58,273 bases of DNA, from positions 1-58,273 of IMG/VR virus record IMGVR_UViG_3300029309_000040; one strand, given 5' to 3'. This document shows positions 1 through 58,273 of the stretch, piece after piece (the stretch's first letter is position 1; each line of letters begins with the position of its first letter). The notes below the pieces were generated by a model that was given only the letters and a program-made list of their open reading frames with translations, did no database searches and was not told the DNA's origin. This stretch comes from a virus. The position numbers and the translations under genes are program-made.

Positions 1-104
1 CGATCCTCAACCGCCATGCAAGACGCATCGCAGTGGCCTGTCGGTACGTATCACTTGATTGTGGTGTCTGACAATCGCATGTTCAAGCAAACCATCGTGA
101 AGCT
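1..104. repeat. Left copy of terminal direct repeat (circular contig overlap)
   Basis: Bases 1-104 match 58170-58273 with one difference (G at 99, T at 58268). The difference lies in a valine codon (GTG/GTT), so it is silent. The reading frame of the 894-aa gene passes through the join without a break, which is expected if the molecule is circular or circularly permuted and the assembler left an overlap. I infer an assembly overlap, not a physical terminal repeat. Confidence 0.93.
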
Positions 105-108
105 ATGA
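1..108 (+). CDS. C-terminal end of the T9SS type-A sorting-domain protein (continues from 55593)
   Basis: Last 35 codons plus stop of the gene that starts at 55593. They encode the end of a type-A T9SS sorting domain: a hydrophobic strand, WPVGTYHLIVV, then the terminal FKQTIVKL. The TGA stop (106-108) overlaps the ATG of the next gene (105-107) as ATGA, the usual sign of translational coupling. Confidence 0.9.
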   Translation, partial: RSSTAMQDASQWPVGTYHLIVVSDNRMFKQTIVKL

Positions 109-1139
109 GACTCCTACTGGCTCTACTCCTGTGCATCCCGCTAGCGAGTGGGGCTCAGACACTAAAGAAGGCGTTTCGCTTCTCCACTTTTTACGCTGCT
201 GTCAACGGGAACAACTCCCTGTCTGACTACAATACGTACTCTGTACTTAGTGGTCCACTGCAAACAGATATTGTAGAGACCCCTTTCGACTATTCCCTTA
301 CCCTGGGGATACGAAAGATTGCTAGGTTCAAGTATGAGAACCGAGCCAATGTATTTTACAACGGTGAGGAGCACTCTTACTCTGATGCAGCTACAATCGG
401 TACGGTCAAAGGTTTTGAGTTCCTATTCGAAAGCGACTATCGCAGGCAGCAAGGGGTGCTGTACCTAGACCAGAACCACTTCCTCAGATACGTCGGGGGG
501 AGGTTCGTCGGGAAGGTAGAGTACGTCCAGGATGGTTTTGCTGACGTGAGCTACCTCGAGGCTTCGCAGAGGCTGCGCATCAACTCTAAGGGGAAGCTGT
601 CTTTCAATATAGGGGGGGCACAACGCATATCGGAACCATACGGTTATGATCCGCTCAAGCAGTGGGAGCTGCCTGACGAAAGTTTGCACTACACGCAGCT
701 TGCCTTGAGCGAGGGTTATAGCTATGACTTCGTTACAGGGGAGTACATGAACCCTGACGGGGATGTAGTAGCCAGCAGCTTCGATGTATGGCGAGAAGTT
801 GTCATCCCAAAAGTCCTTGACGATTATGTACAGCGCAAGCGAGGGGAGCTAAACACAGAGTGGAACTACTCTTTAGTAGTAGGGTTTGACTACTACCACT
901 ATACCAAAGACTTCTGGCTGCACTCTTGGGGGAATGTCTTGCCTCGACATTTAGATACGGGGTCAGAGTTTTCTTACTTCCAGCTCAACGGGGGGCAATG
1001 GGTGGATTATAGTGGGGGACTAATCTTCGGATGGAAGTTGAATAGGTCCTTCGGCTGGTTCCTAGAAGGACGATACAATAAGTACTGGAACAGGGAGTGG
1101 CACGACTTCTCGGTTGGGGTCAACTATGTAATATTCTGA
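105..1139 (+). CDS. Predicted outer-membrane beta-barrel protein with signal peptide
   Basis: 344 aa. The first 17 residues form a clear signal peptide (Arg, Leu-rich core, LASGA before Gln-Thr), so the product is predicted to leave the cytoplasm. The rest alternates hydrophobic and polar residues, is rich in Tyr, Trp and Phe, and ends in phenylalanine (VGVNYVIF), which is typical of outer-membrane beta-barrels. It overlaps the stop of the T9SS type-A protein gene (ATGA), so the two are probably made together. Proteins like this recur in marine phage genomes, but I know of no proven role. Possibilities are altering the host surface (superinfection exclusion) or assisting the secreted neighbour. 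I cannot identify it as PorP/SprF, the partner usual for T9SS adhesins, so that link is only a thought. Confidence 0.7.
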   Translation: MRLLLALLLCIPLASGAQTLKKAFRFSTFYAAVNGNNSLSDYNTYSVLSGPLQTDIVETPFDYSLTLGIRKIARFKYENRANVFYNGEEHSYSDAATIGTVKGFEFLFESDYRRQQGVLYLDQNHFLRYVGGRFVGKVEYVQDGFADVSYLEASQRLRINSKGKLSFNIGGAQRISEPYGYDPLKQWELPDESLHYTQLALSEGYSYDFVTGEYMNPDGDVVASSFDVWREVVIPKVLDDYVQRKRGELNTEWNYSLVVGFDYYHYTKDFWLHSWGNVLPRHLDTGSEFSYFQLNGGQWVDYSGGLIFGWKLNRSFGWFLEGRYNKYWNREWHDFSVGVNYVIF

Positions 1140-1140
1140 T

Positions 1141-1425
1141 ATGGCAAAGGAGATTAACGAGGATATGGGGTTCAACGTCAGCATTAAATCGCTGGCAGGG
1201 ATTGGAGTGGGGATGGCTTCTTTAATCGGGATGTGGTTTACCCTGCAGGCCGATATCGCTGAGGCTAAGATGCTCCCTGAGCCACTCCCCTCGGAGGTTT
1301 CCCGTATGGAGTTTGATATGAAAGACCAACTGATTCGTCAGACGATTATGTCTACTCAAGAGGATGTCGGGGAGATTAAAGAAGACATCAAGCGAATAGA
1401 AGAAAAGATTGATCAACTCAAGTAA
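1141..1425 (+). CDS. Small membrane protein with C-terminal coiled coil
   Basis: 94 aa. One hydrophobic segment at about residues 17-37 (IKSLAGIGVGMASLIGMWF) is followed by a charged tail (about 60-94) with heptad-like spacing of Ile/Leu, predicted to be a coiled coil. It starts one base after the beta-barrel gene and precedes the thioredoxin-fold gene, an arrangement I associate with other marine phages. The function is unknown. A lysis accessory (spanin- or holin-like) or a membrane anchor would fit the topology, but nothing in the sequence settles it. Confidence 0.65.
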   Translation: MAKEINEDMGFNVSIKSLAGIGVGMASLIGMWFTLQADIAEAKMLPEPLPSEVSRMEFDMKDQLIRQTIMSTQEDVGEIKEDIKRIEEKIDQLK

Positions 1426-1433
1426 CATGAATT

Positions 1434-1799
1434 ATGAAAGCAATACTTGCCCTCTTTACAGCATTTGCGTTCTTCTCAGCGGCGGCCTATGTAGCCGAGG
1501 TTGCGGAGGCTGAGGTCTGCAACTCTGGTGTATGCGTCGTGGAGTTTAACGCCTCTTTCAATAAGAGCAACGGGGTGGAGTGGATTGAAAAACTCAACGA
1601 TTGCACTACTTCGCGCATAGATATCGTAGAGAGCCCAGCCCTACAGCAGAAGCATAAAATCGTAGTAGTCCCTACTATTATTATCTTTAACGACGGGGAG
1701 GAAGTAGAAAGATTTCAGGCAAATATTATGATGGCTATAGAAGCCTCAAAGTCTGATGTACAAGAAAGTGTAGATGAAATATTAATGAGCTCTTTTTGA
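1434..1799 (+). CDS. Secreted or membrane-anchored thioredoxin-fold protein without a CxxC active site
   Basis: 121 aa. The N-terminal hydrophobic stretch (residues 2-20) looks like a signal peptide or anchor. The body keeps thioredoxin-fold landmarks: a beta strand leading into VVEFNASFN (about 35-43), where WCGPC would sit in a real thioredoxin, and the cis-proline strand VVPTIIIF (about 78-85). Cysteines are at 29, 34 and 57 and do not form CxxC at the active-site position. It is therefore probably not a classical disulfide oxidoreductase; a chaperone-like or structural use of the fold is possible. It is third in a tight operon. Confidence 0.72.
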   Translation: MKAILALFTAFAFFSAAAYVAEVAEAEVCNSGVCVVEFNASFNKSNGVEWIEKLNDCTTSRIDIVESPALQQKHKIVVVPTIIIFNDGEEVERFQANIMMAIEASKSDVQESVDEILMSSF

Positions 1800-1801
1800 T
1801 A

Positions 1802-2050
1802 ATGCCACAAGGAAAAGGAACATACGGAAATCAAGTGGGGCGCCCACCTAAGAAGATGAAAATCTTGAAAAAGGGTGGGAAGGTCCCTAAGCTTACAATT
1901 TTGAACAAGATAGTTATGGTTGACCCCCCCAAAGGTTTTCACTGGATGGAGGAGCAGGGCCGTTACTACTTGATGAAAGGGGATTACAAGCCACACCCAG
2001 GAGCTGTCAAGCAGGCCAAGTTTAAGCAGGCGAACCACCCGAAAGGATAA
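1802..2050 (+). CDS. Small basic glycine/lysine protein (unknown, 'GGK' tag)
   Basis: 82 aa if begun at the ATG at 1802, which is preferred over a TTG two codons earlier. It starts MPQGKGTYG and has the tag LKKGGKVPK near residue 25. It is strongly basic with no recognised domain. It belongs to a run of four small basic proteins (1.8-2.9 kb), all carrying a Gly-Gly-Lys or Gly-Gly-Met tag, in a late structural operon. A minor virion or DNA-associated protein is plausible. Confidence 0.7.
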   Translation: MPQGKGTYGNQVGRPPKKMKILKKGGKVPKLTILNKIVMVDPPKGFHWMEEQGRYYLMKGDYKPHPGAVKQAKFKQANHPKG

Positions 2051-2463
2051 TGGCTAAGAAAAAGAAATTCAAGGTCAAGAAGTCAAAGATCAATTACGAC
2101 CTTCCTTACGAGGGTCCAGAGTTCACCTCTAACAGGGGTGATTTGACCAGCCTGAAGGAAAAATTCGCTGCGCGTGGAGGTAGCTTGCGTGATGGCGAGT
2201 ATATCATTGAAAGACTTGACGACGGTTCGAAGCGAATCAGGCAGAGGCTGTCTTCTCCTGCTGAGTACAAGAAGGGCGGCAAGTTCAATCCAAAGTACAC
2301 AAAGGGTAGCTCGAATGTAGCGGAGCGCAAGAAGCTGATGGCTCAGATTTCTGCTATCTACGATAAGTATCGGGGCACTAAAATCAAAAGGAAAAAGAAA
2401 GGATTCCCACCCGCAGTAGAGGCTAGACTAAAACAACTCATGAAAAGAAGAGATAAGATATGA
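2050..2463 (+). CDS. Small basic protein with 'KKGGKF' tag (unknown)
   Basis: 137 aa, lysine/arginine rich at both ends. It carries the tag YKKGGKFNPKY at about residue 75 and a C-terminal helix rich in Lys/Arg (KQLMKRRDKI). The start overlaps the previous stop (TAATG). No fold is recognised. Its neighbours and composition suggest a minor capsid or DNA-binding virion protein. Confidence 0.7.
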   Translation: MAKKKKFKVKKSKINYDLPYEGPEFTSNRGDLTSLKEKFAARGGSLRDGEYIIERLDDGSKRIRQRLSSPAEYKKGGKFNPKYTKGSSNVAERKKLMAQISAIYDKYRGTKIKRKKKGFPPAVEARLKQLMKRRDKI

Positions 2464-2666
2464 AGATGAAAAAGAAAGACACCCCTATGTATATGAAAGG
2501 GGGTATGATGCAAAAGATGCCAGGTGGTGGCATGATGAAGAAAGACAAGATGCCCATGTACATGTACGGGGGCAAGGTCTATGCCGAAAAGGGAGCTATG
2601 CTCAAGGCGATCTTGAAAGATCCTGCGCAAGCTAAGATGGCCCGCAAGGAACTTGGAATGAAATGA
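2460..2666 (+). CDS. Methionine/glycine-rich small protein with 'YGGKVY' tag
   Basis: 68 aa with about 15 methionines and clusters such as MKGGMMQKMPGGGMMKK, then the tag MYGGKVYAEKG. It overlaps both neighbours by 4 bp (ATGA). The composition is extreme and low-complexity, and no family is recognised. The shared tag links it to the other virion-associated proteins of this phage. Confidence 0.65.
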   Translation: MKMKKKDTPMYMKGGMMQKMPGGGMMKKDKMPMYMYGGKVYAEKGAMLKAILKDPAQAKMARKELGMK

Positions 2667-2875
2667 AGGTCCTAAAGAAGGGCGGAATGGCTGGCTTGGA
2701 CGCTGCGCAAAAGCAAGTGTACAAGCGAGGGTTGGCCGCATACATGTCCTCAGGGAATCGGCCCAAGGTTTCTCAGCACGCTTGGGCTATGGCAAGGGTG
2801 AAGTCTGCCTTTGGAAAAAGAGAGGCGGCTAAGATTCGTGCAGGAAAGGGCAAGAAGAAGGGCAAGAAGAAATAG
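2663..2875 (+). CDS. Small lysine-rich protein with 'KKGGM' tag
   Basis: 70 aa. It begins MKVLKKGGMAG and ends in an almost pure Lys/Gly tail (KGKKKGKKK). The middle (YKRGLAAYMSSG...HAWAMARVKSAFG) looks helical. It is the last of the four small basic proteins. A promoter and palindrome follow, so the operon may end or be reinforced here. Confidence 0.65.
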   Translation: MKVLKKGGMAGLDAAQKQVYKRGLAAYMSSGNRPKVSQHAWAMARVKSAFGKREAAKIRAGKGKKKGKKK

Positions 2876-2878
2876 TAT

Positions 2879-2886
2879 TATATTTG
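2879..2886 (+). promoter_or_regulatory. TATATTTG late promoter -7 box
   Basis: Exact match to the Bacteroidota -7 consensus TAnnTTTG, 15 nt before the ATG at 2902. No TTG -33 element lies at the usual distance. Confidence 0.6.
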
Positions 2887-2887
2887 C

Positions 2888-2901
2888 TGTAAATATTTAC
2901 A
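2888..2901. promoter_or_regulatory. 14-bp perfect palindrome, possible operator
   Basis: TGTAAATATTTACA is a perfect palindrome directly between the -7 box and the ATG at 2902. It would cover the transcription start, the right place for a repressor or activator site. Confidence 0.45.
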
Positions 2902-3306
2902 ATGGCTACCACGACTGCAACACTAACGCTTTCCAGTGCGGACCTGACAGGTGACGCGCTGTCCCTTTCATCTACCGCTACTCTGACGAAGGCTGGTACG
3001 TTGACTGGGTTGGACCAGACTTCAGGGGTAGGTCGCAAGACGACTACCGCTACGGCTCAGTACACACTGTTTGATGGGACTGACTACACTGCTGCTAAAG
3101 CGCATAAGGTGTACATCAAGAACACCAGCACAGTGGCTACAGAGTATGTAACCTTGACGGTAAACGCTGAAGAGGTTGGACGCCTATACTCTGGCGACTG
3201 GGCCTTTTTCCCTTGGTCTGCTCACGATGCAGACAACGACATCAAGCTCACCCCTAGTGTAAGCACCGCGCTTACAGTAGAGTACGCTTTGATTTTCGAA
3301 GCCTAA
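2902..3306 (+). CDS. Probable capsid decoration or minor structural protein
   Basis: 134 aa, rich in Thr, Ala and Leu, in short predicted beta strands (ATLTLSSADLTG...VYIKNTSTVATEYVTL...). It has its own promoter and is followed by a distant paralogue at 3306 (both begin MAT-x-A-x-LTL-x-S and share a VYIKN strand). A similar all-beta protein lies at 42427. Small all-beta proteins just upstream of the scaffold and capsid genes are typically decoration proteins; that role is inferred from context. Confidence 0.6.
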   Translation: MATTTATLTLSSADLTGDALSLSSTATLTKAGTLTGLDQTSGVGRKTTTATAQYTLFDGTDYTAAKAHKVYIKNTSTVATEYVTLTVNAEEVGRLYSGDWAFFPWSAHDADNDIKLTPSVSTALTVEYALIFEA

Positions 3307-3713
3307 TGGCAACCATTAAAGCTAGCCTAACGCTGAACAGTCCTGCGGTGCTTACGTCGCCGCTGGCTCTGACTGTCAACGCCAACCTCACTGTGGATTC
3401 AGGTAGCCTGATCCGCCAGAAGGTAAAAGGGACGGCGGCAGATACAAACGACTTGGCTATATATATCGCCAACCAGTGTTCTGAGCGGGCTTACGTGTAC
3501 ATCAAGAACCTCGAGACGGAGCTAGAGAACTACATCTACATCCACAACGACACCGATACAGGTTTGGTAGCCAAAATCGGTGGTGGGGAGTTTGCCTTTA
3601 TCCCTGTCTCACCAGACAAGAAGTACGAAGTGTACGGGACTCGCGTAGACCAGATGGTAGAGTACGGTGTGTTCGGTAACGATAACTCTGACGCTCCATA
3701 CGGGGGCAGCTAA
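3306..3713 (+). CDS. Probable decoration or minor structural protein, paralogue of the preceding gene
   Basis: 135 aa, all-beta in appearance, starting MATIKASLTLNSPAVLTSP. It shares the strand VYIKN and the 'GxFAFIP' turn (compare WAFFP in the preceding gene). The start overlaps the previous stop as TAATG. It is probably the product of an old tandem duplication and is taken as a virion surface component. Confidence 0.6.
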   Translation: MATIKASLTLNSPAVLTSPLALTVNANLTVDSGSLIRQKVKGTAADTNDLAIYIANQCSERAYVYIKNLETELENYIYIHNDTDTGLVAKIGGGEFAFIPVSPDKKYEVYGTRVDQMVEYGVFGNDNSDAPYGGS

Positions 3714-3723
3714 TAGGTAGAAT

Positions 3724-4260
3724 ATGCCTTTTGATATTGTAACCATAGCCCCCACAACAGTTTCTGGAAGTCTTTCTGAAGGGGATGTGATGTTCAACCT
3801 GACTAAGGTTGATCTCCCTGCTCGGGCATGTAAACTGATTAGCGTATTTATGCAGGTGTCTTCTGCTACAGCACAAGAAGACAATTGTAAAATCGGCGTT
3901 CTGTTTTTTAAAAAGAACACCCAAGCTACTCTAGGCGCTTTGGATGCTACGGCAAGTATCAGTAGTGCGGACTTTACTGCAAACGAGTACATCGGTCAGA
4001 CTTTTCTCTCGTTGACAAACAACGCGAATACTTTGGACCTCGATGTCATTGACAATGTATCCCTCTACTACCCTTCTTCAAGCAATGCCGATACCAGCAC
4101 TACAGGTCAGGACGGGGAGCACCTTTCTGTTTTCGAGCCCATGCTATTGAAAGGTGACGAGGGTAATACAGAAGTTTACGCTGCAGGGGTAGTGCATGAT
4201 GGTACTCCAAATTTTGATGGTACTGATAAAGTGGAAATTCACCTTCACTTTGAATACTGA
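3724..4260 (+). CDS. Tandem paralogous structural protein, copy 1
   Basis: 178 aa and clearly homologous to the next gene: shared IVTIxPT near the start, FNLT-x-V-x-LPA, K-x-GVLFFKKNTQ, ISxADF, NEYIGQT, EHxSVFEPM, and the C-terminus H-x-HFEY. The predicted fold is all-beta. It is likely a virion protein (decoration or fibre) given its place between decoration and scaffold genes. No database family comes to mind. Confidence 0.65.
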   Translation: MPFDIVTIAPTTVSGSLSEGDVMFNLTKVDLPARACKLISVFMQVSSATAQEDNCKIGVLFFKKNTQATLGALDATASISSADFTANEYIGQTFLSLTNNANTLDLDVIDNVSLYYPSSSNADTSTTGQDGEHLSVFEPMLLKGDEGNTEVYAAGVVHDGTPNFDGTDKVEIHLHFEY

Positions 4261-4266
4261 TTATAT

Positions 4267-4827
4267 ATGCAGTATGAAATCGTTACGATATCACCAACGG
4301 TAAGTTCAGGTCTACACGCTACAGGAGATGTTGTTTTTAACCTAACTGAGGTAAAGCTCCCTGCAACCTCGTGTAAGCTAACCAGTGTATTTTTAACTGC
4401 TACTGGACTGGGAACTAGCGAAAAAGAAAGTTTTCTGGTAACAAAAAATAAAGTTGGTGTGTTATTCTTTAAAAAGAACACCCAACCCACGCTAGGCACG
4501 CTAAACGCAACAGCGGATATTTCTGCTGCTGACTTTGCTTTGAATGAGTATATAGGTCAGACATGCATTGCATCTCCAGCTGGGGGAAGCACACTGAAAA
4601 CAGTTCTCAGCGATGTGGGTTTTTTGTTTCCTGCATCAATAAATACAGACACCATCGGCGCAAATCATGGCGAACACGGTTCTGTTTTTGAGCCCATGGT
4701 CTTAAAGGGGGCGGGAGACAACAAGGTGTACGCCGCAGGCGTTCTTCACGCCGAAGAAATGTCTTCTTACGGCTTAAACTTTGGGGCTACGGACAACGTA
4801 AAAATTCACTTTCACTTTGAATATTAA
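4267..4827 (+). CDS. Tandem paralogous structural protein, copy 2
   Basis: 186 aa, the second member of the pair, with the same block order as the gene at 3724 (VGVLFFKKNTQ, NEYIGQT, GSVFEPM, HFHFEY). It differs by small insertions in loops. The gap to copy 1 is only 6 bp. Keeping both copies suggests two related subunits, such as alternative capsid-surface proteins. Confidence 0.65.
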   Translation: MQYEIVTISPTVSSGLHATGDVVFNLTEVKLPATSCKLTSVFLTATGLGTSEKESFLVTKNKVGVLFFKKNTQPTLGTLNATADISAADFALNEYIGQTCIASPAGGSTLKTVLSDVGFLFPASINTDTIGANHGEHGSVFEPMVLKGAGDNKVYAAGVLHAEEMSSYGLNFGATDNVKIHFHFEY

Positions 4828-4836
4828 TTAAATAGA

Positions 4837-5976
4837 ATGGAGCAAGAAGTACAACAAGAAGCGCCTGCCAACGAGCAGGTGCCTGCACAAGAAGCAGCAG
4901 TTCAAGAAGCACCAGTACAGGAAACCCCTGCACAGGAGCAACCGAAGATCCAAATCTTTGACAACCCGCAAGACCTCGCGGCCAGCTTCCAACAGGAATT
5001 CGCTGCCAATACCGATAGCACTCCTGCTGCAGATGCAGAGCCTATCGAAACGCAAGTAGAAACTCCAGTTCAAGAACAGGCCATGCAGCCTGAACCAGAA
5101 CAGGTGCAGTACAGCCAACAAGACGTAGAGGGTGCTGTCTTCTCATATCTCAGCGAGAGGCTGGGGAGAGACATCACTTCGCTCGAGGAGTTGGCTGCAC
5201 CGCAAAAGCTCGACGAGGGGCTAGAAGTCATCGCCAAGTTCGTACAGGACACGGGGCGGAGACCTGAAGATTGGTTTGCATACCAGCAGTTGAATCCGTC
5301 CGAGATGGACGACTTCACAGCATTGCGTGTGCAGATGGCTTCAGATCACCCGAACCTCAGTGGCGAAGAAGTCAACCTCTTGCTCAAGAGCAAATACAAG
5401 TTGGACCCCGACGTTCATACTGAACAAGAAATCCAGCTTTCGCAGCTTCAGCTCAAAATGGATGGGCAGAAAGCAAAAGACAGCATCGAAACTTTGCGGT
5501 CGGGGTATATCGCCCCTAAGCAACAGGAAGTCGAGCAGGCCGAGATGGAACCGCTCATTGACGAGTCCTGGATAGCGGAGATGTCATACAACGTAGATGC
5601 ACTGACTGGGTTGGAGTTCGACCTCGGTGGTGACAAGACGTTTACGTTCGGTCTTGACGATGCCTACAAAGGACAGTTGAAGCAAAAGAACGCCCAGCTA
5701 GAGAACTACTTTGACCCATACGTCAGAGAAGACGGGAGCTGGGATTATGACACGTTGTCTTCACACCGCGCTGTCATTGACAACATCGATACAATCGTGC
5801 AGTCTGCCTATCGGCAGGGCATGAGCGATGGTCAACGTGGGGTGGTGACGAATGCAGCAAACGTACAGACTGCAGCACCAAACGATGCTAGCGGTCAAAA
5901 CCAAACTAACCCCCTCGCCGATCAGGTGAGACAGATCTTGCAGAAAAACAACAGCAAGGTCACATTCAACATTTAA
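4837..5976 (+). CDS. Head scaffolding protein
   Basis: 379 aa. The first 110 residues are very rich in Gln, Glu, Pro and Ala (low complexity, disordered). They are followed by a helical region with FSYLSERLGRDITSLEEL (about 102-120) and a charged helical C-terminus. An acidic, Gln-rich, helical protein of this size directly before the major capsid gene is the standard position and composition of a phage scaffold. It should act inside the procapsid and be lost during maturation. No protease domain is visible. Confidence 0.75.
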   Translation: MEQEVQQEAPANEQVPAQEAAVQEAPVQETPAQEQPKIQIFDNPQDLAASFQQEFAANTDSTPAADAEPIETQVETPVQEQAMQPEPEQVQYSQQDVEGAVFSYLSERLGRDITSLEELAAPQKLDEGLEVIAKFVQDTGRRPEDWFAYQQLNPSEMDDFTALRVQMASDHPNLSGEEVNLLLKSKYKLDPDVHTEQEIQLSQLQLKMDGQKAKDSIETLRSGYIAPKQQEVEQAEMEPLIDESWIAEMSYNVDALTGLEFDLGGDKTFTFGLDDAYKGQLKQKNAQLENYFDPYVREDGSWDYDTLSSHRAVIDNIDTIVQSAYRQGMSDGQRGVVTNAANVQTAAPNDASGQNQTNPLADQVRQILQKNNSKVTFNI

Positions 5977-5987
5977 CATAAGAAACT

Positions 5988-7397
5988 ATGGCAACTATTA
6001 ACAGTCCCGCGAGCATGGATGTCGCTCCTGCGGACTTTCGTCTGACAGCAGACAAGTATACTACTGTCGACCAGCTCATTAACACGACCAAGGACTTGGT
6101 CATTCCTGAGTTGGTTGAAACCTACGGTGATCAAGGTATCACTGGATTTCTGCGCCTTACAGGTGCTATTAAGAGCGGTGGCAGTGCCGACCAAGTAGAT
6201 TGGTGGGAAGTTGGCCGTCGTCATAAAACAGCATCTATTAACTGCGGTACTGGTACGGGTGAGACTATCACTGGTGCTGTAGCGGCTGATGGTGATCCAG
6301 GAAGCGACCCAGCTACATCGAAGTTCTTCCAGACCAATGACGTTCTGATGAACACGGTCACGGGGGCTCGTCTCTTGGTCGTGGACGACTTGAGAACAGG
6401 TGATACGGATGGTGTGACTTTGGCTCGCCTTGATGGTGTTGCTATCGCAAACGATGGCCTTACTTACACGGCTTCTACTGCTGAGACCTACATCGTTCTC
6501 GGTAACATCTACGCGCAGGGTACAAACCAGCCTGAGCACTTCCTCGACACTGATGTGTTTCGTCAGAAGAATCCATTCATGATTGTAAAGGATCGCTTCC
6601 AAGTGAACGGTTCTCAGGCTACAAACATCGGATGGGTGAACGTCGGTGGCGGAGAGTATCGCTGGTTTATGTACGGTGAGCAAGAGGCACGTAAGCGCTT
6701 CGAGGATCGCCGCGAGATGATGATGCTCTTCGGTGAGCAGAACGCAGAGACAAGCACTGGCATCCTCAAGGACCTCCCTGGTTCAGACGGATACTTTACG
6801 CAGGTTGATGCTCGCGGTATCAAGGTTACCAACGCAAACGCTAACCCACTGGATAGCTTCGCTGAGTTTGACGATATCATCATCGAGCTGGATAAGCAAG
6901 GAGCTCCTAGCGAGTACGCCATGTACTTGAACCGCAAGCAAGACCTCGCTATCGACGATATGCTTGCTGCTGGAATTGCTACTAGTGTTACGGCTGGTTT
7001 ACCCGCTCAGTTTGGTGCTTTCCAAAACAGTGCAGACATGGCCGTGCAGCTCGGATTTAAGAGCTTCACCCGTGGTGGATACACGTTCCACAAGCACGAC
7101 TGGAAGTTGCTGAACGATCCTAATTTGCTGGGTGCTAGCACGAAGTTCCAAGGTGCCATGTTGCCTCTCACGCAGGTGGCTGATGCACGTACAGGAATGA
7201 AGGCTCCTTCCTTGGCTATGTACTACAAGGAAGCTAACGGATACAGCCGCGAGATGGAGCACTGGGTAACTGGTGGTGGAGTCCTCGGACACACCAACAA
7301 TGGCGATACTGGAGCTGACGTAGCGACGTTCCACTACCGCTCTGAGGTTGCTCTCTGCGTCCGCGCTGCTAACCAGCACGTTATCCTTAAGGGCTAA
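5988..7397 (+). CDS. Major capsid protein (HK97-fold, crAss-like type)
   Basis: 469 aa, directly after the scaffold gene and followed by a strong hairpin. The N-terminus (VDQLINTTKDLVIPELVETYG), the middle (NPFMIVKDRFQVNGSQATN) and the C-terminal YRSEVALCVRAANQHV resemble capsid proteins of crAss-like and related marine Bacteroidota phages. It has balanced composition and good coding quality, as expected for the most abundant protein. The capsid role rests on gene order and these remembered family features; an HK97-fold model would confirm it. Confidence 0.85.
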   Translation: MATINSPASMDVAPADFRLTADKYTTVDQLINTTKDLVIPELVETYGDQGITGFLRLTGAIKSGGSADQVDWWEVGRRHKTASINCGTGTGETITGAVAADGDPGSDPATSKFFQTNDVLMNTVTGARLLVVDDLRTGDTDGVTLARLDGVAIANDGLTYTASTAETYIVLGNIYAQGTNQPEHFLDTDVFRQKNPFMIVKDRFQVNGSQATNIGWVNVGGGEYRWFMYGEQEARKRFEDRREMMMLFGEQNAETSTGILKDLPGSDGYFTQVDARGIKVTNANANPLDSFAEFDDIIIELDKQGAPSEYAMYLNRKQDLAIDDMLAAGIATSVTAGLPAQFGAFQNSADMAVQLGFKSFTRGGYTFHKHDWKLLNDPNLLGASTKFQGAMLPLTQVADARTGMKAPSLAMYYKEANGYSREMEHWVTGGGVLGHTNNGDTGADVATFHYRSEVALCVRAANQHVILKG

Positions 7398-7410
7398 TAA
7401 CTTGAAGTGA

Positions 7411-7438
7411 GAGAGTGGACCCTTCGGGGTCTACTCTC
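7411..7438 (+). terminator. Stem-loop after the capsid gene
   Basis: A 12-bp stem GAGAGTGGACCC / GGGTCTACTCTC (one G-U pair) closed by a TTCG tetraloop. No T-run follows, so it may act as a 3'-end stabiliser or partial terminator that sets capsid mRNA level. Confidence 0.6.
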
Positions 7439-7461
7439 AATCTTCATAATCACAACCGATT

Positions 7462-7896
7462 ATGGCTATTAATAAATCATACCCAGGACCTCAGGTTGTT
7501 TCTAAGCGATTTATCGTTGCTGATGGATTGACTGGAAGCGGAGACACTGCTATTTACGGCATTACTCAGCCCGCAAACAGTGTCCTTGAAAAGGTTTTTG
7601 TCAGAGTCCTAGAGGCTCCTACGATGACATCTGGAGATATTTCACTTGAAGTAGGCACTGAGTCAGATGATCCTAACGACATCATTGACGATGCTTCCGA
7701 CCTGAATAATGTTCTTGATGGTGCGACTACGATTGCGGTTAATACTGTTAAGGACTTGACTTCGGATCTGGAGTCGGGTGTCGCCACTACCTTAAGGACA
7801 GACGATACTCAGGTGAACTTTAGGCTGAGAACATCCACTGCCGTTACTGTGGCGGGCAAGTTTGAAGTTTCTTTTGTCTTCAGAGTTTTTGAGTAA
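7462..7896 (+). CDS. Probable head decoration protein
   Basis: 144 aa, all-beta in appearance, just downstream of the capsid gene and bracketed by two hairpins. That bracketing suggests it is made at a controlled level like the capsid. Alternating strands such as VLEKVFVRVLEAPTM and AGKFEVSFVFRVFE fit a capsid-surface protein. No family is recognised. Confidence 0.6.
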   Translation: MAINKSYPGPQVVSKRFIVADGLTGSGDTAIYGITQPANSVLEKVFVRVLEAPTMTSGDISLEVGTESDDPNDIIDDASDLNNVLDGATTIAVNTVKDLTSDLESGVATTLRTDDTQVNFRLRTSTAVTVAGKFEVSFVFRVFE

Positions 7897-7920
7897 TCTC
7901 TAATGCAACAACTGCATAGA

Positions 7921-7948
7921 AAAAGGCTCCCTTCGGGGGCCTTTTTTA
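7921..7948 (+). terminator. Rho-independent terminator
   Basis: AAAAGGCTCCC-TTCG-GGGGCC followed by TTTTTT. The GC stem carries one bulged C and a TTCG tetraloop, then a T-run. It ends the capsid/decoration transcript right before a new promoter. Confidence 0.85.
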
Positions 7949-7955
7949 TTGTCGG

Positions 7956-7963
7956 TATATTTG
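7956..7963 (+). promoter_or_regulatory. TATATTTG late promoter, 4 nt before ATG
   Basis: Exact TAnnTTTG box, followed by TAAT and then the ATG at 7968. The spacing predicts a leaderless transcript. It lies directly after a terminator, so it must drive its own unit. Confidence 0.7.
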
Positions 7964-7967
7964 TAAT

Positions 7968-9236
7968 ATGAAATTCTTCTTGTTCCGTAGAGAGGCTGTC
8001 ACTCCCTTCAGCACTGCAAAATCTAACACTGGGGATGGGCTTTCAGTGTTTGGGGTACCAGCAGAAAACCTGTCTCACATGACCGCCGAGAAGGGGAAGG
8101 TAAACTTCATATTCAAAGACGCAGGCGTATATGAGCACAGCAACTTGACCTCAAGAGAAGCGATAGAGCGCACTAAGGTTGCAGTGGCTTGTGAGGAAGG
8201 TCAAGAGTTTGAGTTCATGCGTAATGTCATGGAGTTCATAGGTTCCGATAGCAAAAAGAATGTCATGGTATTCGATACCGTGAGTGGGTTCTCTACCATC
8301 TCTCAAGCTAAAGTTTCAGATAAAACTGAAGTCAGTGCAGTGGTCCCCGCCCTCCCCGTTATCATGTCTACGCAGGCAATCAGCAATGACCCTGCATCTT
8401 CTGACTTGACGCAGACCACAACCACCACGATTGCCGACATCACGTTCCCCGCCCCGTCTTTGATGCCGATCATCGACTACAACGAAGCTGGACTAGCGGG
8501 ACTGAGCCTTAACGACCAAGTGGGGGCGGCAAACACTTGGGCCAACGCTGGTACTGGCGGCACTACATTCGACATCACGAACGACACAGGCACTCCAGAT
8601 GTACAGAGGAACAACGGGATTATGGGGAGTAATGACCTTGCTGTGCAGTTTGCCACCTCGGAAGATTTGCATTTGGCTAATACTTTGGAAGTAGAGGGGG
8701 CGTACACAGCATATGCAGTTGTTGGGACGACGGGTCCATATTCTGTGTTTGCAGGGAGTCTGTTTGCACACAACTCACTCGGCACTAACATTGGTTTTTC
8801 GGGGGCCGTAGGAGAATCGCCTGATGAGTTTTACGTAAATCATGCTATAGGGTCTTTGTATCCACAAGCCTTTGTCAACACCAACAACACCGCCGACGGG
8901 ACAGTTTCATACAGAATCCCCGACCCACTTTTAGATCGCCCTGAGGTCAACACAAGTTTGTTTGACGGTCAGCAGACATACGTTTTTGTTTTGCGTAGAG
9001 ACAAAGAGAACAACCTTTACTTACACAATCACCTTGGTGATATAGTGGGATTCATACCAAAGCAAGAAGAGGTGGGTATTGGCCGCACTAGCGGTATTCT
9101 TTCTGTAAACCGCATTGGTGGCGGGGCCTTCAGGCATAACATCCCTAGGATTGGGATAATTACTGAAGATATTGGGGCGGTATTTGCGGCAAAGCTTGCT
9201 AAGGACTTGTTCGAAAAGTACAAGTTCTCAGTTTGA
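7968..9236 (+). CDS. Virion protein with C-terminal lectin-like (LamG-type) domain
   Basis: 422 aa. Residues 1-120 form a mixed N-terminal part. A Thr/Ser-rich linker (about 125-155) follows. From about residue 160 the pattern resembles a concanavalin/LamG jelly roll (LSLNDQVGAANTWANAG..., AYTAYAVVG, ...QQTYVFVLRRDKENNLYLHNHLGD). Phages often place such carbohydrate-binding domains on head fibres. It has its own promoter and terminator-bounded start. The role is inferred: head fibre or decoration protein that binds cell-surface sugars. Confidence 0.6.
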   Translation: MKFFLFRREAVTPFSTAKSNTGDGLSVFGVPAENLSHMTAEKGKVNFIFKDAGVYEHSNLTSREAIERTKVAVACEEGQEFEFMRNVMEFIGSDSKKNVMVFDTVSGFSTISQAKVSDKTEVSAVVPALPVIMSTQAISNDPASSDLTQTTTTTIADITFPAPSLMPIIDYNEAGLAGLSLNDQVGAANTWANAGTGGTTFDITNDTGTPDVQRNNGIMGSNDLAVQFATSEDLHLANTLEVEGAYTAYAVVGTTGPYSVFAGSLFAHNSLGTNIGFSGAVGESPDEFYVNHAIGSLYPQAFVNTNNTADGTVSYRIPDPLLDRPEVNTSLFDGQQTYVFVLRRDKENNLYLHNHLGDIVGFIPKQEEVGIGRTSGILSVNRIGGGAFRHNIPRIGIITEDIGAVFAAKLAKDLFEKYKFSV

Positions 9237-9237
9237 T

Positions 9238-9245
9238 TATATTTG
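9238..9245 (+). promoter_or_regulatory. TATATTTG late promoter -7 box
   Basis: Exact TAnnTTTG box, 22 nt before the ATG at 9268. It overlaps the stop codon region of the preceding gene. Confidence 0.6.
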
Positions 9246-9267
9246 ATAAAGTTTAATTCAATACATT

Positions 9268-10107
9268 ATGACTGAAACAAAGCGTAGCCCTGGTCGGCCT
9301 AAAAAGACCTTGTCCGATGCGACCAACAAAGTCGCCCCCCCAACTAAAACGACGCGAAGGAAGCCCACTGTAGTGCGCCGAGAGAAAGAGGTTTTGCGAC
9401 ACGCCGAATACGAGATTGTGAAAAACGGCGGTGTGGCAACCATGCTCCCGCAAAAAGGAGTGACGGTGTACGACGAGGAGCAAGATACAGTTCGTGAAAT
9501 ACGTTATTGTCCTAACGAGCCCAGCATCTGGGCCGATGAGCAAGGGGATAAAGCAAGGAAAGAGGCTGTTGTTTTTCGAGATGGCAAGTTGTTTGTAGCT
9601 CGTGATAAGCCGAACCTGCGTAAGTTTATTGATATCCACCCTATGAACGTGGCTAACGGAGGCAACCTCTTCCGTCAGATCGACAAGAAGCGTGACGCAG
9701 AGAAAGAGCTCGAGCAAGAGTTCCTGCTCAACGACGCCATCTCTATGGTTCGCGACAAAAGCATCGAAGAGCTGCTCCCTGTAGCTCTGTTCTTCGGGTT
9801 CAATGTCAACTCCCCCACTAGCGAAATCCGTTTTAACCTGCTCAACGTAGCCAAGAAGAAGCCAGCGGAGTTTATACAGTCCTTCGATAACCCTCAGGTG
9901 CAAGCACGGTCTATCGTCAAGCAAGCTGGTGACTACCAGTTCATCAACTTAAAGAAAGACGGGGTGTACTGGTTCGATAGCAACTCGCTCATCGTCTCGG
10001 TTCCTGTGGGTCAGGACCCTTTGGATGTAATGACGCGATTCTGCCTCACAGAGAAAGGGGCTTCGGTACTCAGCAACCTAGAGGATAAGCTCTCTAGGCT
10101 AGGTTAA
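9268..10107 (+). CDS. AT-hook-like basic N-terminus protein of the head module (unknown)
   Basis: 279 aa. It opens with SPGRPKKT, an AT-hook-like DNA minor-groove motif, and a basic stretch to about residue 45. A globular region follows (PNEPSIWADEQGDKARKEAVVF..., KDGVYWFDSNSLIVSVP). It has its own promoter and a strong terminator, between the capsid and connector genes. It could be an internal DNA-binding head protein; no enzyme motif is seen. Confidence 0.65.
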   Translation: MTETKRSPGRPKKTLSDATNKVAPPTKTTRRKPTVVRREKEVLRHAEYEIVKNGGVATMLPQKGVTVYDEEQDTVREIRYCPNEPSIWADEQGDKARKEAVVFRDGKLFVARDKPNLRKFIDIHPMNVANGGNLFRQIDKKRDAEKELEQEFLLNDAISMVRDKSIEELLPVALFFGFNVNSPTSEIRFNLLNVAKKKPAEFIQSFDNPQVQARSIVKQAGDYQFINLKKDGVYWFDSNSLIVSVPVGQDPLDVMTRFCLTEKGASVLSNLEDKLSRLG

Positions 10108-10120
10108 GCGCCTGGTATAC

Positions 10121-10157
10121 AGAAGAGAAGGCCGCCTAGAGCGGTCTTTTCTTTTTT
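10121..10157 (+). terminator. Rho-independent terminator
   Basis: About 15-bp stem (arms 10121-10135 and 10141-10155, a few G-U pairs) with loop CTAGA, running into CTTTTTT. The next promoter starts at its 3' edge. Confidence 0.85.
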
Positions 10158-10164
10158 ATATTTG
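10157..10164 (+). promoter_or_regulatory. TATATTTG late promoter, 5 nt before ATG
   Basis: Exact TAnnTTTG box, then TAATT and the ATG at 10170. Predicted leaderless or nearly leaderless start of the connector operon. Confidence 0.7.
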
Positions 10165-10169
10165 TAATT

Positions 10170-10937
10170 ATGATTAGCGTACAGAGGGTATACGAGGTCG
10201 TGAGGGACATCTGTAACAAAGACCAGAAAGGCTTTGTGACCCCAAACGTATTCAACACGTTGGCTCGTATGGCACAGCAGAACATCTATAACGAGATGTT
10301 CAATGAGCTAAAAATAGCCAACGCACTCCGAGCTTCAGGTAGAGATGCAGGTAGAGATAAGTCTGCGTACAAGATGGTGGAGGAGGACCTGTCTACGTTC
10401 ATCAGGACGAGAAACGTACAGATAGATTCTTTAGTGTCTGAAGACCTAGTGTTGAATGGGGAGGACGGGGCTTTTATTTTCCGTCGCCCAGAGGACTTCA
10501 CGCGCCTCATCGCTATGAACGTAATCGATACAGACACTTCTGTGGAGCTGATTTTCGATAACGAAAAGGCATCGAGGATATTGAACAGCAACCTCTCTGC
10601 CCCCACTGAGGAGTTCCCTGTAGTGCTAGAGATGACCGATGTATTCCAAGTCTTCCCCTCTACTGTAGATGGTGTGAGCATGAGGTACTACAGGCAGCCT
10701 AGGTCGAGGATTATCAGTACAGGCTTAGTAGATTTCAGTGCCCACCCCACGTACTCCACTTTAGAGATAGACCAGGCTACTGGCTTTACGCTTTTCAATG
10801 AGTTCGATTCTCGCAACTTCGATTTGCCTGAGCACTACATCAACGAGGTGGTGTCAGAGATAGTGAAGATGACTGGGGTGCGGCTGAGGGATACAACACT
10901 GGCGGCCTATGGGTTGCAACAAACGCAAGCTGAATAA
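10170..10937 (+). CDS. Head-tail connector (ring) protein 1, crAss-like
   Basis: 255 aa. The N-terminus MISVQRVYEVVRDICNKDQK with GFVTPNVFNTLARMAQ is the pattern I associate with ring/connector proteins of crAss-like phages (helical start followed by a beta-rich core). It is first in the connector operon and overlaps the next start as TAATG. In podoviruses such proteins stack below the portal and join it to the tail. Confidence 0.7.
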   Translation: MISVQRVYEVVRDICNKDQKGFVTPNVFNTLARMAQQNIYNEMFNELKIANALRASGRDAGRDKSAYKMVEEDLSTFIRTRNVQIDSLVSEDLVLNGEDGAFIFRRPEDFTRLIAMNVIDTDTSVELIFDNEKASRILNSNLSAPTEEFPVVLEMTDVFQVFPSTVDGVSMRYYRQPRSRIISTGLVDFSAHPTYSTLEIDQATGFTLFNEFDSRNFDLPEHYINEVVSEIVKMTGVRLRDTTLAAYGLQQTQAE

Positions 10938-11776
10938 TGGCAGTTGAAGACGGACAAAACTTTGTTACGCTGCGGCAGGTGGTCGATGACTTTATCATCA
11001 CCATGGACAGCGACGACTACATCAGCAACGTCAACGACGCAGCTATCAGGAACATCGCTTTGCGCGGCATCCGAGAGTTTGGTTTCGATGTCAGCTCCCG
11101 CGTGCGGTCTTTGAAGCGCACTGTAGGGAGCAACAATACAGTTACTCTCCCTGACGACTATGTCGATATGGTCAAGCTCGGTGTCGTGGGGGATGACGGG
11201 GTGCTCCACGTACTTGGGCAGAACAAAAACATCAACTACTCTCAAAAAATAAAGTCCCCTGAAAGCACAGCCGACTTTAACAACGGGCCACGGAACATCT
11301 TTGAAAATCAAATTTTAGACCGAGAGGACAGCAAGACGGGGACTGCAGGGAACGATAGCAACACTAACGACTACGACTACTACGTCTTCCAAAACTACCT
11401 GTACCAAGGTGGGTTGGGGAGGCTGTACGGTGTCGGGGGGGCTCACCTGCGTGGGGAGTACCGCATCAACCTAGACCAGAACAGAATCGAGATAGATACT
11501 GAATCTGGGGTGAGCGAAGTCGTGATCGAGTACATCGCTGACGAGGCCCGATCTACAAACCCTGTCATCCACGTGTATGTAGAGGAGGCGCTTCGGTGCT
11601 TCATGTACTACAAGCTGTGTGAGCGCAAGTCTACTGTCCCCGCAAATGAAAAGATGCGAGCTCGAGCAGAGTACTACAACGAGCGCCGCAAGGCTAAGGC
11701 ACGGCTAGGCAACTTCACTAAGGACGAGGCACTGAAGACCATCCGTAAGAACTTCAAGCAGGCTCCGAAGTACTAA
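10937..11776 (+). CDS. Head-tail connector (ring) protein 2
   Basis: 279 aa. N-terminal helical region with FVTLRQVVDDFIITMDSDDY and a core with VTLPDDYVDMVKLGVVG. The C-terminal helix (YIADEARSTNPVIHVYVEEAL, then a basic KARLGNFTKDEALKTI stretch) resembles a family widespread in marine podoviruses. It sits between connector 1 and the 1742-aa tail protein, sharing a TAATG overlap. A structural role at the portal-tail interface is inferred from order and family memory. Confidence 0.7.
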   Translation: MAVEDGQNFVTLRQVVDDFIITMDSDDYISNVNDAAIRNIALRGIREFGFDVSSRVRSLKRTVGSNNTVTLPDDYVDMVKLGVVGDDGVLHVLGQNKNINYSQKIKSPESTADFNNGPRNIFENQILDREDSKTGTAGNDSNTNDYDYYVFQNYLYQGGLGRLYGVGGAHLRGEYRINLDQNRIEIDTESGVSEVVIEYIADEARSTNPVIHVYVEEALRCFMYYKLCERKSTVPANEKMRARAEYYNERRKAKARLGNFTKDEALKTIRKNFKQAPKY

Positions 11777-14700
11777 TGATTGAGAAGCTACTCCCAAGGG
11801 TCTTGAACTCTTCTAGCGATAACCGCATGAAGAAGAAGACCGAGATGAACGACGCCTATAACGTCGTGGTTACCGAGGACTTCAACGACTATGACGAAGC
11901 CACCGATACAGGGAACGAAGGGGTGCTTAAGCCCGTCAAGGGTAACGTAGCTCAAGATAGATTCCCGCTAGGTTTGTTCTCTACAGATGTAGACCGCAGG
12001 GCATTGGGGAGTGTATCCGATGCTCGGACGGGGGTGGTGTACTTCTTTGTCTTCTCGGAGAACGCACAGGAGATGGGGGTGTACGCTTACGACACCACCA
12101 ACTACTTCGGTAACGGGGAGTACGTATACACAGACGTCTACACCACTTCAGAGTTCAACTTCCAGCAAGATTCTGTTGTGCAAGGGGACATCGTTCACGT
12201 CTCTGGTGAGGCGGGGGAGTTCCGTCCTGTACTGTACTTCACTGACAACGTCAATGAGCCGAGGAAGCTAGACATCTTGCGTGCTATTGCAGGGTTGGGG
12301 TATGTAGAGAACAGCATCCACGAGAAGGACTTGATTACTGCGTGCCCCAAGGCGCCTTTGCACCCAGCTACGTTTGAGTTCTTACAGGCTTCAGACAGGC
12401 CCATCAGTGACTTCCGTCGCATCCCTGGGTTTCAGTTTGCATATCAGTGCATCTACGCTAGTGGAGAGGAGTCGGCACTGTCTACATACTCTGACATCGC
12501 CGTCCCCCCAGCTTATCTAAACCAAGGTAGCTCTGCCTCTGCTAGTCTCAACTTAGACAACCTGTGTAGGGTGACTGTACCAGAGACGGTTGATGGGGTA
12601 GACAACTTCACGAGAGAGATAGAAAAGATTAGGCTCTTGGTTCGCAGAGGCAACACTGGGGCATTCTTCGTTGTCGACGAAATAGAGCGTGAAACAGACG
12701 GGACTTTCTCCCCATTCGACTTCTACAACGACAGCGTTCTCACAGGTATTACCACGGAAGAGGAGCAGAAACAGTTTGACAGCCTCCCTAAAGTTGCTCA
12801 AGCGCTTTCTGTAGTAGAGAACAGGCTGTTCTATGGGAACTATATCGAAGGCTTTGATGAGCCCGAAGTAGTAGGGACTCTGACCGTAAACTATGCAGAT
12901 CGCCCTCAAAGTTTCTTTGATGTAGACATCGAAGTCACCCCAAAGATTCTCCCGAAAGCCCCGCTTTCTGATTTGAATCCAACAAAGCTCACCCCCACCA
13001 CTCTATCTAATAGAACAGCGGGGTACCAAATCAACACCAGTGGACTTGACAACAGCATGCCTGTAGGTACTGTTGTGACTTTCTCTCTACAGATTAATCC
13101 TGGAGGGAACTTTGAGTTCTACGACGCAACAAAGTCTTATCACTCTAGCAGAAGGGTTGGTTTCGCGACCAATAACATTGACGTACCCATGAGCGCTACG
13201 GTTGATTCTAGTGTCTTAGTTATACCGCCAAGCACTATCAACCAAACGCTACCTCTATTTGGTATGAACAAAGGCGTGGGTTCACCAGCACAAGACACGG
13301 TAAGGTGGGTTACTACAGAAGGGGCGGACATCCCTAGCAATGCAAAAGCTATTTACGGGACTTCCGCAGCCAATGCTTTCAAGATTAAGCAGAGCAACTT
13401 AGAGTTTAGCGTTACCCTGCGCACACTAACAGACCTCAGCGATGCCTCTACGCAAGTAAGGGACGCCATATGCGCCGCTTTTGACGAAAGCAAGTCTATA
13501 GACGAAAGTGCATTTGAAGTTATCGCTCTAGAAGATGAGTTCACTTACACCTACAACTTAGGATTTGAAGATCCAGACCCATCTGGAGACCAAGATTTAG
13601 CTGTTCTCTCCAATACCGTTACCTCTGAAACGGGTATGAGTATGGATGACGCTCAACAGAAAGAGACATCCAAGCTGATTGTGGCGGTGGGAAATGACAC
13701 CAATAGCGCTATCAGCGGTGGGACCTCTTTCCCGAATGTCGAGGACATGAAAGCGCCGTGCGGATACTTCATTGTGAATCAAGCCACTGTGCAGTTTCGT
13801 TTGCGACAACTGCAACACCTCACCCAAGGTGGTATAGTAAGCGGCTTTCTTGCCCCTGAAATGTCTAGCCTTAGTGGGGTTGATGTGCGGACGTGTATCC
13901 CTGTATTTGGGAACATGTTTGATGAAGACAATCAAGATGTAGCTAAACGTCCTTTCAAGGTAAACGCATGGAGGGTATTTAGTAAAGAGTACTTGCAGCA
14001 GAATCAGGTCAGTGGGGAGATAGATACAAACATTAATGAGGAGTATACTCAGGGGACCTATCTCTTAAAAGAGACTGGAAATGATAGAGCAGATAGCCAA
14101 AAAAGCAACAGGCAGAGGACACTAGGGTATTTGCATTACGTTGACGAAGAAGATCTGTTCGTTACAAACGCGCAGATACGTGAGGATTTCGACATCCAAG
14201 ACATGGTGGCTGCAGATTCTGTCGGCAGCAGCTTTATGGATGGTGAAGCAGGGCTGAGTCTATCTATAAAAGATCACACCGTTGAACAACAGACAGATTC
14301 AGGTGGCGGATTTGGTGGCGGATCTCCTAGCGCTACCAACAACTTCAATGTGGAGTTTACAGAAGAAGTCCAAGGGAGTGCCCGTGGACCTTACGGTTTT
14401 ATGCAATGCTTCTTTGGGTATGGGGTGCATTTGCAAAACATGGATGAGGGAACGACCCAGAATACCACAGGTAGTGGTTATCCTTGGGGAACAGGTTCAG
14501 ATCCTATCACACTTGATGTGGGTTTTTCTGATGTTATCGACGTCGACTTACCTAGCAACCCTGATTTCACAACAGTAGGATTGTTGGGCCCAGATACCGA
14601 TGGTATTCGTTTCAAAGAAGGGGATGGGGGGCAACAGCTTCTTGAATTGCAAGGGGTAACCAATGCTTTCGCCGACCAATCGGACTTGACTGGTGGCTAT

Positions 14701-17004
14701 CGATCATTCAAAACCTACGCCAACCATGACTTTGGTGTGGTGTACTACGATGAAAGAGGTAGGGCAGGGAATGTCAATCGATTGGGGTCTGTATACGTGC
14801 AAGGCTACAGTGACCAAGAGCGAGAAAACTCCTTGCGAGGCAGGGCCGAAGTGCAAGTAAATTTAACCTCCAATCCACCAGATTGGGCTCACCACTACCA
14901 ATTTGTGTACGCAGGCAACAGCTCTATCAGGAGCTTTATACAGTACACGGCAGGGGGGGCTTTCTTTTCTACCGCTACCGAGGGGGGGCAAGACAACAAC
15001 ATCTATGTGTCTTTGAACTACTTGCAGAGCAACGCAGATGTCTCATACTCTGGGGCTTTCGGTGCTGTTGCCCCTGACGGGACGCAGAATCTGTATGTAT
15101 ACTCTCCTGGTGATACGCTTCGCATAATCTCATACAACACTGACGAGACTACAATTGTATACCCCAACCAGTACTTGTTTGAGGTTGTCGATGTGGTCGA
15201 TTTAGGTTCTAATGTAGATGAAAACCCCCTTCACAATTTAGGTGATGTCCCTGCGGCAAAACAAGGGCAGTTTGTTGTTCTCAAAAACAACTCAAACGCC
15301 ACGAACTTTACGTTCAACGATGTCGTCGGTGGCGATCATGCGTGGGGCAACAGGTGCATATTTGAAATAGCATCGCCTAAGTCTGCTTCCGACCCAGAGG
15401 ATACGGTTTACTACGAAATAGGAGAGGTATACAACGTGGGTAGGAACCCCTCTGGTCAGGTGTACCACCAATCGCAGTCTGTAACGCTACAGAACGGCGA
15501 CGTATGGTGGCGGCGAGTCCCTATCAATGCCGCTGAATTTGACGATGGGGAGTTTTTGAATTTGATTCAAGATGAAGATGAAGATTCAGTTACTGAACCT
15601 AGGTTCCGCAACTACTACTTGGAGAGCAAGACGTTCAACGATACCTTCCCTGGGACAGACGTAAATAACTTCGGGAAGCGGAAGTTTATGAGCACCCTGA
15701 GCAACGAAGTGAGGCGGTTCTCTTCAGTGACTTTCTCTGACCAGAACGACTACAGCACCAAGAGGCTGAGGTTTACTTCGTTCAATGCTTTCAACGCCCC
15801 GTTCAAAGACCTACCTAACGAACACGGGAATATCAATACCCTGCTCAACTTCTCTGACGCCCTGTTTGTGGTGCAAGAGAACAAAGCCAGCGCCATCCCT
15901 GTATCTCGCACGGTATTGTCCGATGCCTTGGGTCAAGACACTTTAATCGGTTCTGATAAAATCCTTGGGGAGCAGCGGTTCTACGCTGGGCAGTACGGTA
16001 GTGACAACAACCCAGAGTCTGTGCTGCGTGTAGACAACAACATCTACTTTGCACACAAGTCTCGCGGGGAGGTATATAAGTTCAACCCCTCTAACGGTAT
16101 ACAGGTCATCTCTCAGAAAGGGATGAACAGCTTCTTCCGCGATGCTTTTCAAGACAGCATCAATCAAGGGGGACAGATCCGCGTAGTCAGCGGCTATGAC
16201 CCTCTGAAAGACGAGTACTTGATTTCGATTTTGAATGTAGAGGACTTGGTGCAGCCTGCCGTAGCACAGTATACGCAGCCTGACGTAGACGTGATTGGAG
16301 ACTCTGTCACCCCCGTGGGGGAGGAAACAGAAGATGATGGTGGCATCCTCGATGACACTGGCGACCCCATCCCTGATGACAGTGGCGATGTGGCCCTTTC
16401 CCCATACAGCTTTACGTTTGACTTCTCTTTTACCCCAGACACGGGGCTTGATGGGGATGACTACATGCATTCTGATGGAGACGGTCAAGGGTATGAAAAT
16501 GACGTATTAACTAACTCCCCTTCATACAATCAAACTGTAAATGCAAGAGATAAAGTAGCTAAATGGACTAAACTTGACGGGGTCAACTGGGGTAACGTTG
16601 CGTTTGCTGCCACGAAGACTTCTTACTTCGCAGACTACCCGCAGTTTGCTCAGAAAACTGGACGCATTACGTCTTGGCCCGAAAACTGGTTGGAATACTC
16701 TACTTACAGGTTGACGTTTGACATATACTTTTCTGGTGTTAACGCCACTGATTGGATTAGAATTGCTTTTGGGGTGGGCATAAATCCACTACAAGAAACT
16801 GATGCCCCAGTGGTAGAGAACGAATGGTTGAGCTACGATACAGGGGAGCAAGATGTGTCTCTTTTAGATCCAGAAAGGGAGCTAATTGCTATCCGATTCG
16901 AATCTGTTCTAGGCTCTAATTACTCGAACCTCTCTGAATCTTTGGGGTTTGCTGACGGAGGGTTTGTAGCTCTGGACAACGTAACCCTCACTTTCACCCC
17001 ATAA
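11776..17004 (+). CDS. Giant tail stabilisation / muzzle-type protein with C-terminal carbohydrate-binding-like domain
   Basis: 1742 aa, the largest gene. The first 400 residues (KPVKGNVAQDRFPLGLFSTDVDRRA..., repeated blades ending near VGTLTVNYADRP) resemble the beta-propeller-like stabilisation/muzzle proteins of crAss-like and T7-like tails. The middle is beta-rich and Asn/Asp-rich. An acidic Asp/Gly linker at about 1500-1535 (EETEDDGG...) precedes a final jelly-roll-like domain of about 170 residues (TYRLTFDIYFSG..., ENEWLSYDTGEQDVSL...ALDNVTLTF) that looks like a carbohydrate-binding module. It probably forms the tail hub that contacts the host surface. The domain split is my reading of pattern, not a computed match. 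Confidence 0.7.
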   Translation: MIEKLLPRVLNSSSDNRMKKKTEMNDAYNVVVTEDFNDYDEATDTGNEGVLKPVKGNVAQDRFPLGLFSTDVDRRALGSVSDARTGVVYFFVFSENAQEMGVYAYDTTNYFGNGEYVYTDVYTTSEFNFQQDSVVQGDIVHVSGEAGEFRPVLYFTDNVNEPRKLDILRAIAGLGYVENSIHEKDLITACPKAPLHPATFEFLQASDRPISDFRRIPGFQFAYQCIYASGEESALSTYSDIAVPPAYLNQGSSASASLNLDNLCRVTVPETVDGVDNFTREIEKIRLLVRRGNTGAFFVVDEIERETDGTFSPFDFYNDSVLTGITTEEEQKQFDSLPKVAQALSVVENRLFYGNYIEGFDEPEVVGTLTVNYADRPQSFFDVDIEVTPKILPKAPLSDLNPTKLTPTTLSNRTAGYQINTSGLDNSMPVGTVVTFSLQINPGGNFEFYDATKSYHSSRRVGFATNNIDVPMSATVDSSVLVIPPSTINQTLPLFGMNKGVGSPAQDTVRWVTTEGADIPSNAKAIYGTSAANAFKIKQSNLEFSVTLRTLTDLSDASTQVRDAICAAFDESKSIDESAFEVIALEDEFTYTYNLGFEDPDPSGDQDLAVLSNTVTSETGMSMDDAQQKETSKLIVAVGNDTNSAISGGTSFPNVEDMKAPCGYFIVNQATVQFRLRQLQHLTQGGIVSGFLAPEMSSLSGVDVRTCIPVFGNMFDEDNQDVAKRPFKVNAWRVFSKEYLQQNQVSGEIDTNINEEYTQGTYLLKETGNDRADSQKSNRQRTLGYLHYVDEEDLFVTNAQIREDFDIQDMVAADSVGSSFMDGEAGLSLSIKDHTVEQQTDSGGGFGGGSPSATNNFNVEFTEEVQGSARGPYGFMQCFFGYGVHLQNMDEGTTQNTTGSGYPWGTGSDPITLDVGFSDVIDVDLPSNPDFTTVGLLGPDTDGIRFKEGDGGQQLLELQGVTNAFADQSDLTGGYRSFKTYANHDFGVVYYDERGRAGNVNRLGSVYVQGYSDQERENSLRGRAEVQVNLTSNPPDWAHHYQFVYAGNSSIRSFIQYTAGGAFFSTATEGGQDNNIYVSLNYLQSNADVSYSGAFGAVAPDGTQNLYVYSPGDTLRIISYNTDETTIVYPNQYLFEVVDVVDLGSNVDENPLHNLGDVPAAKQGQFVVLKNNSNATNFTFNDVVGGDHAWGNRCIFEIASPKSASDPEDTVYYEIGEVYNVGRNPSGQVYHQSQSVTLQNGDVWWRRVPINAAEFDDGEFLNLIQDEDEDSVTEPRFRNYYLESKTFNDTFPGTDVNNFGKRKFMSTLSNEVRRFSSVTFSDQNDYSTKRLRFTSFNAFNAPFKDLPNEHGNINTLLNFSDALFVVQENKASAIPVSRTVLSDALGQDTLIGSDKILGEQRFYAGQYGSDNNPESVLRVDNNIYFAHKSRGEVYKFNPSNGIQVISQKGMNSFFRDAFQDSINQGGQIRVVSGYDPLKDEYLISILNVEDLVQPAVAQYTQPDVDVIGDSVTPVGEETEDDGGILDDTGDPIPDDSGDVALSPYSFTFDFSFTPDTGLDGDDYMHSDGDGQGYENDVLTNSPSYNQTVNARDKVAKWTKLDGVNWGNVAFAATKTSYFADYPQFAQKTGRITSWPENWLEYSTYRLTFDIYFSGVNATDWIRIAFGVGINPLQETDAPVVENEWLSYDTGEQDVSLLDPERELIAIRFESVLGSNYSNLSESLGFADGGFVALDNVTLTFTP

Positions 17005-17005
17005 G

Positions 17006-17992
17006 ATGCCAGATAAGACAATAGCATACTCAAACCGAGGGGGGTTCTGGAAGACTAGGTATACGTTCTTCTCTTCTTGCTACGCCTTTGTAGACCGCTG
17101 CTTTATTTCTTTCGCTAAGTCTTTCATCAGCGATGCGGTATGGAAGCACGATGAGAACGAGACGCGCACTTCTTTCTACGGAGGGGCGCCTTCAGGGAGC
17201 GGGGTTTCGGTTACGTTCAATGAGAACCCTTCGCAGAACAAAGTGTACAAGGCTTTCTCTTTAGAGAGCACGAACAACGTCACTGGGGACAGCACCTTTA
17301 CAGTGAACAACAGTTCTGTACCTGCACAGACAAAAGAAGTGCAGGCTGCCCCACTGGTAGAGCGCGGTGGGATTATGTACGGTCACATAGGCATGGAGAC
17401 TAGGTCTTCTGGTAGCAACGTCAGGTTGGTGGGGAGAATCGTAAGGGTTGATAACGATACCTTCTCAGGCGTGTTTCAGCCTACATCAATTGAAACTGCC
17501 GTTTACCAAGTTGAGTTTGCTGAAGGTGGTAAGAGCAACCTCTCTAAGCTTTTATTTACCACGCTGCCAGATAGTGTTGGTAGCACCAAGTTCTTTATCT
17601 ACAACAACTCCCCTGCAGGAAATCAAGCGCAGTACTTCACTATCAACAGTGCTACGGCTATAGACCCCTCTCTAGACTACGACGAATTCCCTAGCGACCT
17701 CATCCTTTCTAACAACGCTGAAACAAACACCACTGAAGACAGCATCTTCTTGACTGCTACTTTCAGTGAAGAGCAACAGTACCTCACTTATTTAGAAGAG
17801 ACGGCTACAGCAGGGGAGGATATATACAGCAGTGGGGAGTTCTTGTTGTTTAGTATCACACCAGAATCGATTAATGGGGAGTCACCGAAAGGGCAAACTG
17901 CGGATGCAGTCATCAACCTTGGGAGCGCCCCATATGAGCTGTATGCCTTGAATGTAGAGTACTCTCCGACCGACCTCGATCACAGCAAGTAA
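17006..17992 (+). CDS. Tail structural protein (crAss-like muzzle-associated type)
   Basis: 328 aa, starting AYSNRGGFWKTRYTFFSSCY, with DAVWKHDENETRTSFYG and NPSQNKVYKAFSLE. This combination recurs downstream of the giant tail protein in crAss-like and marine podoviruses. It is mostly beta. It lies 1 bp after the 1742-aa gene, so it is probably a co-translated tail partner. No catalytic motif is seen. Confidence 0.68.
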   Translation: MPDKTIAYSNRGGFWKTRYTFFSSCYAFVDRCFISFAKSFISDAVWKHDENETRTSFYGGAPSGSGVSVTFNENPSQNKVYKAFSLESTNNVTGDSTFTVNNSSVPAQTKEVQAAPLVERGGIMYGHIGMETRSSGSNVRLVGRIVRVDNDTFSGVFQPTSIETAVYQVEFAEGGKSNLSKLLFTTLPDSVGSTKFFIYNNSPAGNQAQYFTINSATAIDPSLDYDEFPSDLILSNNAETNTTEDSIFLTATFSEEQQYLTYLEETATAGEDIYSSGEFLLFSITPESINGESPKGQTADAVINLGSAPYELYALNVEYSPTDLDHSK

Positions 17993-18001
17993 CTTATTTT
18001 G

Positions 18002-18009
18002 TATTTTTG
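18002..18009 (+). promoter_or_regulatory. TATTTTTG late promoter, 4 nt before ATG
   Basis: TAnnTTTG match followed by AATT and the ATG at 18014. Starts the internal-virion-protein operon with a predicted leaderless mRNA. Confidence 0.65.
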
Positions 18010-18013
18010 AATT

Positions 18014-18889
18014 ATGTCCGTACTTCTTAGTCTTATCCCTTCAGTCATAGGTACTGGCGTGGGCCTAGCCCAACAGAGCAAGCTGCGCCAAGACCTTGCT
18101 GAAAGGCAGAAGCAAGCTGAGAGTCAGTTCGATCGCAGCCTACAGGCCATCCGCGACATTAGCTTCGACCCTAGCCAAGAGCTGCGTGCAGCACGCATGT
18201 CTCAACTAGAAGCAGGGAGGGCGATTGGGGATATGGCCGCGCAGAGGACTGACGAAGCCCAAGCTAGAGCTATCGCAGCTTTGCGTGACTCCCCGAGGGC
18301 CTTGCAATCAGCAGGGACGAGAGTAATAGACAGCGCTTTGGCTGCACAGCAACAGGCTGATGTAGCTGGGACGCAACAGATTTTGGCTGCAGAGATGGGG
18401 ATGGCGCAAGACGCCGAGCAAGCACGCATGCAAGCGCTGCAGCGAGACCTGTCTTTAGAGCAGATGCTGATGAACAGGGCTGCTCAGGCTGGGGATGCTG
18501 CTCAACAGGGCATCTTCGCTAGCCAAGCGGCTGGCACAGAGGCGATTCAAGCGTTAGGAAATTTGGGCAGTCAGGCTCTACTGCAAGGAGTTGACTTCGA
18601 CGACATCGGTGGGCCGCCAGGATCAGGCAAGGTCACCGACCTAGAGAGTGGAGGTTATATCGGTGAGGAAGGTGGGGTGACTGAAGGGGAGTTTGACCAC
18701 GACACCAACAAGAAAGCCATCATCGACGAGGAGAACGGACAGAAAGAAGGGGAGCTGACAGGTGGGGAGATGGTTCTCAACCCAGAGCAGACCGACGGTA
18801 TTACCACCCTTGTAGAAAAAGGGGATGCCGAGGGATTGCTGATGTTCTTGCGTGACCTCCTCAGCCAACCGCAGTTCGAAGAAGCATGA
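18014..18889 (+). CDS. Internal virion (ejection) protein, helical
   Basis: 291 aa. The N-terminus is hydrophobic (LLSLIPSVIGTGVGLAQQ). A long Ala/Gln-rich helical region (about 25-185) is typical of ejected internal core proteins. The C-terminal tail carries GGYIGEEGGVTEGEFDHDTN and LTGGEMVLNPEQ, a tail I recall from marine phage internal proteins. It overlaps the next gene as ATGA. Probably packaged and ejected with the DNA, forming part of a trans-envelope conduit. Confidence 0.68.
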   Translation: MSVLLSLIPSVIGTGVGLAQQSKLRQDLAERQKQAESQFDRSLQAIRDISFDPSQELRAARMSQLEAGRAIGDMAAQRTDEAQARAIAALRDSPRALQSAGTRVIDSALAAQQQADVAGTQQILAAEMGMAQDAEQARMQALQRDLSLEQMLMNRAAQAGDAAQQGIFASQAAGTEAIQALGNLGSQALLQGVDFDDIGGPPGSGKVTDLESGGYIGEEGGVTEGEFDHDTNKKAIIDEENGQKEGELTGGEMVLNPEQTDGITTLVEKGDAEGLLMFLRDLLSQPQFEEA

Positions 18890-20472
18890 GCGAGCTACTG
18901 TTTACAGGTCAAGTCCCTATCCCAGATCTAGCTGGGGGGGTGCAGCAGACAAGCCAGATACTGCAGAACGCCCTTACCCTTCGGTCTCGACAGCAAGCTT
19001 TGCAGGCTCAACAAATGAGAGCCACCACAGCGCAGGCATCCAGAACGATGTCTAAGTTGTACGGGAAGGGTTTGGCAAACGTGCATGAGTCTGCCATTCC
19101 TTTTGCACGACAAGCGATTGAGATGACCGCAGAGCGGATTAGACCTCTGTTGATGTTGCCGAATGGAGCTATCGAAGCAGAGCGCATCATGCGCAACACT
19201 TTTGATGCAATAGACAGATACGCGGATAGTGAGGCGTGGCACACGGCGGAACAGAAAGCGGCTGCTTTGATTGACCCAAACTCTCCTGAGTACAAGGCAG
19301 AGGTAAAGGGTATGAAGTTCTTTCGCCCTAACGTAACCCTTGAATCGGTTGCCGCGCAGTCGCGTCGCGCTCGTGGAGGTGACGTCCTAGATATGGCACT
19401 CGACTATCAAGAGGACGGCAACTTTCGTATTGTCGGAACCGATGTAGGTACCGATGGGTTGATTGACATCTCGCAACACAAGTGGTTCAACAATCCCAAC
19501 GAATTTCAATACGGTGTTGTGCCTGTCTCTGTCCGCGATTCTCAAACTATCGGGCAAAAAGAAGGGGAGGAGCACAAGAAGCTGAAGAATAATTCTGCCA
19601 CGGTCAAAGCTTACGTAGAGAAAAATGCTTTTGAAAACGGCACTCTACCCGTAGACTTTGAGGGGTTGCGAGCAGAGGACCCGAAGTTCGAGGTCCGCGT
19701 GAATGCCTTCCTCCGAGACAAGGACGATATTCTAGGAGGGTACCCGAATATGGACCAAGAGGATTTGTTCGCTCTGTATGAGTTCAAAGACCCGATTATG
19801 TTCAGCACCTCTGAGGAAGATGGCCTATCGGCGTTGGGGAGGCGCCTGACTAGATCGGTGCGTGACGAAGCGAAGAGGGAGGCAGAGTTTGCATACTATC
19901 CGCCAGATGATGAAGATGGGGAGAACATCGATAAACTCCGTGAAGACACTTATAACACAGGCTTCAAGTCAGAAGAGGAAGTGCCTAGTCTAGCCTTGCC
20001 TGGTGCGCCAGGGGCTCAGTCGGGCACACGTAATGTCGCCACCTTCCCTCTGCGTACCCTGCAAACCAAAGCCTTTGATGAAATTACGGTAATGGTTCCT
20101 AACCCAGAGTACGACGCTTTCCTAGAAAAGTATGGCAGCGAGGCCGCTTTAGTTGATTTGGCTACTGCAGGTATTCGCGTCCCTGACAAAGAGATAGCTA
20201 GAAAAATCGATGGCCTTACGCTTCGTGAAGACTCTCCGAACCTTATTCAAGTCGACATCTTTGGTAGTGACGAAAAGTACACAATCGATTTAAATGCTGT
20301 TGTTCTTGACGAGCAAGAACGTGAAATCAAAAAAGCCCTATTGGGTGCATTCGATAAGATTGGATTGACCTTCGACGGATTTAGGCAGAAAGCCAATGAA
20401 CTGTGGGGGGTGGATACTGGAGAGCCAACAGAATCTATGCGCCCCATACTTACTGGAAGCCCTAGACAATAA
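18886..20472 (+). CDS. Internal virion protein 2 (unknown domain)
   Basis: 528 aa. The N-terminal 100 residues are helical (LQNALTLRSRQQALQAQQM...), followed by a mixed globular region and an acidic stretch near 345-360 (YYPPDDEDGENIDK). It lies between two genes that look like ejected internal proteins, with a 4-bp overlap upstream and a TAATG junction downstream. No family is recognised; co-packaging with its neighbours is inferred from operon position. Confidence 0.6.
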   Translation: MSELLFTGQVPIPDLAGGVQQTSQILQNALTLRSRQQALQAQQMRATTAQASRTMSKLYGKGLANVHESAIPFARQAIEMTAERIRPLLMLPNGAIEAERIMRNTFDAIDRYADSEAWHTAEQKAAALIDPNSPEYKAEVKGMKFFRPNVTLESVAAQSRRARGGDVLDMALDYQEDGNFRIVGTDVGTDGLIDISQHKWFNNPNEFQYGVVPVSVRDSQTIGQKEGEEHKKLKNNSATVKAYVEKNAFENGTLPVDFEGLRAEDPKFEVRVNAFLRDKDDILGGYPNMDQEDLFALYEFKDPIMFSTSEEDGLSALGRRLTRSVRDEAKREAEFAYYPPDDEDGENIDKLREDTYNTGFKSEEEVPSLALPGAPGAQSGTRNVATFPLRTLQTKAFDEITVMVPNPEYDAFLEKYGSEAALVDLATAGIRVPDKEIARKIDGLTLREDSPNLIQVDIFGSDEKYTIDLNAVVLDEQEREIKKALLGAFDKIGLTFDGFRQKANELWGVDTGEPTESMRPILTGSPRQ

Positions 20473-23400
20473 TGGAAGACGAGGATTTTCAGCAGCTCCT
20501 GCTCGATTATGCAGCCACTGCTAATCTGCCGAAGAACAACGGAGACTGGGACGTCATTGACGCCAAGTTTCCTGAGTTAGAAAAGTATGATCGTGATGTT
20601 CTGCACAGCTATGTGTTGACTTACAACCAGGCAAATCAGCCTGACAACATGGAGGATTTAGGCGTCATAAATGCCAAGTTCCCTGAGCTCTTCCCTGTAA
20701 AAAAAAAAGACGAGGCACAGGTCGCACCTTCCGTATCTGTTGCGGATGGGGAGGAAACTTCTGCGGTCTCACCGTCCATATCGGACGCTCCATCCATCGA
20801 CTCGGGTACTCCCGAGCCACTGACGGCTAAGACCCCAGACGAAGTTCCGTTCCAAGAGGTTCAGTTCCTCACGGGGGACTTTGGTAACGCCATCAACAGC
20901 GTCCCATTCCTCGGAGATATCATTGATGATAGCGCGAGAGCTATAGCTCAAGGTAAGCGCCAAGGCAACGTAGTGAACGACGCTCTGTCGGTTATGAGTC
21001 GTGGTGCTGCGGCGTCTGACGAAGACGTCTTGGCCTTGATTGCTGAGGTCCAGCGTATGGAGGAGCTGGGTCCAAGTGAAGAGTTCAACAACTTCCAGAA
21101 GGTAGCGACTGAAGAAGGTGGGGTGTTCGGATTCTTGAAAGCTTTGGCTACGGAACCTCAAGCTGTACCTGAGGTTTTCCTTCAGTCCATGTCGGCCCTT
21201 GTGAACCCAGCCAGTGCAGCAGTAGCCCTTCCGATTGTTTCGGGGGGCGGACTGCTAGGCGGTCCTGGTGGTGCGGCGGCGTCCTTGCCTTACGCTATGG
21301 CTGCGGCAGGGACTACGCTTGAGACGGCATTGACTTTTGCAGAGCTACTGCAAGAGGAAGTAAAAGAGAAGGGGCTGGAGTTTGATCTCGATGGGGTGAA
21401 TGCGGTACTGGACGATACTGAAGCTCTGAATAGAATCCGAAGGAAGTCTGCTGTTCGCGGTGGCGTCATTGGAACTGTCGACGCTCTCACGGGTAGAGTG
21501 TCTACTAAAGTTGCTCAGAAGGCGCTGCTCACTGGATCCAAGGCCAAGGCCGTAGTAAAGACTGGTGCTGTTGAGGCAGTTGGAGGTGGTGTGGGAGAAG
21601 CAACGGGTAGTGCAGCTATCGGCAAGCCCATTGAAGTCGTTGAGGTTGGTCTTGAAATGGCGGGTGGGACTCCTGGTGCTGGGGTGTCTCTAGCCTCGGC
21701 AGCCCTACGACCAGGCAAGTACAAGGTCAACGGTGAGACTGTGGACCGTGCTTTCGTTCAGGACATCTTGAAGAACGCCACTCCAGAGGAGTTGGCCAAC
21801 TTAGAGATTTCTGTTGAGAACGATAAGGACCTGAAGGCTGAGATGCAGGAGCAACAGCTCCGCTCTCAGCTAGCAGAGAATTTGCCGCGCAACTTTAGTG
21901 AAGAAGCCAATGCCGAGCTCTTAGACTTGGAGTACGAGCGTGCTGTCCTAACGGGTAAGCGTGACAGTCGGTCCAAGAAGAAGCGCATTGATGAGATCGA
22001 CGCTCGCATCGACGAGATCTTCGAGTCCGAGAAGATGCGGAAAGCCCAAGAGGCTGGGATGGGCGAATTGCGTGAGACAGGATTGATTGTTGGTGGAGAA
22101 AAGGGCTTTGAGGTTACCAGAACTGTCACCCCCGTCGAGCAGGAGGTCGCGACGATGGAGGGTGGTGAGGTTGCAGGGCAGGAGACAGATATCGGGGCTC
22201 CGCTCCCGCCACCAGAGCCGTCTGGTAAAGCTTTCGAAGCACCGAAGAAAACCAGATACGAAGCCACTCGCGACTTGTTGATCCGAAAATTTCAGGACAA
22301 GTTTATTGATGTGTTCAGGCTTCAGGATGCAGTCACCGCCGCGCGCGGTGATTTAAGTCAGGACCAAGACTTCCGCATGGCGGAGGAGTTGTTCTATGGT
22401 CGGGCTGCCGATAAGATTGAGAAGCTTGAGGGTAAGCTCGAGGATATCACAAGCGGGATGAAAGAGGCTGGCCTTACGATGGACCAGTTCGATGAGTACC
22501 TCTATGCTCGCCACGCTAAAGAGCGGAATTCAAAAATCTTTGAATCTCAGAAGGCTGAAGCTGATAAGCTGAGAAGTAAAGAGAACAAGACCTCTAAGGA
22601 GAAGAATCGCCTCAAGCAGTTGGAGGAACGCATGCGCAACATGGACGGTAGTGGCATGAGTGACGCTGAAGCTGATGCCATCCTTCAGTCCTACGAAAAG
22701 GAGTTCGGGGATATGATCGGGCCCGACCAGAAATCGAGCATCCAAAACCTGCACGACCTAGTGATGGAAATCACGGCGGAGAACCGTGCCTTGGCTGTTG
22801 AGGCAGGACTGATTAGTCAAGAGGAAGCTGACCGCCAGTTTGCCGAGCAACCGAACTATGTGCCACTGCAAGGTTTCGCCGTAGACGAAAGCGGGGCGCA
22901 GACAGGTAGCTCCTACGTTAGCGGTGGGCAGGGCTTTAACGTTCGCGGAAAGGAAGGGAAGAGGGCCAAAGGCAGACAGAGCAAGGCAGCCAATCCATTG
23001 GCCCAGCTTGTCACTAACTCGGCTACCCTGCGCATCCGTGCGGAGCGCAACATGGCGTTGCAGAAACTGCACAACTTGGTAGCGGAAAACCCGAACCCAG
23101 ACGTGTGGACTGTACTTGGCCCAGGTCAAAAGCCTGACCCAACCCGCTCTGTCGGAGTGAAGATTAACGGGGAGGAACACTTCATTCAGTTCGAAAACTC
23201 TGACCATGTAAAATCCCTGAAGGAGATGGGGGTTGAAGACATCGGGATGTTGGGTCGTTTTTTCCGAGGGGCAAACAACTGGTTAAGACGGTCTTTCACA
23301 ACTATCAACCCAGAGTTCGTTCTCACAAACTTCTCTCGCGACATTCAGTCCGCTGTGCTGAACGCCGTCGCTGAAACCGATATTCCTGGTGGGCAAATAT

Positions 23401-24899
23401 CAGGGAGGTCTGACATGGTGCAGAAGATGGTGAAACGCGTGCCGCAAACCCTCAAGGCTCTGATGCAAGAAGAGGTGAGAGGCAAGGACTCTGCTCTGTC
23501 TCAGTACTACGCCGAGTTTAAAGAAGACGGTGGAAAGACGGGATGGGCATACGCTAAAAGTCTAGCACAGAGAAAAACAGAAATCGAAAATTCTCTGCGG
23601 GGAGCTGAGTTCAAAGGCAAAGGTTTTCTGAATCTTCTTGAGGGAGTCAACGACGCAGTAGAGAACAGCATCCGTCTAGCTGCATACATCGAAGCTCGTG
23701 AAGCTGGGGTGACGCGAGAGAAGGCAGCTCAACTCGCGAAGAACATCACTGTAAACTTCAACAAATCAGGTACGCTAGGCCCTGCAGCTAACAGCCTGTT
23801 TCTTTTCTTCAACGCAGCGGTGCAAGGTAGTGCCCGCACCGTTCGGAGTCTGAAGTCCCCCAAAGTGCAAAAAGCTGTAGGGCTGATGACTCTCAGTGCG
23901 GCGATGTTGGATATGGCAAATCGAGGCATGTCTGGGGAAGATGAAGATGGAGTTCTCTGGTACGACAAAATCTCCCCGTACAAGAAAGAGAGAAGCATCA
24001 TCATCATGACGGGGACAGGTCCTGACGACTACGTATCGATTCCTCTACCGTATGGGTTTGGAGCATTCTGGAGTGTCGGAACTGCGATGTCTGCTGTAGC
24101 AAACGAAGCCATGTCCGTCGATCAGGCCTTAGGCTTTACTGCTCGCAGTGTCATCACCAACTTCTCTCCAGTGCAACTGAGTGAGGGTGACAACCCTGAT
24201 GTAAACGCCCTTCGTACTATCACCCCTACCGTTCTTACACCTCTTCTCGATCGGGCAACGAATCAAACTTACTATGGTGGGAAAGTATACAGAGAGCAGT
24301 TTCCAGGTGGCACGCCTAAGCCAGAGTCTGAACTCGCGTATCGCGCTCCGCGCCTTGCCATTGAAGCTGCCCGAGCCGTAAATGTCGCTACTGGTGGTAG
24401 CCCCAACGTGCCAGGCAAGATAGATTACAACCCCGACAAGGATTGGTACACCCTTGATTTTGCGATGGGAAGTGCAGGTAAGACTGCCATTCGAACAGGA
24501 CAACTTGCCAAGGATATAGTGACGGGAGCGCCAATCAAAACTAGGAACGTTCCGTTCGCTCGGGTATTTCTCGGGAGCGCACAGGAAGACGCATACTCTT
24601 ATGACATCGATCGCTTCGAAGCGAACCGAGTAGAGGTCGAGCAGCTATTCAATGAGTTCAAGAGCAAGTCAAAGGAAGATCCTGAAGCGGGCAGATACAC
24701 GGGCATCCCAAAGCTCAAAGGGCAGCTACGTAAAGCTGAGAACCTACTGAAGGTTCAGAGAAAGAAGTTGCGCGACGCTCAGGATATCGAAAACTACGCG
24801 GAGCGATCTGAGGTTATTCAAAACATCCGCGAGGCTCAACGTAAGATTATGATGAACTTCAACAAAGAATATAATCGTGTCAGAAAAGAAAAAGATTAA
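20472..24899 (+). CDS. Giant internal virion protein with LPD38-like domain (polyvalent, ejected)
   Basis: 1475 aa. The N-terminus has a repeated short motif (DVIDAKFPELEKYD and GVINAKFPELFPV), then an acidic linker and Gly/Ala-rich hydrophobic segments (about 250-290) that may insert into membranes. Charged helical regions span about 460-560 and 690-740. From about residue 930, RFFRGANNWLRRSFTTINPE followed by FVLTNFSRDIQSAV is the pattern of large polyvalent-protein-associated domain 38. It continues with NITVNFNKSGTLGPAANSLF and FNAAVQGSARTVRSLKSPK, seen in podovirus internal proteins. It ends in Lys/Arg-rich coiled coils. The length and the membrane-like and helical segments suggest an ejected conduit protein. 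The next gene starts inside its 3' end by 23 bp. Confidence 0.7.
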   Translation: MEDEDFQQLLLDYAATANLPKNNGDWDVIDAKFPELEKYDRDVLHSYVLTYNQANQPDNMEDLGVINAKFPELFPVKKKDEAQVAPSVSVADGEETSAVSPSISDAPSIDSGTPEPLTAKTPDEVPFQEVQFLTGDFGNAINSVPFLGDIIDDSARAIAQGKRQGNVVNDALSVMSRGAAASDEDVLALIAEVQRMEELGPSEEFNNFQKVATEEGGVFGFLKALATEPQAVPEVFLQSMSALVNPASAAVALPIVSGGGLLGGPGGAAASLPYAMAAAGTTLETALTFAELLQEEVKEKGLEFDLDGVNAVLDDTEALNRIRRKSAVRGGVIGTVDALTGRVSTKVAQKALLTGSKAKAVVKTGAVEAVGGGVGEATGSAAIGKPIEVVEVGLEMAGGTPGAGVSLASAALRPGKYKVNGETVDRAFVQDILKNATPEELANLEISVENDKDLKAEMQEQQLRSQLAENLPRNFSEEANAELLDLEYERAVLTGKRDSRSKKKRIDEIDARIDEIFESEKMRKAQEAGMGELRETGLIVGGEKGFEVTRTVTPVEQEVATMEGGEVAGQETDIGAPLPPPEPSGKAFEAPKKTRYEATRDLLIRKFQDKFIDVFRLQDAVTAARGDLSQDQDFRMAEELFYGRAADKIEKLEGKLEDITSGMKEAGLTMDQFDEYLYARHAKERNSKIFESQKAEADKLRSKENKTSKEKNRLKQLEERMRNMDGSGMSDAEADAILQSYEKEFGDMIGPDQKSSIQNLHDLVMEITAENRALAVEAGLISQEEADRQFAEQPNYVPLQGFAVDESGAQTGSSYVSGGQGFNVRGKEGKRAKGRQSKAANPLAQLVTNSATLRIRAERNMALQKLHNLVAENPNPDVWTVLGPGQKPDPTRSVGVKINGEEHFIQFENSDHVKSLKEMGVEDIGMLGRFFRGANNWLRRSFTTINPEFVLTNFSRDIQSAVLNAVAETDIPGGQISGRSDMVQKMVKRVPQTLKALMQEEVRGKDSALSQYYAEFKEDGGKTGWAYAKSLAQRKTEIENSLRGAEFKGKGFLNLLEGVNDAVENSIRLAAYIEAREAGVTREKAAQLAKNITVNFNKSGTLGPAANSLFLFFNAAVQGSARTVRSLKSPKVQKAVGLMTLSAAMLDMANRGMSGEDEDGVLWYDKISPYKKERSIIIMTGTGPDDYVSIPLPYGFGAFWSVGTAMSAVANEAMSVDQALGFTARSVITNFSPVQLSEGDNPDVNALRTITPTVLTPLLDRATNQTYYGGKVYREQFPGGTPKPESELAYRAPRLAIEAARAVNVATGGSPNVPGKIDYNPDKDWYTLDFAMGSAGKTAIRTGQLAKDIVTGAPIKTRNVPFARVFLGSAQEDAYSYDIDRFEANRVEVEQLFNEFKSKSKEDPEAGRYTGIPKLKGQLRKAENLLKVQRKKLRDAQDIENYAERSEVIQNIREAQRKIMMNFNKEYNRVRKEKD

Positions 24900-25326
24900 G
24901 GATACAGCCCTCGGGGCGTGGCTGAGTACGAAGGTGCCAGCCCTAGCAGATAAAGTCGGGGACCTCCTCCCAGAGAGCGGGGTGCTGGGCGTAGTCAAGA
25001 ACCTCGTAGACAAAGAGCCAGGTGTATCTACTGAAGACAAGCTAGAGTTTGAGAAGCTCAAGCAGCAGCAAGAGGTAGAGGCTCAGAAGCAAGTGACTGA
25101 GCGCTGGAAAGCAGACATGGGGAGCGATGTAAAGCTCGCCAAGATGATCCGTCCCGTCACCCTTATCGCACTGATGACGATGTTTATGGTGACGATGGTG
25201 GCAGATAGCATGGACAACTGGGCCTTCAATGTAAAGGACAGCTATGTCGATCTACTGCAGATACTGATGCTTACGGCCTTTGGTGCGTACTTCGCTGGAA
25301 GAACTATCGAGAAGGCTAAGAAGTGA
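24877..25326 (+). CDS. Holin (two-segment membrane protein)
   Basis: 149 aa, GTG start overlapping the previous gene by 23 bp. The N-terminal half is soluble and helical (KLEFEKLKQQQEVEAQKQVTE). Two membrane segments follow: about 88-110 (MIRPVTLIALMTMFMVTMVA) and about 125-143 (LLQILMLTAFGAYFAGRTI). It ends with a basic tail. The layout (soluble coil, RPVT-type first segment, GRTIEKAKK end) matches 3TM-superfamily holins (gene-transfer release/lysis type). It is the last gene of the rightward unit, as expected for a lysis gene. Confidence 0.75.
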   Translation: MSEKKKIKDTALGAWLSTKVPALADKVGDLLPESGVLGVVKNLVDKEPGVSTEDKLEFEKLKQQQEVEAQKQVTERWKADMGSDVKLAKMIRPVTLIALMTMFMVTMVADSMDNWAFNVKDSYVDLLQILMLTAFGAYFAGRTIEKAKK

Positions 25327-25329
25327 TTG

Positions 25330-25386
25330 TTAGGCGCTGATGCCGAGGGCGGCAAGGGTCAGCATGAATACGATCAATAGTGTCAT
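25330..25386 (-). CDS. 18-aa hydrophobic micropeptide (candidate)
   Basis: Reads MTLLIVFMLTLAALGISA on the minus strand, a single membrane-spanning peptide. It ends 3 bp from the holin stop. An exact -7 box TACCTTTG lies 5 nt before its ATG, the same geometry as the late leaderless promoters. The size is minimal, so chance is possible, but promoter and composition agree. It could modulate holin or insert in the membrane. Confidence 0.4.
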   Translation of the reverse strand: MTLLIVFMLTLAALGISA

Positions 25387-25391
25387 ATGTA

Positions 25392-25399
25392 CAAAGGTA
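25392..25399 (-). promoter_or_regulatory. TACCTTTG -7 box for the micropeptide
   Basis: On the minus strand this is a perfect TAnnTTTG, followed by TACAT and the ATG at 25386. No TTG -33 is seen. Confidence 0.45.
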
Positions 25400-25414
25400 C
25401 GTAACATTCCCTTA

Positions 25415-25542
25415 ACATAAAGGAGGGGGAGTGCCGTTGCACCACCCCCTCTTTATCAATCGAAACTCTACCGAGGAAAAAACACACAAACCTCTTCGTC
25501 CTTGCGGACTAGCTGGGTAGCCAGCTGAACCAAAATCCTGTT
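25415..25542 (-). ncRNA. Candidate structured small RNA (minus strand, about 125 nt)
   Basis: A perfect -7 box TATATTTG lies on the minus strand (25547-25554), at the end of the last early gene. Downstream there is no gene but three hairpins in order: AGCTGG/CCAGCT with a 4-nt loop (25511-25526), GTCC-GCAA-GGAC with a GNRA tetraloop (25498-25509), and the terminator at 25423-25451. Promoter, compact stems and terminator without a reading frame suggest a small RNA. It may instead be the structured 3' end of the early mRNA. Confidence 0.4.
25423..25451. terminator. Bidirectional terminator between the two converging units
   Basis: Arms GAGGGGG (25423-25429) and CCCCCTC (25445-25451), with inner GTG/CAC pairs. 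CTTTAT follows on both strands. It separates the rightward late unit from the leftward early unit. Confidence 0.65.
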
Positions 25543-25555
25543 AGCACAAATATAG

Positions 25556-26071
25556 TCAGCGCTTGAATACGCTACAAACTTTCTTTGTCTCAGGGTGGAT
25601 GTATGTATTGCAGTACCCAACAAGCTGATAGCTATCTAAGGTTTGTAAATCATCAAGCACCAAGTAGGTGATGAGATCGCCCCTGCCCTTTCGGCTGTAA
25701 CACTTCTTGTACGCTTGGCTTTTGCTCACCAGACCATCAAAGTCTACGTGCTCTTTGCAGTAAGCTTTCAACTCCTCTCTGTCAACAACGACAAAAGCAG
25801 CTAGCTCGGGCATGTCAAATGCAATGCTTATAGCCTCACCAAACAACCACCCGTGATTGCCTTTTACGTTCTTCAACTCCACCCAAATCTCGTCAGGGAG
25901 GTTGTTCCCTTTGACATCGACCCCCTGATCGTCGTGCCAATAGTCAATATGCATGTGTCTGTCCTCGTCTCGTGAGGACTTCCTCACCCCAGGGTTGGCA
26001 CGCTCGTACCTTGTGGCGGAGACACCGCCATTACGCCATGACGCTTTCCTTCGTTCTTTACTGGGCTTCAT
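25556..26071 (-). CDS. Putative PD-(D/E)XK-type nuclease of the early operon
   Basis: 171 aa. The core reads HIDYWHDDQGVDVKG (about 41-55), then WVELKNVKGNHGW (63-75). The spacing D52...E65-x-K67 fits a PD-(D/E)XK nuclease core. The C-terminal half (YCNTYIHPETKKV) has no recognised motif. It is the last gene of the leftward unit, two genes from a clearer resolvase-like nuclease. Activity is inferred only from the motif; homologues appear to be common in marine phages. Confidence 0.5.
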   Translation of the reverse strand: MKPSKERRKASWRNGGVSATRYERANPGVRKSSRDEDRHMHIDYWHDDQGVDVKGNNLPDEIWVELKNVKGNHGWLFGEAISIAFDMPELAAFVVVDREELKAYCKEHVDFDGLVSKSQAYKKCYSRKGRGDLITYLVLDDLQTLDSYQLVGYCNTYIHPETKKVCSVFKR

Positions 26072-26282
26072 TGTATTGCTTCACTGCCTCTCGGATAAGG
26101 TCAGCTTCAATAAGCATCCATCGCCTGTACTCGCTGATGGTGTCGTAGACTTTGTCAGTGCTAGTTTCGACCGCGCCGCTGCTAGTATGTAATGCTTCAT
26201 ACAGCTCCCTAGACGCTTCTTGCATGCGACTGCAAGCACCGTAGTAGGTTTGGCTCAGGTCTGTTTCCGCACCGTTAGACAT
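26058..26282 (-). CDS. Small helical protein (unknown)
   Basis: 74 aa, acidic and helical (ACSRMQEASRELYEALH, ISEYRRWMLIEADLIREAVK). It overlaps the downstream gene by 14 bp and the upstream one by 8 bp, so it sits firmly in the early operon. No family is recognised; a small partner of the adjoining nucleases is possible. Confidence 0.6.
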   Translation of the reverse strand: MSNGAETDLSQTYYGACSRMQEASRELYEALHTSSGAVETSTDKVYDTISEYRRWMLIEADLIREAVKQYNEAQ

Positions 26283-26718
26283 CCGAAAGCTTCTTGATAT
26301 CCTCGATCACTTGATCAATTTGCTGTTTGTTTTTTGCAATATAAACAGCACAGGCTTTGTCATTTTCCACTAAGTGATGCAGAAAAAGCTTCCACCGCAT
26401 AGGGAAGTCGTGGTGCGAATGCAAGTACCCCTTGGTCTCTATCACCCAACTCTCGTCCTTAGCTACGAAGTCGGGGGTGTACCTGATGGGGAGCTGAACA
26501 GAGTCTGACCTGTCTGTCAAGTGCTTGCGCTTGGCCGTCATCTTCAAGTACCTGTTCGGATACCTGAACTTATCCATCAGCACATACTCCTTGCCCTCGT
26601 AGTCGAAGTCCAACCCCGCAGCACGCAGTTGGTCGTTGCAATACTTCTCTATCCCACTCTTAAACTTCCCAAGGTTCTTCTTCCGACTCGGCTTCGTCCC
26701 AGCTTTGCGCTTCTTCAT
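26275..26718 (-). CDS. Holliday-junction-resolvase-like PD-(D/E)XK endonuclease
   Basis: 147 aa, basic N-terminus, then a helix with GIEKYCNDQLRAAG. The catalytic pattern is RYTPDFVAKDESWVIETKG: D83, E94 and K96 form the PD-(D/E)XK triad, with E24 as a possible fourth ligand. The size and the PDF...ETKG layout match T7 endonuclease I-like and related phage resolvases, which cut branched DNA before packaging. It overlaps the 3' end of the primase-helicase gene by 59 bp in another frame. Confidence 0.72.
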   Translation of the reverse strand: MKKRKAGTKPSRKKNLGKFKSGIEKYCNDQLRAAGLDFDYEGKEYVLMDKFRYPNRYLKMTAKRKHLTDRSDSVQLPIRYTPDFVAKDESWVIETKGYLHSHHDFPMRWKLFLHHLVENDKACAVYIAKNKQQIDQVIEDIKKLSDV

Positions 26719-28561
26719 CTATTGGTAATTTAGATAAAAAATCATCATTCCGAGACAAAGCATGGGATAATTTGTCAATAGCAATTTCTTGTTGCTCCCC
26801 GCCAGTAAAGACTTTTGGTGGCATCAACGTCTTCTGTTTCCCCCACTCGATAAATCCTGTGTGGCTCGTATTCATTATCATTTTGAACGGTTCATCTAAA
26901 GGAGAGGGGCTACCCCCCGTCTCAGTTTCGCGAACCTTGCGGATGTGAACCTCTGTCATGCTCCTAGTGTGCGGATCGGGGGCCTGTACCTTTCGGTGTA
27001 TGGTAAGGAAGCAGTCGGCTCTGTTCACGAACTTACCCCCACCCTCAGTGTCCTCAGCAAATGGGGCGATAGGCAATCCATCATCCCCCTTCCTGCGTTG
27101 TGCTTCCGTTACAGCATGCATGTTCAACCATACAGCTACGTTGTGCTTCTTACTGAACGTTAAGAAGGCCGTAGCAGCCTCGTAGTGGTACTCGTGGGTG
27201 CTCTGCATTTCAGACTTCCGCATGTCTAGTCGAAGACTGTTGTAGGGGTCTACAAAGACTGCGTCTACATCGTGGTAGAAGTGTGTCTTTTCCATAAACA
27301 ACAGCATCTCCATGTAAGAGTAAACATGGCTAGTGCTGACGATGTAGAAGTGTTCGTTGACCCAATCGTAGCTGCACTTGCGCTCGTGATATGTCATGGC
27401 TGCTACTTTCTTATCGCAGACCATCTGCATCAACGACATTTTAATACTGCTGGTTCTGTTCTCAGCGGAGTATATCATCCACTTCCAACCGTGGCGCACA
27501 GTACAGTTTACGATGAGGTACAAGGCCGCCGTGGTCTTACCCACGTTGCTGTGACCGTTCATAATCAAGAACTCTTTCTTGTACCTGAACAACTTGTCTA
27601 ACTCTTCACTGCCTGTATCCAACCCTTGCTCGATCCTGCCCTGGGCATAGTCTTCAATCCATTGGAAGTCATCGTCAGGGTCGACGAGGAAACTCAGGTC
27701 CCCGTCTTCAATACGCATGTGCCTCTCGGCCTCCTCTTCTTGCTGTACTATGTCACGTATGGGTCGGGTCTTGCCATGCTCGATACCCTCTCGGATAGCG
27801 GTGATGGCAGAGTCCATACTGTCTATGTCTCGCTTCGATATCTCCCGAGAGAGGACGCGCACGACCTCCTCCTCCTCCATCTTACCGACAGCGATATAAC
27901 CACCACACAAGGTGGCAGCCTTAATAAGTACGTTGTGCTTCTCCCCTTCTTCTGCTCTGCGCACCATACGCGCAGCGATGTTGAGTTTGTCGTAGTCTGT
28001 GTGCTGAGGAGTGGCCTCCTGTATGGCAGCCTCAAACTTCTCCTCCGTGACAAACTTCCCGAACTTCTGACATGTCGTTTTAATTACTATGTCTGGGTCG
28101 TAAGACTCGAAGCACGCACGGCTTAGATTGATGCCGCTCTCATCGAGCTCCAACCCATACCGACTGTCGAAGTATCGGACGAGGGCGCGAAAGTGATCTC
28201 TGTGTCTTTCAGGGTGACTAATCTTTACCAGTGCCTTGACCCCATTCCCTGATGGGGAAACCCAGCAACTGTATATGTACTCGTCACGGCTTAAAAATTT
28301 CTTTACCGAGTCGACATCTACTTTATCGAAGTCGAGAACGATATAACCGCTGTGCTCTTTAATTCCAGAGTCGACGCGAGATGAAAACTCCCCACTGAAT
28401 AGTACAGCGGGGAGCTTCATTTTCTTCTCCTTGTCGCCTGATCTTACCTGCTCAACTGTGGTACGAGAGGCCCCTATCTTGATCCGTTGTAGTGCTTGTG
28501 GCACTGTGATCTTTACTGGGTTCCCCTTCTCGTATATGCTTGTGAAGATTGTAGCCTTCAT
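26660..28561 (-). CDS. Primase-helicase fusion (BT4734-like primase domain + RecA-type helicase)
   Basis: 633 aa. Residues 1-150 match BT4734-like/VirE N-terminal primase domains of Bacteroidota: LPAVLFSGEF, HSGYIVLDFD and WVSPSGNGVKALVKI with conserved Asp and Gly-Asn-Gly. A helical linker follows. The ATPase has Walker A GHSNVGKT (336-343) and Walker B AVFVDPYNSL (about 434-443), plus WLNMHAVTE as the likely sensor strand. The tail is acidic. It should prime and unwind DNA at the fork, loading host polymerase. The start codon lies 110 bp inside the preceding gene, but the N-terminal domain needs it. Confidence 0.85.
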   Translation of the reverse strand: MKATIFTSIYEKGNPVKITVPQALQRIKIGASRTTVEQVRSGDKEKKMKLPAVLFSGEFSSRVDSGIKEHSGYIVLDFDKVDVDSVKKFLSRDEYIYSCWVSPSGNGVKALVKISHPERHRDHFRALVRYFDSRYGLELDESGINLSRACFESYDPDIVIKTTCQKFGKFVTEEKFEAAIQEATPQHTDYDKLNIAARMVRRAEEGEKHNVLIKAATLCGGYIAVGKMEEEEVVRVLSREISKRDIDSMDSAITAIREGIEHGKTRPIRDIVQQEEEAERHMRIEDGDLSFLVDPDDDFQWIEDYAQGRIEQGLDTGSEELDKLFRYKKEFLIMNGHSNVGKTTAALYLIVNCTVRHGWKWMIYSAENRTSSIKMSLMQMVCDKKVAAMTYHERKCSYDWVNEHFYIVSTSHVYSYMEMLLFMEKTHFYHDVDAVFVDPYNSLRLDMRKSEMQSTHEYHYEAATAFLTFSKKHNVAVWLNMHAVTEAQRRKGDDGLPIAPFAEDTEGGGKFVNRADCFLTIHRKVQAPDPHTRSMTEVHIRKVRETETGGSPSPLDEPFKMIMNTSHTGFIEWGKQKTLMPPKVFTGGEQQEIAIDKLSHALSRNDDFLSKLPIDEEAQSWDEAESEEEPWEV

Positions 28562-28811
28562 CTCTAGCGATCATAAGCAGGATGAAGTACCCTGCCAAGT
28601 CGAGTAGGGTGTCCTCCGTTCGAGCATCCAAGCCAACGTTTTTGATGCGCTTGAGCTTGTCGTCGATGCGGATTCGTATCCCATACTCGGCATTGGCAGA
28701 AGAAAAGATGTTCAGAGGGGACAGCGCACTGTCACCGTAAGCATCATTCTTGGCTAGTAGCAGGTCTCGAACCTTGGCTGTGGCCGCTACTATCTGGTCC
28801 TTTCTTGTCAT
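28452..28811 (-). CDS. Nmad1/MazG-like nucleotide-related small protein
   Basis: 119 aa. The pattern LLLAKNDAYGDSALSPLNIF, with GIRIRIDDKLKRIKN and DTLLDLAGYFILLMIA, resembles the Nmad1/DUF1599 family, helical proteins found near nucleotide and DNA-modification genes in phages. The predicted fold is all-alpha like MazG pyrophosphohydrolases. The 3' 110 bp overlap the primase-helicase gene in another frame, and the last 30 residues look disordered (SKDHSATSTTTDQD). Substrate unknown. Confidence 0.6.
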   Translation of the reverse strand: MTRKDQIVAATAKVRDLLLAKNDAYGDSALSPLNIFSSANAEYGIRIRIDDKLKRIKNVGLDARTEDTLLDLAGYFILLMIARDEGYNLHKHIREGEPSKDHSATSTTTDQDRGLSYHS

Positions 28812-29067
28812 CCGTAGGTTGATTTTCTCTACCCAACACTGTGACGTCGAGAACTTCTGTGATGTTGACAGGCTTCTCTTTCACCTTCCTGTTGCCATAG
28901 TACTCTCGCCGTAGCCGCTGCATGGTAGTTTTATCATACAGCATGATGTCTATGGGGTCCAGGTATCGCGTGATTACCCACGCTTCGGTCGTCACTTCTC
29001 GCTTGCTACGGGTGTAGGTCAGCGTGACGGTCAGGTAGTAAATCGGATCTTTAGAACGGTAGGTCAC
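28744..29067 (-). CDS. Small early protein (unknown), GTG start
   Basis: 107 aa from a GTG that overlaps the previous gene by 17 bp. The first 65 residues look like a small beta/alpha domain (YYLTVTLTYTRSKREVTTEAW), and the rest is disordered and polar (ENQPTDDKKGPDSSGHSQG). The 3' end overlaps the next gene by 68 bp. No family is recognised. Confidence 0.5.
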   Translation of the reverse strand: MTYRSKDPIYYLTVTLTYTRSKREVTTEAWVITRYLDPIDIMLYDKTTMQRLRREYYGNRKVKEKPVNITEVLDVTVLGRENQPTDDKKGPDSSGHSQGSRPATSQE

Positions 29068-29347
29068 TGCTTACGTTCGCAGCGGCCTTCTTCTCCCGCG
29101 CTTCCTTGGCCCCTTCACTGTTGGGGTCGTAGACGCGGCAACAAGCTTTACCGCTGCGGCTCATGAACATCGTGAGGTATACGTTGCCTCCACCGCGCTC
29201 ACTCTTCTGTGTGAGATACTTGTCTAGCATCTCCTGCAACTCATGGTCTTTGAGCTTGAGCCTCCAACTCAAAAGCTCATTGTTGTCATTGAATTGGGGG
29301 TCGTCGGCCCAGCCGACCAGCACACTATCGGGCTTTCTATCAGTCAT
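29051..29347 (-). CDS. SSB-like protein with acidic-hydrophobic C-terminal tip
   Basis: 98 aa. A beta-rich core (VLVGWADDP..., LLSWRLKLK, GNVYLTMFMSRSG, ACCRVYDPNSEG) is followed by a flexible Lys/Ala linker and the end SSDLPF. The DLPF terminus copies the DDIPF tip by which bacterial SSB recruits repair and replication proteins. A single-stranded DNA-binding role fits its place between the exonuclease/annealing genes and the primase-helicase. The OB fold is inferred. It is the first gene after a TTG-N20-TACATTCG promoter. Confidence 0.58.
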   Translation of the reverse strand: MTDRKPDSVLVGWADDPQFNDNNELLSWRLKLKDHELQEMLDKYLTQKSERGGGNVYLTMFMSRSGKACCRVYDPNSEGAKEAREKKAAANVSSDLPF

Positions 29348-29377
29348 TTTCTGTGTGTTAAAGAATGTGTATGAGGA

Positions 29378-29408
29378 CGAATGTAAGCAAAGCTATTATA
29401 TACAACAA
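29378..29408 (-). promoter_or_regulatory. Early promoter TTG-N20-TACATTCG
   Basis: On the minus strand TTG (29406-29408), exactly 20 nt, then TACATTCG (29378-29385), one mismatch from TAnnTTTG. It lies in the 62-bp gap upstream of the SSB-like gene and would boost the replication genes downstream. Confidence 0.6.
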
Positions 29409-29409
29409 G

Positions 29410-30174
29410 TCAGACTTCGAATTTTGCATAGCCTTCTAATTCTGATTCAGGTGTCTGTAACCATTGCTGGATGTTATCCACTGCCTCGTTGAACTTCATC
29501 TCCCCTGCAAACAGGGTCTTGTCCGTGCATTTTACTAGCCCAGGGTAGTAGGGGTCTGTCTTCTCCTGTACTAACCAGTAGAAGTCAGACTTGCCCGTGA
29601 CCAACGTATATATGTACGCTTGGATGTCGTAGCAAAACGAGTTGACATCGTATCGGAACTTGTCCATGGATCGTGTCGACTTACTGTCCACTACATAGTC
29701 TGGGTGTAAGTAGTCGATGAACCCTTTGAGGGGGATGTCATCTACGTCAGTGTTGAACTCCACTTGTGGTTGCCCCTCGGTAAGTACAAAGTCTAGCAAC
29801 CCCTCGTCGTCAAGGCGAGTAATCATATCCTCGGCCCTCTGCCAATCGTCGCTGCTGACGATGGTGCGTCCTGACTCTGAAGCTGCGTTTTGAAAAGTTT
29901 TGACTCGGTCCTTATACTCCTTTGTGAGCTTCACATTCTTGGCCTGAATACCCTTGCTCAGTTCTTCTTCGTCCATCACGATGTATTGATCGGGGGCGAG
30001 GTTGGGGGTCAAGAGCAGACAGTCGTATAGGGAGCCGAAGCGCAATGCTTCGGACTCCTTGAACAACTCACCACGCATGTACTTCTCGAACTGTCGCATA
30101 TCCCCAAGGGCATACTTCAGTGACGAATAAGACAGGTGCGGCTTCCCGTACCGTTCTTGTAGTTGGTCTCTCAT
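29410..30174 (-). CDS. RecE-like exonuclease (PD-(D/E)XK, DUF3799 type)
   Basis: 254 aa. LSYSSLK near the start and RFGSLYDCLLLTP (about 45-57) are typical N-terminal motifs of RecE/Exo VIII-like phage exonucleases. The catalytic core is KGFIDYL (D154), DYVVDSKST (D163, K165) and YDIQAYIYTLV (Q185). It resects double-stranded ends to expose single strands for the annealing protein. It overlaps that gene's stop by 4 bp, so the two form a classic recombination pair. Confidence 0.8.
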   Translation of the reverse strand: MRDQLQERYGKPHLSYSSLKYALGDMRQFEKYMRGELFKESEALRFGSLYDCLLLTPNLAPDQYIVMDEEELSKGIQAKNVKLTKEYKDRVKTFQNAASESGRTIVSSDDWQRAEDMITRLDDEGLLDFVLTEGQPQVEFNTDVDDIPLKGFIDYLHPDYVVDSKSTRSMDKFRYDVNSFCYDIQAYIYTLVTGKSDFYWLVQEKTDPYYPGLVKCTDKTLFAGEMKFNEAVDNIQQWLQTPESELEGYAKFEV

Positions 30175-30755
30175 CTTACAAACTTGAATAGCCCAGCAAG
30201 CTGTTGCTCGGTGAGTTGCCCCCCGTACTTACTCTCAATTAAATCGTATGCCTTGCGCTTGTCCTTGGACCCTTTGACGTAGTTCACTGCCTTGTCCATG
30301 ATGTCTTCGACAGGGGCCTCCTCTTTCTTAGGAGCTGCCTTTTTCGCAGGGGCTTTCTTAGCAGGGGCCTTCTTCTTTGCAGGGGTGGGCTTCTCTTCCT
30401 GTTGCTCGATAGCCGTCTCGACCTCGTTGGCAGAAGCGATGCTGGTATCGATACCGATGCCTAAGCATGCAAGAGCGCGGCCCCAGGCAGAGGTCTCACA
30501 GTTCTCCACATAGGAGGTCTTGTTAATGTTGGAGGCGGAGCGAACCTCCATGGCGTGGCCCACGGCCCTTGTCCTCCCCTGATCGTCCACAATGCATGCG
30601 CGGCACATAGCATGCTCTGCATCCAACTCCGTGAATTCCGAGAGGATGCTCCAATTCTCGTACTTCTTCTCCTGACGGAAGAACTTGATGCGTTCGTTGA
30701 CTTCAACGTACTGCTTGCCACGGATGTTCGTGGTCTTGAATTTGTAGTTACTCAT
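30171..30755 (-). CDS. ERF/Rad52-like single-strand annealing protein
   Basis: 194 aa. The conserved block NKTSYVENCETSAWGRAL (78-95), followed by CLGIGID, is the signature of phage annealing recombinases of the ERF/Rad52-like group. After residue 118 comes a Lys/Ala/Pro tail (KKAPAKKAPAKKAAPKK), probably DNA-binding, and then a C-terminal helical domain of about 45 residues (VNYVKGSKDKRKAYDLIE...). It anneals single strands exposed by the adjacent exonuclease, supporting recombination-dependent replication and genome concatemers. Confidence 0.75.
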   Translation of the reverse strand: MSNYKFKTTNIRGKQYVEVNERIKFFRQEKKYENWSILSEFTELDAEHAMCRACIVDDQGRTRAVGHAMEVRSASNINKTSYVENCETSAWGRALACLGIGIDTSIASANEVETAIEQQEEKPTPAKKKAPAKKAPAKKAAPKKEEAPVEDIMDKAVNYVKGSKDKRKAYDLIESKYGGQLTEQQLAGLFKFVR

Positions 30756-30766
30756 GTGAATTGTAG

Positions 30767-31369
30767 TTAGAATCCGTGTTTCACTGCCCTCGATTTTAGA
30801 TTGTTGAAGGCTTCGATCAAAGGTTGGTTGTTCTCATGGTATCGCCCGACGAGCCGCTCCCCAGTCCAAATCGTGATGAACTCATCGAGCAGTTCTTGGG
30901 CCAACTTCCCTCGCTGCAGTTGTTTCTCAGTGCCATAGACTGGGACTCTAGACATATCGTGCTTCCCTGATATATCGCTAAGCCTGTCTAAACAAGCTTG
31001 GAATAGAGCAGAGAACTTCAAGTCAGTCTCACGTAGCATGTTGCACTTCTTGATGCTGTTTAGTATCGTAGCGTGATCCCTCCCTATACTTTTAGCCGTT
31101 TGTGTCAGAGTAGATTCTGGGTCTAAGCTGTGGCATAACATACTGTAGGTGTGTCGGGCGTATACCACACACCGCTTTCTAGACCTCCCCAATATCTCTG
31201 TCCCTTCTATGTTAAAGACGTCTGTAACAACGCTCATCACATCGTGACGTATTTTTTCAGAGGATATCGCATTCAAATGCACTTTGGTGGCTACAGCGGT
31301 CAACTGCTGCTGCTCTTTTTTAAGTCGCTCTGCTACAACCTTAAACTTCTTCCTTTGTGATGTACTCAT
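30767..31369 (-). CDS. Solo DnaA domain IV (replication-initiator DNA-binding) protein
   Basis: 200 aa. Residues about 36-130 align by eye to DnaA domain IV: SSEKIRHDVMSVVTDVFNI, ILGRSRKRCVVYARHTYSML, then TQTAKSIGRDHATILNSIKK. The last carries the GRDHATI signature that reads DnaA boxes (GRDHTTV in E. coli). There is no AAA+ ATPase domain; a basic coil precedes and an unassigned helical region of about 65 residues follows. It may mark the phage origin and recruit the host replisome, or compete with host DnaA. Three near-consensus DnaA boxes lie in the noncoding region at 37.1-37.5 kb. Confidence 0.82.
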   Translation of the reverse strand: MSTSQRKKFKVVAERLKKEQQQLTAVATKVHLNAISSEKIRHDVMSVVTDVFNIEGTEILGRSRKRCVVYARHTYSMLCHSLDPESTLTQTAKSIGRDHATILNSIKKCNMLRETDLKFSALFQACLDRLSDISGKHDMSRVPVYGTEKQLQRGKLAQELLDEFITIWTGERLVGRYHENNQPLIEAFNNLKSRAVKHGF

Positions 31370-31748
31370 GGTGTGTTGGTATTATGATTAGCCTACCGAA
31401 TGTGGCAATCAATTTGTGTTTGGTGTTGTCGATGTCTTCTCTCTTGTTGTCGAACCAATGCGCCCTGCGCTTTGGATTGTAGTGACAGAAGCTCTTGACA
31501 TCGGGGATGTAGTGCTGGCCTCGTGGCTCGACCACTAGGCGGTCGCACTCGACCCACGCACATACAGTTTTGTTTTCCCCCTGGAGAATCTTCTCCGCCG
31601 TACCACGTTGGTTGCGTAAGGTGGCGTTGTGCATCTCCAAGATGACGTCCTCGGGGTCGTAGTACTCTGGGTCTGTGTCGCCTAAGCGCACCTGCCAACG
31701 TTGATAGTTCGGGCCTCGGCCCAAGTGGAATCTCACTCTAGTCTTCAT
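31341..31748 (-). CDS. Early protein (unknown)
   Basis: 135 aa from the ATG at 31748, preferred because upstream codons would run through the next gene. It begins MKTRVRFHLGRGPNYQRWQV and has AEKILQGENKTVCAWVECD and WFDNKRED. The 3' end overlaps the DnaA-like gene by 29 bp. I recall similar proteins in marine phage early regions but no function. No catalytic motif. Confidence 0.6.
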   Translation of the reverse strand: MKTRVRFHLGRGPNYQRWQVRLGDTDPEYYDPEDVILEMHNATLRNQRGTAEKILQGENKTVCAWVECDRLVVEPRGQHYIPDVKSFCHYNPKRRAHWFDNKREDIDNTKHKLIATFGRLIIIPTHHEYITKEEV

Positions 31749-31926
31749 GGTTGTGTAGTTCAAGGACTTTGTTGATAGTGACAGTACCGAACTGGGTCTG
31801 CCTCTGTATGCGCTTCTTGTGGTTGACGGCATCGGTCATGTCAGAGCAGGGGATCCACCCTGAAGACATCCCCTCCCCGTCTTTACCTGAGAGGTACGCC
31901 ACTACATATTTAACTCTGTTGTTCAT
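31738..31926 (-). CDS. Small early protein (unknown)
   Basis: 62 aa with a short alpha/beta pattern (VKYVVAYLSG..., TVTINKVLELHN). It overlaps the next gene by 11 bp and the previous one by 17 bp. No family recognised. Confidence 0.55.
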   Translation of the reverse strand: MNNRVKYVVAYLSGKDGEGMSSGWIPCSDMTDAVNHKKRIQRQTQFGTVTINKVLELHNHED

Positions 31927-32206
31927 TGTACTTTTTTACTTTCTGGTTGTATTCTGAGACGTGTTGTTCTAGTGACGCTCGTAGCTCTTCGTTCTCTGGT
32001 TCATCGAGTAGTTCGTTGCTTAGCTTCAAGATGTCCGCATACAATTCTTTGAGTTTCTCTTCTGTCACTTCCTGTTTCTTTTTTTGACGGGCCTCATACC
32101 GCCTACCCGCTCGGTTGTTGGGGTTGACAAGTATTTGTGGGTTGTGCATCGCTATCGCCTTCATAGCGTTCTTGTTTGGCATGTGCTTTTTAGTGCTTCT
32201 TTTCAT
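31910..32206 (-). CDS. Small basic/helical early protein (unknown)
   Basis: 98 aa. The first 45 residues are basic (MKRSTKKHMPNKNAMKA..., RRYEARQKKKQE). The rest is a charged amphipathic helix (EKLKELYADILKLSNELLDE) that looks like a coiled coil. Possibly nucleic-acid binding. Overlaps on both sides. Confidence 0.55.
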   Translation of the reverse strand: MKRSTKKHMPNKNAMKAIAMHNPQILVNPNNRAGRRYEARQKKKQEVTEEKLKELYADILKLSNELLDEPENEELRASLEQHVSEYNQKVKKYNEQQS

Positions 32207-32393
32207 TGTGATGTGGGTTTCGGGCGGCGATACGCTCAGGGAACATGACGTCTAGCAGCTTCCTGTATCGCTTCACATATTTATCGTGTTGGTACTGGTC
32301 GTCTACGTGCCTGTCCAGTAACTCATCTAGCAAGTCCAGCAACTTATTCAGTGCCATGGCTTGTTTGATAGTCCATTTAGTTTCAGTCTTCAT
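32190..32393 (-). CDS. Small helical early protein (unknown)
   Basis: 67 aa, almost entirely helical (IKQAMALNKLLDLLDELLD...YVKRYRKLLDVMF). Leu repeats suggest a self-associating coil. No family recognised. It starts 4 bp after the HTH regulator gene, so the two are likely co-expressed. Confidence 0.55.
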   Translation of the reverse strand: MKTETKWTIKQAMALNKLLDLLDELLDRHVDDQYQHDKYVKRYRKLLDVMFPERIAARNPHHNEKKH

Positions 32394-32396
32394 CGT

Positions 32397-32828
32397 TCAT
32401 GTTGTTTCTCTGTACCACGTCTTGCCATTTCTTTCAAGCAAAGCGTCTAACTCTTTTAGTTTGCATTCTCCAACACCACGGAATCGCCCCATTTCTTTTC
32501 GGGTCAGCGAAGAGATAAACTCGAGAGTCATCTCGCCGTCACGAATGATTCGTTGTAACGAAGAAGAGAGAGAGCGAAACTCTTTCGGCCATGAGTACAC
32601 CTCAGACCCAACGATAATCCTCGACGGTCTGGGTATTGATGGTTTTGAATTTATCGGTTTGATTGGAGACCCTTTCAAAAACTCTGATAAGGTCTCTTCT
32701 GTAATGCGATAGGTTCTACTCCCTGGTAATTTGATGGCGGGGAGGTCGCCGCGCCGTATCATGTTTCGAATTGTTGCGTCTGATACTCGCAGTGTCTGGG
32801 CTACTTCTTTTGGCTTGTATAGTCTCAT
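32397..32828 (-). CDS. Excisionase-type HTH protein fused to an RpoA-CTD-like domain
   Basis: 143 aa. Residues 1-50 are a MerR/excisionase-family helix-turn-helix (YKPKEVAQTLRVSDATIRNM, then RRGDLPAIKLPGSRTYRI). After a Pro/Ser linker, residues about 85-140 read LSSSLQRIIRDGEMTLEFIS and MGRFRGVGECKLKELDALLE, which has the layout of the RNA polymerase alpha C-terminal domain (two helices, then helix-hairpin-helix with F-x-GVG-x-x-x-L-x-EL). A protein binding DNA with one end and mimicking alpha-CTD with the other could redirect host RNA polymerase. The second domain is my inference. Confidence 0.68.
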   Translation of the reverse strand: MRLYKPKEVAQTLRVSDATIRNMIRRGDLPAIKLPGSRTYRITEETLSEFLKGSPIKPINSKPSIPRPSRIIVGSEVYSWPKEFRSLSSSLQRIIRDGEMTLEFISSLTRKEMGRFRGVGECKLKELDALLERNGKTWYRETT

Positions 32829-33016
32829 CCGTTGAATGTGTTTTTGTAGGTGTCGTCGGGGCCTGTGACCAAGGTCTCCATGGGGTCGTCGTACTCCACA
32901 TCATCGAGCCGACCCTTCATTGCTTCAATGATGTCTTTCATGGTGATGTCTGATCCGTACTCTTTGTCGTGGTCAATCGACAGGGCGATAGTAAATACGG
33001 AGTTGTAGTTTTTCAT
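32825..33016 (-). CDS. Small acidic early protein (unknown)
   Basis: 63 aa, acidic (VFTIALSIDHDKEYG..., LDDVEYDDPMETLVTG). Overlaps both neighbours by 4 bp (ATGA), showing translational coupling. No family recognised. Confidence 0.55.
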   Translation of the reverse strand: MKNYNSVFTIALSIDHDKEYGSDITMKDIIEAMKGRLDDVEYDDPMETLVTGPDDTYKNTFNG

Positions 33017-33165
33017 CGGTTGTGTTTTTTGGGGTTGATGGCCTTCACCCTGCGGCGTTGGGCCTGTTGCTTTTCGTATGCCTCTCGGTCGATCTTGATT
33101 TCCACCTCCCCGCTGATGGGCTTGAGCAGTCGAGCGAAGAGTGGGTGGATGTGGTCGTCTTTCAT
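33013..33165 (-). CDS. 50-aa early protein (unknown)
   Basis: Reads MKDDHIHPLFARLLKPISG and continues with EVEIKIDREAYEKQQAQR to a basic end. It is flanked by 4-bp ATGA overlaps at both ends, which supports a real short gene in the chain. Confidence 0.55.
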   Translation of the reverse strand: MKDDHIHPLFARLLKPISGEVEIKIDREAYEKQQAQRRRVKAINPKKHNR

Positions 33166-33434
33166 TTGTTGTCGTTTGCGGCGTGGATAGCGTTCAAGTA
33201 CCTGTCATGCAAGGATTGGTATGCAGTGGACATGGCGGCCATCTTGTCCTCCACGGAGTCGAGAAAGACCCCGATGTATTCGAGGTCTGCATCGAGACCC
33301 CACCTACGGAATTTGGCGTTGTCGCTCCAGAACTCAATGAAGTCTGTCATGCGCTTCTGCGCACCCTCAATAGTGGTTTCCATAACGGGGGTGATTTTGC
33401 TCACTCTGTCCTTGTACAGTTGTTCTTTTGTCAT
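33162..33434 (-). CDS. Small helical early protein (unknown)
   Basis: 90 aa from the ATG at 33434 (MTKEQLYKDRVSK). Predicted all-helical, with TDFIEFWSDNAKFRRWGLDAD in the middle. 4-bp overlaps with both neighbours. No family recognised. Confidence 0.55.
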   Translation of the reverse strand: MTKEQLYKDRVSKITPVMETTIEGAQKRMTDFIEFWSDNAKFRRWGLDADLEYIGVFLDSVEDKMAAMSTAYQSLHDRYLNAIHAANDNK

Positions 33435-33517
33435 GTCGTGTGTGTTGCGATGATGAGTAGCAGGGTGAGCAGGAGTCCCGCCCACCCCCATGCTACGATG
33501 TCTTCAGTGTGCTTCAT
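33431..33517 (-). CDS. 28-aa single-pass membrane peptide
   Basis: Reads MKHTEDIVAWGWAGLLLTLL then LIIATHTT: one membrane helix with short polar ends. Both ends share ATGA overlaps with neighbouring genes, so the frame is held in a coupled chain and is unlikely to be chance. The role is unknown; small phage membrane peptides can block superinfection or tune host membrane enzymes. Confidence 0.55.
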   Translation of the reverse strand: MKHTEDIVAWGWAGLLLTLLLIIATHTT

Positions 33518-33804
33518 CCGTTAGGGAGGAAGGTGTCCATGATACGGTTGAAGTGGTCGAGGTAGTCAGCCTTGATGCTGTCCTCGTCTTTGTTCAAGAC
33601 TCGGAGGAACTTGCGTACCTCTTCTTCACGCGCTTGATACTCGTGGATTTGTTTCAGCAAGTTGTTGCGCTGAAGGTTCTCTTGGTCTGCCATTGTGTTT
33701 TGATTGATGTGCAATTGTACTAATTGTTTATGACTTGTGCAAGCTGTGGGTTTGTTTTTAACATTGTGTGTGTATTCGTTTCCGTCTGCTGCGTATAGTT
33801 TCAT
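33514..33804 (-). CDS. Small early protein (unknown), two possible starts
   Basis: 96 aa from 33804 (ATGA overlap with the upstream gene), or 59 aa from the internal ATG at 33693 (MADQENLQRNNLL). A full early promoter and conserved leader lie within the longer form (33700-33742), so the short form is probably the main one. The short form is helical and acidic. Confidence 0.55.
   Translation of the reverse strand: MKLYAADGNEYTHNVKNKPTACTSHKQLVQLHINQNTMADQENLQRNNLLKQIHEYQAREEEVRKFLRVLNKDEDSIKADYLDHFNRIMDTFLPNG
33700..33742 (-). promoter_or_regulatory. Early promoter TTG-N20-TACAATTG with CATCAATCAA leader
   Basis: Minus strand: TTG (33740-33742), 20 nt, TACAATTG (33712-33719), then the leader element CATCAATCAA (33700-33709), then the ATG at 33693. 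The spacer shares ACAAGTC and AACAATTA with the promoter at 35468-35511 at the same positions, so this is a duplicated promoter cassette. Confidence 0.65.
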
Positions 33805-33947
33805 CGTTCGTCGTGTTTTGTGTCAGGGTCGGGTTGCCAAGTGCAGTCTGGGCAGGGGATGAGTTTGCTTGCAGGGTCCATCTTGAACCCGTCCCATATC
33901 TCCTGCTCTCCATCGCAGGTCTCGCAGGTGTGTTCGTCTTCGTTCAT
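33801..33947 (-). CDS. 48-aa zinc-ribbon-like protein
   Basis: Starts MNEDEHTCETCDGEQEIWDG and later has IPCPDCTW. Two CxxC pairs 17-18 residues apart form a likely zinc ribbon (DnaJ-type knuckle spacing). It follows directly after a second MNED-starting small gene. Possibly a nucleic-acid- or protein-binding accessory. Confidence 0.55.
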   Translation of the reverse strand: MNEDEHTCETCDGEQEIWDGFKMDPASKLIPCPDCTWQPDPDTKHDER

Positions 33948-33948
33948 G

Positions 33949-34119
33949 TCAGTGGATTTTGTGAATTTCGATGTCATCGTAATGCAAGGACCAAAACGCC
34001 CTGCATCTCTGCGCTTCGTGTTCTGTGCTGCACAGCCCAAGTTCGAATGTCTTTCCGTTGCTCATACTATGTCTAGGTGCTACGCCTGTGACTCGGAATA
34101 AAGGTTTGTCTTCGTTCAT
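33949..34119 (-). CDS. 56-aa early protein (unknown)
   Basis: Reads MNEDKPLFRVTGVAPRHSM..., later FELGLCSTEHEAQRCRAFW. It ends one base before the zinc-ribbon gene and begins 16 bp after the methyltransferase stop. Codon use looks normal. No family recognised. Confidence 0.5.
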   Translation of the reverse strand: MNEDKPLFRVTGVAPRHSMSNGKTFELGLCSTEHEAQRCRAFWSLHYDDIEIHKIH

Positions 34120-34134
34120 GTGTGTGTGTTAAAC

Positions 34135-34761
34135 TCACAGCGTATTGGAAACGTGGAGTAAGATTTCTGTACAGAGCGCATCGGGGATTTTGCTTCGCTC
34201 GTGGTTGCCCTTCAATCCCTGGGTTCCCGTCCGTGACCCCCGTGGGGCAGCCTCATGGCACGGAGCGCCGTTCTTGCACATCGGGCGACCAACCCAAGTG
34301 CATCTCGTGCTGTGCCATATATCCGTGGGCTTCATTCGGGTGTCCCCATATTGGCAGTACGTCACTGTCGTTCGTTGGAACTGTTGGACCTCAGGGGTCT
34401 TCCTCATCATCCCCCGTGGATTCTCAATGAAGAAGTGTGATGGCTGCAAGGTTTCAATAATGTTGATTGTCTTGCGCAGTAACTCAAGGCCCAACCTAGC
34501 CGTGTCCGTTTTAGGGGTGTGAAACTCCTCCCCCCTCTCCCAATGGTGACCGATCGCGGCTACACTGAACCCCGTACAAGGTGGGGAAGCCCAAATCATA
34601 TCAGGTTTCCAAGGGATGCGGGAAAGGTCGAACTCCCGCACATCGCACACATAATCGATGCCCCCAAAGTCGGTGATGTCTGAACTGAAGACCTCCATCC
34701 CCAACCTTTCAGCGGCCTTGCCTATGCTTCGGCTACCTGCAAATAGTTCTAGCACTTTCAT
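34135..34761 (-). CDS. DNA cytosine C5-methyltransferase
   Basis: 208 aa from the ATG at 34761. Motif I LELFAGSRSIGKAAE (SAM binding, residues 4-18), motif IV ASPPCTGFS with the catalytic Cys (58-66), and motif VI FFIENPRG (about 111-118) are all present. It is shorter than usual (300 or more), so the target-recognition domain is reduced to about 60 residues rich in Arg, Gly and Cys. It probably methylates cytosines in a short site to protect phage DNA from host restriction. There is no partner restriction enzyme nearby. Confidence 0.78.
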   Translation of the reverse strand: MKVLELFAGSRSIGKAAERLGMEVFSSDITDFGGIDYVCDVREFDLSRIPWKPDMIWASPPCTGFSVAAIGHHWERGEEFHTPKTDTARLGLELLRKTINIIETLQPSHFFIENPRGMMRKTPEVQQFQRTTVTYCQYGDTRMKPTDIWHSTRCTWVGRPMCKNGAPCHEAAPRGSRTGTQGLKGNHERSKIPDALCTEILLHVSNTL

Positions 34762-34763
34762 AA

Positions 34764-35024
34764 TCAACAGCAGTTTTCATCGTAGACCTTGTCGAACTCG
34801 ATGTGATTGATGCGGCCACCATAGTATTCGAACCTCTTGAGAAATGAGTCAGTAAGATTTTTCCCCCTAGCCTTCATGCCTTCACGATAGGCCACCTCTA
34901 CTTTCTTCAAAGCATCCGTGGACGACTCTTTAGAAAAACAAGTGATCCCATACCCGAATACATCGGGCATCTGTGCCATATAGATTGTATCTGTCATGTT
35001 TTCTTGAATTAGTATGATTTTCAT
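34764..35024 (-). CDS. Small early protein (unknown)
   Basis: 86 aa from the ATG at 35024, chosen because it forms an ATGA overlap with the upstream gene. Reads MKIILIQENMTDTIYMAQMP, later SLxxREGMKARGKNL-like helical sequence and an acidic end with two cysteines. It ends 2 bp before the methyltransferase start region, so it is co-expressed. No family recognised. Confidence 0.5.
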   Translation of the reverse strand: MKIILIQENMTDTIYMAQMPDVFGYGITCFSKESSTDALKKVEVAYREGMKARGKNLTDSFLKRFEYYGGRINHIEFDKVYDENCC

Positions 35025-35275
35025 ATGTCCTTGTACCCGAATACCTTCACCTCGACTACTTCCCCATAGCTTCCGAGTATTTCGCACTTCCCAAAGAAGG
35101 GGTGTTGCGGGATATAATCGAAGATGAGAGGACCTTCGGTGTCTGGGTATGCGGAAAGGAACTGCTCGCATTGGTGTTCTTCTTGGGCGGACAGAGCAGA
35201 ATCGTCGCCGTTGATGAGGGAGGGGAGGAGGTGCTGATTAATCAGGCACACGTCTATTTCAATGAGTGTTTTCAT
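35021..35275 (-). CDS. Small acidic early protein (unknown)
   Basis: 84 aa from the ATG at 35275 (MKTLIEIDVCLINQHLLPSL). Acidic, compact alpha/beta pattern. ATGA overlap with the next gene. No family recognised. Confidence 0.5.
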   Translation of the reverse strand: MKTLIEIDVCLINQHLLPSLINGDDSALSAQEEHQCEQFLSAYPDTEGPLIFDYIPQHPFFGKCEILGSYGEVVEVKVFGYKDI

Positions 35276-35291
35276 GGCTTCTGTTGTTGAG

Positions 35292-35456
35292 TTAGTCGTC
35301 GTAGACGTTGAGGTGTACTTCGTGAATGGTCCCATCTTCACGGTCGATCACGTCCACGTCAATACCGTAAATGTCATGCGTGGACTGCACCCATACATAC
35401 AGCGGGGTAGCGTCAGGGATGCCGTCGAGGGCCTTGATGAGTTCTGATTTTGTCAT
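35292..35456 (-). CDS. 54-aa acidic early protein (unknown)
   Basis: Reads MTKSELIKALDGIPDATPLY, then VWVQSTHDIYGIDVDVID and an acidic end. It is the first gene after a strong early promoter and conserved leader, so it is probably expressed early at a high level. This kind of short acidic protein often inhibits a host factor; that is only a guess. Confidence 0.58.
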   Translation of the reverse strand: MTKSELIKALDGIPDATPLYVWVQSTHDIYGIDVDVIDREDGTIHEVHLNVYDD

Positions 35457-35467
35457 GGGTGGTGGGG

Positions 35468-35511
35468 TTGATTGATGTGGTAAAACTAATAATTGTTTCC
35501 GACTTGTCCAA
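35468..35511 (-). promoter_or_regulatory. Early promoter TTG-N20-TAGTTTTA with CATCAATCAA leader
   Basis: Minus strand: TTG (35509-35511), 20 nt containing ACAAGTC and AACAATTA, TAGTTTTA (35481-35488), then CATCAATCAA (35468-35477) 11 bases before the ATG at 35456. Nearly the same cassette as at 33700-33742. Confidence 0.68.
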
Positions 35512-35526
35512 ATTGTGCGTAAAGAA

Positions 35527-36138
35527 TCAACGTAAGACCCCCTCCCAATGTCTTTTAATCGTTACCCATATTATGGCCTGCAATTCGTAGCCCTTGAACC
35601 CTTCCCTCTTAGCTAGTCGGGCCGTGAGCCGTTCGATTCTTCTGTACTGCATCGCAGTGGGGGACTCTTGCACCGTGACCCGCTTGAGGGATGAAGTCAG
35701 GCAGGCCCGCATATGCCACTTGTCCACCGTGACGTGATCGTCGCTGTTCTCCCCAACGTTCATCGCGAAAGCGTACGTTTTCGGAGACTTGCGTAGGATC
35801 GACTCATCACCCTTAGCAATTGCAAAGGCTTTCCTCTTGTTCGCATCATAGGTGCAAACCTTCACGTCATCGGGTCCGAGTCCATCACGCACAGCTTGCA
35901 GCACTGTGAATGCATCGATTTTGTTACGTTCCCATTTATTATTCGGGGATAGGGCAGAGATGACCCCTGCGGCAACTTTGCGCGATACGTTGAATTCAAC
36001 CGACAGATACCTTGCATAATCCATCGCCTCACGATACCAAGCCCGACCCGTTTCAATGTCCTCGGGTGTTGACTCCGCCAACCATCCGCGAAGGTTACGC
36101 AGGATGGTGCCATCTTTTGTGATAGTCGCGGTTTTCAT
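35527..36138 (-). CDS. Early protein with HhH/glycosylase-like pattern (unknown)
   Basis: 203 aa from the ATG at 36138 (MKTATITKDGTILRNLRGWL), chosen for its ATGA overlap with the upstream gene. VAAGVISALSPNNKWERNKI, then KTYAFAMNVGENS and HVTVDKWHMRAC, resembles a phage family (DUF7178-like) with the helical layout of helix-hairpin-helix DNA glycosylases. The link to base excision is weak; no catalytic Lys/Asp pair can be assigned with confidence. Confidence 0.5.
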   Translation of the reverse strand: MKTATITKDGTILRNLRGWLAESTPEDIETGRAWYREAMDYARYLSVEFNVSRKVAAGVISALSPNNKWERNKIDAFTVLQAVRDGLGPDDVKVCTYDANKRKAFAIAKGDESILRKSPKTYAFAMNVGENSDDHVTVDKWHMRACLTSSLKRVTVQESPTAMQYRRIERLTARLAKREGFKGYELQAIIWVTIKRHWEGVLR

Positions 36139-36332
36139 AACCCTAACTGTTTGTTTAAGTGAGTTATAAAGGTGTCCTTCCGCAGTTGCGATGCAGTCCA
36201 ACAGTAGAACCCAATCTCACAGCTTCGTGGACCAGCCCAGGGCAAGGTCGGGGCCGTCTCCGTTTGGTGTTCGCTGATATCCTTAAGCGCCTGAATTCGG
36301 GCCGCGCTGATGCCCCCTCTGTAATTGCTCAT
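36135..36332 (-). CDS. Small early protein (unknown)
   Basis: 65 aa (MSNYRGGISAARIQALKDIS...). ATGA overlap with both neighbours supports a real gene. No family recognised. Confidence 0.5.
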   Translation of the reverse strand: MSNYRGGISAARIQALKDISEHQTETAPTLPWAGPRSCEIGFYCWTASQLRKDTFITHLNKQLGL

Positions 36333-36685
36333 GACTCTGTCTTGATGGTGAATTCGATACAGGCTGCAGTTTCATGTAAAGAGAGGTCTGCATCCGAGGG
36401 GTTAGCCTCCGTCATGTACACGTCATCGATGGCAACTTGGCTGTGTGGGTGCATCTGCCCAATCTCGAACAAGGCCCGAGAAATTCCAAGCAACCTGTAA
36501 TACCAACCGCAATCTGCCGTCCCCTCGAACACCAACAGGCGTGCCTTTGCATACCCGCCTCGTCTCTGTACTTCTAGTCGGTACGTCCCTAACTCAGCGT
36601 CTACCGTTACATGGTTTCGTATCTGCTCATTAATTGTGTGGATCACTATATCCAAAGAGTGCGCTATGTTGAATTTTATTTTCAT
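36329..36685 (-). CDS. Early protein (unknown)
   Basis: 118 aa, alpha/beta (MKIKFNIAHSLDIVIHTINE, LEVQRRGGYAKARLLVFEG, QVAIDDVYMTEANPSD). 4-bp overlap with the next gene. It is among the first genes of the leftward unit, so an early host-takeover role is likely, but no motif says which. Confidence 0.55.
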   Translation of the reverse strand: MKIKFNIAHSLDIVIHTINEQIRNHVTVDAELGTYRLEVQRRGGYAKARLLVFEGTADCGWYYRLLGISRALFEIGQMHPHSQVAIDDVYMTEANPSDADLSLHETAACIEFTIKTES

Positions 36686-36690
36686 CTGTC

Positions 36691-36747
36691 CTAGAAATTA
36701 TAGTTGGCTGCGATAGCGTTGTAGTTGTAATCTGACACTAGCTTCAT
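36691..36747 (-). CDS. 18-aa micro-ORF (candidate)
   Basis: Reads MKLVSDYNYNAIAANYNF and exactly fills the 73-bp gap between two early genes. Frame and position are suggestive, but the length gives little statistical support. Confidence 0.3.
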   Translation of the reverse strand: MKLVSDYNYNAIAANYNF

Positions 36748-36758
36748 GTCGGTTTTAT

Positions 36759-37028
36759 TTACTTGATCGGGGTGGCGAAGTCAGGGGTGGCAAGGGTGTA
36801 TCCGTCCTGCGTGTCGTGCAGTACGACAGCGCTTAGGCCGATTCCCTGTGTGTGTAGATAGTCGCCCGCTTGGTTCACGATGTCACCGATTTCGTGGTTG
36901 TACGGGAGCCAAACAGTGTCGCCCCTGCGCATGTCCTTGATTCGGATGCGAACACCCTTGGTGTTCGTAGGGCCGTAAAAACGTACGTGGATGGCGCGAT
37001 AGCGCAGAAGGGTGTTGTGAAAGTCCAT
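36759..37028 (-). CDS. First early gene, small beta-rich protein (unknown)
   Basis: 89 aa from the ATG at 37028; an upstream TTG would lie inside the promoter box. Reads MDFHNTLLRYRAIHVRFYGP, then GVRIRIKDMRRGDTVWLPYN and a hydrophobic middle. It is first in the leftward unit, behind its own -7 box and the conserved CATCAATCAA leader. Very early expression is expected. No family recognised. Confidence 0.6.
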   Translation of the reverse strand: MDFHNTLLRYRAIHVRFYGPTNTKGVRIRIKDMRRGDTVWLPYNHEIGDIVNQAGDYLHTQGIGLSAVVLHDTQDGYTLATPDFATPIK

Positions 37029-37038
37029 TGTGTTTTCA

Positions 37039-37060
37039 TTGATTGATGCCGACAAAGATA
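37039..37060 (-). promoter_or_regulatory. Leading early promoter TATCTTTG with CATCAATCAA leader
   Basis: Minus strand: TATCTTTG (37053-37060), a perfect TAnnTTTG, followed by CATCAATCAA (37039-37048) and then AAAACACA-ATG at 37028. There is no TTG at -33, so an activator or a different -33 may be used. It heads the whole leftward unit. Confidence 0.65.
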
Positions 37061-37596
37061 GTCACAGAATTCACAATTCATACACATTTTCGTGAATGTT
37101 TATTGTTTTTCCACAGGGCAAAGGGCGGAAACCCAGTAACGGCGCGGGGTGTGGGCGATGTCTTTTTTATGGCATCATGTCCGACGAAAGCGGGGGGGCA
37201 TGTCATATAGTAGGAACGGGCGGGGGGGTTGTCCCCTGCTCTCCTTTGCCGTCATCGGATGAAAACGGGGGGAACTTGGGCGGGATCGAACGGGGGTCCG
37301 TCTATAGGTTGGCGGGGATAGGCTGTGGATATCGGGGGGAAACGCTGAAAACCTGAAAAGCCCACCGATAGCAGCGGGGGGAGGGGGTTCGAGGATGCGG
37401 TTTGCGTTGCGTTGCGCAGCGTGTGCATGTATACATAATCCCCTCGCGTCAATGTTCTGGCTTCTTTTGTGGATACTTTATTACCAACTGCCCCTTGGTG
37501 CTTGTAGTTGGGTCAGGTTCGACCGTCAGGGTCCCCCCAGACCCCTGACGCAAAGAACCGCATAGAGAATCTGTCATAGAATCTTGCATTTGGGGG
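37061..37596. other. Noncoding divergence region, candidate replication origin
   Basis: About 535 bp without a convincing gene between the divergent early and late units. Runs of 4-7 G are frequent on the plus strand between 37186 and 37390. Three 8-of-9 matches to the DnaA box TTATCCACA lie at 37107-37115 (TTTTCCACA), 37324-37332 (TGTGGATAT, reverse) and 37468-37476 (TGTGGATAC, reverse). There is also a 10-bp palindrome ATGTATACAT (37427-37436) and a hairpin at 37524-37550. Together with the phage's DnaA domain IV protein this is the best candidate origin. Confidence 0.5.
37524..37550. repeat. Inverted repeat / stem-loop
   Basis: Arms CGTCAGGGTC and GACCCCTGACG (one extra C) around a short C-rich loop. 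No T-run, so not a classical terminator. Possible origin or regulatory structure. Confidence 0.5.
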
Positions 37597-37627
37597 TTGA
37601 CATTGTCATTTTTTTTGTGTAACTTCG
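37597..37627 (+). promoter_or_regulatory. Promoter TTG-N20-TAACTTCG for a candidate small RNA
   Basis: TTG (37597-37599), 20 nt, TAACTTCG (37620-37627), one mismatch from TAnnTTTG. Same architecture as the early promoters but on the plus strand, with no gene before a terminator. Confidence 0.55.
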
Positions 37628-37631
37628 CATC

Positions 37632-37731
37632 ACTCCTAGTGCTAGATTCTCAAGGTTACTCAGCGCGGGGCCTTGGGGGGCCCCACTTGGTAACCTAAGC
37701 AAATAAGAAACCCCGTTTGGGTTTTTTTTTT
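37632..37731 (+). ncRNA. Candidate small RNA of about 100 nt
   Basis: Begins just after the promoter at 37597-37627. Contains a nested stem (AGGTTAC 37653-37659 with GTAACCT 37690-37696, enclosing GGGGCC/GGCCCC) and finishes with an intrinsic terminator. No reading frame of note. It lies by the candidate origin, so it could be a replication or early/late control RNA. Confidence 0.5.
37708..37731 (+). terminator. Rho-independent terminator
   Basis: AAACCC-CGTTT-GGGTTT followed by seven more T. A textbook intrinsic terminator that shields the late unit from upstream transcription. Confidence 0.8.
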
Positions 37732-37837
37732 GGCTATACAGTGTTGACTGTGTTACTCAGTTAGGAAGTGAATACAGGGATGCTGTGTCTTGTTGTGAAG
37801 TGGGGGTTGTATGCAGTTGAGGGACAGATAGTTGCAT

Positions 37838-37845
37838 TATCTTAG
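37838..37845 (+). promoter_or_regulatory. Late promoter-like box TATCTTAG, 4 nt before ATG
   Basis: One mismatch from TAnnTTTG, then CAAT and the ATG at 37850. The same 4-nt spacing as other late promoters; it also decides the start of this gene. Confidence 0.5.
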
Positions 37846-37849
37846 CAAT

Positions 37850-38560
37850 ATGAGACTGAAAAAGCTGCAAAACGGGGGTCGGCCAGGGGGTGACCCTGTG
37901 CAAGACAGCGTAGGTACATCTGTCCCTGACACGGTTAGAAAAATACTTTTGGGTTTACCGCAAGTCACAAGGCAGATTGTCCTCGACAAAGTTGATTCCG
38001 ATCAAGGAGAAGTCGCAATCAGCGATTACACCCCTGAAGAAAAAGAGGCTTACACGAAGTACTTTGAAGAGAACTTCCCTTTTATAGATTTCACCATTCA
38101 GGAGTTTGTTTCAAACAACAGGCGTGAAGCCGCCCCCCCGCCAATCCCATCGGGTGAGCATGGGCCTGACCCAGACATTGAAATACGACCTAGTGTAAGA
38201 CCCCCCACTCCAAGGATAAAACCATTAGAAACAAAGGGGTTACCTGAAACAGAACTAGACAAAAACTTGCGCCCCATGCTACGCCTGAAAAGGGACGTTC
38301 TGATTGACGAGCAACCTCTTATGCATGACCCCGCAGAGGCGGCTCGAAAAGCTGGGTTTAGGGGGGTAAAGAGTGAGCCCGTCCAGATTGGTCTGAAGCG
38401 GTTCTTTCGCCGTCCTGACGGAACGGGGTACGTTAACACAGAGATGTTTAAATCAGGAGGAAAGATTGGCAAGAAAATCAAAGTCTTGAAGAAAGAAGGT
38501 CGACCACACGATCAAGCTGTAGCCATCGCACTATCTATGAGAGACCGAGGACAGCTATGA
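37850..38560 (+). CDS. Virion-associated protein with two 'GG' tags (unknown)
   Basis: 236 aa from the ATG at 37850. Begins MRLKKLQNGGRPGGD and ends FKSGGKIGKKIKVLKKEGRP followed by HDQAVAIALSMRDRGQL, a tail I recall from other marine phage proteins. The middle is Pro-rich and acidic/basic mixed. It is the first late gene after the origin region and overlaps the transglycosylase-like gene as ATGA. Probably a minor virion component. Confidence 0.6.
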   Translation: MRLKKLQNGGRPGGDPVQDSVGTSVPDTVRKILLGLPQVTRQIVLDKVDSDQGEVAISDYTPEEKEAYTKYFEENFPFIDFTIQEFVSNNRREAAPPPIPSGEHGPDPDIEIRPSVRPPTPRIKPLETKGLPETELDKNLRPMLRLKRDVLIDEQPLMHDPAEAARKAGFRGVKSEPVQIGLKRFFRRPDGTGYVNTEMFKSGGKIGKKIKVLKKEGRPHDQAVAIALSMRDRGQL

Positions 38561-39234
38561 AGAGCAAAAAGCGTAGAGCCAAAGGCATGCTCCCGAAGAA
38601 GCGGCGCATGTACCAGAACGGTGGTGGTGTCGGAGACCCAAAGAAAAATGGGATGCCAGATTGGTACCCTGCTTTCTTGCATGCTCTGTCAGGGGTGGAA
38701 TCCTCGTATGGTAAGAATATGATGAACCCCACCACTACAGCAACGGGGTTGTACCAGCAGATGTATGACGAAATCAAGGACATGCCAGAGATGAAAGGGG
38801 TGTCTAGAGCTGATTTCGCTAAAGACCTAAAGCTGCAGAGACAGATTCAAGACATGCGCATGCGTGGGGAGATACCTGGGGTGCCAGGGTTGCTGCGTAA
38901 CGCAAGAGACATCAAGTCTAAAAACCTCTCCCCAGACGAAGTAGCGGCTATGAGCCACTTTATAGGTAGGGATGGGTTGATGCAGCAGCTCAAAAGCGGG
39001 TATGATATCCCAGGGAACAACGCTTCTTTCGATGAGTACTTGTCTCGGTACCGAAAGGCAAGAGCTACATACAAACCCCCAGTAGCAGAATCAGACACTA
39101 TACCTATGCTACCCGTCTCCGCCCCACGGGAGGTGACTTCAGATTTGAAAAATGCATTTAAAATCTTGCGGGAATCCCCGCGAATCTCACCTCAGTTGCA
39201 AAACGCTATTGGTATACTAAGGGATAGTCAGTAA
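38557..39234 (+). CDS. Virion lytic transglycosylase-like protein with shared N-terminal tag
   Basis: 225 aa. Residues 1-27 (KKRRAKGMLPKKRRMYQNGG) nearly repeat the start of the next gene. The catalytic part has LSGVESSYGKN (E48 as the likely acid, as in SLT-type E-S/T-x-Y/F-G) and ATGLYQQM (62-69), matching the A-x-G-x-x-Q motif of lysozyme-fold transglycosylases. It probably opens peptidoglycan during DNA entry and is carried in the particle. The C-terminal repeats (NAFKILRESPRIS, NAIGILRDSQ) are helical. Confidence 0.68.
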   Translation: MKSKKRRAKGMLPKKRRMYQNGGGVGDPKKNGMPDWYPAFLHALSGVESSYGKNMMNPTTTATGLYQQMYDEIKDMPEMKGVSRADFAKDLKLQRQIQDMRMRGEIPGVPGLLRNARDIKSKNLSPDEVAAMSHFIGRDGLMQQLKSGYDIPGNNASFDEYLSRYRKARATYKPPVAESDTIPMLPVSAPREVTSDLKNAFKILRESPRISPQLQNAIGILRDSQ

Positions 39235-42200
39235 TGAAGAACAAGAAGCGTAGACCTAAAGGCATGCTCCCTAAGAAGCGGCGCATGTACCAAAACGGTG
39301 GTGGCGTCGGGAATCCCCCACAGGGTACTATCACCCCACAAGAAGTGTTAGCTCGACTAGAGCAACTTCGAAACCCCGACAGGTTGAGAACTGGGGACGC
39401 CCCGTTCCGTACTATTAGGCAGGAGAAAAATCGTCAGGCATCGGAAGGGACGGACGAAGCTATGTTTGAGTTCATCCGTATGTTCCCTGTACTCGGTGAT
39501 GCTATTGACTTGGTTGAGGCGGGGAAGGTGAACCTTACGGGGAAGGACCTTAGCGGACGTGAGACGGACAAAAGCCTGTACAATACGTTTGCTGCTGCAG
39601 GGCTTGTCATCCCGAATGTTTTAGAAAGGCCCTTGAAGTTCCTTTTGAGGAAGGGGGCACGCAGTGCAGACGACATAGCTAGGGTAATCAGGGAGAATCG
39701 TGGTGCTGAAGAGCTCGCCCCGCTGAAAGAGTTGCAGCAGAAGGCTGAAGCGTTCGAGAGTAGGTTGATTAAGGGGGCTAGACCGACTCGTGACGCCCTG
39801 CAAAGTAGCGGTATAAACTTCAACACATACACAAGACCAGAACAAGGTGCTAAGAACTGGATGCTAGAAAACGACCCTGACCTTCTGATGAAGTTTACCC
39901 CTGAAGCATACGACCAAGGTATGTTCGATCGTAGGATGCAGGAGTTCGGGGATCAGTACCTCACAATGTATAGAGGTGTGGATGCCGACAACCCAGAACA
40001 GGCTGCGCGATATATGACTGAAGTCCAAAAAGGCGGAAACCTTGGAGGGCAAAATGCAGGTCCAGGTATTTACGGTACGTCAGAAGTAAGGGTGGCAGAT
40101 GATTACGGAGGGTATATAGGTACAGTTCGCACCGCCCCAGACGTAGCTCAGTCTTTCGACCCATCAGACAGAATCATATCTGACTTGGTTAGACTAGAAG
40201 AAGAGGGGGCAATGTATCTCCCCATTGAAGAGCGACAGCTTCTGTCTGACTTGGGGGCATTTCCTGGCATGGAAACTCGTAGCGACCGCGTAAGAGTGGT
40301 GCGTTCTCTCCCTGCTAGTCAGCAAAAGATTCTAGAGATCACCTCTCCAGGTGAGCAATTTGTGCCGAAGTACAAGAGCGACTTCGCTGGTTCAAACGTG
40401 AGTTTGCTTCCTGGAGATAAACGAACTAGAGGTCTACAGACGGCATACGAAAGGCTCTTCCCGCTTGTCGAAAAATACAAGAACGGTGGTAAGGTAGATG
40501 GGGACCCCCCACAGGGTACTATCACCCCGCAAGATGCTTTGATGCGTGCACTGCAACCTGACAATCAATTCAGGTTGACTGGTGGGGACGCCCCGTTCCG
40601 CACTATCAAGCAGGAGCAAGACCGTATGACAGCAGAGACTGTCGATGACAGCATGTTTGAGACGGCTAGGTTCCTCCCAGTTATCGGTGAGGGTATCGAC
40701 GCTGCCGAGCTAGCTAAAGTAGCCGCTACAGGTGAGGACTTCTACGGGGAGGAGCAAGACCCAGCTATGTTCGCTGGTATGACGGCGGCGGGGTACCTCA
40801 TCCCAAACATACTTGAGAAGCCTTTGAAGTCGGCGTGGAGAGCCGTAAAGAAGTTCCCAGCGAAGCTACCGAAGCGAGAGTTCCGAGAACTCCCTAGCGA
40901 GCAGAGAGAGGCGGTACTGCAAAACCTGACTCAAGCTCATAATGAGGTGTACGATATGTCACCTCGTCTGAGTGACTTGGATCGAGATGTTTTCGACCTA
41001 AGTGGAGGTTCTTACAACGTCCGCCAGCTCCCGTCGCTGATGTCAGGGAGTAAGCTAGAGAACGCTGTAGGTAAAGACGGGTTGATTCAAGTTAGTCAGA
41101 TTGAGAACCTCATCAACAGCAAAGACATCTCTGCGGCAGAGCGGGAGGCTCTGCAAGACGCCCTGTTCAAGTCTCGTGTCCAGCAGGGAGAAGCATTGGG
41201 CCTAGAATCTGGCGCACCGCTCCCTGATAAAATTGACTACCTGAACTTCAAGCGGGCAGGTATGGGGAATATGAATCGTCCTTTCCGTGTCGAGGAGAGT
41301 AACCAATACGCAGACTACGGATTGGGCAATCTAGGATACTCGTTTGATGCAATTCCTTCGTTAGAGAAACAGGGTCTAGAGGCTCGTACCAACCTTATCC
41401 GCACCACAGACCCTGAGCTGCAGTCTACTGAGTACGGTCACTTTGGGGAGGACGTCATCGGGCACTACCGCACCTTCGAGCGCCCAGACGAGGAAGGGGT
41501 GCTGTACATCTCTGAGCTGCAGGCCGACCCGCTACAAGCGCGTGGACCTGCAGGGGAGAAGCGTGTGGGTTTGAACATTGGGGAGGGAGGACCTACTACT
41601 AAGCAAGCAAGCCTCATCAAAAACCAAGACCAGTTCCTTATTTCTCACATCCTAGAGAACGAAGCGAAGGGGGCAGACAAGCTTCGCTTCCCGACAGGGG
41701 AGACGACAAGCAAGATTCAGGGTTATGGGTATCAGACCCGTAGGATTAGCAGGGCGAAGTCAGACGTAGAGTTGTACGAGAACATTTCTAAAGAAGCTAG
41801 GGGGAACGAGCTCGTGGACAAGACCTTCAAAGAACACCCGATGTTCAAGGGAAAGAGTGAGGGTGAGATTATGTACATGATGGAAGGTGTCGCTTCAGTA
41901 AGGACGAAAGTCAGTAGCCTGGGTGAAACTGACCAAAGAATTTTCAATGAATACGAGCAGGGGTTCAGGGAGCTTGGTGGTGATGATAACGCCACCCGAA
42001 AAGCCGTCTTCGATTGGTACGACGCAACCAAGAAGCTGCGCTCTTCGCGTGAGCACCTATCTCGCATCAACGCTAGTGAGCAAGCCACTCAAGGCATTAT
42101 GAAAGGTTACGACCGCCTCCCGAAAGCTTTGAAGAAGCATGGGTTGGATGCCACCAAAGTCACTGACGATGTAGGCAATACTTGGTGGGAGGTAGATATC

Positions 42201-42278
42201 CCCGCTCGCCTCGGAGAAGGTGTAGGGGAGATTCGTGCCTATAATAGCGGTGGTAAGTTCAGAATCTTAAAGAAGTAA
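39234..42278 (+). CDS. Large polyvalent protein with internal duplication and ART-like domain
   Basis: 1014 aa, TAATG overlap with the previous gene. Residues 1-27 repeat the tag of the upstream enzyme. About 28-140 and 425-545 are internal repeats (NPPQGTITPQ/DPPQGTITPQ, GDAPFRTI[RK]QE, IPN[VI]LE[RK]PLK). The second copy follows a new tag YKNGGKVDGD. Between them, YLTMYRGVDAD and NAGPGIYGTSEVRVADDYGG resemble an ADP-ribosyltransferase of polyvalent proteins (YRG arginine, GxGxYxTS). The second half has GVLYISELQADPLQ, like large polyvalent-protein-associated domains. It ends YNSGGKFRILKK. Probably packaged and injected to act on host targets. Confidence 0.65.
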   Translation: MKNKKRRPKGMLPKKRRMYQNGGGVGNPPQGTITPQEVLARLEQLRNPDRLRTGDAPFRTIRQEKNRQASEGTDEAMFEFIRMFPVLGDAIDLVEAGKVNLTGKDLSGRETDKSLYNTFAAAGLVIPNVLERPLKFLLRKGARSADDIARVIRENRGAEELAPLKELQQKAEAFESRLIKGARPTRDALQSSGINFNTYTRPEQGAKNWMLENDPDLLMKFTPEAYDQGMFDRRMQEFGDQYLTMYRGVDADNPEQAARYMTEVQKGGNLGGQNAGPGIYGTSEVRVADDYGGYIGTVRTAPDVAQSFDPSDRIISDLVRLEEEGAMYLPIEERQLLSDLGAFPGMETRSDRVRVVRSLPASQQKILEITSPGEQFVPKYKSDFAGSNVSLLPGDKRTRGLQTAYERLFPLVEKYKNGGKVDGDPPQGTITPQDALMRALQPDNQFRLTGGDAPFRTIKQEQDRMTAETVDDSMFETARFLPVIGEGIDAAELAKVAATGEDFYGEEQDPAMFAGMTAAGYLIPNILEKPLKSAWRAVKKFPAKLPKREFRELPSEQREAVLQNLTQAHNEVYDMSPRLSDLDRDVFDLSGGSYNVRQLPSLMSGSKLENAVGKDGLIQVSQIENLINSKDISAAEREALQDALFKSRVQQGEALGLESGAPLPDKIDYLNFKRAGMGNMNRPFRVEESNQYADYGLGNLGYSFDAIPSLEKQGLEARTNLIRTTDPELQSTEYGHFGEDVIGHYRTFERPDEEGVLYISELQADPLQARGPAGEKRVGLNIGEGGPTTKQASLIKNQDQFLISHILENEAKGADKLRFPTGETTSKIQGYGYQTRRISRAKSDVELYENISKEARGNELVDKTFKEHPMFKGKSEGEIMYMMEGVASVRTKVSSLGETDQRIFNEYEQGFRELGGDDNATRKAVFDWYDATKKLRSSREHLSRINASEQATQGIMKGYDRLPKALKKHGLDATKVTDDVGNTWWEVDIPARLGEGVGEIRAYNSGGKFRILKK

Positions 42279-42279
42279 C

Positions 42280-42408
42280 ATGAACGAAGAAGACGACATC
42301 AGCTTCCTCAACCCTGAGCGGGTGAAGAAGACAGAAGAGAAACTTGAGAGTGGGGAGATCACTTGTAACATCGACTCCCCAGAGGACTGCGAATCCTGCA
42401 GCGGGTAA
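42280..42408 (+). CDS. 42-aa acidic protein (unknown)
   Basis: Reads MNEEDDISFLNPERVKKTEE, ending CNIDSPEDCESCSG with three cysteines. Fits exactly between the 1014-aa gene and the next promoter. Possible metal site. No family recognised. Confidence 0.5.
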   Translation: MNEEDDISFLNPERVKKTEEKLESGEITCNIDSPEDCESCSG

Positions 42409-42414
42409 TCATAT

Positions 42415-42422
42415 TATATTTG
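42415..42422 (+). promoter_or_regulatory. TATATTTG late promoter, 4 nt before ATG
   Basis: Exact box, then TAGT and the ATG at 42427. Predicted leaderless transcript. Confidence 0.68.
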
Positions 42423-42426
42423 TAGT

Positions 42427-42897
42427 ATGGCAACACTAACAGTATCTCTGACTGAAGAGCTAGAACTGAACGGGAAGAATCGCGGGGGTGAGCATACGTT
42501 CAGTATCTCAAGCGTAACTCAGGCATACACCCGTGTGGTGACGTGCCCAGCCAATAACGATACCACCATAGCGACATTCCAGACGGCAGTGCATACTGCA
42601 GACAACGCCATCGATCTAGAAGACACCAAGTACATACGAGTAACGAACCTAGATTCTAGTAACGAAGTCGTGCTTTCCCTTCAGATATCTAACGATGAAG
42701 ACGGGGCGGCTGACGGGAGCACCAGCATTTTGCTGGCTGCAGGGCAGAGCTACATGATGGGGGTACCTCACGAAGGCATCGCGTGTGACGACGATGCTGC
42801 CACCCCGATTACTGACGCTGCATTGCACGATCTAGAGTCTATCATTGTAGACCCTAAGACCAACTCTGTTAGCGTAGAGGTCTTCGTAGCTAGCTGA
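42427..42897 (+). CDS. All-beta structural protein, related to the decoration type
   Basis: 156 aa. Begins MATLTVSLTEELELNG, like the MAT-x-x-x-LTL starts at 2902 and 3306, and has strands such as YIRVTNLDSSNEVVLSLQIS and QSYMMGVPHEGI. Likely a virion surface or tail component of the same fold. It has its own leaderless promoter, so it is probably abundant. Confidence 0.55.
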   Translation: MATLTVSLTEELELNGKNRGGEHTFSISSVTQAYTRVVTCPANNDTTIATFQTAVHTADNAIDLEDTKYIRVTNLDSSNEVVLSLQISNDEDGAADGSTSILLAAGQSYMMGVPHEGIACDDDAATPITDAALHDLESIIVDPKTNSVSVEVFVAS

Positions 42898-42939
42898 TGG
42901 GGAGTAAAGGATACTTCAACCCCAGACTAAAGAAATTCA

Positions 42940-43428
42940 ATGAACTTAAAAGAACCAAGCTTGCAGCTAGAGGTACTACGCTTCAGCAGCGAGAAAGACA
43001 GCACCAACGGCCTCCTGTTCGATATCACAGGGGACCATCGTGAGTTTTTATGTTACACCTTAGAAGATGAGCTCAGAGAACAAAAAATCAAAGGGGAGAC
43101 TAGAATCCCTGAAGGAGAGTATGACATCACGCTACGCACGTTTGGTGGCTTTCATCATCGATATCAAAAACGATTTGCTGATATTCATCTGGGAATGCTG
43201 TGGGTACGTGACGTCGCTGAGTTCTCGGATATTCTCATTCATTGTGGAAATACTGACGAAGACACGTCGGGCTGTCTCCTCGTGGGTGACTCGCAAGAAA
43301 ACAACCAAGTAAAGAAGAACGGGTTTATAGGGCACTCCACCCGTGCATACTTCCGACTCTACCCCTTGGTGGCCAAACAGCTCCGTGACGGGAATCGCGT
43401 TACCATCAAGTACACCGACTTGAGTTAA
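42940..43428 (+). CDS. DUF5675 protein, YkuD-like putative peptidoglycan peptidase (lysin candidate)
   Basis: 162 aa. ETRIPEGEYDITLRTFGGFH, GMLWVRDV and ILIHCGNTDEDTSGCLLVG match the DUF5675 family. The pattern H101...S110-G-C112 recalls the catalytic H...SHGC of L,D-transpeptidase/YkuD folds, so a peptidoglycan-cleaving activity is plausible. No other endolysin is evident in the genome. The stop overlaps a minus-strand gene by 4 bp. Confidence 0.65.
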   Translation: MNLKEPSLQLEVLRFSSEKDSTNGLLFDITGDHREFLCYTLEDELREQKIKGETRIPEGEYDITLRTFGGFHHRYQKRFADIHLGMLWVRDVAEFSDILIHCGNTDEDTSGCLLVGDSQENNQVKKNGFIGHSTRAYFRLYPLVAKQLRDGNRVTIKYTDLS

Positions 43429-43847
43429 GACTCCAGTCTGTTGTAAAAGCGCTGTACCATCAGCCGCCCTTTCTGCGAAAGAGCATACCTCACCCTGTAG
43501 TTGTACTTCGTCTCTTCTCGAAAGAGGTGGTCCTCACGACACTCAGACAAGGTCTTCTTCTCGAAGTGCTTGTATAGATAACCTTCTCTAACCATAGGGT
43601 ATACAATCCTGTCGGCAAGCTTATCCTTGTACATACCGTAGTCTTTAGATGCAAAGTCTAGAGTCCAAAACTCTAAATCATAGCACCAAAGGAGGAAGTA
43701 TAGCTCCGTTTGATACAAGTCGTGTTGCTTCTGACACCATAACAGGTTCTCTCTCAGCCGCTTGAGGTGGTTCTTTTTTACGTATTTTTGAGGGAGAGGG
43801 GACATGTCCCGAAACATCCTCTTTTTACTTACAGTACTTCGCGGCAT
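43425..43847 (-). CDS. Lone minus-strand winged-helix-like regulator candidate
   Basis: 140 aa, the only clear minus-strand gene in the rightward late unit. YQTELYFLLWCYDLEFWTLD, then RIVYPMVREGYLYKHF and YALSQKGRLMVQRFYNRLE, looks like a MarR/PadR-type winged helix (wing region KKTLSECRE). Starts at 43847, 43817 or 43805 are possible; the first overlaps the divergent start of the next gene by 2 nt. A switch protein acting on late genes is a reasonable guess. Confidence 0.55.
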   Translation of the reverse strand: MPRSTVSKKRMFRDMSPLPQKYVKKNHLKRLRENLLWCQKQHDLYQTELYFLLWCYDLEFWTLDFASKDYGMYKDKLADRIVYPMVREGYLYKHFEKKTLSECREDHLFREETKYNYRVRYALSQKGRLMVQRFYNRLES

Positions 43848-44166
43848 GAATAACAGAGAAAAGTTCTTGATGGAAGTTCAGAAGCTTCATGTCTTACTTG
43901 AGGCCATCACTCAAAAGTACGACATGGAGCATGAAGTGGTAAACATCATGCTGACGGGAATGCTCGATAGCGATGATATGGGGGAGCCAGTGCTCAAAGC
44001 TGTCTACAGTATGAACGTAGACAACGAAGAGCTGTTGATGGAGGCTCTAGATTTCTTGCACTTCTCTTACAGCGCTCCGATAGATTTGGATGAGGAGTTC
44101 TATTCTGAGACTTGGTACCTTCCTATTCTCGATGAATTAAACGATATTGACCCATCTCTGAACTGA
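43846..44166 (+). CDS. Small acidic protein (unknown)
   Basis: 106 aa from the ATG at 43846 (MNNREKFLMEVQKLHVLLEA). Acidic and helical, with LLMEALDFLHFSYSAPIDLD. Its start abuts the divergent minus-strand gene. TGATG junction with the next gene. No family recognised. Confidence 0.5.
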   Translation: MNNREKFLMEVQKLHVLLEAITQKYDMEHEVVNIMLTGMLDSDDMGEPVLKAVYSMNVDNEELLMEALDFLHFSYSAPIDLDEEFYSETWYLPILDELNDIDPSLN

Positions 44167-44402
44167 TGGGAGGGTTGATACGAAAGATTGTGATTGGGAG
44201 AGACCCGAAGGATGCCATGGCTTACTACGTTGGCATGCGTGCTGGTAGCGGTAAGGTAGCGGCCATAGTGCTTGACGAAGCCCACTTGCATCGCTATGGG
44301 AAGATGCGATATTTAGTCTATCTAGATATAGACGATGCACAGGTGCTATGGAAGGCCATCGACGATATGCCCTGTATACTTGAATACGATTTAAATTTTT
44401 AA
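44166..44402 (+). CDS. Small alpha/beta protein (unknown)
   Basis: 78 aa (MGGLIRKIVIGRDPKDAMAY..., MRYLVYLDIDDAQVLWKAID). TGATG overlap with the previous gene shows coupling. No family recognised. Confidence 0.55.
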   Translation: MGGLIRKIVIGRDPKDAMAYYVGMRAGSGKVAAIVLDEAHLHRYGKMRYLVYLDIDDAQVLWKAIDDMPCILEYDLNF

Positions 44403-44404
44403 TT

Positions 44405-44593
44405 ATGGAAGAAAACCTATACACTGCTGGGGGGGAGTTTAGGAAGCTAAACGGAGAGGAATACATAGGGCCATATCATGTACATCCAGAGTTCGGTGCT
44501 ATGATAGGACCGTACCACCTCCCCACCCCTCACGAAAGGTTGATTCCGATTACCAATCCTAGCTCGGATATGGTGAGAGCAAGCGGATACTAA
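44405..44593 (+). CDS. Small His/Pro-rich virion protein candidate
   Basis: 62 aa. YTAGGEFRKLNGEEYIGPYH, then HPEFGAMIGPYHLPTPHERL: the repeated GPYH and the GG tag recall a short protein seen in marine phage tail/baseplate regions. A TAAATTTT box lies 5 nt upstream of the ATG, a weaker late promoter. A structural role is inferred. Confidence 0.55.
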   Translation: MEENLYTAGGEFRKLNGEEYIGPYHVHPEFGAMIGPYHLPTPHERLIPITNPSSDMVRASGY

Positions 44594-45168
44594 TGAATAT
44601 GCTGTATTACTTCGTTGTGGAACTCCCAAAAAAGTTCCGTGACGAAATCGACTTCGCCGATACCACGCTGAAGATTGAGACCAAGTTCAACGAGTTTGAG
44701 CACAGAGTAAACGAAGGGGAGGTGAAGCACATCCCCTTGAAGTTTGATACCCCAGTAAAACCTGGGGACACGTTATATTTCCACCACAACGTAGTTATAA
44801 ACGGGGGGATGCCGTTTGCAGACTACAAAGACCACTATGTGGTAAGCTTCGACCCGAAGGTAGCTGTGAACAGCCACGCCTATGCCTACAAGCCCCAAGG
44901 AACAGACGAGCTCATCCCGCTAGAGGGGTGGAGCATATTACAGGAATCGTTTGAAAAGGAAGTAGAAGAGGCTATGTTCGAAGTCGTAGAGTTCAAAAAG
45001 AAGCCTCGAACTACGGGGGTAGTGGCCGCTATGAGCGATCAGATTGCAGAGCTCGGGTTGTCTGTGGGGGATACCGTCGGGTTCAAAGAGAACAGGGACT
45101 ACGAGTTCAAAGCCAACGATAAGGTTTACTTCCGTACCCGAGTAGAGGACTTGCTCTATGCCATCTAA
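44593..45168 (+). CDS. GroES-like co-chaperonin candidate
   Basis: 191 aa. Two parts resemble GroES halves: HIPLKFDTPVKPGDTLYFHH and, at the C-terminus, GLSVGDTVGFKENRDYEFKA followed by DKVYFRTRVEDLLYAI, which follows the GroES pattern (GD-x-V-x-F ... Y-x-x ... x-E-x-D-I-L-A-I). Phage co-chaperonins (T4 gp31 type) help GroEL fold the capsid. The insertion between halves (about 100-150) is longer than in GroES. Confidence 0.6.
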   Translation: MNMLYYFVVELPKKFRDEIDFADTTLKIETKFNEFEHRVNEGEVKHIPLKFDTPVKPGDTLYFHHNVVINGGMPFADYKDHYVVSFDPKVAVNSHAYAYKPQGTDELIPLEGWSILQESFEKEVEEAMFEVVEFKKKPRTTGVVAAMSDQIAELGLSVGDTVGFKENRDYEFKANDKVYFRTRVEDLLYAI

Positions 45169-45451
45169 GAAGTTTACTACGCTGGATGCAGCGAAGCGGT
45201 TGATGGGGAGCATGGAGGTCGCCATAGACAATATGATTGAGGAGATTAAGAAGCCTGTAGACTCCGAAGTGAACGGGAGCGCGAGGAAGGCGGAGTTGCA
45301 ATCCATCAAGCAGACAGCCGTAGATTGCAAAGAGCTTTTGGTTGAAAGACAGAAGTTGGAGCAGATGATGAAGGACCTTACTTTGGGGGGCGAAGTCTCT
45401 GAGGGTAAAGACTACACTGGGGGGTTCGCAGAAAAATTCAGTAAGAAATAG
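45158..45451 (+). CDS. Coiled-coil protein, possible small terminase subunit
   Basis: 97 aa, helical (DAAKRLMGSMEVAIDNMIEE, then KELLVERQKLEQMMKDLTLG). The position two genes before TerL and the helical oligomer-like sequence fit a small terminase, but no HTH is obvious. It overlaps the GroES-like gene by 11 bp. Confidence 0.5.
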   Translation: MPSKKFTTLDAAKRLMGSMEVAIDNMIEEIKKPVDSEVNGSARKAELQSIKQTAVDCKELLVERQKLEQMMKDLTLGGEVSEGKDYTGGFAEKFSKK

Positions 45452-45453
45452 TT

Positions 45454-46785
45454 ATGCGGATATGTAAAGTATTCCTAATACTACTTTGGGTTACCTCTCC
45501 ACTGTACTCGCAGTGTGACTTAGAGATACTCGATGTAGACCTAATCGAGGGTAGCGTAACGATTGCATTCAACAACACGGAGAACTGCGGGGGGACGGCA
45601 GGTCCATACGGGGTATCTGAAATCCAGTTTGGGTTCCAAGCTTTAGATAGCGATTGCAACGCAATGAATCAGGGGTGGGACTTTCCCTCTGGATTCTCTA
45701 TATCTGATGATTCTAGTCACCCAGGCTGGTTGTACTCGGCTACGACTATGGAGTCCATTAATAACTGGACCAACCTTTATGATGAGCTGATAGATCCCCC
45801 ATACTATACTGGAGATACAGTAGAGTTTCCGTTGTACAACCCCTATCAAAACGATTGCGTAGATGGTCCTTTCGCAGCTCAACTGTACTGTAACCTTGAA
45901 GGGGGGATAGACTATTGGTTGAGCTTAGACCTCAGCGTACAAGTCGTGATTTGGCAGATAAGTTATGGTCCCACTATGTATGCCGAAGACGGGGGTTGGG
46001 CAGAGGTAGGCATCAACGGGGATGGCACTTCTACGGGCAATGGAGTATATGACGACGAAAACTGGGTGGACAACTGGGTGGTAGTGGGCCCCTGCGGAGA
46101 CCCCCTCCCAGAGGTTATCGTAGACACCGTTTACATTGAGCTTCCCCCAGATACTGTCATCGTGGTAGAGTACGATACAATACCAATACCTATCAATTGG
46201 TACTTCTACGACACGACCTATATATACGTCTCTGACACGCTCTATCTAACTGAGTATCTTACAGATACAATCTACGAGACTGAGTATGTATATGATACAA
46301 CCTGGGTGGATAACTATATATACGACACAACCTATGTGTATATACTTGACACCATACTATCCACAGACTACGTTTATGACACCACCTATGTATACCTGCT
46401 GGACACCCTACACGAGTACATAGTGCAAGAGCTGTGGTTGGATTGCGATACAGGTCTCCCGTGTGACGACCAGCCAGGGGTTGACGATTGCGAAGAGATG
46501 GTGGTGTTTGTACCTAACGTATTTACCCCAAACAACGATGGGGTAAACGATAGTTTCTATGCCCAGCAATCTGACCCTAGCTGTTGGAATGATTGGACTA
46601 TGACCATATACAACAGGTGGGGTAGGGTAGTTTTTCAAACCGACGACCCAGAATACGGTTGGGACGGGAGCTACAACGGCGGGGGTCACTACGTTCCTGA
46701 CGGCGTGTATGCTTGGGTGATTAAGGCCAGCTCGTACTCTGGCAGGGCCATAGGTATAGAGGGGACAGTACAGATTTTTAGATGA
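45454..46785 (+). CDS. Secreted protein with T9SS type-B (gliding-motility) C-terminal sorting domain
   Basis: 443 aa. Signal peptide at 1-20 (MRICKVFLILLWVTSPLYSQ). Residues about 21-205 form a Cys-containing beta-rich extracellular domain. About 215-325 are repeats of YDTTYVY-like units (YDTTYIYVSDT, YDTTYVYILDT, YDTTYVYLLDT), a stalk often seen before this sorting signal. The last 95 residues are a clear type-B CTD: FVPNVFTPNNDGVNDSF, YNRWGRVVF, YGWDGSYNGG, VPDGVYAWVIKA. In Bacteroidota this signal sends proteins through T9SS to the cell surface. The gene overlaps the terL start as ATGA, so it belongs to the phage operon and is not a stray insertion. Confidence 0.9.
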   Translation: MRICKVFLILLWVTSPLYSQCDLEILDVDLIEGSVTIAFNNTENCGGTAGPYGVSEIQFGFQALDSDCNAMNQGWDFPSGFSISDDSSHPGWLYSATTMESINNWTNLYDELIDPPYYTGDTVEFPLYNPYQNDCVDGPFAAQLYCNLEGGIDYWLSLDLSVQVVIWQISYGPTMYAEDGGWAEVGINGDGTSTGNGVYDDENWVDNWVVVGPCGDPLPEVIVDTVYIELPPDTVIVVEYDTIPIPINWYFYDTTYIYVSDTLYLTEYLTDTIYETEYVYDTTWVDNYIYDTTYVYILDTILSTDYVYDTTYVYLLDTLHEYIVQELWLDCDTGLPCDDQPGVDDCEEMVVFVPNVFTPNNDGVNDSFYAQQSDPSCWNDWTMTIYNRWGRVVFQTDDPEYGWDGSYNGGGHYVPDGVYAWVIKASSYSGRAIGIEGTVQIFR

Positions 46786-48905
46786 GCGTTTTAGTTGATG
46801 TCAAAGGCTATGAAGAGAAAGCAGTGGCGATATGTCCCAACGGCACGCATGGTGACCACATCGAAATCGGTGGCATTCTCATTGTCCTTCCAAAGCCCCC
46901 TAAAGTCAAAGACATCCTCTACCAGAATCTACCCATCAAGGATCAGCACTGGCGGAGAGCTGATCTACCCAAAGAGATATCGCGTATTCGTTCTATGGAT
47001 GAGTGGGCGGAGATGCCTCGGGAGTTTCGAGAAAAGTTTCGTCCATATATCGAAGAAGAATTTCGCCGTAGGCGTGAGGGCGTTTGGTTTTATAACCGAG
47101 GTGACGCTACATACATCACGGGGCGTCACTACATGATGCTGCAGTGGTCGGTGCTAGACATCGGCCACCCCTACTACCTTGATTTCCAAAGGGATATATT
47201 CTTACATTTGGCTGCGTGTGAGGCGGACCCTCGTTGTATTGGACAGTTATATACCAAGTGCCGTAGATCAGGATATACAAACATATGTTCCTCAGTCATA
47301 GTTGACGAAGCTACCCAAGTAAAAGACAAGCTGCTGGGGATACAGAGCAAGACAGGTAAAGACGCACAGGAGAATATCTTCATGAAGAAGGTGGTCACTA
47401 TGTTCCGCAAGTACCCATTCTTCTTCAAGCCTATCCAAGACGGCACCACCAACCCCCGTATGGAGCTAGCTTTCCGTGAGCCTTCAAAAAAGATTACGAA
47501 GAACAACAAGACAGCTACAGTGGGGGACGCCTTGAATACGGTCATCAACTGGAAGAACACCACGAACAACGCCTACGACGGAGAGAAACTACACTTGCTG
47601 TATCTAGACGAAGCGGGGAAATGGGAAAAACCCACCGACATAAGGGAGGCTTGGAGGATTCAGAGGACCTGTTTGATCGTAGGAAGAAAAATCGTGGGGA
47701 AGGCTATGGTCGGAAGCACCGTAAACCCCATGGCAAAAGGGGGGAGCGAGTACAAAGATTTATGGGGGGACTCGGACCCGCAGGAGAGGAACAAGAATGG
47801 GAGGACTAGGTCGGGTCTTTACAGGCTGTTTATCCCTGCTTACGAATCCCTAGAGGGCTTCTTCGATGTTTATGGGAGGGCTATAATAGAAGACCCAGAG
47901 CAACACGTAGAGGGCATCGATGGGGAGTACGTTCATATGGGGGCCAAGACGTTCTTGAAGAACGAAAGGGAGAGCCTAAAGCACGACGCCTCGGAGCTAA
48001 ACGAAACCATTCGCCAGTTCCCGTTTACCACTGATGAAGCCTTCCGAGATAGTATCGATGGGAGCCTGTTTAATATCGGTCAGATATACGAGCAAGTAGA
48101 GCACAACGACAACCTATTTCCAAACCCCGTAGTTACGGGGCAGTTCACTTGGAAAGGTGGGGTAGAGGATACTGAAGTTATCTTTACACCAGATCCCAAA
48201 GGGAGGTTCAAGGTAGCTTGGATGCCCCCAGTAGAACTCCGAAACAAGAAGGCTCATGACCGAACGAAGAGAATCGCTCCTCACCCTCACCTTGGTTGTG
48301 GCGGGGTGGATAGCTACGATCTCGATGCTACTGTGGATGGGCGCGGATCCAAGGGTGCGCTACATCTGTACAACAAGTTCAATATGGAAGTACCTGCTAA
48401 CATGTTTGTTCTTGAGTACGCTTCCCGTCCGCCTTTGGCTTCGATATTTTATGAAGACGTGCTTATGGCGGCGGTCTTCTACGGGTACCCCATTTTGATA
48501 GAGAACAACAAGTACGGGATAGCTAGGTACTTTGAGCAGCGCGGATATGATGGGTACTTGATGGATAGACCGAAGCACCTGATGAGCACCAGCGCGAAGG
48601 TCAACGTGAAGACCAAAGGGATACCATCTAACTCTGTCGATGTAATCCAATCTCACGCCCAAGCTATAGAGGCTTACGTCCACGATCACGTAGGCATCAA
48701 CAGGGAGACTGGGGAGGTGGGGAGTATGTATTTCAACCGCACCCTAGAGGATTGGATTGGTTATGACATCAGCAACAGAACCAAGTTTGACTTGACCATC
48801 AGCTCTGGTTTGGCTTTGCTAGCGGCACAGAAAGTGAAGGTGAAAAAGAAAGAGTCGAACTTCAATGAGAAGCGCTTCTTCAGGCGGTATAAGGTGAGGG
48901 GTTGA
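46782..48905 (+). CDS. terL: Terminase large subunit
   Basis: 707 aa. ATPase: Walker A variant TKCRRSGYT (158-166), Walker B LLYLDEAG (272-279). Nuclease: GCGGVDSYDLDA (first Asp), then ASIFYEDVLMAAVFYGYPIL and ENNKYGIARYFEQRGYDGYL. The layout resembles TerL of crAss-like phages. It cuts and pumps DNA into the procapsid through the portal encoded next. Confidence 0.9.
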   Translation: MSVLVDVKGYEEKAVAICPNGTHGDHIEIGGILIVLPKPPKVKDILYQNLPIKDQHWRRADLPKEISRIRSMDEWAEMPREFREKFRPYIEEEFRRRREGVWFYNRGDATYITGRHYMMLQWSVLDIGHPYYLDFQRDIFLHLAACEADPRCIGQLYTKCRRSGYTNICSSVIVDEATQVKDKLLGIQSKTGKDAQENIFMKKVVTMFRKYPFFFKPIQDGTTNPRMELAFREPSKKITKNNKTATVGDALNTVINWKNTTNNAYDGEKLHLLYLDEAGKWEKPTDIREAWRIQRTCLIVGRKIVGKAMVGSTVNPMAKGGSEYKDLWGDSDPQERNKNGRTRSGLYRLFIPAYESLEGFFDVYGRAIIEDPEQHVEGIDGEYVHMGAKTFLKNERESLKHDASELNETIRQFPFTTDEAFRDSIDGSLFNIGQIYEQVEHNDNLFPNPVVTGQFTWKGGVEDTEVIFTPDPKGRFKVAWMPPVELRNKKAHDRTKRIAPHPHLGCGGVDSYDLDATVDGRGSKGALHLYNKFNMEVPANMFVLEYASRPPLASIFYEDVLMAAVFYGYPILIENNKYGIARYFEQRGYDGYLMDRPKHLMSTSAKVNVKTKGIPSNSVDVIQSHAQAIEAYVHDHVGINRETGEVGSMYFNRTLEDWIGYDISNRTKFDLTISSGLALLAAQKVKVKKKESNFNEKRFFRRYKVRG

Positions 48906-48910
48906 TTTAT

Positions 48911-48918
48911 TATATTTG
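48911..48918 (+). promoter_or_regulatory. TATATTTG late promoter -7 box
   Basis: Exact box, 24 nt before the portal ATG at 48943; here a short 5' leader is expected. Confidence 0.6.
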
Positions 48919-48942
48919 TGGGTAATAATTACTTGACCCCAC

Positions 48943-51378
48943 ATGTATAACAATAAGAGTGACCAGTCAGGTGGTTTCCCCGATCCCTTGGCCCCATACG
49001 AGGAGAAAATCTCCAAGGAGTATGGGTTGAGGTACGCCAAGGCCATAGAGGGCCAGTGGGGGAGCACGGACAGCACATCTTCAACTTACGGGGGTAGGAA
49101 GAATATTTTTGCTCGCAATAGGGACTACGCTAACGGAACACAAGATACGAGCATATACAAGCAGCTCTTAAATGCTCTAGACCCAAACAATGGGGACGGG
49201 AGTCTGATGAACTTAGATTTCACGTCTGTCCCTATCCTACCTAAGTTCGTTCGTGTCGTAGTCAATAAGATTCTCTCTCGCAACCCATACCCCAACCTTG
49301 AGGCGGTAGATCCGCTCTCCTCTTCGGAGAAGAACCGAGAGAAGAACAGGATTAAAAACCAGATTAAGTTGCGCCCACAGCTACAGAAGCTGAAGGAACT
49401 AACAGGAGAGGTGTTGGTGGGGGAAGACCCCGACACCCTCCCAGAAACTATCGAGGAGGCAGAAATCTTGATGGATACCAACATCAAGACTGACGCAGAG
49501 ATTGCAGCCCAGGTAGCCACGGATATGACTTTGTCTTGGAATAATTTCGAAGACAATACTTTCCGTCGCTGCGTAAACGACCTCGCAGCCTTGGGTATGA
49601 GCGTGGTCAAGCGCACAAACGACAGCAACTACGGGATTCGGGTGGAGTATGTAGACCCAGTCAACTTCGTACACAGCTACACTGACGACCCCAACCTCGA
49701 CGACATAGTATACGCGGGTTGCGTCCGAGAGATACCTTTGCAAGAGCTAAAGCGCTTGGCGGGGGACCAGCTTACAGAACAAGACTTGCAGAAGATTACG
49801 AAGAACGCCAAGCGAGCTTCTTCTAACAGGTCTATGAAAGCCCCCTACTACCCTTCTAAAATTGACAAGAGTCAGTACGGGGGGTATACAGTGGAGGTCT
49901 TGGACTTTGAGTTCAAGTCTGTAGACTGCATGCACTTCGAAGAAAAGCAAAACCGCTTTGGCAATACGGGGTTCTTCTTCGAGGGGATGAAGTACAAGGA
50001 GCGTACAGGTAGTGTATACGAGCGCACCCCACATAAAATGGAGGTGGAGACGGTGTACTCAGGTATGTACATCCTCGGTACCGACCACATCTTGAACTAC
50101 GGTAGGACCGCGAACGTACCTAAAAACATCCACGATATCTCTCGTGCCAAGCTTTCTTTCTCTGCTGTAGCGGTCAACCTCAACGACCAACTGCCTAAGT
50201 CTATGGTGGATAGCTGCGTCGGCTTTGCCGATATGCTACAGCTCACCCACTTGAAGCTCCAGCAAGCTATCGCTAAAGCCAAGCCAGATGGGTTGGTAAT
50301 CGATATCGAAGGGTTGGAGAACGTACAGCTCGGGAAGGGTGGGGAGTTGCAGCCTTTGGAGCTCCACGATATCTACGAGCAGACGGGGGTGTTCTACTAT
50401 CGCAGTAAGAACCCAGAGGGGGGATTCCAGAATCCGCCAGTACGAGAGATTGGGAACAGCATCCGCAACATCAATGAGTTGATTGCGCTGTACAACCACT
50501 ACTTGCGTATGATTCGCGATACCACTGGGATTAACGAAGCGGTCGATGCTTCTACACCGAAGAGCGACGCCCTAGTGGGTGTTCGGGAGCAAGCCATCGC
50601 AGCGAGCAACAACGCCACTTACGACGTCACCAATGCAGCCATGGTGTTGTACAAGAAGGTTTGTCAAGACGTAGTGAAGTGCTTGCAAATCCTCCCCCCA
50701 GAGTCAGTCATCTTCAAAGCGTATGAGAACGCCATCGGCGAAACCAATATGGGGGTGCTGTCTTCTTTCAGCGACCTTCCGATGTACAACTTCGGGGTGC
50801 AAGTGCAGCGAGAGATGGAGGATAAGGATAGGGTGTATTTGGAGCAGAACATCCAAATCGCTTTGTCACAGAAAGAGCTAGACCTAGAAGACGCTATGGC
50901 GGTGCGTGCTATGAAAGACGTAAACCAAGCCGAGCAACTTCTTATGGTACGGCGCAAGAAGCGCATGAAGAAGCAGCAAGAAATCGCTATGCAGAACTCG
51001 CAGATGCAATCTCAGCAGGCGCAGCAAGCGGCTTTAGTTGCTTCACAAGCCAAGCAGCAAGAGATGCAGATGACGGCGCAGCTCGATGCACAGAAGATTC
51101 AGCTCGAAACCGAAGCAGAGATTGCTATCGCGAAGGTGAAGCACGAGATGCAGAAAGAGATTGAGCAGTTGCGCATTATGAATCGCAGTGCCGAGAAGGG
51201 GGCGGATCAGATGGCCCGTTCGCAGATAGAGAAGCAAAAGGACGATAGGAAAGACGAGCGCGTCAAGAAGCAAGCTATAGAGCAGAGCAAGCTCATAGCG
51301 CAGCGCAAAGGGGAGAGAGGAACTTTAGAGGAGCAAGTGGGGGCTGGATTTGATATTTCACAACTACTACAAGGATGA
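48943..51378 (+). CDS. Portal protein
   Basis: 811 aa. Begins with DPLAPYEEKISKEYGLRYAK and a long helical/beta region (FVRVVVNKILSRNPYPN; RDTTGINEAVDAS; VGVREQAIAASNNATY) typical of crAss-like portals. The last 170 residues are a Gln/Lys/Met-rich coiled coil (KKQQEIAMQNSQMQSQQAQQ), probably the barrel. It forms the dodecameric DNA channel beside TerL. ATGA overlap with the next gene. Confidence 0.85.
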   Translation: MYNNKSDQSGGFPDPLAPYEEKISKEYGLRYAKAIEGQWGSTDSTSSTYGGRKNIFARNRDYANGTQDTSIYKQLLNALDPNNGDGSLMNLDFTSVPILPKFVRVVVNKILSRNPYPNLEAVDPLSSSEKNREKNRIKNQIKLRPQLQKLKELTGEVLVGEDPDTLPETIEEAEILMDTNIKTDAEIAAQVATDMTLSWNNFEDNTFRRCVNDLAALGMSVVKRTNDSNYGIRVEYVDPVNFVHSYTDDPNLDDIVYAGCVREIPLQELKRLAGDQLTEQDLQKITKNAKRASSNRSMKAPYYPSKIDKSQYGGYTVEVLDFEFKSVDCMHFEEKQNRFGNTGFFFEGMKYKERTGSVYERTPHKMEVETVYSGMYILGTDHILNYGRTANVPKNIHDISRAKLSFSAVAVNLNDQLPKSMVDSCVGFADMLQLTHLKLQQAIAKAKPDGLVIDIEGLENVQLGKGGELQPLELHDIYEQTGVFYYRSKNPEGGFQNPPVREIGNSIRNINELIALYNHYLRMIRDTTGINEAVDASTPKSDALVGVREQAIAASNNATYDVTNAAMVLYKKVCQDVVKCLQILPPESVIFKAYENAIGETNMGVLSSFSDLPMYNFGVQVQREMEDKDRVYLEQNIQIALSQKELDLEDAMAVRAMKDVNQAEQLLMVRRKKRMKKQQEIAMQNSQMQSQQAQQAALVASQAKQQEMQMTAQLDAQKIQLETEAEIAIAKVKHEMQKEIEQLRIMNRSAEKGADQMARSQIEKQKDDRKDERVKKQAIEQSKLIAQRKGERGTLEEQVGAGFDISQLLQG

Positions 51379-51803
51379 GCAAGAGACTCAACTTAGACAC
51401 TAGCGAAAAGCTCGCTATCACCACCCGTCGCGGCGATAGCTTCGATGTGACTCTGACTTTCTTCACTGGGGCCGAGGCCGCAGGCAACGAAGATAGTTTG
51501 GATGGGGACACTTTTATAATGGAGGTCCGCGATAGCCCTAACAGCGATGGTGATGTTGGGGTGGTGCTGTCATCTAACTCTGGTGGCTTTACGTTTGATA
51601 TCGGTGGGGCCTCGAGCAATACAGCGGGGATAAACAACCAACTTACAGTTAGGGCTACGGCGGCTACTATGAGGCTAGTGAACGCGGGGCGCTACGTCTA
51701 CGACCTGCAGCGCTTGAACAGTTCAACTAACGAAGAGAAAACAATTTTACGTGGTGCCTTCAAGGTTATCGAAGACGTATCAGAACCATTGGCAAGTACA
51801 TAA
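51375..51803 (+). CDS. Tail/baseplate protein with Ig-like fold (BppU-like)
   Basis: 142 aa. TTRRGDSFDVTLTFFTG, then a strand AGRYVYDLQRLNSS and ILRGAFKVIEDVSEP: the beta layout resembles the N-terminal domain of BppU-type baseplate proteins. It precedes the fibre genes, so it may attach fibres to the tail. Confidence 0.6.
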   Translation: MSKRLNLDTSEKLAITTRRGDSFDVTLTFFTGAEAAGNEDSLDGDTFIMEVRDSPNSDGDVGVVLSSNSGGFTFDIGGASSNTAGINNQLTVRATAATMRLVNAGRYVYDLQRLNSSTNEEKTILRGAFKVIEDVSEPLAST

Positions 51804-51806
51804 AGC

Positions 51807-53294
51807 ATGGCTATTTCCACTAATAATACTACCAATACGATTGTCGTAACCTCTACTGGTCCGAAGGGAGAGGCTGGGGGAAGCAATATCGTAATCAAAG
51901 ACGACGGTGGAGATATCACCTCTTCGGCTTCGTCTATCGACTTTGTCGGTACAGGCGTTACAGCTTCGGCTTCGGGGGACAACGTTACGGTCACTATCAC
52001 TGGTGGTGGCGGCGGAGGCGGTGGCGGTCAGTTCATCACTGTTATTGATGAGAGCACCACCCTTACCTCTTCGGTATCTCAGTTTACGTTTACTGGGGAT
52101 GGGGTTACGGTTACCGAGCCTGTTTCGGATCAGGTTACCGTTACTATCCCTGGTGGGGGTGGGTCTTTTACTGCTGGGGACGGCCTCGACCTTACTTCTA
52201 CGGAGTTCAGCGCAGACCTGAAAGCCAACGGGGGACTCGTTATAGAGTCTACCGAGATGGCTGTTGACTTGGGGGCTTCTTCTATCACGGGTACGCTCGG
52301 GGTAGCTGACGGCGGTACTGGGGCTACGAGCCTCGCGGCCAACTCTGTGTTGACTGGAAACGGTACTAGCGCGGTGGTAGCTGAGGCCAACCTCACTTAC
52401 GACGGACAGCTCTTAGATGTCAAGAACGACGGTACGGACCAGTCGGAGATACGTTTGTATTGCGAGTCTAGCAACGCCCACTACGTCGGTATCGCAGGGT
52501 CTCCTCACGCTGGTGCGGCTAGTCATACTTTGCAACTGCCTTTGCAGCCAGGTACGGCGGGGCAAGTACTGAAAGTAGATAGCGTAAACGGGAATACTCA
52601 GCAGCTCGCCTTCACATCTAATATCGCAGGTAACGCAGCGGGGTTGTCTTCTACTCTGGCTGTCGGTAGCGGCGGTACTGGGGCCACCACCCTAGGTGAC
52701 GGCCACGTCTTGTTGGGGAATGGAACCTCTGCGGTAAGCTCTGTCGACGTAACTGCCAAGGGTAGCATCTTGGTTGGTGACGGGAGCGGCGACCCTAGCG
52801 CCTTGGCTGTAGGCACTAACAACTACGTGTTGACAGCCGACAGCAGCGAGTCTACTGGTCTGAAGTGGGCTGCGGCCTCTGGGGGGACGGAGATTGAGTT
52901 CGCTAGCCAGAGCAGCGCCGTCAACGCTGCTGGTGAGGCCGAGGGTACGATCGTAAAGTTCGGGGATGACTCTACTGTAGCTGGTAAGGTTTACACTTTC
53001 TATTCTGGCACATGGACCTTGGTCGATGCAGATGGTGAGGATACCACAAGGGGGTTGTTAGGTATGGCCCTTGGGGGTAACTCTAGTACTAACGGGATGT
53101 TGGTTTATGGGGTGGGGTATGTAGCTGTAGACCCAGGGGATGCAGGTAAGCCTTTGTATATTTCTACTACTGCAGGAGATTTGACTGAGACGCAGCCTAC
53201 TGACGCCTCTGACTTCGTCAGGGTGGTTGGGTATTGCTTGGCTGACCAGAAGATTTTCTTCTCACCATCACAAGACTACATCGACCTTGCCTAA
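51807..53294 (+). CDS. Trimeric tail fibre protein
   Basis: 495 aa. Gly/Ser/Thr-rich, with a run of seven Gly (about residue 68), two similar beta units (VIDESTTLTSSVSQFTFTGD) and the repeat VADGGTGATSL...VLTGNGTSAV, found twice (second copy SGGTGATTLGDGHVLLGNG), a hallmark of phage fibres. The C-terminus is a small globular domain (VYTFYSGTWTLVDADG) that may be the knob. Confidence 0.72.
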   Translation: MAISTNNTTNTIVVTSTGPKGEAGGSNIVIKDDGGDITSSASSIDFVGTGVTASASGDNVTVTITGGGGGGGGGQFITVIDESTTLTSSVSQFTFTGDGVTVTEPVSDQVTVTIPGGGGSFTAGDGLDLTSTEFSADLKANGGLVIESTEMAVDLGASSITGTLGVADGGTGATSLAANSVLTGNGTSAVVAEANLTYDGQLLDVKNDGTDQSEIRLYCESSNAHYVGIAGSPHAGAASHTLQLPLQPGTAGQVLKVDSVNGNTQQLAFTSNIAGNAAGLSSTLAVGSGGTGATTLGDGHVLLGNGTSAVSSVDVTAKGSILVGDGSGDPSALAVGTNNYVLTADSSESTGLKWAAASGGTEIEFASQSSAVNAAGEAEGTIVKFGDDSTVAGKVYTFYSGTWTLVDADGEDTTRGLLGMALGGNSSTNGMLVYGVGYVAVDPGDAGKPLYISTTAGDLTETQPTDASDFVRVVGYCLADQKIFFSPSQDYIDLA

Positions 53295-55074
53295 TATCAG
53301 TGACATAAACGGGGTAGCTGTAGCTAGCCTCGGGGATTTCAACGGGGTAGCTAAAGCCAGCATCACCGATATCAACGGGGTGACTATCGTTGTCTCTGGT
53401 ACGAATCTATTGCTTGACACGTACACAGGGGCGGCAGCAGCCTACTCCGTGCGCAAGCTTGACAAAGACTACAGCGGCAGCTGCATGCGAATCCGCAGGG
53501 ACAGCGACGACAGCGAGACAGACATTGGTTTTGATAGTTCTGGAGACCTGGACACTTCAGCGATTGCCACGCATTGCGGAAGCGCTAACGGCTACCTAGT
53601 TACTTGGTATGACCAAGCAAACGTAGGTGGCACTGCGGCAAACGCTACGCAAAGTTTAGGCTCACGTCAACCGCAGATATACAACGGCAGTGGGGTAATT
53701 ACTGAAAACGGCAAGCCAGCCGTTAAATCAGGAGCGAACATGGGGCTAGAAGCTCAGGTTGCAGGAGAGCTGAAAGGCTTTAGCGTTAGCTTTTTAAGCA
53801 CTGCAAAAAGCGTTTTGTTTCACAGGTCACAAGTGGTAAGGACTGGCAATGGGTGGTTTTTAGCAGCAGAGCAAACAAGCTCAACCGCCTTAATTGATAC
53901 AGCCGAGTACAGCAATGTGGCAATACGTAAAAACGGATCCGCATACAGCTTAACAAGCAAGACTAGACAGGATTTATATAACGACTTTTCAAGTCAGCAC
54001 TTATTGCATTTTAATGCTGATATGAGTACAGGTTCAATCACTCAGTATTTTATCGGTTACAATTGGGCTGGAACTAATTGGACATATTCAATGTTCAGCA
54101 CTCAAGAGCTAATATTGTACCCTAGCACTAGCAGCCACAGTATAAGCGCCATAGAGGGGAACGTCAACGCCTACTACCAAATCGGCAACTTCGGCACGCC
54201 CACCTCTGGGCTTCTTTCTGAGAGCTATGGCACAGGAGCAGCGGCCGCCTATTCAGTACGTCAGCTTGCCAATACCGCTAGCAAGTGCATGCGCATTGTA
54301 GTAGACAGTGCAGCTACAGTGGGGACGCTCGATAGCAGTGACCCAGAGTATGATATCGGATTTGATACTAACGGGGACTTGGATACTGCTGCAATTGTAA
54401 GCTACTGCAACAACCCTAGTGGGACTAACTACAATGCTTATGTGACTAAATGGTACGATCAGAGCGGTAATGGAAACGACGCTTCTCAGACTAGTTATAC
54501 TGCTATGCCGCAGATATACAACGGCTCTGCTGTAATTACTGAGAACGGGAAGCCAGCGTTGGACTTTAATGGGACATCAGATTATTTAAAAACCACCACG
54601 TATGCTGTTGAATTATCACAGAATAATGCAAGCGTTTTTACAGTTCACAATTCGGCTGTAGCGGCTTCAAACACTCAATATTTGTTGGCTGAGGCAGATT
54701 CGGCCTCCCCCTACAGCTCCAACTTCATATATGGCAACTTCGATCCCCCAGGTGGCGGCACAACCAATATTATTCTTTGGATGAATGGCACTCATTTCGG
54801 CACCTCTGTATCAGGTCAATGTTTGAGCGGTTTCGACTATAACGGCACCAATTTTCAAGCGCATTTAAATGGCAGCTCTTCTGGGAGTTCGGCTACAGCA
54901 ACGGTAAACACAGAGGCAAACACTTCTACTTACATTGCGAGTCAAGCCCAAGATTCTAGTTCGGTTTACTTTGACGGAAAGGTACAGGAGATTATTACGT
55001 ACAAGACCAACAAATCCAGCAACCGCAGCGCCATAGAAGGAAACATCAACGGGTACTTCTCGATTTATACTTAA
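53287..55074 (+). CDS. Receptor-binding tail protein with duplicated AbfB-like (arabinofuranosidase-type) domain
   Basis: About 595 aa; no ATG is available, and the TTG at 53287 overlapping the previous stop is the most likely start. Residues 1-35 are short repeats (ISDINGVAVASLGDFNGVAK; ITDINGV). Two copies of a domain follow: YTGAAAAYSVRKL...MRIRRDS...DIGFDSSGDLDTSAI... QPQIYNGSGVITENGKPAV and again YGTGAAAAYSVRQL...DIGFDTNGDLDTAAI...ALDF. This resembles the catalytic-like domain of AbfB and similar lectin folds. A sugar-binding or -cleaving adhesin is inferred. Confidence 0.65.
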   Translation: MPNISDINGVAVASLGDFNGVAKASITDINGVTIVVSGTNLLLDTYTGAAAAYSVRKLDKDYSGSCMRIRRDSDDSETDIGFDSSGDLDTSAIATHCGSANGYLVTWYDQANVGGTAANATQSLGSRQPQIYNGSGVITENGKPAVKSGANMGLEAQVAGELKGFSVSFLSTAKSVLFHRSQVVRTGNGWFLAAEQTSSTALIDTAEYSNVAIRKNGSAYSLTSKTRQDLYNDFSSQHLLHFNADMSTGSITQYFIGYNWAGTNWTYSMFSTQELILYPSTSSHSISAIEGNVNAYYQIGNFGTPTSGLLSESYGTGAAAAYSVRQLANTASKCMRIVVDSAATVGTLDSSDPEYDIGFDTNGDLDTAAIVSYCNNPSGTNYNAYVTKWYDQSGNGNDASQTSYTAMPQIYNGSAVITENGKPALDFNGTSDYLKTTTYAVELSQNNASVFTVHNSAVAASNTQYLLAEADSASPYSSNFIYGNFDPPGGGTTNIILWMNGTHFGTSVSGQCLSGFDYNGTNFQAHLNGSSSGSSATATVNTEANTSTYIASQAQDSSSVYFDGKVQEIITYKTNKSSNRSAIEGNINGYFSIYT

Positions 55075-55077
55075 AAA

Positions 55078-55134
55078 ATGGCCACAGTATATCTCCCCGT
55101 AAAGCCCATCGAGGGCATGGAAAGCATTTATTAA
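55078..55134 (+). CDS. 18-codon micro-ORF, truncated copy of the next gene's start
   Basis: Reads MATVYLPVKPIEGMESIY. Its first eight residues match MATIYLPV of the next gene. Its TAA lies in the next promoter box. Either a relic of duplication or a tiny peptide. Confidence 0.35.
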   Translation: MATVYLPVKPIEGMESIY

Positions 55135-55139
55135 ATTTG
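55132..55139 (+). promoter_or_regulatory. TAAATTTG late promoter, 4 nt before ATG
   Basis: Exact TAnnTTTG, then CAAC and the ATG at 55144. Predicted leaderless transcript. Confidence 0.65.
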
Positions 55140-55143
55140 CAAC

Positions 55144-55554
55144 ATGGCAACGATTTACCTCCCAGTAGAAGCAACAGATACGCTCACAAGCCAAGAGAGA
55201 GCCACAGCTATAAATGCAGAGATATGGCATATGCGCAAACCAGCGCAATACATCTCTGCTCAAGATGTAACTAGGTACTACTTCAGTACCGTAACTCACC
55301 CTAGCACCTCTCAAGTGGCTGTAGTAGGGGGTAGCGATGACGCCCTGCGAGTGCACCCAGAGGCAGATATCACAGCCTTGCTAGCCCTACTCCCAGAAAT
55401 AACAGAGAGCGAAAGGACGTCTCTGACAAACCTCATCGAAGCCAATAAAGGGGGGACGGTAACGTTTAGCGATATCATCCCTACTACCTCCGTGCAGCTC
55501 ACAGAGGCAGAGGCCGACGCCGCAGGGTGGACGCAGACAGATGAGATAGAGTAA
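55144..55554 (+). CDS. Tail-associated small protein (unknown)
   Basis: 136 aa (MATIYLPVEATDTLTSQERA, then YISAQDVTRYYFSTVTHPST, TQTDEIE end). Beta-rich start and acidic helical C-terminus. Lies between the receptor-binding and T9SS genes with its own promoter. Possibly a fibre chaperone or attachment protein. Confidence 0.55.
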   Translation: MATIYLPVEATDTLTSQERATAINAEIWHMRKPAQYISAQDVTRYYFSTVTHPSTSQVAVVGGSDDALRVHPEADITALLALLPEITESERTSLTNLIEANKGGTVTFSDIIPTTSVQLTEAEADAAGWTQTDEIE

Positions 55555-55558
55555 CGTA

Positions 55559-55581
55559 AAATACTGACTGCTATAGTATTT
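55559..55581. promoter_or_regulatory. Inverted repeat abutting the promoter at 55581
   Basis: AAATACT (55559-55565) and AGTATTT (55575-55581), 7-bp arms around 9 nt; the right arm touches the -7 box. May be an operator or a weak terminator. Confidence 0.4.
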
Positions 55582-55588
55582 ATATTTG
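55581..55588 (+). promoter_or_regulatory. TATATTTG late promoter, 4 nt before ATG
   Basis: Exact box, then TACT and the ATG at 55593. Drives the T9SS type-A protein gene. Confidence 0.68.
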
Positions 55589-55592
55589 TACT

Positions 55593-58273
55593 ATGGCAAA
55601 CGATCGTGTGCGGAAACGAGTAGCTCGGCTATTAAAAAAGCACGGGCTCAAAGGCGTGAATAAGCCGAAGCGAACACCGCAGCACCCCAAAAAGTCACAT
55701 ATAGTATTAGCTAAAGAAGGGGATAAAGTAAAGCTGATACGCTACGGCGAGCAAGGGGCTAGCACAGCAGGGAAACCGAAAGCAGGGGAGAGCGCACGGA
55801 TGAAGGCCAAGCGCAAAAGCTTCAAGGCCCGACACCGACGCAACATAGCCAAGGGGAAGATGAGTGCTGCATACTGGGCCAATAAAACTAAATGGTTCTT
55901 GCTCCTCCCCATTTTGTCTCTGCAGGCGCAAAGCTGGGTAAACGTAAACTTCGTTTCTGATCAGTACGCTGACGAAAGCTCATGGGAGATACTGTCTGAC
56001 ACCAACGTTGTCGCTTCGGGGGTGGCAGAAGAAGTTCTAGTAACCCTACCCCCTGGACAGTATACGTTCGTAGCATACGATGAGTTTGGTGACGGGATAT
56101 GCTGCCAATACGGGGAGGGGTTCTTTACCCTAACTAACGGATGTGGGCTAGACATAGGGGTGTATGACTTCGCCTCTGCTCAAATGGAAATCCCGTTTAA
56201 CCTGCTCCCTTGCCCCCCACCAGTTGTTGGGTGCATGGATGAAGAGGCCAGCAATTACGACCCCTTGGCCGTTATTGATGACTACTGTCTTTACAGCGTA
56301 AGGTTTCGGCTAGACTTAAACGGGCCACACCCAGAAGGTATCGTAACACCAGAGGTGAACACAAGCTGGTATGGGTGGTGCGGTAGCTGCAATCAAATGC
56401 AAGACCTAGACGGGGACGGGATATGGGAGGTTACCATTGACTTCCCGCTAGGCGATTACCTATGGAAGTTTTCAGCAGATGATTGGGGGTATCAAGAAAT
56501 GCCAGCGGGAGTTCTAAACTCCCCGTGTTTTCTGTTTGATGAATGGGGGTTCGTAAACAGACCCTTAAACGTAGAGGGATCGCTGACCCTCCCTACCTTC
56601 TGTTGGGAGAGCTGCTTCCCTTGCGGTTCTATAGTTGGGTGTACTGACTCCACCGCCACAAACTACAACCCTTGGGCCAACTTCAATCAGGGGTGCAACG
56701 TAGTCGAGTCAGCTAATTGCGACATCACGCAAACAGAGGTTTCTGTAACTGTCATCCCCGACAACTACCCAGCAGAAACCAGTTGGGGCTTGGTGGACCT
56801 GACTTTAGGCGGGGTTATAGCCTCGATTAATACAGGGGACCTGTCTGGAGCCCCTGTGGGGATACCCCTCGTAACAAACACCTGCGTATCTATAGGGAGT
56901 GAAATACAAATCCTTGTGTTGGATTCGTATGGTGACGGAATGAATGGGTCTCAGTGGGGTGGCGAAGACGGGACGGTGATAGTAGAGGCTTGTGGTGAAG
57001 AAATCTGGTCACTCCCATCAGAAAACATAAACTTCGGTTACAGTTTAGAAGCTTCTTTCCCTGCCCCTGTATGCCAAACCATAGAGGATTTGGTGGGGTG
57101 TGGGGACCCAGATTACCTAGAGTACAACCCCGACGCCACGGTGTTTCTTGATTTGCTCTGCGAAACTCCAGTCGTATACGGATGTATAGACACGGCGTAT
57201 TATAACTACAGCCCAGAGGCTAACGTAGAGCAGCAGCCAGACTCTTGTTTTTACACGCTAACCCTTACTGACGGCGTTGGTGATGGATGGTTTGGTAGTT
57301 GGATTGGAGTAAAGCAAGGGGAGTGGATTTCCCCGCAGTACCAAATGGGGCCAGCAGATGGGGTGGAAGAAAGCTTTGAGCTATACCTCCCTTCTGACGA
57401 AGAGGTAGAGCTGTTCTTCTTCTCCACGCCGCAGTCTTTGTTTACTGTGGCTCAGTGCGGATTTATACTTGAGGGCCCAACGGGGGACACGCTCATTGAC
57501 GTGCCTCAGTGGAATATCATCCCCTTCCCATACACATACACAGCGACGACATACTGCGGCAACCTTTGCGAAGAGTATGTCTATGGGTGTATGGATACGA
57601 CGGCACAAAACTATGTCGCACTAGCCAACACCGCTGACAGCAGTTGCTACTATGCCGCTGGCTGCATGCAGGCTGGATATCTAGAGTACTACACTCAAGG
57701 GTATGAAGCAGATTATGATGATGGCTCTTGTTTAACGTTGGCTGTGTTTGGGTGCACAGAACCGACTGCGCTGAACTTTGATGAGGGGGCCAACGTGGAC
57801 AACGGTAGCTGCATCCCCGTGGTGGTGGGGTGTATGGATGTATCAGCTTACAACTACAGCGTCGAGGCTAATACCGAAGGGGAGTGCCTGTATGACGCAG
57901 GCTGCGCTACAGGTGCAGGCGTCCCATACTGGCTTAACGATTCTTGCTACGGGTGGGTGATTGAGGTGGACCCCTACTGCTGTGAAGCGGAGTGGGACGG
58001 GGGGTGTATCGGACTGTACGATTACTGTCAGCAGGGCTGGCCTACGGGTGTCACTGAATTAGCAGAGGAGGTTACTATCCGCCCGACGGTTGTAGAGCGT
58101 CATTTCTATGTGGACTCCCCATACCCGTTTGTGTTGACTGTCTTCGATGCTACAGGGAGGGAGGTGCTACGATCCTCAACCGCCATGCAAGACGCATCGC
58201 AGTGGCCTGTCGGTACGTATCACTTGATTGTGGTGTCTGACAATCGCATGTTCAAGCAAACCATCGTTAAGCT
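55593..58273 (+). CDS. Large secreted adhesin-like protein with T9SS type-A sorting domain, N-terminally fused to a small phage basic domain; runs through the contig end to 108
   Basis: 894 aa in the circular genome (859 codons to 58169, then 1-108). Residues 1-97 are a basic domain ending SFKARHRRNIAKGKMSAAYW then ANKTKW, matching a short stand-alone phage protein. WFLLLPILSLQAQS then looks like a signal peptide, so an internal ATG at 55860 (805 aa) would give a secretable form. The exported part has two domains with the YDEFGDGICC/DSYGDGMNG motif, a starch-binding-like domain (RLDLNGP...WYGWCG...DGDGIWEVTI), and about seven Cys repeats of the form GC-x-D-x-x-A-x-NY...GSC. It ends in a type-A T9SS CTD of about 75 residues (HFYVDS, VFDATGREVL, WPVGTYHL, QTIVKL). 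Known Bacteroidota biology makes this a surface-exported protein. Confidence 0.88.
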   Translation, partial: MANDRVRKRVARLLKKHGLKGVNKPKRTPQHPKKSHIVLAKEGDKVKLIRYGEQGASTAGKPKAGESARMKAKRKSFKARHRRNIAKGKMSAAYWANKTKWFLLLPILSLQAQSWVNVNFVSDQYADESSWEILSDTNVVASGVAEEVLVTLPPGQYTFVAYDEFGDGICCQYGEGFFTLTNGCGLDIGVYDFASAQMEIPFNLLPCPPPVVGCMDEEASNYDPLAVIDDYCLYSVRFRLDLNGPHPEGIVTPEVNTSWYGWCGSCNQMQDLDGDGIWEVTIDFPLGDYLWKFSADDWGYQEMPAGVLNSPCFLFDEWGFVNRPLNVEGSLTLPTFCWESCFPCGSIVGCTDSTATNYNPWANFNQGCNVVESANCDITQTEVSVTVIPDNYPAETSWGLVDLTLGGVIASINTGDLSGAPVGIPLVTNTCVSIGSEIQILVLDSYGDGMNGSQWGGEDGTVIVEACGEEIWSLPSENINFGYSLEASFPAPVCQTIEDLVGCGDPDYLEYNPDATVFLDLLCETPVVYGCIDTAYYNYSPEANVEQQPDSCFYTLTLTDGVGDGWFGSWIGVKQGEWISPQYQMGPADGVEESFELYLPSDEEVELFFFSTPQSLFTVAQCGFILEGPTGDTLIDVPQWNIIPFPYTYTATTYCGNLCEEYVYGCMDTTAQNYVALANTADSSCYYAAGCMQAGYLEYYTQGYEADYDDGSCLTLAVFGCTEPTALNFDEGANVDNGSCIPVVVGCMDVSAYNYSVEANTEGECLYDAGCATGAGVPYWLNDSCYGWVIEVDPYCCEAEWDGGCIGLYDYCQQGWPTGVTELAEEVTIRPTVVERHFYVDSPYPFVLTVFDATGREVLRSSTAMQDASQWPVGTYHLIVVSDNRMFKQTIVK
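58170..58273. repeat. Right copy of terminal direct repeat (circular contig overlap)
   Basis: Second copy of the 104-bp repeat. The open frame starting at 55593 is still open at the last base and finishes with its stop at 106-108 once the ends are joined. Confidence 0.93.

Follow-up and report, generated by a model that had tools for sequence, protein, structure and literature searches.

A 10-nt leader at the predicted 5′ end of early transcripts in a phage of probable Bacteroidota origin and its relatives

The window analyzed in this study is the whole of an IMG/VR virus record (IMGVR_UViG_3300029309_000040; 58,273 bp). At three minus-strand sites of its presumed early block, the 10-nt leader CATCAATCAA lies between a sigma-ABfr-type -7 box (TAnnTTTG) and the start codon of a small gene, and the same arrangement recurs in related phages. 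The three sites are probably promoters for a host sigma factor, at which CATCAATCAA would serve as a transcript-start element and would, in addition, give the mRNA an unstructured 5′ end. We found no published description of this leader in the literature.

The terminase, portal, and primase of the window resemble those of Flavobacterium, Cellulophaga, and Maribacter phages, and the host is therefore very probably a member of the Bacteroidota. No close match to the window was found among the deposited phages searched. The structural genes are on the plus strand, and the minus-strand block at 25.5 to 37.0 kb is termed early, as its gene content and gene order suggest (Table 1). A 200-aa protein of this block (30767-31369, minus strand) carries the DnaA C-terminal, DnaA-box-binding domain (PF08299, E 4e-13), with the rest of DnaA missing; in phage MW202828, too, small ORFs bear the names dnaA and chromosomal replication initiation protein. 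Another early protein (32397-32828, minus strand) has an N-terminal HTH_17 domain, and the best PDB matches of its C-terminal stretch are mostly RNA polymerase alpha C-terminal domains (weak, E 0.12-1.3), which makes it a possible candidate for a phage transcription regulator. The predicted structure of the latter protein (pLDDT 50) was too poor for use and was discarded.

Table 1. Positions of the leader sites, the presumed early block, and the putative late leaderless-type promoters in the window
Feature	Coordinates	Strand	Basis or remark
Presumed early block	25556..37028	-	primase/helicase, PD-(D/E)XK exonuclease (DUF3799), DnaA-C protein, many small ORFs
Site 1, -33 element TTG (CTTG)	33740..33742	-	sequence; 20 nt ahead of the TA of the -7 box
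Site 1, -7 box TACAATTG	33712..33719	-	sequence; one mismatch to TAnnTTTG
Site 1, leader CATCAATCAA	33700..33709	-	predicted +1, A at 33708; 15-nt leader to ATG at 33693
First gene past site 1	33514..33693	-	59 aa, no family; 64% identity to the gene past a G002 cassette
Site 2, -33 element TTG (TTTG)	35509..35511	-	sequence
Site 2, -7 box TAGTTTTA	35481..35488	-	sequence; final G of TAnnTTTG replaced by A
Site 2, leader CATCAATCAA	35468..35477	-	predicted +1, A at 35476; 20-nt leader to ATG at 35456
First gene past site 2	35292..35456	-	54 aa, no family
Site 3 (lead early promoter), -7 box TATCTTTG	37053..37060	-	perfect match to TAnnTTTG
Site 3, leader CATCAATCAA	37039..37048	-	predicted +1, A at 37047; 19-nt leader to ATG at 37028
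First early-block gene past site 3	36759..37028	-	89 aa
Putative late leaderless-type promoter TATATTTG-TAAT-ATG	7956..7970	+	directly past a hairpin and T-run
Putative late leaderless-type promoter TATATTTG-TAATT-ATG	10157..10172	+	5 nt from box to ATG; directly past a hairpin and T-run
Putative late leaderless-type promoter TATTTTTG-AATT-ATG	18002..18016	+	
Putative late leaderless-type promoter TATATTTG-TAGT-ATG	42415..42429	+	
Putative late leaderless-type promoter TAAATTTG-CAAC-ATG	55132..55146	+	
Putative late leaderless-type promoter TATATTTG-TACT-ATG	55581..55595	+	

CATCAATCAA occurs four times in the window, against 0.11 copies expected from dinucleotide shuffles. Three copies are those of sites 1 to 3; the fourth (16158-16167, plus strand) sits within a 1742-aa structural ORF (11776-17004) and was dismissed as a coding chance. 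Repetition of a 10-mer is not rare per se, since in 38.8% of Markov-1 surrogates, some 10-mer is present at least three times within a 12-kb block. What is not due to chance is that all three minus-strand copies are located between a -7 box and an ATG, 6 to 11 nt ahead of the latter, and that this arrangement is repeated in independent relatives. Site 1 has the layout cTTG-N20-TACAATTG-CA-CATCAATCAA-AACACA-ATG, site 2 has the layout tTTG-N20-TAGTTTTA-CCA-CATCAATCAA-CCCCACCACCC-ATG, and site 3 has the layout TATCTTTG-TCGG-CATCAATCAA-TGAAAACACA-ATG. A -33 TTG (criterion, TTG or TTTG at 18 to 22 nt) is present at sites 1 and 2, and site 3 has no exact -33 TTG. Of the three -7 boxes, only that of site 3 is perfect; in the relatives, most copies are perfect.

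A preliminary description of this DNA had proposed a duplicated early promoter cassette, which is supported: the sites are of the sigma-ABfr type, they are copied within the genome, and the same cassette is found in relatives. Sites 1 and 2 do share TTG, ACAAGTC, AACAATTA, and CACATCAATCAA, with exactly 20 nt from TTG to the TA box, and they are 79% identical over the 34 nt upstream. The copies had also been placed at the same position after the -7 box; all three are indeed closely downstream of it, but the distance is 2, 3, and 4 nt at sites 1, 2, and 3, respectively, and thus is not strictly constant. An imperfect palindrome, GAATTGTG(G)AATTC, is located between the -33 and -7 positions of the lead early promoters in the window (37061-37080, minus strand) and in relatives G003 and G008, and is itself a possible operator.

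Over nine copies, the distance from box to leader is 3.1 ± 0.6 nt, and that from leader to ATG is 10.4 ± 3.3 nt (range, 5 to 15 nt). Within two mismatches, none of the 26 remaining early gene starts in the window has the leader; two of these starts were placed by hand and are uncertain. Anchoring to the promoter rather than to the ATG, together with absence from the other early starts, argues that CATCAATCAA is an element of the transcript start and not a ribosome site. In Flavobacterium johnsoniae, transcription starts 4 to 5 nt past TAnnTTTG, with a G at -5 (PMC6847099). In this register, the C of the leader would be -1 and the following A would be +1, so that the early mRNAs are predicted to begin with 5′-AUCAAUCAA; in Bacteroides thetaiotaomicron, the most common leader is 23 nt long (PMC7366714). 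The late promoters described below agree with the early ones in register, i.e., an A is the fifth base past the box in both (NNN-C-A-TCAATCAA versus NNNN-A-TG), which lends independent support to the predicted early +1.

The predicted mRNA 5′ ends fold at only -0.5 to -1.2 kcal/mol, and a structured leader was rejected on these energies. No match up to E = 1 was obtained with the covariance models of Rfam 15 in the region 32000-38500. The 20 nt ahead of the three ATGs contain 3% G, versus 26% genome-wide, and CATCAATCAA itself has no G and hence no Shine-Dalgarno core. G-poor leaders are general in Bacteroidota, so the composition of this leader is no evidence by itself, and only its sequence is special. 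The same features could nevertheless be read in favor of a leader that acts only as RNA at the ribosome, as a standby site or as an S1 or Kozak-like context. The leaders are near the start codon, and ahead of two of the three start codons, positions -3 and -6 are both A; initiation in Bacteroidota depends on low structure and on A at these positions (PMC6847099). However, the distance to the ATG varies over 10 nt while that to the -7 box is nearly fixed, and other early starts, which need translation too, are A/C-rich and do without the leader. We therefore consider a pure translation enhancer quite improbable. Of the earlier proposal that the leader is a 5′ UTR signal for early translation, its place at the extreme 5′ end of the predicted mRNA is supported, and the role in translation is weakened by the anchoring to the -7 box and by at least three mismatches before each of the 26 other starts.

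Relatives with the leader were found among IMG/VR phages G001-G005, G008, and G017, whose terminases are 72 to 90% identical and whose early genes are collinear. G002 has four cassettes of the form GTTAAAAAGTGTTAAA-N-CTTGACAAC-N-TAnnTTTG-N3-CATCAATCAA-ATG. In G003/G008 and in G004/G005/G017, the leader is located at the first early-block promoter with a different upstream sequence (AAATAAATTTGGAATTGT...), and the second promoters of G003, G008, and G005 have degenerate leaders (CATCAAACAA, CATCGAACAA, and TGTCAATCAA). The expectation that close relatives share the element thus holds for G002, G003, G004, G005, G008, and G017, but the leader was not found in G001 and is absent from most of the wider clade. 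In a sample of the latter (160 loci, 2.04 Mb), which was picked via the exonuclease and the terminase and not via the leader, no leader past a promoter was found outside G002, and ordinary sigma-ABfr promoters with G-poor leaders were common. It was likewise not found after a promoter in the examined stretches of phi38:1, elemoF, and Manatee Spring phage MW202828. Judged from these genomes, the element is restricted to a few lineages. Its absence from G001 and from almost the entire wider clade marks it as lineage-specific and not required, and this absence, together with the degenerate second promoters, indicates that it is not essential.

The leader could also be a by-product of copying, i.e., a part of recently duplicated cassettes that is too young to have diverged and has no function of its own. 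G002 carries at least four cassettes, the second copies show drift, and the site 2 gene has a 94% identical counterpart in locus L443 without the cassette, from which it follows that cassettes come and go. The pattern of conservation, on the other hand, is uneven. Among the four G002 copies, the invariant columns amount to 10/10 in the leader, 0/3 in the discriminator, and 1/12 in the 12 nt past the leader, with 8/17 in the spacer, 5/8 in the -7 box, 7/8 in the -33 block, and 15/16 in the upstream AT-rich block. The same holds for the G002 orthologue of the site 1 promoter (Table 1), in which all 10 leader bases but only 2 of the next 12 nt are conserved. An unchanged leader beside diverged flanks, in paralogous and orthologous copies alike, argues against simple recent copying, and the leader also persists beside unrelated upstream sequences, so we regard this explanation as very unlikely. 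The upstream block GTTAAAAAGTGTTAAA (the L006/G002 cassettes and L233-L268) is also found ahead of TTG...TAnnTTTG in numerous further phage contigs of Bacteroidota type from which the leader is missing, and it is a candidate UP-like element in its own right.

A sequence that is repeated at several promoters of one genome, fixed in position over +1, and more constant in the window than the -7 box might alternatively be, as the preliminary description had also suggested, the DNA target of a regulator from the phage or the host, which would turn the early promoters off (or on) during infection. The early block does encode a protein, the HTH_17 protein described above, that could be such a regulator. 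This protein has no detectable homologue in the leader-bearing relatives, however, and its similarity in the wider clade is at best weak and confined to the HTH. CATCAATCAA is not palindromic, and as an operator its direct repeat, (ATCA)2, would be short at 10 bp. Operators and stoperators are bound by a phage repressor and often occur off promoters as well; away from promoters, CATCAATCAA was seen in this group only as a coding chance. In G002, conservation of the GTTAAAAAGTGTTAAA block and of the -33 block is almost as strong, and either would be an equally good candidate site. An operator is thus rather unlikely, and we retain the transcript-start element as the preferred reading of CATCAATCAA.

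Beyond the clade, the strict pattern TTG-N17-22-TAnnTTTG-N1-5-CATCAATCAA matched 108 stretches in IMG/VR. Many of these matches are coding (e.g., within the peptide YICRHQSKG), and most of them were taken out by the ORF filter. After near-duplicates and coding matches were dropped, 21 of the 32 noncoding matches had exactly N3, counts that hinge on the ORF filter and on the 80% redundancy cut; the coding matches were flat in spacing. Two permuted leaders starting with CA gave 25 and 40 stretches, of which 1 and 0, respectively, were noncoding at N3; as a plain word, CATCAATCAA is also more frequent than its permutations. When related families were merged by eye, about seven independent contexts were left, one of which is a gut family. 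The excess is real and modest in its number of origins. A looser scan (TTTG-N1-6-CATCAATCAA, with no further constraint) was abandoned since chance matches swamp it.

In Bacteroidota chromosomes, 15 of the 21 noncoding matches were at N3 among the matches listed, and the combination of promoter and leader is located ahead of ordinary genes. Because N3 is favored here too, the leader is not exclusive to phages. When the -33 requirement was lifted, the spacing in 395 Bacteroidota genomes was flat (9/85 at N3; permuted word, 0/22). None of 77 sampled host promoters has CATCAA at the start, and a general host start signal was rejected on this basis. Gut-type contigs (L131, L154, L160, L205, L230, L126, L141, L224, and similar ones) carry TAnnTTTGCAnCATCAATCAATCACGnAGCAAAnnTA, in which the -7 box and a downstream GCAAAnnTA form inverted repeats in which the variable bases often vary in concert. 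In these contigs, ATCAATCA is often followed by TGATTGAT ahead of small early-type genes, and the Rfam DUF2693-FD RNA (RF02926) is present in loci L154 and L230.

When all TAHHTTTG boxes of the window were listed, a second class of putative promoters surfaced: late-strand boxes are often only 4 to 5 nt ahead of an ATG (Table 1). In the clade sample (L441-L600), box-to-ATG distances peak sharply at 4 nt, with 83 unique sites versus 1 at 3 nt and 14 at 5 nt; control boxes gave 4 and 0, and host DNA gave 1 in 0.8 Mb. Grouped by protein, the 4-nt sites fall into 33 independent clusters; other spacings mostly give 1 to 8 (9 at 5 nt). A -33 TTG accompanies 1 of these 33 leaderless-type clusters, compared with 15 of the 47 whose box and ATG are 14 to 30 nt apart (P = 0.0014). 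If transcription starts in the same register as in the early class, the A of the ATG is +1, and the late-gene mRNAs should therefore be leaderless. Bacterial leaderless genes likewise have a promoter box at a fixed distance, with the A of the ATG as +1 (BMC Genomics 2011, PMC3160421). In that survey, which sought Pribnow-type boxes and not TAnnTTTG, they were noted in 1 of 37 Bacteroidetes/Chlorobi genomes (PMC3160421). As a tentative possibility, the clade may mark two gene classes at the mRNA 5′ end: early mRNAs, made from -33/-7 promoters, would begin with AUCAAUCAA... or some other short leader, and late mRNAs, made from TATATTTG promoters that lack the -33 element, with the AUG itself. 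Translation might thereby be switched, for example, if initiation were altered to favor leaderless late mRNAs over leadered host and early mRNAs.

The early sites resemble the sigma-ABfr promoters of Bacteroidota (TTTG at -33 and TAnnTTTG at -7; PMC6847099, PMC7366714) in the -33 TTG and its spacing (sites 1 and 2) and in the TAnnTTTG box (with one mismatch each at sites 1 and 2), and the predicted start is at the same distance downstream; the phage leaders are short, near the length typical of B. thetaiotaomicron. They differ from the host promoters in the fixed 10-nt start sequence, which is specific to these cassettes. For a word repeated at early gene starts, the closest published analogy is the SAS/ESAS of cluster K mycobacteriophages, which are located 3 to 7 bp from the ATG and hold a Shine-Dalgarno core (PMC3203893). 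Both are short asymmetric words that are repeated at gene starts in the nonstructural half of the genome and are kept across lineages with different genes. Unlike SAS, CATCAATCAA is anchored to the promoter and begins at the predicted +1, with a variable distance to the ATG. We did not class it as an SAS because both ATG anchoring and a Shine-Dalgarno core are missing. Conservation of the first transcribed bases within a repeated promoter is also a feature of the T7 class III promoters, which start with GGGAGA. T7 promoters are read by the phage polymerase, whereas the sites in the window carry host sigma-ABfr boxes instead.

Taken as a transcript-start element, CATCAATCAA would work as follows. 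The host primary sigma factor would read the three early promoters (sigma-ABfr type: -33 TTG, 20 to 21 nt, -7 TAnnTTTG), and CATCAATCAA would span the transcription start, with the boundary C/ATCAATCAA at 33708, 35476, and 37047. It would be a lineage-specific initially transcribed sequence, or 5′-end leader, that is kept with the cassette when the latter is copied to new genes. Its most likely action would be at the transcript start itself, where it would fix the start site and make initiation and escape efficient. The resulting 5′ end, which is short, nearly G-free, and unstructured, may then be loaded at once by Bacteroidota ribosomes, which initiate without Shine-Dalgarno pairing.

Gene timing in Bacteroidota phages, and the start of translation without Shine-Dalgarno sites, have been little studied. 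The analysis of one genome leads here to a testable rule, namely, that its two putative promoter classes can be told apart by the -33 element and by the 5′ end of the mRNA. For expression in Bacteroidota, the early leader offers a candidate part, and from the late class, extensive use of leaderless mRNA is predicted in a phylum in which the hosts rarely employ it.
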